Shown here in pieces: positions 1 through 33,102 of a DNA stretch of 33,102 nucleotides (its first letter is position 1; each line of letters begins with the position of its first letter). The translations under genes and the position numbers were made by a program. Under the pieces are notes generated by a model. It did not search any database, was not told the origin of the DNA, and saw only the letters and a program-made list of their open reading frames with translations. The DNA comes from an uncultured Marinobacter sp. Its GTDB lineage: Bacteria > Pseudomonadota > Gammaproteobacteria > Pseudomonadales > Oleiphilaceae. The stretch lies in contig CAJXOQ010000020.1 in the NCBI GenBank assembly GCA_913057975.1, forward strand, positions 1 to 33,102. Reading direction: 5' to 3'.

Positions 1-47
1 CTACACCTCTCTATTCGTCGGCAGCGTCAGATGTGTATAAGAGACAG
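1..47 (+). other. Illumina Nextera i5 adapter remnant (artefact)
   Basis: The first 47 bases are synthetic. They read, in order, the end of the P5 tail (CTACAC), an 8-base index CTCTCTAT (the standard Nextera i5 index 502), the Nextera read-1 handle TCGTCGGCAGCGTC, and the Tn5 mosaic end AGATGTGTATAAGAGACAG. Biological sequence starts at about position 48. The block shows that untrimmed reads entered the assembly and that this contig end is a sequencing-library end, not a genomic one. Confidence 0.98.
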
Positions 48-66
48 TTACAGGATCGTATCAAAC

Positions 67-98
67 AAAACGTCGGCTAACTTTTTAGCCGACGTTTT
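67..98 (-). terminator. Rho-independent terminator after the DUF21 gene
   Basis: A perfect 14-bp inverted repeat (67-80 and 85-98) encloses a 4-base loop. It is flanked by A/T runs, so it could terminate in both directions. It lies 26 bases past the stop codon of the minus-strand DUF21/CBS gene, the expected place for that transcript to end. Confidence 0.85.
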
Positions 99-123
99 AT
101 GTTAAATGCACGTTAATCAATAA

Positions 124-1191
124 TTAAACTTTTTCAGCGTTAATTAATTCGGCTACTTTTTCGTTCTGCTGCACTAACGGCAACATACCTTTAAGTAATC
201 GGCCGAATATATCAGCACCGGTAATAATTCGTTTAGTTTCGCCCCAAACCAACAACACATCGTGTTCAATAACACCATCAAAGTTCTTATCGATAGAGGT
301 GTTCACTTTCATTTGTAATATTGCTTCATTTAATGAAGTTGTTTCATCGGTAATAACCACGGGACGGTGGCAAAAGCTGTAAGGGTCAAAGTTTTCTGCT
401 TGAAAAAGAGCACTTCGTAAGAAACCATCAGCATCAATAACCAATAATGGTGTACCTTCAAGGTTTGTGATAACAACCCAGCTATGGCCTGATTGGTTCA
501 GCATAGTTAAGAAAGGATCATCAGCGCCAGAATAAGTATCAGGTAATATAGGTAGATCAAGTTTCGTTGGCAAAGCAATAATAGAGTTAGGGTCTATTAT
601 TTCACCTTCTTGAGTAACTTTAATTTCATCTAGTGCAAAAAAGTTTAATGCGCCAATACCTTCTACATGGTTTAAATCAGCTTCTTCAGCACGAATATGC
701 TCTTTAATAATATTACCTAACTCACTCTCTCCTAAGTAGGTAATGCCTTCTTTACCTAACCAAGCGTCAAGAATTAACGCACTAGGGCGCGCTACAGGGT
801 AAAGAATAATTTGGTAGAAGCGAATAATGGGCGCTAGCATACTGCCCATTTTTAATGCATTACGAGAAAAATAGGCCTGAGGTGTTATCTCACCAATAAT
901 AGTAATGGCAATAGTAGAAAATAAAAATGCACCAACGCCTGCTAAAACTGAGTCTGACAACATAGTTAATAAAACATTAATACCAACATTGCCCCACAAA
1001 ATTGTGGCTAGCAAAAAATTAGAGTCGTTTCTTAATTTCAGTACAACTTGTGCAGCTTTATTACCTTTGTTAGCTTCTACTTCTAGTTGCAATCTACTGA
1101 GCGAGAAAAAAGCTAAATTTAATCCTGAAAAAATAGCGGATTGTGAAATACAAAATACAATCGCTACCCAGGTGATAGTTTCTACGGGCAT
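124..1191 (-). CDS. DUF21 (CNNM) / CBS-domain membrane protein, CorC/HlyC-like
   Basis: A 355-residue inner-membrane protein of the CNNM/CorC class, a family linked to magnesium or cobalt homeostasis and efflux. Residues about 1-140 form the DUF21 membrane domain, with hydrophobic segments near 8-30, 58-80, 84-104 and 118-138. A short acidic linker follows, and residues about 190-340 look like a cytoplasmic CBS pair. It ends after the CBS region, with no obvious C-terminal CorC_HlyC domain. The start at 1191 has a good ribosome binding site (GAGGA, 9 bases upstream). It lies 25 bases downstream of the mgtE stop, so in its source genome it probably formed an operon with mgtE, consistent with divalent-cation transport. 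It is AT-rich throughout and belongs to the foreign segment. The family is clear; the transported ion is not. Confidence 0.8.
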   Translation of the reverse strand: MPVETITWVAIVFCISQSAIFSGLNLAFFSLSRLQLEVEANKGNKAAQVVLKLRNDSNFLLATILWGNVGINVLLTMLSDSVLAGVGAFLFSTIAITIIGEITPQAYFSRNALKMGSMLAPIIRFYQIILYPVARPSALILDAWLGKEGITYLGESELGNIIKEHIRAEEADLNHVEGIGALNFFALDEIKVTQEGEIIDPNSIIALPTKLDLPILPDTYSGADDPFLTMLNQSGHSWVVITNLEGTPLLVIDADGFLRSALFQAENFDPYSFCHRPVVITDETTSLNEAILQMKVNTSIDKNFDGVIEHDVLLVWGETKRIITGADIFGRLLKGMLPLVQQNEKVAELINAEKV

Positions 1192-1216
1192 TACTTAAAT
1201 CCTCTGTTTACTTTAC

Positions 1217-2578
1217 TTATAGTAGCAGTAAGCTACCTAATCCTAAAAATACCACAAAGCCAACAATGTCGGTTACTGTGGTTAAAATAACCGAGCCGGA
1301 AAGGGCAGGGTCAATATTTAACTTATCTAATATCGCAGGAATAACAACGCCTGATGCTGATGCTGTTAATAAGTTTAGTAAAATTGCTAAAGCAATAACT
1401 AAACTTAATTCTGCGTTGTTAAACCAAAAATAGGTGATAGTACCAATAACAACAGACCAAATTATGCCATTTAGCCCACCCACTTTTAATTCTTTGCGCA
1501 GTAGCACTTTTCTATTTTGTTCTGTTATTTGACCTAACGCCATACCTCGCACGATAACAGTTAAGGTTTGGCTTCCAGAAACGCCACCCATTGAAGCAAC
1601 TACTGGCATTAATACCGCCAAAGCCACCACTTTCTCGATGGTTGCCTCAAACAGGCCGATCACGGCGGAGGCGGTAAAGGCCGTGAGCAGATTGATGCCT
1701 AGCCACACCGCCCGACGCCGGGTGGTCTTCAGGATGGGAGCGAAGGTGTCTTCGTCCTCATCGAGGCCGGCCATGCTCATCAGTGAGTGATCGGCATCCT
1801 CACGGATTACGTCAACCACGTCATCGATGGTGATTCGGCCCAGGAGCCGGCCTTCCTCACTGACCACGGGTGCTGAGATCAAGTCGTAACGTTCGAACAG
1901 GGTCGCCACCTTGGTGTCGGACAGCGTGACTGGTATTGCTTCAATGTCCGTGTCCATCACTTCCCGCACCGTTGCCGCTGGATTGGATACCAGCATTTTG
2001 GTGATTGGCAGCATGCCGATGAACTCGTCGCGTCGGCTGACCACGATAAGACTGTCCGTCATCGGGGGCAGATTGCGATGACGACGCAGGTAGCGCAGAA
2101 CCACGTCGATGCTGATGTCCGGACGCACCGTAATGGTGTCCGTGTTCATCAGGCCGCCGGCGGTGTCTTCCGGGTAGGAAAGTACTTCTTCGACGCGCTG
2201 ACGGTCCTGCTCGTCCATGGTGTCCAGGACTTCCTGGATCACCGTGTCGGGCAATTGTTGCAGTAAGTCGGCCAGATCGTCCGACTCGAAATCCTCGATG
2301 ATGTCAGCGAGTTCCTGAGCGTTTAGCTGGCTCAGGAAGTAACCTCGGATATCGTCGTTCAGATACTGGAGGACTTCGCCTTCAAGCTGCTTGTCGACCA
2401 GGTTCCAGAGCAGGGCGCGCTGGCGGGGTGGCGATGATTCCAGCAGGTGGGCGATGTCACTGGGGCTCAGGCCGCCATTCAGGATGCGGGCGACCTGTTT
2501 CAGGGCGCCACTGTCCAGTGCTTCGCTCAGGGAGCGAAGGCGTTGGCGCGCCTGGCTTTTCTCCAGAATATCGGTCAT
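1217..2578 (-). CDS. mgtE: MgtE magnesium transporter (chimeric reading frame)
   Basis: A 453-residue MgtE-type Mg2+ channel, normal length for the family. Residues about 20-130 form the superhelical MgtE_N domain (FESDDLADLLQQLP, acidic and leucine-rich). About 135-260 form a CBS pair ending in the acidic GRITIDDVVDVIREDAD segment. About 285-453 form the transmembrane domain with roughly five helices and the conserved LMPVVASMGGVSGSQ pore motif. The frame is open throughout, but its DNA is not uniform: codons for residues 1 to about 314 (2578 to about 1635) are G+C-rich like the rest of the contig, while the remaining 3' part uses AT-rich codons. The native gene therefore probably continues differently past residue 314. 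It lies downstream of ptsO on the same strand, behind its own likely promoter. Confidence 0.9.
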   Translation of the reverse strand: MTDILEKSQARQRLRSLSEALDSGALKQVARILNGGLSPSDIAHLLESSPPRQRALLWNLVDKQLEGEVLQYLNDDIRGYFLSQLNAQELADIIEDFESDDLADLLQQLPDTVIQEVLDTMDEQDRQRVEEVLSYPEDTAGGLMNTDTITVRPDISIDVVLRYLRRHRNLPPMTDSLIVVSRRDEFIGMLPITKMLVSNPAATVREVMDTDIEAIPVTLSDTKVATLFERYDLISAPVVSEEGRLLGRITIDDVVDVIREDADHSLMSMAGLDEDEDTFAPILKTTRRRAVWLGINLLTAFTASAVIGLFEATIEKVVALAVLMPVVASMGGVSGSQTLTVIVRGMALGQITEQNRKVLLRKELKVGGLNGIIWSVVIGTITYFWFNNAELSLVIALAILLNLLTASASGVVIPAILDKLNIDPALSGSVILTTVTDIVGFVVFLGLGSLLLL

Positions 2579-2606
2579 GGATCACCCACAGTCAGAAAAC
2601 CCTCGT

Positions 2607-2612
2607 ATTATA
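2607..2612 (-). promoter_or_regulatory. Possible mgtE promoter -10 box
   Basis: The minus strand reads a perfect TATAAT 28 bases before the mgtE start codon. No good -35 hexamer stands at 16-18 bases, so this may be a weak or activator-dependent promoter. The predicted leader of roughly 20-25 bases is too short for a magnesium riboswitch. Confidence 0.45.
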
Positions 2613-2690
2613 GCGGAGTTAGGCAACATAGGTGAGGAAGAGTTGTAGGTGAATGCCGTAGACGGGCACGTATGTCCAGTGAGGAGTTGG

Positions 2691-2960
2691 TTACTCGCCT
2701 TCCCCGAAGTAGTCATTGATCAGCGTAACCAATGCATCGACAGCGTCGGATTCATCCGGACCGTCCACAATCAGCTCTACCTCTGTCCCCTGGCTGGCGG
2801 CGAGCATCATTACCGGCATGATGCTTTTGGCGTCCACCTGTCTCCCTTTGCGGCTGATTTCAATACTGCTGTCGAACTCAGATGCCTTGGCAACCAGTTT
2901 GGCTGCCGCTCGGGCATGGAGCCCGAGTTTGTTGATAATGGTAATGGGGCGGCGGATCAT
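2691..2960 (-). CDS. ptsO: HPr-like nitrogen PTS phosphocarrier NPr
   Basis: An 89-residue HPr-family phosphocarrier. The GLHARAAAKLV motif places the phosphorylatable histidine at His15, followed by the usual K/R-rich and SIMPVMMLAAS segments; the regulatory serine of HPr falls in the latter. In the nitrogen PTS, NPr passes phosphate from PtsP (EI-Ntr) to PtsN. The start at 2960 is chosen because the product then begins at the family-typical MIRRPITI; an in-frame extension upstream would run into rapZ. It begins 7 bases after the rapZ stop, so the two are translationally close and surely co-transcribed. The order ptsN-rapZ-ptsO is standard in gammaproteobacteria. Confidence 0.95.
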   Translation of the reverse strand: MIRRPITIINKLGLHARAAAKLVAKASEFDSSIEISRKGRQVDAKSIMPVMMLAASQGTEVELIVDGPDESDAVDALVTLINDYFGEGE

Positions 2961-2967
2961 AGGCGGT

Positions 2968-3849
2968 TCAGCTGTCCCTGCTTTGCAGGTGGGGCAGCTC
3001 GGTGTGGCGAACCTGCACGTTGCTGTATTTGCCCGAGAAATAGCGGCCGAGCTGATCGCAGATATAAACCGAACGATGCTGGCCACCGGTGCAGCCGATG
3101 GATATGGTCATATAACTGCGGTTGCTGTCTGCAAACGATGGCAGCCAGTTTTCCAGGAATTGGGTCAGGTCTTCGACCATCTTACGGCTCAACGGCTCCT
3201 TTTCCAGGAAATCGATGACCGGCTGGTCGGTGCCCACGAACTGCCGAAGGCTGGTGTCCCAGTAGGGATTGGGCAGGCAGCGCACATCGAACACATAGTC
3301 CGAGTCCAGTGGCACGCCGTGCTTGAACCCGAACGACTGGAACAGCAGCGCCAGTTCCTGGTGGCGCCTTCCCGCGACCCGTTGCTTCACCATATCCCGG
3401 AGCTCGTACATGGACAGCCCCGTGGTGTCGATGTAAAGGTCTGCCAGTTTTGACAGGGGCTCCAGAAGTTTCTTTTCGTTGCCAATGGCCTCCCGCAGGG
3501 AGGTTTTGTCATCACTCAGCGGGTGCTTCCGGCGCGTGGCATGGAAGCGCTGCAACAGAGACTGTTCATCGGCGTCGAGATAGATGACCTCGATGGTTAC
3601 GCCGGTGTCCTGAAGGCTGCGGTAGATATCCTCGAAGTTGCTCAGCTCCCCGGAGAGGTTACGGGCGTCGATGCTGACCGCCATCTTTCCCAGCCGGCCA
3701 GGAGAATTCTGGTTGGTGGCTTCCTGCGTGAGAGGGAACAACAGGCCAATAGGCAGGTTGTCGATGCAGTAATAGCCCAGGTCTTCCAGAACGTGTAACG
3801 CGGTACTTTTTCCGGAACCCGATCGACCACTGACGATGATTAGTTTCAT
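2968..3849 (-). CDS. rapZ: RNase adapter protein RapZ
   Basis: A 293-residue P-loop protein of the RapZ (YvcJ) family; the E. coli protein has 284. In enterics RapZ guides RNase E to the small RNA GlmZ and so tunes GlmS and amino-sugar synthesis for the cell envelope; a target in this organism cannot be seen here. Visible features are a Walker A motif GRSGSGKS at residues 8-15 and the conserved GCTGGQHRS motif at 252-260, followed by a basic, histidine-containing C-terminal tail typical of the RNA-binding end. The start ATG at 3849 leaves only 2 residues before the first strand and is family-typical. It lies 28 bases after ptsN and 7 bases before ptsO. Confidence 0.96.
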   Translation of the reverse strand: MKLIIVSGRSGSGKSTALHVLEDLGYYCIDNLPIGLLFPLTQEATNQNSPGRLGKMAVSIDARNLSGELSNFEDIYRSLQDTGVTIEVIYLDADEQSLLQRFHATRRKHPLSDDKTSLREAIGNEKKLLEPLSKLADLYIDTTGLSMYELRDMVKQRVAGRRHQELALLFQSFGFKHGVPLDSDYVFDVRCLPNPYWDTSLRQFVGTDQPVIDFLEKEPLSRKMVEDLTQFLENWLPSFADSNRSYMTISIGCTGGQHRSVYICDQLGRYFSGKYSNVQVRHTELPHLQSRDS

Positions 3850-3877
3850 AGCCCGTTCACCTCGGATATGGAGTTGT

Positions 3878-4348
3878 TCAGCCTGTCTCGGCTGTCATCC
3901 GGCGATAGAGAGAGTCTGCTTCGGTGCACTGTCGCAGCTGGTCGCAGAATGCGCGCTCGTTGAACTTTTCGGCAAGCTGGCTCAAAAGCTCAAGATGCTC
4001 GCTGGTGGCTTCCTTGGGTACAATCAAGGTGAAGACGAGGTCCACCGGCTGGTTGTCGATGGCGTCGAACGCAACGCCTTCTTCCAGGGTCAGCAAAACG
4101 CCGACCACGTGATCCAACCCTTCCAGCCGACAGTGGGGGATCGCGATGCCCTGTCCGATACCGGTGCTCCCCAGCCGCTCCCGCGCGACCAGGTTGGTGA
4201 ATATCTGGGTGTCGCTGAGCAGAGAGTCGTGCTTCTGGATCTGCTCGGCAATGGTTTCCATAACCCGCTTTTTGCTGGAGGCAGGCACCCTGCAAAGGGT
4301 CAGCTCCGGCGCGAGAATGTTCTCGATAGTCAGGGATGTGTCGGTCAT
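3878..4348 (-). CDS. ptsN: PTS IIA-Ntr regulatory protein PtsN
   Basis: A 156-residue EIIA-Ntr protein, the output component of the nitrogen PTS, which regulates potassium uptake, sigma-54-linked functions and envelope stress through its phosphorylation state. The active-site histidine is His72 in GIAIPHCRLEG; E. coli has His73. The domain fills the whole chain (ENILAPE near the N-terminus, LLSQLAEKF near 135). There is no good Shine-Dalgarno sequence close to the start at 4348, and a strong terminator lies just upstream. ptsN expression therefore depends on readthrough from hpf or on a promoter hidden in the 20-base gap between terminator and start. It heads ptsN-rapZ-ptsO. Confidence 0.95.
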   Translation of the reverse strand: MTDTSLTIENILAPELTLCRVPASSKKRVMETIAEQIQKHDSLLSDTQIFTNLVARERLGSTGIGQGIAIPHCRLEGLDHVVGVLLTLEEGVAFDAIDNQPVDLVFTLIVPKEATSEHLELLSQLAEKFNERAFCDQLRQCTEADSLYRRMTAETG

Positions 4349-4367
4349 GAATCGACTGCAGTTCCGT

Positions 4368-4413
4368 AAAAAAAGGCTGCGGCACGTGTTGCATGGTTAG
4401 CCAGTGCCGCAGC
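4368..4413 (-). terminator. Strong Rho-independent terminator between hpf and ptsN
   Basis: Arms 4376-4385 and 4404-4413 form a perfect 10-bp G+C-rich stem with an 18-base loop. On the minus strand the stem is followed directly by CC and then seven T residues (4368-4374). This is a textbook intrinsic terminator for a transcript arriving from rpoN-hpf. It ends 20 bases before the ptsN start codon, so it probably acts as a partial terminator or attenuator within the otherwise conserved rpoN-hpf-ptsN-rapZ-ptsO cluster. Confidence 0.9.
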
Positions 4414-4443
4414 TCGATTAACTGTCATGCAGGGGGCGTCGTC

Positions 4444-4752
4444 CTAGCGGGCGCCGTTCCCATGCATCCGGTCTACGTTCTTTTCCTTGTGCTTCAGGAT
4501 CTGCCTGTCCAGCTTGTCTACCAGTCCATCAATGGCAGCGTACATATCGCTGTTTTCGGCCTTTGCGTGAATCTCACCACCTATCACGTGAAGCGTAGCT
4601 TCCGCCATCTGGCGCACTTTTTCCACCTCAAGGGTAACCTGGCAATTGCTGATATGGTCGAAGTGCCGCTCAAGCTTTTCAAATTTGCCTGATACGTAAT
4701 CTTTCAGTGCGGGAGTCAGTTCTACGTGATGGCCTGAAATATTGAGTTGCAT
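4444..4752 (-). CDS. hpf: Ribosome hibernation promoting factor HPF
   Basis: A 102-residue HPF/YfiA (sigma-54 modulation) family protein. It begins MQLNISGHHVELTPAL, has the basic central segment KFEKLERHFDHI, and ends without the C-terminal extension of long-form HPF. The family binds the 30S decoding centre and dimerises or inactivates ribosomes in stationary phase. The start at 4752 has a ribosome binding site (GGAG, 7 bases upstream). It sits directly downstream of rpoN, the invariant position in this group. A 6-bp hairpin at 4776-4797 in the rpoN-hpf gap lacks a T run. Confidence 0.95.
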   Translation of the reverse strand: MQLNISGHHVELTPALKDYVSGKFEKLERHFDHISNCQVTLEVEKVRQMAEATLHVIGGEIHAKAENSDMYAAIDGLVDKLDRQILKHKEKNVDRMHGNGAR

Positions 4753-4876
4753 AGGCTTCTCCTGTTTTCAGCTTTCCGGCACCCGTTAGGATGCCGGCTG
4801 TGTGCCACAGCGTTATGCTGCAGGCGGTATATTTTCAGGAAAGGGCTCTCCCCGTGAGGCCGGGAACAGACGCTTT

Positions 4877-6409
4877 CTACACCAGTCGCTTTCGCTCGTT
4901 GGATGGAGGAATGTGCATTGCCTCGCGATATTTGGCCACGGTTCGGCGAGCCACTTTGATACCCTGGTCTCCTAGCATGGCTGCAATTTTACTATCGCTC
5001 AATGGCTTTTTCGGAGTTTCCGTTGCAATCAGCTTTTTGATCATCGCGCGGATTGCCGTGGATGAGCACTCTCCACCCTCGTCGGTACTGACATGGCTTG
5101 AGAAAAAATACTTAAGCTCAAATATGCCTCGCGGTGTGTGCATGTATTTCTGGGTGGTGACGCGTGAAATGGTCGACTCATGCATTTCCACCGCCTGGGC
5201 AATATCAGAAAGAATCAATGGTTTCATGGCTTCCTCGCCATGATCCAGGAATCCCTGCTGGTGCTCGACAATACGGGTGGCCACCTTGAGCAGGGTTTCG
5301 TTACGGCTTTGCAGGCTCTTGATGAACCACTTTGCCTCCTGCAACTGGTCCCGCAGGTACGTGTTGTCGGCACTGCTGTCCGCCCGCTTTATAAGAGAAG
5401 CATAGCTTGCATTCACACGAATGCGCGGTGCAATTTCAGGATTCAGTTCCACGCGCCAGCGCTCATTGTGTTTGCGCACGATCACATCGGGAATGACGTA
5501 GTCCGGCTCGGCCTGGTCCAGAGTGTCGCCAGGGCGCGGATTCAGTCCGGTAATAAGGGCCAGCACATCCCGTAGCTGTTCTTCCTTCAGGCGGCTGCGA
5601 CGTAACAGTTGGGCGTAATCACGGTTACCCAGCAGGTTTATGTAGTGGGTAATCACCAGTCGGGCCTGAGCCAGCCAGGGTGTTTCCGGGGGCAGCTGAT
5701 TCAGCTGGATCAGCAGGCATTCCTGCAGATTACGGGCGAACACGCCGGGTGGGTCGAAGTGCTGCAGGCGATGAAGAACGGCTTCCACTTCGTCCAGTTC
5801 CAGCGGGTCTTCGTCGGATTCCTCCACCATGCCTGAGTGAATTTCCTCAAGCGGAGACGTCAGGTAGCCGTGGTTATCAACCGCATCCATCAGGGCGTGG
5901 GCAATGGCCTGATCCCGCTCGCTCATGGGCGTCAGGTTCAACTGCCATTCCAGGTGGTCCTGAAGCGTTTCAGTGGGGGAGTTGCGGGTTTCGAAGTCGT
6001 TGTCGTTTTCGTCGTCGTTACGGGCTGCTGAAGCGGGAGCGGACTGGTAAATGTCATCCCAGGCGGTGTCGACGGGAAGGTCATCAGGAATGGTGTCGGG
6101 GCTATCCGTTTCTGATGACCAGTCAGGTCCGTTTTCGGATTCGTCCCAGTCCGTTGCGGTGTCGGAGGTGGTGTTGGATTCCTCGGTTGACGCTGTTTCA
6201 GAGGACTCGTTGTCATTGTCCGTGGATTCCGGACTCTGGTTGTCGTCGTCTTCCGAGGTTTCCAGCATTGGGTTGGATTCCAATGCCTGCTGGATTTCCT
6301 GCTGAAGGTCCAGGGTGGAGAGCTGCAAAAGCCTGATAGCCTGTTGCAGCTGGGGCGTCATGGTCAGGCTTTGGCCCAGCTTTAACTGTAATGAGGCTTT
6401 CATAACCAT
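4877..6409 (-). CDS. rpoN: RNA polymerase sigma-54 factor
   Basis: A 510-residue sigma-54, somewhat longer than the E. coli protein (477). Region I (residues 3-50) is the glutamine/leucine-rich activator-responsive part ([22 protein letters not shown]). Region II, about 52-145, is an unusually long run of D, E, S and T. Region III contains the core-binding domain, the helix-turn-helix ([12 protein letters not shown]) and the invariant RpoN box [10 protein letters not shown] at 487-496. The protein directs transcription from -24/-12 promoters with enhancer-binding ATPases. Two starts are possible, 6409 and 6403; the second begins [11 protein letters not shown] as in homologues. Neither has a clear Shine-Dalgarno. 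A triple direct repeat sits immediately upstream. Confidence 0.96.
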
Positions 6410-6420
6410 GGTTCAGGATC

Positions 6421-6482
6421 CGTCACTCGGTCTCTCTCTTCCGTCACTCAGGCTCTCTCTTTACGTCACTCGGGCGCTCTCT
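6421..6482 (-). repeat. Three tandem 21-22-bp repeats in the rpoN leader
   Basis: Three head-to-tail copies (6421-6441, 6442-6463, 6464-6482) share the minus-strand consensus AGAGAGMGMCYGAGTGACG. They end 12 bases before the rpoN start codon. The spacing of 21-22 bases is two helical turns, so a protein bound to each would sit on one face of the DNA. In RNA the AGAGAG runs are purine-rich and could also act as ribosome standby sites. No known regulator site is recognised. Confidence 0.8.
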
Positions 6483-6555
6483 GGAGCCGGGGTTGCATAA
6501 AAACTCTTTGTATGCTGGCTACTTGCCGCACCAAGCAAGTTCTTTGCCGAGTGTA

Positions 6556-7281
6556 CTACAGGCGAAACTCGTTGCCCAGATACACTTCCTTGACCTGCTG
6601 GTTGGCCAGTATATCGTCCGAGTTGCCAGAGGCAATGATATGGCCGCCACTGACAATGTAGGCATTCTCGCAGATATCGAGGGTTTCCCGCACGTTGTGG
6701 TCGGTGATCAGTACGCCGATGCCCTTGTCCCGCAGGTGCCGGATGATCTGCTTGATGTCGCTCACTGAGATGGGATCGACCCCAGCGAAGGGCTCGTCCA
6801 GAAGGATGAATGCCGGCTCCATCGCCAGTGCGCGGGCAATTTCCACCCGTCGTCGCTCGCCGCCTGACAGGGCCATGCCGACGCTATCGCGGATGTGGGT
6901 GATGTGAAACTCTTCAAGCAGTTCCTCCAGCTTAGCCTCCCGGTCCGCACGCTTGAGTTTGCTGCGGGTTTCCAGGATGGCCAGTATGTTGTCGCGCACA
7001 GTGAGTTTGCGGAACACCGATGCTTCCTGGGGCAGGTACCCGATTCCCTTTCGGGCACGGCCGTGCATGGGCAGGGGCGTTATGTCCTGATTGTCGATGG
7101 TGATTCGACCGTTGTCGGCGGGAACCAGGCCAACAATCATGTAGAAACACGTCGTTTTGCCCGCGCCATTGGGTCCAAGAAGGCCGACTATCTCGCCGCT
7201 GCGAATTTCCAGGGAAACGTCGATGACGACCTTCTTCTGCTTGTAGCTTTTTGCCAGGTTACTGGCCCTGAGAACTGCCAT
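6556..7281 (-). CDS. lptB: LPS export ABC transporter ATPase LptB
   Basis: A 241-residue ABC ATPase that powers lipopolysaccharide extraction from the inner membrane as part of LptB2FGC. Walker A GPNGAGKT is at residues 36-43, the signature LSGGE at 138-142, Walker B with LDEP at 161-164, and the switch histidine in LITDHNV near 195. The length equals that of E. coli LptB. The start ATG at 7281 overlaps the end of lptA by 23 bases, indicating translational coupling. It is the last gene of the kdsD-kdsC-lptC-lptA-lptB run, followed by rpoN 146 bases on with no terminator visible between them. Confidence 0.97.
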
Positions 7282-7891
7282 CGGTATCCTGTTCGCCGGA
7301 GTTGTTGTCTGGATTGTTGTCGGGATTGCCGCGTGGCTGTATCACCATCTCGACCCGACCGCTGCCATCGCCCTGATCGGCGGAGCCTTCCGCCGTCACA
7401 ACACGTTCGGCGCTATCATAGTGAATGATATTGCCGCGGAACAGGTTGCCGCCCTGTTCGATAACGGCTTCGCGTTTAAACGTGACCCGATTGTCCGAGG
7501 CGGACCAGGTGATCGTCAGGGCGCGGGCGTCGGTTTCGCCCTGGCCTTCCATTGCCGGCTGGCGGTAGCGTGCCGGGGTACCGGTGGCTTCAATGCGGCT
7601 GACGCCATTTTCGTCCCGGTGGAGCACAACCTTGTCCGCCACGAGGTTGGCGTCGCCCTGGCTCATTTCAACCGAACCGGTATAGGTTGCAATGCCCTGA
7701 CCTTCGTCGAGCCGCGCGTTGTCGGCGTTGACCGTGATGGGTTGATCGGACTCCAGATCAAAGGCCGCGGCGAATGGCATGCCAACGGTAAGTGTCAGTG
7801 CCAGAACAATCGCTGAGAGTACCGGGCGCGAAGCAACCGATTGGTGTCCCTTGCGGTGAGGGTGGGGCATGAATTTACTTGCCGGGCTCAT
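7259..7891 (-). CDS. lptA: Periplasmic LPS transport protein LptA
   Basis: A LptA/OstA-family protein that forms the periplasmic beta-jellyroll bridge carrying LPS from LptC to LptD. With the start at 7891 it has 210 residues: an N-terminal basic region and signal peptide (hydrophobic run ending near MPFAAA, residues about 22-43), then the OstA domain beginning [19 protein letters not shown]. The tail is low-complexity (N, D, G, S, Q rich). The start at 7891 is preferred because GGAAGGA stands 4 bases upstream; it overlaps lptC by 17 bases. A start at 7870 would also keep a signal peptide but has a poor ribosome binding site. An in-frame ATG at 7936 lies deep inside lptC. Confidence 0.93.
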
Positions 7892-8465
7892 AGCGTCCTT
7901 CCACTTGAGAGTCGAGTTCGAGGATTCGGTCATCAATCCAGGCCTTCATGCCGGTTGCGCGGGTCAGGCTGAACGAGTCGGTCAGTTTCACCGGAGCGTC
8001 TGTGTAAACAGTACGCTCTGCGTTATCCAGTGTCAGCGTCGACGTGGTTAATGTCAGTGGGCGCCCACCTTGGGCTTGCTGGGACACCCGAACATCCCCG
8101 GTCAGGTGGACCAGGTCGTCAGCTTCCATGAACTGGCCTTTGTTGGCCTGGACTTGCCAGGGTGCGTCGCCGGGATCGCCGTAAAGCGTCGCATTCGGCG
8201 ATGCCATGATGGTCTCGCTGCGGGCCTCGAATTGCTCAATACGCGGGCTTTCGAACTGTGCGGTAAGCTGCCCGGTCTCATCGAAAGAGAGGTAGCGACC
8301 ATTTACCACGAAACCGTCTGGCTCCGATTCTCCTCTCAGCGCGGCGGCATCCACCGGCTCTGATGACTCGTCACTTTGCCAGAGCAGGAAAAACAGTGCC
8401 ACTATCGTGAGGGCCAGCCCCAGGGTTCGTACCCAAGGCCGTGCATAGAGGGCTTCGGCGGCCAT
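7875..8465 (-). CDS. lptC: LPS export protein LptC
   Basis: A 196-residue LptC. One N-terminal membrane helix (residues about 13-29) anchors it in the inner membrane; the rest is a periplasmic domain of the LptC/OstA jellyroll type (NGRYLSFDETGQLTAQFESPRIE, LTGDVRVSQ). It accepts LPS from LptB2FG and hands it to LptA. Its start codon directly abuts the kdsC stop, and its end overlaps lptA, so kdsC-lptC-lptA-lptB are tightly coupled. Confidence 0.94.
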   Translation of the reverse strand: MAAEALYARPWVRTLGLALTIVALFFLLWQSDESSEPVDAAALRGESEPDGFVVNGRYLSFDETGQLTAQFESPRIEQFEARSETIMASPNATLYGDPGDAPWQVQANKGQFMEADDLVHLTGDVRVSQQAQGGRPLTLTTSTLTLDNAERTVYTDAPVKLTDSFSLTRATGMKAWIDDRILELDSQVEGRYEPGK

Positions 8466-9023
8466 TCAGTCCTGCTCCAGGTAAGGTTGCAGGCTGGCAT
8501 TGAGTTGCCCGCAGGCACAGAGCAGCAGTTCACAGGCTTCACGGACTGCGCCGCTGCCCCCCGCGGCCGACGTGCAAAAATCCGCGTGCTGGCGCACCAG
8601 CCAGTGGCCATTGGGTACCGTTATGCCTAGCCCGGCATAGCGGATCGCGGGCAGGTCCGGAAGGTCGTCGCCCATGTAGGCAATCTGGTGTGGCGCGATC
8701 TCCAACCGTCCCGCCAGTTCCCGCAGGGCGACTTTCTTGTCCTCACGGCCCTGCATCAGGTGCGGGATGCCGAGGTCGTTCATGCGTTTTTCCGTCAGCG
8801 GCGAACGTCGTCCGGTAATGACAGCAACGTTGATGCCGGCAGCCATAACCTGTTTGATGCCCAGGCCGTCGAGAATGTTGAAGCCTTTGATCTCGTCGCC
8901 CGAGGCGCTGAACAGCAGAGTGCCGTCGGTCATGATGCCGTCCACATCCAGGGCCAGGAGGCGAATGGCAGCGGCTTTCTCGATCAGGTCCGCTGGCCAT
9001 TGAGGGCGCAGAGTGTCGGCCAT
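8466..9023 (-). CDS. kdsC: 3-deoxy-D-manno-octulosonate 8-phosphate phosphatase KdsC
   Basis: A 185-residue HAD-family phosphatase (E. coli 188) that dephosphorylates Kdo-8-phosphate to Kdo, the sugar linking lipid A to the LPS core. The HAD motif DVDGIMTDG supplies the nucleophile Asp26 and acid/base Asp28. VITGRRSP gives motif II, and GDDLPDLPA the metal-binding motif III/IV. No cap domain is present, as in the tetrameric KdsC class. Its start at 9023 touches the last base of the kdsD stop codon, so translation is coupled. Confidence 0.96.
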   Translation of the reverse strand: MADTLRPQWPADLIEKAAAIRLLALDVDGIMTDGTLLFSASGDEIKGFNILDGLGIKQVMAAGINVAVITGRRSPLTEKRMNDLGIPHLMQGREDKKVALRELAGRLEIAPHQIAYMGDDLPDLPAIRYAGLGITVPNGHWLVRQHADFCTSAAGGSGAVREACELLLCACGQLNASLQPYLEQD

Positions 9024-10003
9024 CAGATCACTCCCGCCCGCAATAGGTCGTGCATGTTGATAGCGCCAGTCAGTTTGCCGTCGCGATTGATGACGGGCAG
9101 GGCGTTGATCTTCAGCTCTTCCATCATGTTCAGTGCCTCGGCGGCCAACTGGTCATCGTGGATCACACGCCCGTTGCGGGTCATGACCTCGGCAATCGGC
9201 GTGTTATGAATGTCCACGGAGCGATCCAGGGTGCGGCGCAAGTCGCCGTCTGTGAACACGCCGACCAGGTCTCCCCCGGTATTGATGACCGTCGTCATAC
9301 CCAGGCCCTTGCGGGAAATCTCCAGCAGGGCGCCGCTGAGGGTGGTGCCTTCCTGCACGCGGGGGATCCGGTCCCCGGTGTGCATAATATCGGTGACACG
9401 CAGTAGCAACCTGCGGCCCAGGCTGCCGCCGGGGTGTGAAAGCGCAAAGTCCTCTGTGCTGAACCCACGGGCTTCAAGCAGCGCCACGGCCAGGGCATCG
9501 CCCATCACCAGAGTGGCCGTGGTGCTTGAGGTGGGGGCCAGTCCAAGGGGGCAGGCTTCCTGGGCAACGCTGATATCCAGGTTGGCAACGGCCTCCCGGG
9601 CCAGGATGGAGTTCCCATTGCCCGTCATGCTGATCAGCGGGGCTCCCATGCGCTTGATTAACGGCAAAATAGTCAACACTTCGCTGGTGTTACCGCTGTT
9701 GGAAATGCCCAGGACCACGTCCTGACTGGTGATCATTCCCAAGTCACCGTGACTGGCTTCGCCTGGGTGTACGAAGAACGATGGCGTACCAGTGCTGGCG
9801 AGGGTGGCGGCGATCTTGTTACCGATATGGCCGGATTTTCCCATGCCGGTCACAACAACACGCCCCTGACACGCCATGATAACTTCGCATGCGCGAACGA
9901 AATGGTCATCAATCCGGTCGGTCAGGGCGTGGATGGCCTCACGCTCGATCTCGATGGCTCGCAGGGCGGATTCTCTGAAGGTCTGGCTGGTCTCGGTGTT
10001 CAT
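9023..10003 (-). CDS. kdsD: D-arabinose 5-phosphate isomerase KdsD
   Basis: A 326-residue enzyme interconverting ribulose-5-phosphate and arabinose-5-phosphate, the first step of Kdo synthesis. An N-terminal SIS sugar-isomerase domain (GMGKSGHIGNKIAAT, then HPGEASHGDLGM and ISNSGNTSE) is followed by two CBS domains (residues about 205-326). The start at 10003 is chosen because GGAAG lies 4 bases upstream, the product then begins MNTETSQTF at family-typical length, and the predicted promoter -10 lies just upstream. An in-frame ATG at 10099 would precede that promoter. First gene of kdsD-kdsC-lptCAB. Confidence 0.95.
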   Translation of the reverse strand: MNTETSQTFRESALRAIEIEREAIHALTDRIDDHFVRACEVIMACQGRVVVTGMGKSGHIGNKIAATLASTGTPSFFVHPGEASHGDLGMITSQDVVLGISNSGNTSEVLTILPLIKRMGAPLISMTGNGNSILAREAVANLDISVAQEACPLGLAPTSSTTATLVMGDALAVALLEARGFSTEDFALSHPGGSLGRRLLLRVTDIMHTGDRIPRVQEGTTLSGALLEISRKGLGMTTVINTGGDLVGVFTDGDLRRTLDRSVDIHNTPIAEVMTRNGRVIHDDQLAAEALNMMEELKINALPVINRDGKLTGAINMHDLLRAGVI

Positions 10004-10047
10004 CTGGCTTCCGGGTTCGAAATGTTGATGCTTTTCATCGTGGCAAA

Positions 10048-10056
10048 AGTATATCA
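10048..10056 (-). promoter_or_regulatory. Extended -10 promoter for kdsD-lptB
   Basis: The minus strand reads TGATATACT, an extended -10 element (TGn plus TATACT), 45 bases before the kdsD start. A start site about 7 bases downstream gives a leader of roughly 38 bases. No consensus -35 is present, as is usual for extended -10 promoters. Confidence 0.55.
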
Positions 10057-10156
10057 CTTCAATGGCTGTGACTGCCCTTCCTGACAAGACGTTCAGCAAA
10101 AACTGATCATTGACATCAGTTCATTTTGTGACGGATGGATTGAGGTTCACGGCAGG

Positions 10157-10185
10157 TTGACATAATGTAGCGCACTCATTAAAGG
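10157..10185 (+). promoter_or_regulatory. Sigma-70 promoter for mlaF operon
   Basis: A perfect -35 hexamer TTGACA (10157-10162) stands 17 bases before a weak -10 TAAAGG (10180-10185), giving a leader of about 40 bases before mlaF at 10232. It is back to back with the kdsD promoter, about 100 bases apart. Confidence 0.5.
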
Positions 10186-10231
10186 CTGGGAATGCGGGCT
10201 CACCGACACCCGGGCGGTTTTGGAAGCAGGT

Positions 10232-11044
10232 ATGGACACATCCCCCTACATTGAATTGAGAAACGTGGTTTTCACTCGCGGAAATCGCCGTATCTTTGAT
10301 GGCGTCAGCCTGGACATTCCCCGCGGCAAGATTACCGCCATCATGGGGCCGAGCGGCACCGGCAAGACCACGTTGTTGCGGCTGATCGGCGGCCAGCTGA
10401 AACCGGACTCCGGCAGCATAGTCGTCGCGGGGGAGAAAGTTCCTCAGCTCAAGCGCAAGGCGCTTTACCGTCTGCGGGAAAAGATGGGGATGCTGTTCCA
10501 GAGTGGAGCGTTGTTCACGGATCTCAGTGTCTTTGAAAACGTGGCGTTCCCGCTCCGGGTTCATACCACCTTGCCGGAGGATATGATCCGCGACATCGTT
10601 CTGATGAAGCTCGAAGCTGTGGGGCTTCGCGGAGCCCGGGATCTGATGCCGGCAGAACTGTCTGGTGGTATGACCAGACGTGTGGCGCTGGCGCGCAGCA
10701 TCGCGCTGGACCCGGAACTGATCATGTACGACGAGCCTTTTACCGGCCAGGACCCGATTGCCATGGGTGTCCTGGTAAAGCTGATCCGGGATCTCAACAG
10801 TTCCATGGGCCTGACCAGTGTGCTGGTGTCCCATGATGTGCCGGAGTCCCTGAGTATCTGCCACTACGCCTGTATCGTCGCGGATGGTCGTATCATAGGC
10901 GACGGCACACCTGAGGAGTTGAGGGCGCACCCATCGGAACAGGTTCAGCAGTTCCTGCGTGGTCATCCGGATGGTCCGGTGCCGTTCCACTATCCGGCTG
11001 CCGATGCGGCTCAGGACTGGAGTATGGCCGGGAGGGGGGATTGA
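10232..11044 (+). CDS. mlaF: Phospholipid transport ABC ATPase MlaF
   Basis: A 270-residue ABC ATPase of the Mla system, which moves phospholipids between the inner membrane and the outer membrane to keep outer-leaflet asymmetry. Walker A GPSGTGKT is at residues 39-46, the signature LSGGM at 143-147 (the methionine variant is typical of MlaF), and Walker B MYDEPF at 165-170. The C-terminal tail (residues about 240-270) extends past the ATPase core. The ATG at 10232 has GGAAG and AGG upstream; an in-frame TTG at 10220 is less likely. Its stop overlaps mlaE by one base. Confidence 0.95.
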
Positions 11045-11823
11045 TGGACCGGCTGGCGGCTTTTGGCCGATTGGGGATGAACGTGATTGCATCGCTCGGC
11101 CGCTCCGGGCATTTTCTTGCGGGTGCCCTGGGGGGCGTCCCACGGCCCTCGGTCGGTTTTCCTCTGTTGCTGAAGCAGCTGTACTCCGTCGGCGTTCTGT
11201 CCCTGGCCATCATAGTGGTGTCCGGCCTGTTTATCGGGATGGTTCTGGGATTGCAGGGTTACACCATCCTCAGTGATTACGGATCTGAAGCCGCGATCGG
11301 TCAGATGATTGCCCTGACCCTGGTGCGGGAACTGGGCCCCGTAGTGACCGCACTGTTGTTTGCCGGCCGTGCGGGTTCCGCACTGACGGCGGAAATCGGG
11401 TTGATGAAAACCACCGAACAGCTTTCCAGTATGGAAATGATGGGCGTTGATCCGCTGCGCCGGGTGATTGCCCCCCGTTTATGGGCGGGCTTTATCTCGG
11501 TGCCCGTGCTGGCTGCGGTGTTCTCGGTGGTTGGTATATGGGGTGGCATGCTCGTGGGTGTTGAATGGCTGGGCGTGTTTGAAGGGTCGTTCTGGGGCAA
11601 TATGCAGTCTTCCGTAAGCTTCACCACTGATGTCCTGAATGGTGTCATCAAGAGTATTGTCTTCGGATTCGTCTGCACCTGGATTGCGGTCTATCAAGGG
11701 TATGACTGTGTGCCCACCTCGGCCGGTATCAGTGCCGCAACGACCAAAACCGTGGTGTATTCGTCGCTGGCCGTACTCGGGCTGGATTTTGTGCTTACCG
11801 CCGTCATGTTTGGTGACTTCTGA
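11044..11823 (+). CDS. mlaE: Phospholipid transport permease MlaE
   Basis: A 259-residue MlaE-family inner-membrane permease, the core membrane subunit of MlaFEDB. It has an amphipathic N-terminal helix, then about five hydrophobic segments. The conserved motif [25 protein letters not shown] spans the coupling helix that contacts MlaF, followed by a second conserved motif near [17 protein letters not shown]. The start ATG at 11044 shares its A with the mlaF TGA, so the pair is translationally coupled. An upstream TTG at 11041 is unlikely. Confidence 0.95.
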
Positions 11824-11861
11824 CCGCGGTATACTGGAAAGTCAGAAAACAGGGGGCCGGA

Positions 11862-12317
11862 ATGGCACAGAGAACAACAGAAGTGATTGTGGGGCTGTTC
11901 ATGATCGCGGGCATCGCCGCCATAATGTTTCTGGCGTTGCAGGTCAGCGGGCTTACGCCGAAAGCGCCGGAAAGCTCGTACACACTCTACGCCAATTTTA
12001 ACGACGCCGGCGGGCTGACGCCCCGGGCAAAGGTATCCATGGCTGGTGTCACCGTTGGCAAGATCCGGGAGATAACCCTGAACCGGGAAACCTATCAGGC
12101 CCGCGTGACTATTGATGTGAACGCCAGTGTGGATAATATTCCAGCGGATAGCTCAGCAGTAATACGTACATCCGGGCTGCTTGGCGAACAGTACATTGAT
12201 ATTTCGGTGGGCGGAGATATGGAGTCGCTGGGCGACGGAGATACCTTCTATTCCACACAATCCGCCATGAATCTTGAACGGCTGATATCCAACTTTGCCT
12301 CAGGGCAGTCACAATGA
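11862..12317 (+). CDS. mlaD: Phospholipid transport MCE protein MlaD
   Basis: A 151-residue MCE-domain protein. One N-terminal membrane helix (residues about 7-27) anchors it; the MCE barrel follows (residues about 38-115, YANFNDAGGLTPRAKVSMAGVTVGKI and RTSGLLGEQYIDI), then a C-terminal helix that forms the hexameric hydrophobic channel. It is shorter than E. coli MlaD (183), mostly at the C-terminus. The start has an AGGGGG/GGA-rich ribosome binding site. A 38-base gap separates it from mlaE; its stop overlaps mlaC. Confidence 0.95.
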   Translation: MAQRTTEVIVGLFMIAGIAAIMFLALQVSGLTPKAPESSYTLYANFNDAGGLTPRAKVSMAGVTVGKIREITLNRETYQARVTIDVNASVDNIPADSSAVIRTSGLLGEQYIDISVGGDMESLGDGDTFYSTQSAMNLERLISNFASGQSQ

Positions 12318-12997
12318 AAGAAAGTGGTTCACGGGAGAAAACCATGGTTCTGATCAGACAAAGCCTGATGATAGTCACGTTGCTGATGGTAGCACTGGCA
12401 GCGCCGGCCCATGCCGGTCCGGAGGAGGAACTCCGCGAGTACGTTGATAAGAACACCCAGAGGCTGGTCGACAAGCTGAATGAGGAAAAGGGTCTTTATG
12501 AGAAGGACCCCCAGGCGTTCTACCGGAGTATGGATCAGGAACTGAAAAACTTCGTCGACTTTCGCCGAATCGCCGCTCGGGTCATGGGCCGCTATGCACG
12601 GCAGACATCACCGGAACAGCGCGACGAATTCGTCGAAAAGTTCAAACGCAGCCTTTTCGACAGTTACGCTCAGGCTCTGGTTAGCGCTGACGATTTTACC
12701 ATCGAGGTAAAGGAAGCCACGATCAACCCGAACGACGACGCACGGGCGTCCGTGCGTATGGAAGTGATCAGCGCCTCCGGCACCCGATATCCGGTGACGT
12801 ACTCCATGTACGAGGCGGAAGAAGGGCGCTGGATGATGGAAAACGTGATCGTCGAAGGTGTGAATATCGGGCTGGCTTTCCGTGATCGTTTCAGTCAGGA
12901 GATGGAGAAGAACGGCGGCAAGGTCCAGGCTGTTATCAACGACTGGGGGGATGCGGTGGAATCCCTGAACCTTGAGGGTGAAGTCGACAAATCATGA
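12314..12997 (+). CDS. mlaC: Periplasmic phospholipid-binding protein MlaC
   Basis: A MlaC/Ttg2D-family periplasmic carrier shuttling phospholipids between the MlaA complex and MlaFEDB. The signal peptide (hydrophobic run IVTLLMVALAAP) ends near AHAG; the mature domain starts GPEEELREYVDKNTQRL and keeps the family's DFRRIAARVMGRYA and FKRSLFDSYAQAL segments. Two starts are possible. 12314 gives 227 residues and an ATGA overlap with mlaD, as at other joints of this operon. 12344 gives 217 residues and a strong GGGAG 6 bases upstream. Both leave an intact signal peptide. Confidence 0.93.
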   Translation: MKESGSREKTMVLIRQSLMIVTLLMVALAAPAHAGPEEELREYVDKNTQRLVDKLNEEKGLYEKDPQAFYRSMDQELKNFVDFRRIAARVMGRYARQTSPEQRDEFVEKFKRSLFDSYAQALVSADDFTIEVKEATINPNDDARASVRMEVISASGTRYPVTYSMYEAEEGRWMMENVIVEGVNIGLAFRDRFSQEMEKNGGKVQAVINDWGDAVESLNLEGEVDKS

Positions 12998-13317
12998 GCA
13001 CGGATAGGCCTTCAGTGACGCTTGTTGGCGATACGCTCACGTTGAGCGGAACGATTGATCCGCTCAACGTGGTTGCGATCAGGCGGGAGGGGGAGAAGAG
13101 GATACTGGCCAGCAAGGCTGATCTACAGGTGGATCTGACCGCCATGGGCACCGCGCACAGCGTGGTGCTGTCTCTTCTGCTGTGTTGGCACCGCCTCGCA
13201 GGCGCCCGCAGTCAAGCCCTCCGGTTTACCGGCGTTAGTGAACGGCTGAACTCGTTGGCGGCCCTGAGCGGCCTTGAACGCCAGTTGCCAGGCTTTTCCT
13301 CTCCGCCCTTGGCCTGA
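12994..13317 (+). CDS. mlaB: STAS-domain protein MlaB
   Basis: A 107-residue STAS-domain protein, the cytoplasmic subunit that binds and stabilises MlaF in the MlaFEDB complex. The domain fills the chain: an N-terminal strand LTLSGTIDPLNV, then VDLTAMGTAHSVVLSLLLCWHR, which occupies the place of the conserved serine-containing loop and helix. The ATG overlaps the mlaC stop by 4 bases. A perfect 13-bp hairpin lies within codons 15-26, unusual for a coding region and close enough to the start to affect ribosome loading. Confidence 0.9.
   Translation: MSTDRPSVTLVGDTLTLSGTIDPLNVVAIRREGEKRILASKADLQVDLTAMGTAHSVVLSLLLCWHRLAGARSQALRFTGVSERLNSLAALSGLERQLPGFSSPPLA
13038..13071 (+). other. Perfect 13-bp inverted repeat inside mlaB
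   Basis: Arms 13038-13050 (CACGTTGAGCGGA) and 13059-13071 are exact reverse complements, separated by an 8-base loop; a flanking G-U pair could extend the RNA stem to 14. It starts 44 bases into mlaB. There is no T run after it, so it is not an intrinsic terminator. It may be a palindromic protein-binding site or an mRNA hairpin that affects translation or decay of the operon transcript. Confidence 0.85.
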
Positions 13318-13332
13318 AAACCTGCACCAAAG

Positions 13333-13361
13333 CTGACCCGAATGCCATAATTGGTTACAAT
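13333..13361 (+). promoter_or_regulatory. Possible promoter upstream of ibaG-murA
   Basis: CTGACC (13333-13338, 4 of 6 to consensus) and TACAAT (13356-13361, 5 of 6) are separated by 17 bases in the 80-base gap between mlaB and ibaG. This would give ibaG-murA-his transcription independent of the mla promoter, with a leader of about 30 bases. Confidence 0.5.
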
Positions 13362-13397
13362 CTCGCCCCTGATTTAAAAACGCCCGAGGATTTTTTT

Positions 13398-13640
13398 ATG
13401 GAAGCCACCGAAGTTGCCGAGTTGGTTAAAGAGGCGCTGCCTGATTGTGAGGTCGAAGTGCAGGTCGATGGCAATCACTACCTTGTTGTTGTCGTGGGCG
13501 ATGTATTCGAGGGGCTGCCAACCATCAAGCGGCAGCAACTGATCAACAAGGCGCTTTTCCAGCACATTCTTGATGGCACCATTCACGCCCTGCACCCCAA
13601 GGCCTTTACACCGGCTGAATGGGCCGCGCGCCAGGGCTGA
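13398..13640 (+). CDS. ibaG: BolA-family protein IbaG
   Basis: An 80-residue BolA-like protein of the IbaG (YrbA) type, which pairs with monothiol glutaredoxins in iron-sulfur metabolism and is linked to acid and envelope stress. It has the class II KH-like fold pattern: helix EVAELVKEAL, strand CEVEVQVDGNHYLVVVVGD, and the C-terminal signature IHALHPKAFTPAEW with the conserved histidine ligand. The ATG follows GAGGA by a run of T residues. It sits between mlaB and murA, the standard position. Confidence 0.95.
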   Translation: MEATEVAELVKEALPDCEVEVQVDGNHYLVVVVGDVFEGLPTIKRQQLINKALFQHILDGTIHALHPKAFTPAEWAARQG

Positions 13641-14930
<1,290 letters not shown>

Positions 14931-14952
14931 ACACATTGAACCGGAAAGACGC

Positions 14953-15600
14953 ATGACCGATTCCATCACCATCGCGCTGTCGAAGGGGCGAATCCTTGAC
15001 GAGACCCTGCCGCTGTTAAAAGAAGCGGGTATTGAGCTGGTCGACGATGTAAAAAAGTCCCGGAAACTGGTATTTCCCACCACGGATCCGAATGTGCGGG
15101 TTTTGATCCTTCGGGCTACCGACGTGCCCACCTATGTGCAATACGGTGGGGCGGATCTGGGGGTGACCGGTAAGGATGTGCTGATGGAGCACGGCGGTGA
15201 AGGGTTGTATGAGCCGCTGGACCTGAACATTTCCCGGTGTCGGTTGATGACGGCTGGCAAGAAAGACAGCAAACCGCCTGAGGGCCGTTTGCGTGTGGCG
15301 ACCAAGTTTGTAAATTTGGCTCGGCGCTATTACGCGGCCCAGGGGCGGCAGGCCGATATCATCAAGCTCTACGGTGCGATGGAGCTTGCGCCGATTCTTG
15401 GGCTTGCCGATGAGATCGTTGATATCGTTGATACCGGCAATACCCTGAAAGCGAATGGTCTTGAGGCTCGCGAGCTGATTGAAAACATCAGTTCTCGACT
15501 TGTGGTTAACCGTGCCTCGATGAAGATGAAACACCGGGGCATTAATCCCATAATTGAGAAAATGTCGATCGCCGTTGAAAAAAGGCGAGCTTCAGAGTAA
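14953..15600 (+). CDS. hisG: ATP phosphoribosyltransferase HisG, short form
   Basis: A 215-residue HisG, which joins ATP and PRPP in the first step of histidine synthesis. The length and the lack of the C-terminal ACT-like regulatory domain mark the short form (HisG-S), which needs the HisZ subunit for activity and feedback; no hisZ lies in the window. Family motifs include [35 protein letters not shown] and the PRPP loop region [14 protein letters not shown]. The ATG at 14953 has GGAAAG 5 bases upstream; the frame is open further upstream only inside murA. Confidence 0.97.
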
Positions 15601-15607
15601 GAAGCGC

Positions 15608-15706
15608 TCAGGGACGGCTTTCCAAAACACGCTCCTTCGGCACGTCCATGTGACGCTTGGACTTCGCCATCCATGGCTCCGTACAGTTTTGGAAAGCCGT
15701 CCCTGA
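15608..15706. repeat. Intergenic inverted-repeat element between hisG and hisD
   Basis: Two perfect 21-base inverted arms (15608-15628 and 15686-15706) enclose a 57-base centre that holds a small secondary hairpin (GTCCA/TGGAC). The element fills most of the gap inside what should be one his operon. There is no T run, so it is not an intrinsic terminator. Its size, symmetry and intergenic position resemble REP/BIME- or MITE-like elements. No second copy was noticed in this window, so the repeat family is inferred. Confidence 0.75.
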
Positions 15707-15771
15707 TCACTTCCCATGCCAAGGCGTTGCCTTAAACACAAAGAGTAAACAATCCGAAACAGGATTTAGTG

Positions 15772-17094
15772 ATGACCGATATCAGCATCAGACGATTGAA
15801 CGCTTCCGACAGTGACTTTGACAGTGCGCTGGCCAAGCTATTGGCGTGGGAAGACAGTGTGGATCATCAGGTGAATGAGTCGGTTCGTCATATCCTGCAT
15901 GAGGTGAAAACCCGTGGGGATGCTGCGGTTCTGGAGTTTACCGAGAAGTTTGATCGCTTGAAGGTTGGCTCTGTCGCTGAGCTGGAAATGGGTCAGGACC
16001 GGTTGCAGAAGGCTTTAGAGGCTATTCCTCAGGATCAGCGTGTTGCCCTTGAGAAGGCCGCCGAACGGGTGCGTGACTATCACGAGCGTCAGAATCAGAC
16101 GTCCTGGCAGTATGAAGACGATGACGGCACCGTACTCGGTCAGAAGGTCACGCCGCTGGATCGGGCAGGGCTGTATGTGCCCGGTGGCAAGGCCGCTTAT
16201 CCGTCTTCCGTGTTGATGAACGCTATCCCGGCAAAGGTCGCGGGTGTGGGCGAGGTGATTATGGTGGTTCCCACGCCGGATGGTGTGGTGAACGATATGG
16301 TGCTGGCCGCTGCGGCGATTGCGGGGGTGGATCGCGTCTTTTGTGTGGGTGGTGCTCAGGCGGTGGGTGCCTTGGCCTACGGCACACAGACCATTCCTGC
16401 CGTCGATAAGATTGTTGGGCCGGGCAATATTTTTGTCGCTACCGCCAAGCGAGAGGTTTTCGGAACCGTTGGTATCGACATGATTGCCGGTCCTTCGGAG
16501 ATTCTGGTGATTTGTGACGGCAAGACTGATCCGGACTGGATTGCCATGGATTTGTTCTCCCAGGCCGAGCACGATGAGCAGGCCCAGTCCATTCTTATCA
16601 GTCCCGATGCCGATTTCCTGGATGCCGTGGAAACCAGCATCAACAGACTGCTACCGACCATGGAGCGAGCCGACATCATCACAACCTCGATGACGGACCG
16701 GGCTGCGCTGATTCACGTGGCGGACTTGTCGGAAGCGGCTCGCGTTTCCAATCGTATTGCGCCGGAGCACCTGGAGCTTTCGGTGGAAGATCCGGAAAAT
16801 CTGGTGGACGAGATTCGCCATGCCGGTGCCATCTTTATGGGGCGCTATACGGCGGAGGCGCTGGGCGATTACTGCGCCGGGCCGAACCATGTGTTGCCGA
16901 CGTCCGGGACGGCGCGTTTCTCCTCGCCGCTGGGGGTTTATGACTTCCAGAAGCGGTCGTCGCTGATTGGTTTTTCTGCAGCCGGTGCCGACAGGATGGG
17001 GCGCGTTGCCTCTGTTCTGGCGCGTGGAGAAGGGTTAACGGCTCACGCCCGTTCTGCAGAGTATCGGGTTCGGGAGGGCCAGTCAGATGAGTAA
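15772..17094 (+). CDS. hisD: Histidinol dehydrogenase HisD
   Basis: A 440-residue zinc enzyme performing the last two steps of histidine synthesis, histidinol to histidine with two NAD+. Recognisable segments are [26 protein letters not shown], the Rossmann region [27 protein letters not shown], the catalytic and metal-ligand region [12 protein letters not shown], and APEHLEL. The ATG at 15772 is preferred over the GTG one codon before it; AGGA lies 7 bases upstream. The end overlaps hisC by 8 bases. Confidence 0.97.
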
Positions 17095-18142
17095 GTTCTG
17101 GAGTTCACGGGTCAAGGAGTTGGTCCCCTATGTACCGGGGGAGCAGCCGAAAATGGCCAACCTCGTGAAACTGAATACCAACGAGAACCCGTTCGGCCCG
17201 TCTCCGAAGGTGATCGAGGCGATCAACACGGAACTGAATGACAACCTTCGGCTATACCCGGACCCCGAGAGTGAGGCTCTGAAAAGCACCATCGCGAATT
17301 ACTATGGCGTGCAGGGCGAGCAGGTTTTCCTCGGTAACGGTTCCGATGAAGTGCTGGCACACATCTTTTATGGTCTGTTCCAGCACGGTGAGCCCGTGTT
17401 GTACCCCGATATTACCTACAGTTTTTATCCGGTGTATTGCGGCCTCTACAACATCGAAGGCATGACCGTACCGCTGACCGACAGCTTTGAGATTGATCCC
17501 AAGGACTATAAGCAGCCGAACGGCGGCATAATCTTCCCCAATCCCAATGCGCCCACTGGGCGTTACCTGGCGTTGGACAAGGTTGAGGTTATCGTCGCCG
17601 CCAATCCCGACCGGGTTGTGGTTGTGGATGAAGCCTATGTGGATTTCGGCGGCGAGAGTGCGATCAAGCTGGTGGGGAAATATCCCAATCTCCTGGTCTG
17701 CCAAACGCTGTCCAAGGCCCGGTCCCTCGCCGGGTTGCGCGTCGGTTTCGCCATCGGCAGCCCGGAGGTCATCGAAGCCCTGAACCGAGTCAAAAACAGC
17801 TTCAACTCCTATCCTCTCGACCGCCTGGCTCAGGCAGGTGCCGTTGCGGCATTCGAGGATGAAGACTGGTTTCGGGCCACCTGTGAAGGCGTCATTGGCG
17901 AGCGGGGGTGGGTCACCTCGAAACTGGAAGCCTTGGGGTTCGATGTGTTGCCCTCAAAAGCCAATTTTATCCTTGCGCGCCATCCGGAGCACGCCGGTGA
18001 GGCACTGGCGAAGGGGCTTCGGGAGAAGGGCGTTATCGTGCGCCACTTCAATAAGCCCCGAATCTCGGACTTCCTGCGAATCACCATCGGCACGGCAGAC
18101 CAGAACAAGCGACTGATTGAGTGTCTTAAACCGTTGGTGTAA
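17087..18142 (+). CDS. hisC: Histidinol-phosphate aminotransferase HisC
   Basis: A 351-residue PLP-dependent class I/II aminotransferase converting imidazole-acetol phosphate and glutamate to histidinol phosphate. The N-terminal [12 protein letters not shown] motif, the DEAYVDF segment at 181-187 and the PLP lysine Lys210 in [15 protein letters not shown] are all present. The start at 17087 lies within the 3' end of hisD, so translation is coupled. Confidence 0.97.
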
Positions 18143-18176
18143 CACAAGATATTCAAGGCAACCCCATGGAGGCAGC

Positions 18177-18920
18177 ATGGCTTCACGCAATGAGATGCTC
18201 CGCACACTGAATGACTGGCTGGCACCGGAAGACTTCAAGGATTATTGCCCTAACGGTCTGCAGGTCGAGGGCACCGAAGAGATCAGGACCGTAATCAGTG
18301 GTGTCACGGCGTCTCGAGCGCTCGTGGACGCGGCGATCGAAGCCGATGCCGACATGATCCTGGTGCATCATGGGTATTTCTGGAAAGGTGAGGGTCAGGC
18401 CATCCGTGGCATGAAGCGGGACAGGATTAAGCGCCTGCTGGACCACGATATCAATCTGGTTGCTTACCACCTGCCGTTGGACGATCACCCTGAGTATGGC
18501 AACAACCGGCAGTTGGCCAACGTGTTGGGTATTCTCAACCCCCGGCCACTGGGTGGGCTTGTGTGGCAGGGTGAACTGAGCGCCCCGATGGCGCCCCAGG
18601 CGTTCGCGGATCTGATCGGAGAGCGTCTGGCCCGTGCCCCGCTTTGGGTTGGGGATGGCTCCGCGGAGATTTCCAGGGTTGGCTGGTGTACCGGCGCGGC
18701 TCAGGGGTTCATCGGTAGCGCCTTGGAAGCTGGGCTGGATGCCTACATCAGTGGCGAGATTTCAGAACCCACTACCCATACTGCCCGGGAATGCGGTATT
18801 CATTACTACGCAGCCGGCCATCACGCCACTGAGCGATATGGAGTTCAGGCCCTGGGGCGGGCCCTGGAGCAAGCATTTGGGGTAAGTCACCGGTTTATCG
18901 ACTGCGATAACCCGGTGTAA
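18177..18920 (+). CDS. Nif3-like dinuclear metal centre hexameric protein
   Basis: A 247-residue Nif3/YbgI-family protein. The family forms a toroidal hexamer with a two-metal site; some members act as GTP cyclohydrolase I type or radical-repair-linked proteins, but the physiological role is unsettled. Metal-ligand candidates are His64 and His65 in ILVHHGYFW, with the second set in AGHHATERYG (His215, Glu218). The YCPNGLQVEG motif near residues 23-32 is diagnostic. The ATG at 18177 has a strong GGAGG 4 bases upstream; the frame is open further upstream through the end of hisC. It follows hisC by 34 bases and ends 3 bases before the convergent zapG stop. Confidence 0.9.
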   Translation: MASRNEMLRTLNDWLAPEDFKDYCPNGLQVEGTEEIRTVISGVTASRALVDAAIEADADMILVHHGYFWKGEGQAIRGMKRDRIKRLLDHDINLVAYHLPLDDHPEYGNNRQLANVLGILNPRPLGGLVWQGELSAPMAPQAFADLIGERLARAPLWVGDGSAEISRVGWCTGAAQGFIGSALEAGLDAYISGEISEPTTHTARECGIHYYAAGHHATERYGVQALGRALEQAFGVSHRFIDCDNPV

Positions 18921-18923
18921 GCG

Positions 18924-19361
18924 TCAGGCTTTCTGCTGTTTTTCGGCCAGGCCAAAGTCTTCGGCGAGGGTGCCTTTTTCCTGGGGGTCGCTCTTGGGGG
19001 CGTAGTCCCGAGGTGGCTCTGCATCATCCTTGCTGGCGGCGCCTTCCAGACGCGCCTTGGCGTTCTCTTTCTCAAGCTCCAACAGCCAGTCTTCGTCGTT
19101 GCACAGGCGGTTTGCGCCCCGCGCCATGTGCTGGTTTACGTCTCGATAGGTGTCGTTGAAGCGGCGCAGCAGATGCGCAGATTCCATGAAGTGCTCATTT
19201 ACCTGCGCCTGATAGCGTGTGTACTCGTTTCTCAGCTCCTCGATCTGCTGTTCAGCCCGGCGCTGCCGCAGAGTAGAGCCCTGACCGGACCGGCCAACCA
19301 GTACTCCAATGACAATGCCAACAATCAATGCGGCGATGGCTGCCAGAATCAGGTTTGTCAT
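18924..19361 (-). CDS. zapG: Z-ring/envelope coiled-coil protein ZapG (YhcB, DUF1043)
   Basis: A 145-residue DUF1043 protein. One N-terminal membrane helix (residues about 4-22, LILAAIAALIVGIVIGVLVG) with a short exterior end is followed by a cytoplasmic coiled coil (RQRRAEQQIEELRNEYTRYQAQVNEHF), the conserved FMESAHLL segment, and a disordered charged tail. In E. coli YhcB/ZapG coordinates envelope growth, LPS synthesis and division. The start at 19361 is chosen because it gives the family-typical N-terminus MTNLILAA; AAGGA lies 11 bases upstream. It is divergent from zapE, an arrangement known in related bacteria. Confidence 0.9.
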   Translation of the reverse strand: MTNLILAAIAALIVGIVIGVLVGRSGQGSTLRQRRAEQQIEELRNEYTRYQAQVNEHFMESAHLLRRFNDTYRDVNQHMARGANRLCNDEDWLLELEKENAKARLEGAASKDDAEPPRDYAPKSDPQEKGTLAEDFGLAEKQQKA

Positions 19362-19402
19362 AAGCTGTGTGATCCTTTTGATGAATAGGAATTCCTTCCC
19401 AA

Positions 19403-19408
19403 AGTATA
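19403..19408 (-). promoter_or_regulatory. Possible zapG promoter -10 box
   Basis: The minus strand reads TATACT 41 bases before the zapG start at 19361, without a convincing -35. In the same 225-base divergent gap the plus strand offers TTGCCT (19435-19440) and TATTGT (19457-19462) with a 16-base spacer as a possible zapE promoter. Confidence 0.35.
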
Positions 19409-19586
19409 CCGTCCCAAGTCCCATTCACGCACGATTGCCTCGTGCGCCAATCGTCGTATTGTGTCGTATGTCTGGCTCGCTCCCGCTGTTGCAGCGGTTT
19501 CTCCGGGTGTTGAACGTGGCGAAAAAAGCCAAAATCGGCCACAATACGCCGCCGTTATGAATGACCATACTTCGGGAAACGCCTTA

Positions 19587-20723
19587 ATGACACCCCAAAA
19601 GCGAATCCGTATGACCACTACCCATATGACCCCATGGGAACGATATCAGCAGGACCTTGAGCGGCCCGAGTTTCACAAAGACCCGGCCCAGGAAGATGCG
19701 GTCCGCCGTTTGCAGTCACTTTACGACAAACTGGTGGCGGCGGAAAGGGAGCGTGACAAACCGATGGTCAAACTTCGCCTCAAGTTCAAGAAGGGCAAAG
19801 AAGATCCGGTGAAGGGATTGTATTTCTGGGGCGGGGTGGGTCGCGGTAAAACCTACCTCATGGATACGTTTTATGAAGCACTGCCGTTTGATCGCAAGAT
19901 GCGAGTGCACTTCCACCGTTTTATGCAACGGGTTCACAAGGAACTGAAAAGTCTGAAGGGCGAGAAAAACCCCCTGGATATCGTCGCGAAGATGTTTGCA
20001 GACGAAACCCGGGTGATCTGTTTTGACGAATTTTTTGTCTCCGATATCGGCGATGCCATGATACTGGCAACGTTGATGGATGGTCTGTTCAGCCGTGGTG
20101 TGACCCTGGTCTGTACCTCTAATATTGTGCCTGACGGACTTTACAAGGATGGCTTGCAGCGCGCCCGTTTCCTGCCTGCGATCGCACTGGTCAAGAAACA
20201 CACCGAAGTGGTGAATGTGGATGGCGGTGTGGATTATCGTTTGAGAACCCTGGAGCAGGCTGAGCTGTATCACTTTCCTCTGGATGAGGATGCCGACATA
20301 AGCCTTCAGAAAAGTTACGACGGGCTTGCGCTTGAGGCAGGCAGTCACAGCCTGGAGCTGGAAATCAACGGCCGTAAGCTGGCAGCACTCAGCCACGCGG
20401 ATGACGTGGTCTGGTTTGATTTTAAAACCCTGTGCGACGGCCCTCGTAGCCAGAACGACTACATCGAGCTGGCTAGGGAGTTCCACGCAGTGATCATCAG
20501 CAATGTCCCGGTGTTGGGAAAAGACAAGGACGATCAGGCCCGGCGATTCATAAACATGATTGACGAATTTTATGATCGCAACGTCAAGGTGATCATTTCC
20601 GCAGAAGCTTCGATTACGGACCTGTATGCCGGCGGGCGGCTAGGGTTTGAGTTTGAGCGCACTGAGTCCCGGTTGCTGGAAATGCAATCCAGGGAATACC
20701 TCGAGGCACCTCACAAGGCCTGA
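19587..20723 (+). CDS. zapE: Cell division ATPase ZapE (AFG1-like)
   Basis: An AFG1/ZapE-family AAA-type ATPase, about 378 residues. In E. coli it associates with the divisome and destabilises FtsZ polymers under stress. Walker A GGVGRGKT is at residues 82-89, followed by the family motif VHFHRFM; Walker B is ICFDEFFVSDI. The start is uncertain: 19587 has GGGAAA 7 bases upstream, while starts at 19611 and 19626 would give N-termini MTTTH or MTPWERYQQ closer to homologues. The frame is open up to 19461 without good initiation signals. It is divergent from zapG. The ribosomal genes rplM-rpsI often found next to it are absent here. Confidence 0.93.
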   Translation: MTPQKRIRMTTTHMTPWERYQQDLERPEFHKDPAQEDAVRRLQSLYDKLVAAERERDKPMVKLRLKFKKGKEDPVKGLYFWGGVGRGKTYLMDTFYEALPFDRKMRVHFHRFMQRVHKELKSLKGEKNPLDIVAKMFADETRVICFDEFFVSDIGDAMILATLMDGLFSRGVTLVCTSNIVPDGLYKDGLQRARFLPAIALVKKHTEVVNVDGGVDYRLRTLEQAELYHFPLDEDADISLQKSYDGLALEAGSHSLELEINGRKLAALSHADDVVWFDFKTLCDGPRSQNDYIELAREFHAVIISNVPVLGKDKDDQARRFINMIDEFYDRNVKVIISAEASITDLYAGGRLGFEFERTESRLLEMQSREYLEAPHKA

Positions 20724-20788
20724 TAGGCGTCGGATGAAACGAACTCCAATCCGATAACGAACGACCCTAACGATAGAGAGATCAAGCA

Positions 20789-21973
20789 ATGAGCACAGAC
20801 AACGTCGTCATCGTCAGCGGTGCGCGCACCCCCATGGGCGGATTCCAGGGCAGTTTGGCTGCGGTTTCCGCGCCGGAACTGGGCGCCGTCAGCATCGCAG
20901 AAGCCATTCGTCGTGCCGGCTTGCAGCCAGCGGACGTGCAGGAAGTCATCATGGGTAACGTTCTGCCCGCAGGTCTCAAACAAGGGCCGGCCCGTCAGGC
21001 CATGCGCCAGGCCGGGCTGCCGGACAGCACCGGTGCCACTACGATCAATAAGCTTTGCGGCTCTGGTATGAAAGCCGCCATGCTTGCTCATGATGTGATC
21101 AAGGCCGGTACCAACGACATTATGGTTGCTGGTGGTATGGAGAGCATGTCGAATGCTCCGTATATTCTGCAAGGCGTTCGTAGTGGCTACCGTATGGGGC
21201 CTGGTCAGGCGCCTCAGGACCACATGTTCCTGGACGGCCTTGAAGACGCGGAAACCGGTCGGCTGATGGGGGCCTTCGCTCAGGAAATGGCTGACAAGAA
21301 AGGCTATACCCGCGAAGAGATGGACGAATACGCGATTACCTCCCTGACTCGGGCGAAGCAAGCCATCGAAGGCGGTTTGTTGAAGGATGAAATCATCCCG
21401 GTCACCGTCAAGACCCGCAAAGGCGACGTGGTGGTTGAAGACGACGAGCAGCCTCACAACGCCAACATCGAAAAGATCCCAAGCCTTCGGCCGGCGTTCG
21501 CCAAAGACGGCACCGTCACGGCGGCCAATGCCTCCTCAATATCTGATGGCGCCTCTGCACTGTTGCTGATGCGTGAATCCGAAGCCGAAAAGCGCGGTCT
21601 CAAGCCGTTAGCCCGGATTGTCGCTCATAGTACTCAGTCCCAGCATCCGTCGGAATTCACTTGCGCTCCGGTGGGTGCCATCGAAACCCTTTTCGCCAAA
21701 ACCGGCTGGACAAAGGACGACGTGGACCTGTTCGAGATCAACGAAGCCTTCGCCATGGTCGCCATGATGCCCATCCGCGAACTCGGCCTGGACCCGGAGA
21801 AGGTCAATATCCACGGCGGCGCCTGTGCCCAGGGCCACCCGGTTGGCTCCACCGGCTCCCGCCTGCTGGTGACGCTGATGCACTCTCTCAAGCACTACGG
21901 CAAGAAGAAGGGCGTTGCAGCACTGTGTATTGGTGGTGGTGAGGCAACGGCGATGGCTATTGAAATGCTGTGA
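20789..21973 (+). CDS. Acetyl-CoA C-acetyltransferase family thiolase
   Basis: A 394-residue thiolase II-type enzyme joining or cleaving acyl-CoA and acetyl-CoA. Catalytic residues are all present: nucleophile Cys90 in NKLCGSGMKAAM, EINEAFA, His350 in GGACAQGHPVGSTGSR, and Cys380 in CIGGGEATAM. The glycine-rich motif reads GGACAQGHP rather than the common GGAIALGHP, which places it in a subgroup; chain-length preference cannot be read from sequence. The ATG at 20789 has GAGAGA upstream. It stands alone (no beta-oxidation partner beside it), 65 bases after zapE and 242 bases before the DUF1302 gene. Beta-oxidation, ketone-body or acetoacetyl-CoA formation for polyhydroxybutyrate are all possible roles. 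Confidence 0.92.
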   Translation: MSTDNVVIVSGARTPMGGFQGSLAAVSAPELGAVSIAEAIRRAGLQPADVQEVIMGNVLPAGLKQGPARQAMRQAGLPDSTGATTINKLCGSGMKAAMLAHDVIKAGTNDIMVAGGMESMSNAPYILQGVRSGYRMGPGQAPQDHMFLDGLEDAETGRLMGAFAQEMADKKGYTREEMDEYAITSLTRAKQAIEGGLLKDEIIPVTVKTRKGDVVVEDDEQPHNANIEKIPSLRPAFAKDGTVTAANASSISDGASALLLMRESEAEKRGLKPLARIVAHSTQSQHPSEFTCAPVGAIETLFAKTGWTKDDVDLFEINEAFAMVAMMPIRELGLDPEKVNIHGGACAQGHPVGSTGSRLLVTLMHSLKHYGKKKGVAALCIGGGEATAMAIEML

Positions 21974-22001
21974 TTTGTGCCGGCTGGTTGCATCCAAATT
22001 T

Positions 22002-22122
22002 GTTGACTATAGTGACTCAGTGCGAAGGAAGTCTGCCGCAGAGAGGGGCGTAATAGAGAGAGGCATAATCGTAAAATCATACTTTTGACTGATCAAAGCG
22101 TTCGATGGCGTTAGCTATAGTG
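22002..22122 (+). promoter_or_regulatory. Upstream region of the DUF1302 gene with a repeated motif
   Basis: The 242-base gap before the DUF1302 gene holds two near-identical 13-mers, GTTGACTATAGTG at 22002-22014 and GTTAGCTATAGTG at 22110-22122 (11 of 13 identical), 108 bases apart. A TTGACT hexamer at 22085-22090 and TATAGT at 22116-22121 are -35- and -10-like, but their spacing (25 bases) is too long for a constitutive promoter. This suggests an activated promoter, possibly read by the LuxR-type regulator encoded downstream. Confidence 0.4.
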
Positions 22123-22215
22123 CCAACATCACGAGCACTGTGCATGAAGCCTCCAAACATCGTGAACACCAATAATCAGAGCAGCGACTCAGAACAACAA
22201 TGGAGTAGCCTTCCA

Positions 22216-24117
22216 ATGACAAGAAAAACACATCAATGGCAGCAGTGGACCAAATTGCCGCTGGCCGTAGCAGTTGCCGCCGGAGTATCTGGCCAGGCGG
22301 CTGCCTATTCATTTTATGTCGGGGATGTGGAAGCCTCTTTCAATACCACGCTGTCGGCGGGCATTGGCTGGCGTACCGAGTCACAGGACCGACGGTTGAT
22401 TGCCCAGGGTAACCTGGGACCTGAATACACTCCTGGCCAGCCCTTGGCCAACATCGGTGCCTCTACTAACAACTATGATGACGGTAACCTCAATTTCGAG
22501 AAAGGGGATACCTACTCCAAGATCGTCAAGGGTAACAGCGAACTGTTTCTCAGCTACGATGTGGATAACGATACGCTTACCCGGGTCGGTGGCTTTGTGC
22601 GGGGGCGTTACTGGTATGACTTCGAGTTGAAGGATGAGAGCAGAGCGGTTGATCCTGTTGGTCAGCGTCGAGAGTTGAACGAAGAGGCCAAAAAAAATGC
22701 CTCTGGCGGTGAAATCCTTGATGCCTACGTCTTCTCGGACTGGTACTTTGGTGATGTCCCGGTCAGTCTCCGTTACGGCAAGCAGGTGTTGAGCTGGGGT
22801 GAAAGTACCTTCATCCAGGGCGGCATCAATACCATTAACCCGGTTGACGTACCTGCCTTCCGGGCACCAGGCTCCGAGCTGAAGGATGCGCTGTTGCCTG
22901 TCGAAATGTTCTACGCCTCGGCGGGTATCACGGAAAACGTGACTGTTGAAGCGTTTGTGCAAGCTGACTGGGAGCCGGTTCGCCCAGACGATTGCGGCAC
23001 GTTCTTTTCCACAAACGACTTTGCCGCTGACGGTTGTGGTCCAGTTTTGCTAGCAGGTCAGTTGCCTGATTCTCAAGCGGCGGCGCAGGGGTTCATTGCT
23101 CCTCGTCTTGCGGACCGTGAGGCGGATTCCAAAGACCAGTTTGGTGTCGCGCTGCGCTGGTATGTGCCAGCCCTGAACGATTCAGAGCTTGGTTTCTACT
23201 ACATCAAGTACAACAGCCGTCTGCCGTATGTCAGTGGTCTGGTGAACAACCCGTCTTCACCCAGCGGCAGCCAACAGAACGATCCGAATGAGCCGAACTC
23301 CACGTTTCCGAGCTACTTTATTGAGTATCCCGAAAACATCAATCTCTATGGTATCAGTATCAACACCACGACCCCGGGTGGTTGGTCTCTGGGTGCTGAA
23401 TACAGCTTCCGTGATAACGTTCCGCTCCAGTGGAACGCATTTGAGCTGATCTTTGGTGGTTTGCAGCAGCGTGGTCCAAACGGGGAAATTCTAAGCAAGC
23501 TGGAAAAACAGCGGCTCGAAGAATCCGGTGGAGCCAACCTGGCTGGAAAGCCTGTTGACGGCTACGACCGGTTCAATGTTTCCCAGGCGCAGTTCACGCT
23601 GATCAAGTTCTTCGACCAGGTCATGGGAGCAAGCCGCCTGTCCCTGATCACTGAATTTGGTGCCACCTACGTTCACGATCTTCCGGACGAAGATGAAGCC
23701 CGTTACGGTCGCTCAGGCACCTTCGGTATCGGTACGTTGCCGGTGGACGGCTCCAACTTCACGGGTGATTTCTGTGAGGCAGGCGCCAACATCAATACCA
23801 ACTACTGTAACAATGATGGCTTTACCACGTCCTTTTCCTGGGGCTACCGTACCCGTCTGGTGTGGAGCTACCTGAACGCGTTCTCTGGCATTAACCTTTC
23901 ACCACAACTGGCCTGGAGCCACGATGTGCAGGGTTACGCGCCTTCTCCGGGCGGTAACTTCAGCGAAGGCAACAAGGCCATTGGTCTGTCATTGCAGGCT
24001 GAATACCAGAACCGTATAACCGGTAATATCGGTTACACAAACTTTTTCGGTGGCAAGCCGTATAACGAGTTGACCGACCGTGATTTCGTGAGTGCGAGCG
24101 TTTCCTACTCATTCTGA
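22216..24117 (+). CDS. DUF1302 outer-membrane protein
   Basis: A 633-residue DUF1302-family protein. The signal peptide (basic start MTRKTHQ, hydrophobic LPLAVAVAAGVSG, cleavage after QAAA near residue 30) and the last residues SYSF, ending in phenylalanine, mark an outer-membrane beta-barrel. The mature protein is aromatic- and N/D/G-rich with alternating strands, e.g. LSAGIGWRTES and VSLRYGKQVLSWGES. Two cysteine pairs occur, around DDCG/GCGP and FCEAG/NYCNN. The start at 22216 is chosen for the signal peptide; GGAG lies about 10 bases upstream. It precedes a DUF1329 gene by 33 bases, a pairing widespread in Pseudomonas and Marinobacter. The substrate is unknown; a role in transport or export of lipid-like compounds is inference. 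Confidence 0.88.
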   Translation: MTRKTHQWQQWTKLPLAVAVAAGVSGQAAAYSFYVGDVEASFNTTLSAGIGWRTESQDRRLIAQGNLGPEYTPGQPLANIGASTNNYDDGNLNFEKGDTYSKIVKGNSELFLSYDVDNDTLTRVGGFVRGRYWYDFELKDESRAVDPVGQRRELNEEAKKNASGGEILDAYVFSDWYFGDVPVSLRYGKQVLSWGESTFIQGGINTINPVDVPAFRAPGSELKDALLPVEMFYASAGITENVTVEAFVQADWEPVRPDDCGTFFSTNDFAADGCGPVLLAGQLPDSQAAAQGFIAPRLADREADSKDQFGVALRWYVPALNDSELGFYYIKYNSRLPYVSGLVNNPSSPSGSQQNDPNEPNSTFPSYFIEYPENINLYGISINTTTPGGWSLGAEYSFRDNVPLQWNAFELIFGGLQQRGPNGEILSKLEKQRLEESGGANLAGKPVDGYDRFNVSQAQFTLIKFFDQVMGASRLSLITEFGATYVHDLPDEDEARYGRSGTFGIGTLPVDGSNFTGDFCEAGANINTNYCNNDGFTTSFSWGYRTRLVWSYLNAFSGINLSPQLAWSHDVQGYAPSPGGNFSEGNKAIGLSLQAEYQNRITGNIGYTNFFGGKPYNELTDRDFVSASVSYSF

Positions 24118-24150
24118 TTCGGCCTGAATTCGTTTAACGAGGTAATTTAA

Positions 24151-25512
24151 ATGAAACTGAACAAGAAGCTATTGGCCACTGGCATTCTGTCCGCAACGTT
24201 GATTGCGGGTAACGCCTTTGGCGCGGTTTCCGCACAGGAAGCGGCCAAGCTCGGTGACTCGCTCACGCCAATGGGTGCTGAGAAAGCGGGTAACGGGGGC
24301 GCAATTCCGGCCTGGGATGGCGGTCTGACGACGCCTCCTGCCGGGTATAAAAACGATGGTATCTATGTGAACCCGTTCCCGAACGAAGAGCCAAAGTTCA
24401 CCATCAACCAGAGCAACGTTGATGAGTATGCGGAAAACCTGTCCCCGGGACAGGTCGCAATGATCAAGCGTTATGACGATTACGTCATGCCGGTGTACGA
24501 GACGCACCGTTCCGCCGCATACCCGGAACAGGTCATGGAGGATACCGTTGACAACGCCACGACAGTGGAACTGATCAAAGACGGTAACGGCCTGGGTAAT
24601 TACCAGACGGCTACGCCATTCCCGATTCCTCAGAATGGTCTGGAAGTCATCTGGAACCACATCACCCGTTACCGTGGCGGTTCGGTCCAGCGTAACGTTG
24701 GGCAGGTCACTCCGACAGAAGACGGCGCTTTCAGCGTTGTGAAATTCCAGGACGAACTGACGTGGAAAACCTATCTGGAAGATTACGAGGCGGGGCAGGA
24801 CCCGAACGTACTGTTCTACTTCAAGCAGGCCATTACTGCGCCTGCGCGACTGGCCGGTAACGTCCTGCTGGTTCACGAGACTATTGACCAGGTTGAAGAA
24901 CCGCGTCGTGCATGGGTATACAATGCCGGTCAGCGCCGGGTTCGTCGCGCACCGCAGGTAGCTTATGACGGCCCTGGTACTGCTGCAGACGGCATGCGTA
25001 CCTCCGACAACTTCGATATGTTCAACGGTGCGCCTGATCGTTACAACTGGGAACTGGTTGGAAAGAAGGAAATGTACATCCCGTACAATTCCTACAAGCT
25101 GGTCGACCGTAGCCTGGACTATGACGAGATCATCAAGGCCGGTCATATCAACCAGAATCTGACCCGTTATGAGCTGCATCGTGTCTGGCACGTGCGTGCC
25201 ACCCTGAAGGATGGTGAGCGTCATATCTACGCCCAGCGTGACTTCTACATTGACGAAGACACATGGCAGGCAGCGGTGATCGATCACTACGATGGTCGTG
25301 GAGAACTGTGGCGTGTGGCTGAAGCGCACAGCATGCAGTTCTACGATCAGATCGTGCCCTGGTACGCCATTGAAACTCTTTACGACCTGCTGTCTGGCCG
25401 GTATCTGGTCCTGGGGTTGACCAACGAAGAGTCCAACCCGTATGAGTTCGGTGTTGACCGAAGGTCACGTGACTACACGCCCGCTGCTCTGCGTCGTGCG
25501 GGGACACGGTAA
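24151..25512 (+). CDS. DUF1329 periplasmic protein
   Basis: A 453-residue DUF1329-family protein with a clear signal peptide (MKLNKKLLATGILSATLIAGNAFG, cut near residue 24 or after VSA at 28). There is no lipobox cysteine, so it should be soluble periplasmic or loosely outer-membrane bound. The rest is the DUF1329 domain, rich in Y, R and W (RRAWVYNAGQRRVRRAPQVAYD, WELVGKKEMYIPYNSYKL, RHIYAQRDFYIDEDTWQ). The family resembles lipoprotein-sorting LolA/LolB-like folds at a distance (general knowledge, not verifiable here). The start has GAGG upstream. It is co-transcribed with the DUF1302 gene and ends at a strong terminator. RND-transporter and YCF48-like partners found beside such pairs elsewhere are not in this window. 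Confidence 0.88.
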   Translation: MKLNKKLLATGILSATLIAGNAFGAVSAQEAAKLGDSLTPMGAEKAGNGGAIPAWDGGLTTPPAGYKNDGIYVNPFPNEEPKFTINQSNVDEYAENLSPGQVAMIKRYDDYVMPVYETHRSAAYPEQVMEDTVDNATTVELIKDGNGLGNYQTATPFPIPQNGLEVIWNHITRYRGGSVQRNVGQVTPTEDGAFSVVKFQDELTWKTYLEDYEAGQDPNVLFYFKQAITAPARLAGNVLLVHETIDQVEEPRRAWVYNAGQRRVRRAPQVAYDGPGTAADGMRTSDNFDMFNGAPDRYNWELVGKKEMYIPYNSYKLVDRSLDYDEIIKAGHINQNLTRYELHRVWHVRATLKDGERHIYAQRDFYIDEDTWQAAVIDHYDGRGELWRVAEAHSMQFYDQIVPWYAIETLYDLLSGRYLVLGLTNEESNPYEFGVDRRSRDYTPAALRRAGTR

Positions 25513-25552
25513 GTTGTCATGATCCGGGTAGTTAGTTAATCCCGGGTGAAGT

Positions 25553-25583
25553 AAAAACGGCGGGCTCAAAGCCCGCCGTTTTT
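25553..25583 (+). terminator. Strong Rho-independent terminator after the DUF1302-DUF1329 pair
   Basis: A 13-bp perfect stem (25553-25565 with 25571-25583), closable by one further T-A pair to a 3-base loop, G+C-rich at its core and ending in a T run. It stands 40 bases after the DUF1329 stop. The transcription unit therefore ends here, and the LuxR gene 224 bases on needs its own promoter. Confidence 0.95.
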
Positions 25584-25806
25584 ATTTAAAGCCATTGATT
25601 TTCCCCGATTGTTGGAAACCTGCCGGTGTTTCGTCACCTCCCCGTCAAAGTTTTGCAGCCTACCCCTGATTTGGTTTAACCTCTCTCTACTAATACTAAA
25701 GGCGAACCCGATGCAGGGCGCCGCAGCAACAACAAAGCAGAGATCACATTTGCCGGAGTAAGGGCCCACCAGGCTCATAGATTCCGGGCTTTCAACGGGG
25801 CAAAGA

Positions 25807-28503
25807 GTGAAACCATTCGATGATGGGTGTGCGGCCAACGATGAGTTCCAGTCAACATTAGGCGGTAGTCATCGTGGTGAGTTGATCAGGGACTTGTTGC
25901 GCCAACGGATACGGATGCCGGAGCCCGTTCCGAATTATCTCAAAAGGCCGGCGTTGACCGAGAAACTGACCGCTGCAATAACACCGGGCTCTGCCTTGTT
26001 GCTGGAGGCGCCGTCCGGTTATGGAAAAACCCACGCCCTGAGTGCGGCGTTCCGTGAAACCTCCCGTAGCCCCGACACCCTCCGGTGGCTGGGCCTGACC
26101 GGACAGGAGAACGATTCCGGGCGCCTGTTGGCCTTGCTTGAAATTGCGCTGACACCGCCCGGTGCCACCTCACGACCGTCCGGGCAACAAAAAGCCTCCA
26201 GCAATACGGATGCGCTTGCCCTGCTATTGTCCGATGCTCACTGGAGCGACCCGGACCGCGACAGCGTGCTCGTGATTGATAACGTTGGCACTGTCGCCAA
26301 TCCGGCTGCCATCGCCCTGCTGCAGCAGCTCGTTGAAAACATTCCTTCTGGTCTGGCGTTGGTGATGGTGTCCAGAAAACCGCCGCCATTTGAAACCCAC
26401 ACGTTCGAACTGGAAGGCCGATTCAACAGAATCGGCGCGGATTCCCTTGAGTTGACACGGTTGGAGACTTTTGAATTCTTTCACGCTGCGATCAACCGTA
26501 ATCAACTGACCACAGTCGCTGTGGAGCATTTGTATTCGTTGACTGAGGGATGGATTACGCCTTTGGGGTTGTACCAGCGGGAATTGGACTCCGCGCCGGA
26601 ATCCCGATTGCCGATACAGGAAACCTTCAGTGTTGAGCGTTTTCTCAGAGATGCCGTGCTGATCCATTTAACGCCTGGCCAGCAGCGTTCACTGAGGATC
26701 ATGGCGGAGATGGAGATCGTCTCGGACGAACTGTTCCTGTCATTGGCTGATGCAGGGTGTGACCATGCCTTTCGGCCCTCGGCAGCTGCGGAAAGCGGTA
26801 TCCCGCTGCGTCCATTGCCGGGTCGCGGGCGCTGGCTCCGCCTGAATCCTTTGCTGCACGACTGGTTACAGACACCGGCCCTCGATGAGTCGCAGGAGCG
26901 TGCCCTGAAAGCCAGTCGCTGGTTTAGTGACCGTCATCAGTTTCCCGAGGCACTGCGTTATGCGCTGGTCAGCGGTAGTCTTGAGGAGTCGGTCCGGATA
27001 GCCTCTGAAGGCTCAGAGGCCTTGCTGATTGGGCAGGATACCGCGTCATTGCTTCGGCTTCGCCGGTCATTGCCGTCGGGGCTGCTGGAGAAAAGCGCGC
27101 GCCTGAAGATTGTCTACGGTTGGGTCCATGCCATCGGTGGTCAGTTCAGGCAGGCAAGAATGTTGATCAACGATCTCGATAATGGCGAGCGTCCCGAACT
27201 TGCTGGCCGGGTCGATGCGCTCAGGGCTTTTATTCTCCGCGGCGAGGGCAGTGTTGATGAGGCCCTGATGGTCGCAGACAGAGCTCTGCAGGCGGAGGAG
27301 TTGTCTACTCAGGGCCAGCTGGTGACGCAGCTGGTTCGTTCCAGTGCGCTATGCGCCGCCGGCAAATTTGGCGACGCGCGGGAGGCCAACCGCATTGCCG
27401 CAAGGCTGGCTCGAGAGGCTGGAGACGCTGGTTCGGAAGTTCTGGCAGTCTATGCCCACGCGCGGATCGAGCTGGGTAAGGGATCGTTGAAGCACGCAGA
27501 GCAACTGCTGCGCACCGGTCTGGATACCGCCATGAACGAGTCATCGCGGCCCGCACGTGTTGGCGAAACACGCCTACAGCTAAATCTGGTGATGGTGCTT
27601 TGGCACCAGGGACGGCAGGCGGAAGCAGACCGCCTGTTGGTGACCTGTATCCGCCATGCAGAGCAGACCAGGGATCTTGGGTTGCTGCTGGCCATGGCGC
27701 TAAGGGTATTGATCTGTCGCACCCAGAATCGGATGGACGATGCGTTTGCCTGGATTGGACGTGCCGAGCGCACCATGCAGTCGTGGCAGGTAGACGAGTC
27801 CGTCTATGTGCCTGTGCTCGAATCTCTGAAAATCAGCGGCTGGCTGACGCTGGGGCAGGTGGATTCGGCGGCACAAGCCATGGAGCGGCTAAAGCCCTGG
27901 CGGGAAGTGAATTGTGTCCCGGAAATGTTCCCGATGATGCCCGGTATGCTGCAATGCCTGCAGGCGAGGATTGAGCTGGCACGGGGTGATGACATCAAGG
28001 CTGCTGAAACCGTCAGGAACATTCGAGACAACGGCGGCGAAACACTGCCGTTCGGTCTGGATTTATACTCCAGGCTTCTGGAAAGTGTCCTTAGCTGGCG
28101 GCAGAAAGGCCCTGCCGCTGCCCAGAAAATATTGGCTGGTACCATGGCCATGGCCGGAGAGGAGCATTACATCAGCCCCTTTGCGGAGCTCAGAGGAGAG
28201 CTTCAGGAACTGCTCGAGAAAACCTGGTCCCAGCTGCCGGACACGCCGTTTGTTGAAGCAGTGGGCGCGCTGTACGGGCTCACGGATATGAAGGAGCAGG
28301 CGCCTCTGGCCGAGCCCATCAGTGATCGGGAGCAGGGGGTGCTTGAGCTGATTGCGCAGGGGCTGTCTAATCAGGACATTGCCGACCGCCTGCACATATC
28401 TCTGCATACAGTGAAAACCCACGCCCGGCGCATTAACGCCAAGCTCGAGGTGAAGTCACGCACGCAGGCCATCGTTCGAGCCCGCGAACTGGGGCTGCTG
28501 TAG
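25807..28503 (+). CDS. Large ATPase-type LuxR-family regulator (MalT-like)
   Basis: An 898-residue STAND/LAL-type regulator. Walker A (APSGYGKT, residues 68-75) opens an N-terminal NTPase; a Walker B candidate is VLVIDN near 156. A long central region (about 370-800) is alpha-helical and TPR-like, the usual inducer-sensing part in MalT relatives. The C-terminal LuxR helix-turn-helix is at about 837-898 (LIAQGLSNQDIADRLHISLHTVKTHARRI). The start is GTG at 25807 with GGGG upstream; a later ATG at 25915 would drop 36 residues but keep all domains. The ligand is unknown. Its position behind DUF1302-DUF1329 suggests it controls them. The upstream gap shows only weak promoter-like sequence (TTGGTT at 25671). 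Confidence 0.9.
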   Translation: MKPFDDGCAANDEFQSTLGGSHRGELIRDLLRQRIRMPEPVPNYLKRPALTEKLTAAITPGSALLLEAPSGYGKTHALSAAFRETSRSPDTLRWLGLTGQENDSGRLLALLEIALTPPGATSRPSGQQKASSNTDALALLLSDAHWSDPDRDSVLVIDNVGTVANPAAIALLQQLVENIPSGLALVMVSRKPPPFETHTFELEGRFNRIGADSLELTRLETFEFFHAAINRNQLTTVAVEHLYSLTEGWITPLGLYQRELDSAPESRLPIQETFSVERFLRDAVLIHLTPGQQRSLRIMAEMEIVSDELFLSLADAGCDHAFRPSAAAESGIPLRPLPGRGRWLRLNPLLHDWLQTPALDESQERALKASRWFSDRHQFPEALRYALVSGSLEESVRIASEGSEALLIGQDTASLLRLRRSLPSGLLEKSARLKIVYGWVHAIGGQFRQARMLINDLDNGERPELAGRVDALRAFILRGEGSVDEALMVADRALQAEELSTQGQLVTQLVRSSALCAAGKFGDAREANRIAARLAREAGDAGSEVLAVYAHARIELGKGSLKHAEQLLRTGLDTAMNESSRPARVGETRLQLNLVMVLWHQGRQAEADRLLVTCIRHAEQTRDLGLLLAMALRVLICRTQNRMDDAFAWIGRAERTMQSWQVDESVYVPVLESLKISGWLTLGQVDSAAQAMERLKPWREVNCVPEMFPMMPGMLQCLQARIELARGDDIKAAETVRNIRDNGGETLPFGLDLYSRLLESVLSWRQKGPAAAQKILAGTMAMAGEEHYISPFAELRGELQELLEKTWSQLPDTPFVEAVGALYGLTDMKEQAPLAEPISDREQGVLELIAQGLSNQDIADRLHISLHTVKTHARRINAKLEVKSRTQAIVRARELGLL

Positions 28504-28520
28504 CGGACACGCTATAGCGC

Positions 28521-29417
28521 TCAGGGTGAACGCTTCAGTTCGTCTATAAGGGCGTCCTTCTCTTCCCAGATTTGACTCACCCAGCGCTGGAAGTCCGCCC
28601 TTGTCTCACGGTTGTTTTCGTAATCCATGCCCAGAAACCGCTGTGGAATCTCCCGTATTCGAATATCAACCACAATCCGTTGGATCCGCCCACACAGATA
28701 ATCCCAAATGCCGGACTTGCCGTCCGGATATACGATGGTCACATCCAGCATGGTGTGCAGGGACTCGCCCATGGCTTCCAGCACGAAGGCCGTGCCGCCG
28801 GCGCGGGGCCTGAGTAGATGTTTGTGGGGCGAGTTCTGGCTCTGATGCTTGGCCGGTGTGAGCCGCGTACCTTCCATGAAGTTGAAAATGGTCACCGGTG
28901 TGTAGCGGAACTTCTCACAGGCAGCCCGGGTGGCTTCCACATCCTTGCCTTTCAACTCTGGTCGGCGGGCAATCTGCTCCTTGGTGTGGCGCTGCATGAA
29001 GGGGAAATCCAGCGCCCACCAGGCCACACCCAGTAAGGGTACCCAGATCAATTGCTGTTTGAGGAAAAATTTCAATAGTGGGATGCGGCTGTTCAGTACG
29101 TGTTGGATGGCGGGAATATCGGCCCAGCTCTGATGGTTGCAGGTGACGAAATACCAGTGTTCGTGACTCAGGCCCTCAGCGCCGCGGACATCCCACTCGA
29201 TGTTGTGAAGCACGTCAGCCAGCACATTGTTGAAGCCAATCCAGACCCATGCGATGCGGTTCAGCACAATGGTGCAGCCTTTGCGAACCGAAGGGGTCGG
29301 GATCAACAACTTGATCACGGCAAACACCATCAGGATCGGGAATAACCAAAGGGTGTTAAGAACAATGCAAAGCACTGCAAGCACACCTTTGACAGGTGTG
29401 GGCAAGAACCTGGACAT
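28521..29417 (-). CDS. PlsC/YihG-type lysophospholipid acyltransferase
   Basis: A 298-residue membrane acyltransferase of the PlsC superfamily. The HX4D catalytic motif NHQSWAD is at residues 94-100 (His95, Asp100) and the acceptor-binding FMEGTR at 180-185. An N-terminal hydrophobic helix (residues about 11-37) anchors it; DVTIVYPDG near residue 225 is a further family block. Closest in form to the YihG/YihF-like subgroup that alters phospholipid acyl composition, beyond the essential PlsC. It converges on the LuxR gene (17 bases between stops) and follows the Bax-like gene on the minus strand. Confidence 0.87.
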   Translation of the reverse strand: MSRFLPTPVKGVLAVLCIVLNTLWLFPILMVFAVIKLLIPTPSVRKGCTIVLNRIAWVWIGFNNVLADVLHNIEWDVRGAEGLSHEHWYFVTCNHQSWADIPAIQHVLNSRIPLLKFFLKQQLIWVPLLGVAWWALDFPFMQRHTKEQIARRPELKGKDVEATRAACEKFRYTPVTIFNFMEGTRLTPAKHQSQNSPHKHLLRPRAGGTAFVLEAMGESLHTMLDVTIVYPDGKSGIWDYLCGRIQRIVVDIRIREIPQRFLGMDYENNRETRADFQRWVSQIWEEKDALIDELKRSP

Positions 29418-29466
29418 TGACCGATGTCTCCGGAATGCGAATTAGCTTGGTTGTGTGATGGTGGGG

Positions 29467-30393
29467 TTAGCCTTCCCCACTGGTTTCGTCATCGCTAGCG
29501 GCACCGGGCAAGAGTACCTCTTCCTTGCTTGCCGCAGCCAGTTCGGACAATTTGCGGGAATCGGATTCCTGGACAATAACCTGGAAGTCCTCATCGTAAT
29601 AATTCAGGTTGTTGTGGCGGATCATACTGCGAATTTCCTCCACATAGTCTTCGCCGCGTTCGGAATAGCCCAGCAAACCGGCGGCAAGACTTGGCCCACT
29701 AGCAATATCATCACGGTTACGAGCTTTCAGGCGAATGTCCCTGAGCAACTGGTAGGTCGGATGGCGATTCAGGTTCTGGATGTAAGAACGCACGGACAGA
29801 TAAGGCGAGGAGAAACTTGCCACTTCATGGCTGGCGCCCTCAACGCGCCCCCGGGGTACCAGGCCGCAACCCTGCGAGAAACACCATTGTCCGAACAGGT
29901 TATTGCCTCTGCGCGCAAAGCGGGAGGTGCCCCAGGCGGATTCATTGGCGGCCTGTGCCAGCACCAGCGACGGTGGGATTACATCAAGACGGTTTCGCAG
30001 GCGCCGGAACATGCTTTCGCTGGCGGGCTCTTCATCCACCCTCAGCCGTTCGGCCTGATTTTTCAGCCAGGTCAGTTCCGATTTACTGAGTTCGTCCTTG
30101 CTGGCCAGGCTGTCCAGGTACTCACGCTCGATCAGAATGCGTGAGTTTGCCAGCACAATACGTGGGTACAGAAACGAGAAAAACGCGGCCTTCTTCTCGG
30201 TGGTATCACGATAGGCGGAGAAATCCGGCAAGTCAGCTCGTGACCAGCCAGGGAGTGAAGGCAGTTTGGCCAGGGCGATATCCGAGTCTTCGTTGTCTCG
30301 GTCGTGGTCTGGGTCAGGGGTGTGCAGTATGCCCCACAAACCAAAAACCACCAGCGGAATTATCAACCACAGCGCCCGGATACCAGAAGACAT
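29467..30393 (-). CDS. Bax-like N-acetylglucosaminidase-family protein
   Basis: A 308-residue protein with one N-terminal membrane helix (residues about 7-23), an acidic linker, and a C-terminal glucosaminidase domain (about 125-275) of the Bax type. PSLVLAQAANESAWGTSRFARRGNNLFGQW is the diagnostic region and supplies the likely catalytic Glu151. It should act on peptidoglycan in the periplasm while tethered to the inner membrane. The start at 30393 has GAGAGG 4 bases upstream and a good promoter 32 bases upstream. A 49-base gap separates it from the acyltransferase gene, which may be co-transcribed. Confidence 0.85.
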   Translation of the reverse strand: MSSGIRALWLIIPLVVFGLWGILHTPDPDHDRDNEDSDIALAKLPSLPGWSRADLPDFSAYRDTTEKKAAFFSFLYPRIVLANSRILIEREYLDSLASKDELSKSELTWLKNQAERLRVDEEPASESMFRRLRNRLDVIPPSLVLAQAANESAWGTSRFARRGNNLFGQWCFSQGCGLVPRGRVEGASHEVASFSSPYLSVRSYIQNLNRHPTYQLLRDIRLKARNRDDIASGPSLAAGLLGYSERGEDYVEEIRSMIRHNNLNYYDEDFQVIVQESDSRKLSELAAASKEEVLLPGAASDDETSGEG

Positions 30394-30424
30394 AAAACCT
30401 CTCGTTACAATCGATATGACAGCA

Positions 30425-30433
30425 ATTATAACA
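30425..30433 (-). promoter_or_regulatory. Extended -10 promoter of the Bax-like gene
   Basis: The minus strand reads TGTTATAAT, a perfect -10 with the extended TGn element, giving a start site near 30418 and a leader of about 25 bases. The -35 is poor, as expected for this class. It lies in the 78-base gap behind the lipoprotein gene. Confidence 0.6.
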
Positions 30434-30471
30434 GGTTATACGCCGACGTCGCCCGGGTGGTTTGCTGCCCG

Positions 30472-32685
30472 CTATTCTGGCAGGCGTGTCGCCATGAGCA
30501 ACCCGAGTACCTCTTCCTGACCGTCTGTCTGCCTGAGTTGCAGGAAAAACTGATCCTGATCGCGGGTGAAAAAGCCATCCAGTGTCAGGTTGCCTACGCT
30601 AAACGTGGCTGCTCCACTGTTGCTGGCTATGTACGCCAGGGAGACCGTTCCGGGTGACTGTGCCTGTGGAGTGGAAACGGATTCGGCATCGACTTGATGG
30701 ATAATGTCGAGTGTCCGGCCCTCGAGGCGAGCGCTGCTGGAAGACTCAATGACGAGCAAGGCATTATCGAAATGCGTCAGCCGGTTACTGGCTTGCTCCA
30801 TTCCCAACCCCACGCCCTGAAGGCGGTAGCGTCCTTGACTGGGCGGTGAGGCATTGGCCTGCTCGGCGGCCACCAGAATTCCATCACCAATAGCGTTGGT
30901 GTCCAGGTTGAAGGCCATCAGGGAACCGTCCGGCGTTGATGCACCGACGGCGATATCCGGCTTCTCATCCAGGCCGGAGGCACTGTCGCGGTCCAGATTA
31001 AGGCGCCCGTTACTGACGATACGGTTTCCACTGTTTGGGTCATACACCCGCGACGGGCGCTCACTGATGACCCAGTTGGCATCCCGCTGACCGGGGTTGT
31101 CCGCGGGAACGGAAACAGTGACGTTCCCCGTGTTGTCCCTGCGCAGTGTGGTGGTCGCCATGGTCTGGGTGAGGTCTTGGCCACTGATCTGCCAGTTCCC
31201 AATACCGGACTCCACCACAAAGGGCTCGCTTTCATCGCCCATGCGGGTGGACAGGTAAACCACGTTGTAGTCACGGCCGTCCAATGTCTGCCGCTGGAAC
31301 CCTTCTTTCCTTAGCAGGTTCAGTTCAAACACGGACAGGTAGTGATCTTCCAGTGTGCGTTCTCTTTTCAGCTCGCCGCTTTCGGAACGCAGTTCAATGG
31401 CTTTCCCGGCACTGAAATACCCACTAAGGACACGATCGGGCTGCTCGGTGTCGCCGCCGACATACGCGTCCAGGAAATACGGATTGCGGGTCCAGCCGAT
31501 GATCCGGGAGCTACTACGGCCGGTGATGCTCTGGTAAAGGGACCGGCCGGCCAGCAGTCGGATGTCATCCTCTACAGTGGCGGCACCGGGAGAAGAGGAA
31601 TGGGTATTGAGGTCCCAGGCCGGGCGGTCGAAGAATTCATTACCATCGGCGTGTATCAACGCCCGACGGTCATAGGGGATATCGCTGGCCAGGGACGTAA
31701 CCCGAATATTGAAGGCGTCGAGGGAGGTTAACGTCATGCCCGGGTAAACATAGCCGGTGCCGTTCTGGTCGGTAGTGGTTTCCTCGCGCGCGATACGCAC
31801 GCCCCATTGGCCGGAGCCGGCAATACTGGATTCGAGGAATGTCTGCCCCAGCTCCACGCCCCAGAACACCGAATGGTAATTCGCAGAGCTTGCCTCTATC
31901 TTGCCGGACGAGCTCTCTCCCAGAAGCGCATAGTCAGCCATGGCGTCGACATACCGGGCGAAGTCTCCCCGTTCCTCAAGCAGGGCGAGTGCGCCGTCGA
32001 CATCCAGGGTGCCAGGTATGTTGATCTCAAAATCATGGACCTGGTCGGCGAGGGTGGGCCAAACGTATTTGTTCAAACAAAGGTTGCCATTGGCATCGTT
32101 CACACAGTCCATGATCTGGGAGAATTCACCAGAGCTGTAGCTGTCGAGGGCGTTGGCCACCAGGAATTCCGAAAACGGATTCACCTTCACATCCCGGTCC
32201 TCATCGGCAGCCAGCGATCGCATACGGCTGTTGCCATAGGTGGCTTCGATGATGATGTTCGGCCCGATCGGTCGTCCATTTTCAAAACGGATAATCGTCC
32301 GCCCGCTGTCTTCCCGGCGGGACCGGGTGTCTACAGAGGCGAGCTCGCGGAGGGTCTGGTCAGTTTGGTAAACCCGGATGGTGTCCGGTTCCACTATTCG
32401 CAGGTTGCGGCGGGTCAACTCTCCGCCCGGTGCAACCGATTCCGGCACCTCCATGGTGATTCGCACTTCATCTTCTGCCAGGCCGGACGCGTTGTTGGAG
32501 TCACCGGTTGAGCCGGGCGTGAAGTCGTCGATTGCATTCTTTGTCGGCGGGAAGCTGTTTTCCCGGCCCGCCACGTCGTCGTTGGCGTCGCCACTACCGT
32601 CGCAGCCGGCCACTAGTGCGACAGTGGAGACAGTGAAAACAGCGGCGAATGCCCGTGAAGCTAAGTGAAACATAGGGTTGTCCAT
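30472..32685 (-). CDS. Large unrecognised lipoprotein
   Basis: A 737-residue predicted lipoprotein I do not recognise. With the start at 32685 the signal sequence ends in the lipobox LVAGC, with the lipidated cysteine at residue 28; starting at 32673 it would be residue 24. After the cysteine comes an acidic disordered linker (GSGDANDDVAGREN). The mature chain is strand-rich with repeated D/G/S/T-rich turns, especially from about residue 490 on (RRDNTGNVTVSVPADNPGQ, LEGRTLDIIHQV, NLTLDGFFTRDQDQFFLQL). No enzyme motif is visible. The residue after the cysteine is Asp, the classical inner-membrane retention signal in enterics, though this rule is unreliable outside them. It is monocistronic by appearance, between yfaZ-like and Bax-like genes on the minus strand. 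Confidence 0.8.
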   Translation of the reverse strand: MDNPMFHLASRAFAAVFTVSTVALVAGCDGSGDANDDVAGRENSFPPTKNAIDDFTPGSTGDSNNASGLAEDEVRITMEVPESVAPGGELTRRNLRIVEPDTIRVYQTDQTLRELASVDTRSRREDSGRTIIRFENGRPIGPNIIIEATYGNSRMRSLAADEDRDVKVNPFSEFLVANALDSYSSGEFSQIMDCVNDANGNLCLNKYVWPTLADQVHDFEINIPGTLDVDGALALLEERGDFARYVDAMADYALLGESSSGKIEASSANYHSVFWGVELGQTFLESSIAGSGQWGVRIAREETTTDQNGTGYVYPGMTLTSLDAFNIRVTSLASDIPYDRRALIHADGNEFFDRPAWDLNTHSSSPGAATVEDDIRLLAGRSLYQSITGRSSSRIIGWTRNPYFLDAYVGGDTEQPDRVLSGYFSAGKAIELRSESGELKRERTLEDHYLSVFELNLLRKEGFQRQTLDGRDYNVVYLSTRMGDESEPFVVESGIGNWQISGQDLTQTMATTTLRRDNTGNVTVSVPADNPGQRDANWVISERPSRVYDPNSGNRIVSNGRLNLDRDSASGLDEKPDIAVGASTPDGSLMAFNLDTNAIGDGILVAAEQANASPPSQGRYRLQGVGLGMEQASNRLTHFDNALLVIESSSSARLEGRTLDIIHQVDAESVSTPQAQSPGTVSLAYIASNSGAATFSVGNLTLDGFFTRDQDQFFLQLRQTDGQEEVLGLLMATRLPE

Positions 32686-32776
32686 GCCTGATAAACGTTC
32701 CCGGAGCGTGAGCCAGAAGTCTATCAAGTTGGCAAGGCACAAAGAGTGAGGAAGGGCACGAAAATGGGGAGTGGTA

Positions 32777-32804
32777 ACCCCGCCCTGGTAGGGGCGGGCG
32801 GGGT
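32777..32804 (-). terminator. Weak terminator or hairpin after the YfaZ-like gene
   Basis: A 9-bp G+C-rich stem (32777-32785 with 32796-32804) and 10-base loop stand 24 bases past the stop of the minus-strand YfaZ-like gene. Only a short T-poor tail follows on the minus strand, so termination is plausible but not textbook. Confidence 0.5.
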
Positions 32805-32828
32805 AATGTTGTGAGGGTCAGAGCCCGA

Positions 32829-33102
32829 TCAGAAGAAGATCTTCATACCGGCCATGACGCCTTCATCCAGGTTCAGGTCACCACGACCGTCAAATTCGGT
32901 GTTCAGGTAGCGGTAACCGGCAAACAACTCGGCGTTGCGGATAACACGGTAGCTGCCGCGAAGCTCAAGGCTGGTGAGGTCATCGGAATCGCCAAAGGAA
33001 AGGATGCTGGGCGCATAGTGAAGCCCGCCAGTGAACGACAACCCGGGTACGTTGGGCACGTTCACGGTGGCAAAGCCGCCAAGAGCCACGGCGCCGCCGT
33101 CC
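32829..33102 (-). CDS. YfaZ-like outer-membrane protein, 3' end only
   Basis: The last 90 residues or so of a minus-strand gene whose 5' part lies beyond the right edge; the frame is open to the window end, and the internal GTG at 33089 is not a real start. The visible sequence is beta-strand rich (FTGGLHYAPSI, LELRGSYRVIRNAELFAGYRYLN, LDEGVMAGMKIFF) and ends in phenylalanine, as outer-membrane barrels do. The pattern of a terminal GYRY...D...DEG...F strand pair resembles the YfaZ family. The function of YfaZ is not established. Confidence 0.7.
   Translation of the reverse strand, partial: DGGAVALGGFATVNVPNVPGLSFTGGLHYAPSILSFGDSDDLTSLELRGSYRVIRNAELFAGYRYLNTEFDGRGDLNLDEGVMAGMKIFF

Follow-up and report, generated by a model that had tools for sequence, protein, structure and literature searches.

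A half-foreign mgtE gene at the start of a Marinobacter contig, in all likelihood created during assembly or library preparation

Gene content and base composition at the contig start

The window analyzed here is the whole of contig C20, a stretch of 33,102 bases from a Marinobacter assembly of 4,163,832 bases in 315 contigs (contamination score 0.01, completeness score 93.62). The first 47 bases (1..47, plus strand) are a Nextera adapter remnant with the i5 index CTCTCTAT, and its other parts are presumably the P5 end, the read-1 sequence and a 19-base Tn5 mosaic end at 29-47. An AT-rich stretch follows from 48 to about 1610, with two minus-strand features, a CNNM (DUF21) family gene of 355 aa (124..1191; Pfam PF01595, E 2.1e-37) and the end of the mgtE frame, and the sequence is GC-rich from about 1611 rightwards. 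The original prediction had noted a sharp step in G+C content from about 35% to about 60% inside mgtE, and this is confirmed by 200-base windows, which give 0.34-0.395 when ending by 1600, 0.49 at 1501-1700, and 0.545-0.63 from 1601 to 2600.

The mgtE ORF (1217-2578, minus strand, 453 aa) contains no stop anywhere, so that its frame remains open across the step, as had been claimed. In likeness to the MgtE magnesium channel family, MgtE_N (PF03448), CBS (PF00571) and MgtE (PF01769) domains are all present in the joined ORF, each above the Pfam cut-offs, and the two source genes described below both align to it. A second, distant mgtE homologue is found on another contig of the same assembly (C74:12621-13754), and is 31% identical to the window's ORF over residues 82-452.

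The two parts of mgtE match different bacteria

For comparison, the mgtE ORF was cut into an N part (residues 1-312) and a C part (residues 319-453). The N part was searched within the whole protein in relatives and then compared with the fetched loci, and the C part was searched against the contigs of genomes, where the best 80 of 538 matches were kept. Against loci from 19 of 24 same-genus genomes the N part is 91.7-99.7% identical (best match L010, at 99.7%), but the C part is only 52.7-57.1% identical to the same 19 loci. Among the loci up to L062 that the comparison covers, the N part is 22.6-26.5% identical to nine loci of the Colwellia group, and the C part is 86.5-91.3% identical to the five closest ones. 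Three Colwellia loci (L030, L031 and L032) show 23.7-25.3% identity to the N part and 90.5-91.3% to the C part, and the remaining Colwellia-group loci, again among those up to L062, are 68.9-87.3% identical to the C part. These contrasting identities argue against a plain fluctuation of G+C content. The original prediction had proposed that the two halves of mgtE be looked at separately, and done in this way they have their best matches in different bacteria, i.e., own genus and Colwellia. The claim that mgtE carries a foreign 3' part is supported, as the C part is nearest, of the loci compared, to Colwellia and the N part to its own genus. Judged by these matches, the G+C step is a change of origin.

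The native 5' part of mgtE (1633..2578, minus strand) lies in a region with 98.1% DNA identity to G126, a genome labelled as the same species, over 1566-6452. The foreign, Colwellia-like segment comprises 1,563 bases (48..1610) and matches Colwellia at the DNA level; in G126 only its bases 1566-1610, which are homologous mgtE sequence, have a counterpart. DNA identity is approximately 82-83% to L030 and L032 over window positions 179-1651 and to L031 over 179-1632. In L030, an ORF at 4450-5574 comes 23 bases after mgtE (3074-4426), and since both ORFs are spanned by the DNA match (3992-5462), the Colwellia gene order is the same as the mgtE-CNNM order of the window. The CNNM gene at 124-1191 matches the CNNM/DUF21 family (PF01595), but it is part of the foreign segment and no gene of this genome. 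The matches of its protein among the 24 same-genus genomes are no more than weak and partial (best E 9.9e-9, identity 34% or less), and homologues in two of 13 same-order genomes (G027 and G028) are 57-59% identical, which is below what is expected of a donor. A plasmid source is not indicated, as the 22 plasmid records that match the CNNM protein are all below 60% identical and none matches the repeat at 15600-15725 described at the end.

The join and its absence from related genomes

G126 is assembled as one contig of 4,632,059 bases and is a conspecific genome without the join. Its sequence is identical to the window between 1611 and at least 1739 and differs at base 1610; to the left of 1611 the similarity is no greater than that between any two mgtE genes, and the BLAST match stops at 1566. 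When window positions 49-20000 were used as query, G126 matched from 1566 to 19,999 in one piece at 94%, and the foreign part was unmatched. The break in identity at 1611 falls within 1605..1655, where the original prediction had placed the join, while the residue number must be adjusted from about 314 to about 316-322. As a single strain with 94-98% identity, G126 could in principle differ at the join from the strain under study.

At 1610, the six Colwellia-group sequences looked at all carry the base of the window, and at 1633 none of the six does. Since G126 differs at 1610 and the Colwellia group at 1633, the two parents could have no more than 22 bases (1611..1632) in common, a figure that assumes an unseen Colwellia parent. 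Among known relatives, the longest run in common with G126 inside the join is 13 bases (L046) or 11 bases (L032), and in the other five of the seven Colwellia-group loci compared with G126 it is 9-11 bases and lies outside the join; no run longer than 13 bases is common to the mgtE region of G126 and any of these seven loci. The conserved MgtE segment at the join is KVVALAV. An identity of 22 bases, if present in the actual parents, could possibly suffice for an overlap at k=21.

A rival explanation is real horizontal transfer, in which the strain recombined the 3' end of a Colwellia mgtE together with the CNNM gene into its chromosome and gained a working hybrid transporter. In its favor, the join leaves an intact frame with homologous sequence on either side, and the step falls on conserved sequence, as after homologous recombination. 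However, the identity at the step, 22 bases at most, would be short for homologous recombination. The distribution of the foreign part also speaks against transfer. In a query of 124 genomes of the genus (own genome included) with window positions 49-1640, with no more than two candidates scored in each, a match to some piece of the query is seen in 21 of the 123 other genomes, in none over more than 282 bases. A related genome with the same hybrid gene, which the original prediction had named as counter-evidence, is therefore not found among these 123 genomes, G126 included.

The native continuation on another contig

In all six relatives examined and in G126, an ORF comes after mgtE and next to it a longer ORF on the opposite strand; by their protein sequences, we take these two to be yjgA-like and nitrilase-like genes. 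G126 carries an ordinary mgtE, followed by the yjgA-like and then the nitrilase-like gene. Contig C86 of the assembly under study begins with an adapter piece, TATAAGAGACAG (bases 1-12), with the nitrilase-like gene right behind it. Its match to G126 starts at base 12 and extends over 4,118 bases at 96%, in the expected orientation. The native continuation is hence present elsewhere in the same assembly, at the start of C86.

The gap between the start of C86 (L191:4118) and the join in C20 (L191:5162) corresponds to L191 4119-5161, i.e., 1,043 bases of G126, made up of the yjgA-like ORF with 96 bases from the end of the nitrilase-like gene on one side and 394 bases of mgtE on the other. When L191 4100-5200 was queried in the own assembly, the sole match was the edge at C20:1566-1649, and the 1,043 bases are absent. 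The start of C86 and the missing G126 stretch together indicate that the native route from C20 leads across this gap to C86. This argues against horizontal transfer, as the native neighbor stands at the start of C86, placed and oriented as in G126, with its adapter facing the same gap. On the other side of the join, the foreign segment runs after 1.56 kb into the adapter (bases 1-47) with no second native boundary seen within the contig, which also speaks against transfer, although a boundary beyond the contig end would be out of view.

Adapter remnants and search for further foreign DNA

The original prediction had pointed to an adapter at the outer end of the contig, and bases 1-47 are such a sequence, shared with other contig ends. 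A start of the same type with the i5 index was seen at 39 other contig ends when 40 of 411 candidates were scored. The exact 19-base mosaic end occurs in 395 copies in the assembly (200 forward, 195 reverse; reversed control 0), and with this many copies in 315 contigs the adapters were left untrimmed before assembly. Among the 100 places listed, every forward mosaic end lies within the first 50 bases of its contig, and the 30 end loci that were fetched have the motif at the outer end. The adapter ends are either of the read-1 side with CTCTCTAT or of the read-2 side with AGGAGTCC. These two indices are given as S502-A and N705-A, respectively, in a table of PMC7589761, where the primers have other tails. 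Because the i5 index at the foreign end is the same as at the 39 other contig ends, the Colwellia DNA probably came via the same library or via one sharing that index. The adapters on hundreds of contig ends are a matter for the owner of the assembly.

An 8.4-kb Colwellia locus queried against the own assembly gave matches at C20 only. That no second Colwellia piece was met, either in this search or in the G+C scan below, is in line with horizontal transfer; together with the contamination score of 0.01 it is a point against the explanation by an artefact. In a sampled G+C scan no other contig end was as AT-rich as that of C20, and no 500-base window below 0.46 was found in the 33 readable of 40 sampled stretches (seven read only N). 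In 300-base bins outside C20, among the 30 end loci, some values reach down to 0.43. SSU rRNA was not found in the own assembly with 26 of 83 candidates scored (the control was found in nine of 14 well-known genomes), and as a search for a second organism this result is uninformative on contamination. No contig shorter than 2,040 bases was met. This minimum and the SSU rRNA result would fit a length-filtered or binned assembly of a mixed sample, although the source may also be an isolate with a contaminant.

Origin of the half-foreign gene

The sequence comparisons make it nearly certain that two genomes are joined in contig C20, and the half-foreign mgtE most likely arose artificially, in assembly or in library preparation, and is no real gene. 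The earlier claim of a misassembly between DNA of an AT-rich organism and a Marinobacter-like genome is supported by the split matches, by G126 lacking the join, and by the continuation on C86. The native chromosome would run from the right to approximately 1611-1632 in mgtE and then, by G126, into the rest of mgtE, the yjgA-like gene and the nitrilase-like gene on C86. At KVVALAV, the native and the Colwellia mgtE could be identical over as many as 22 bases, and a De Bruijn-type assembler using a small k, or a template switch during PCR, may have crossed there into Colwellia DNA of the same library. The contig would then have continued for 1.56 kb through the end of the Colwellia mgtE and the CNNM gene until the library molecule ended in its untrimmed adapter. 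The open frame would be explained by an in-frame join of two homologues.

Both an assembler join and a PCR chimera are artefacts, and assembled sequence does not tell the two apart. A PCR or amplification chimera formed in the library by template switching between two mgtE genes is a rather unlikely form of the artefact, even though the same short possible identity at the join and the indexed tagmentation library are compatible with it. A single chimeric molecule would rarely give 1.56 kb of foreign sequence, and several Colwellia molecules were therefore probably in the library in any case.

Horizontal transfer, by contrast, we consider highly improbable, and equally so that the hybrid MgtE is a real protein which combines its own cytoplasmic domains with a Colwellia membrane domain gained across genera along with the CNNM gene. 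The very slight doubt that is left comes from the evidence being assembled sequence and from G126 being another strain. If it were true after all, the gene would be a domain-level hybrid of magnesium transporters between distant marine genera.

Among known cases, C20 compares best with inter-organism chimeric contigs in short-read drafts and bins. C20 is like these in having two sources with a short possible identity in a conserved gene and in having contig ends at gaps with the adapter left on, and it is odd among them only in the open frame and in a native continuation that can be located. In contrast to members of the MgtE family, the joined protein is most likely no gene of either organism. 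The hybrid thus carries no biological weight, and the approximately 1.6 kb at the contig start should be trimmed. The protein is unfit as an example of cross-genus recombination, or for trees of MgtE or CNNM in this genus. Among the papers listed on Marinobacter, Colwellia, Nextera drafts and chimeric contigs, none of the titles and opening lines of abstracts names this assembly, although a report may exist.

Further observations in the assembly and the window

At the end of contig C19 (L139), most of the last 1.5 kb before the adapter has a G+C content of 0.45-0.47. The first 1,500 bases of L139 gave no match in G126, an empty answer which alone shows nothing; this end may be a region specific to the strain or another foreign end.

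Within the window, approximately 99 intergenic bases at 15608-15706 have a terminal stem of 21 base pairs and an RNA fold of -52.9 kcal/mol (z -7.5). Of the G126 matches listed for the query 49-20000, 41 of 43 fall on 15608-15706 and are spread genome-wide, although a few pairs may be the two arms of one copy. This element is a palindromic repeat dispersed in the genome and is perhaps of REP- or MITE-like type.
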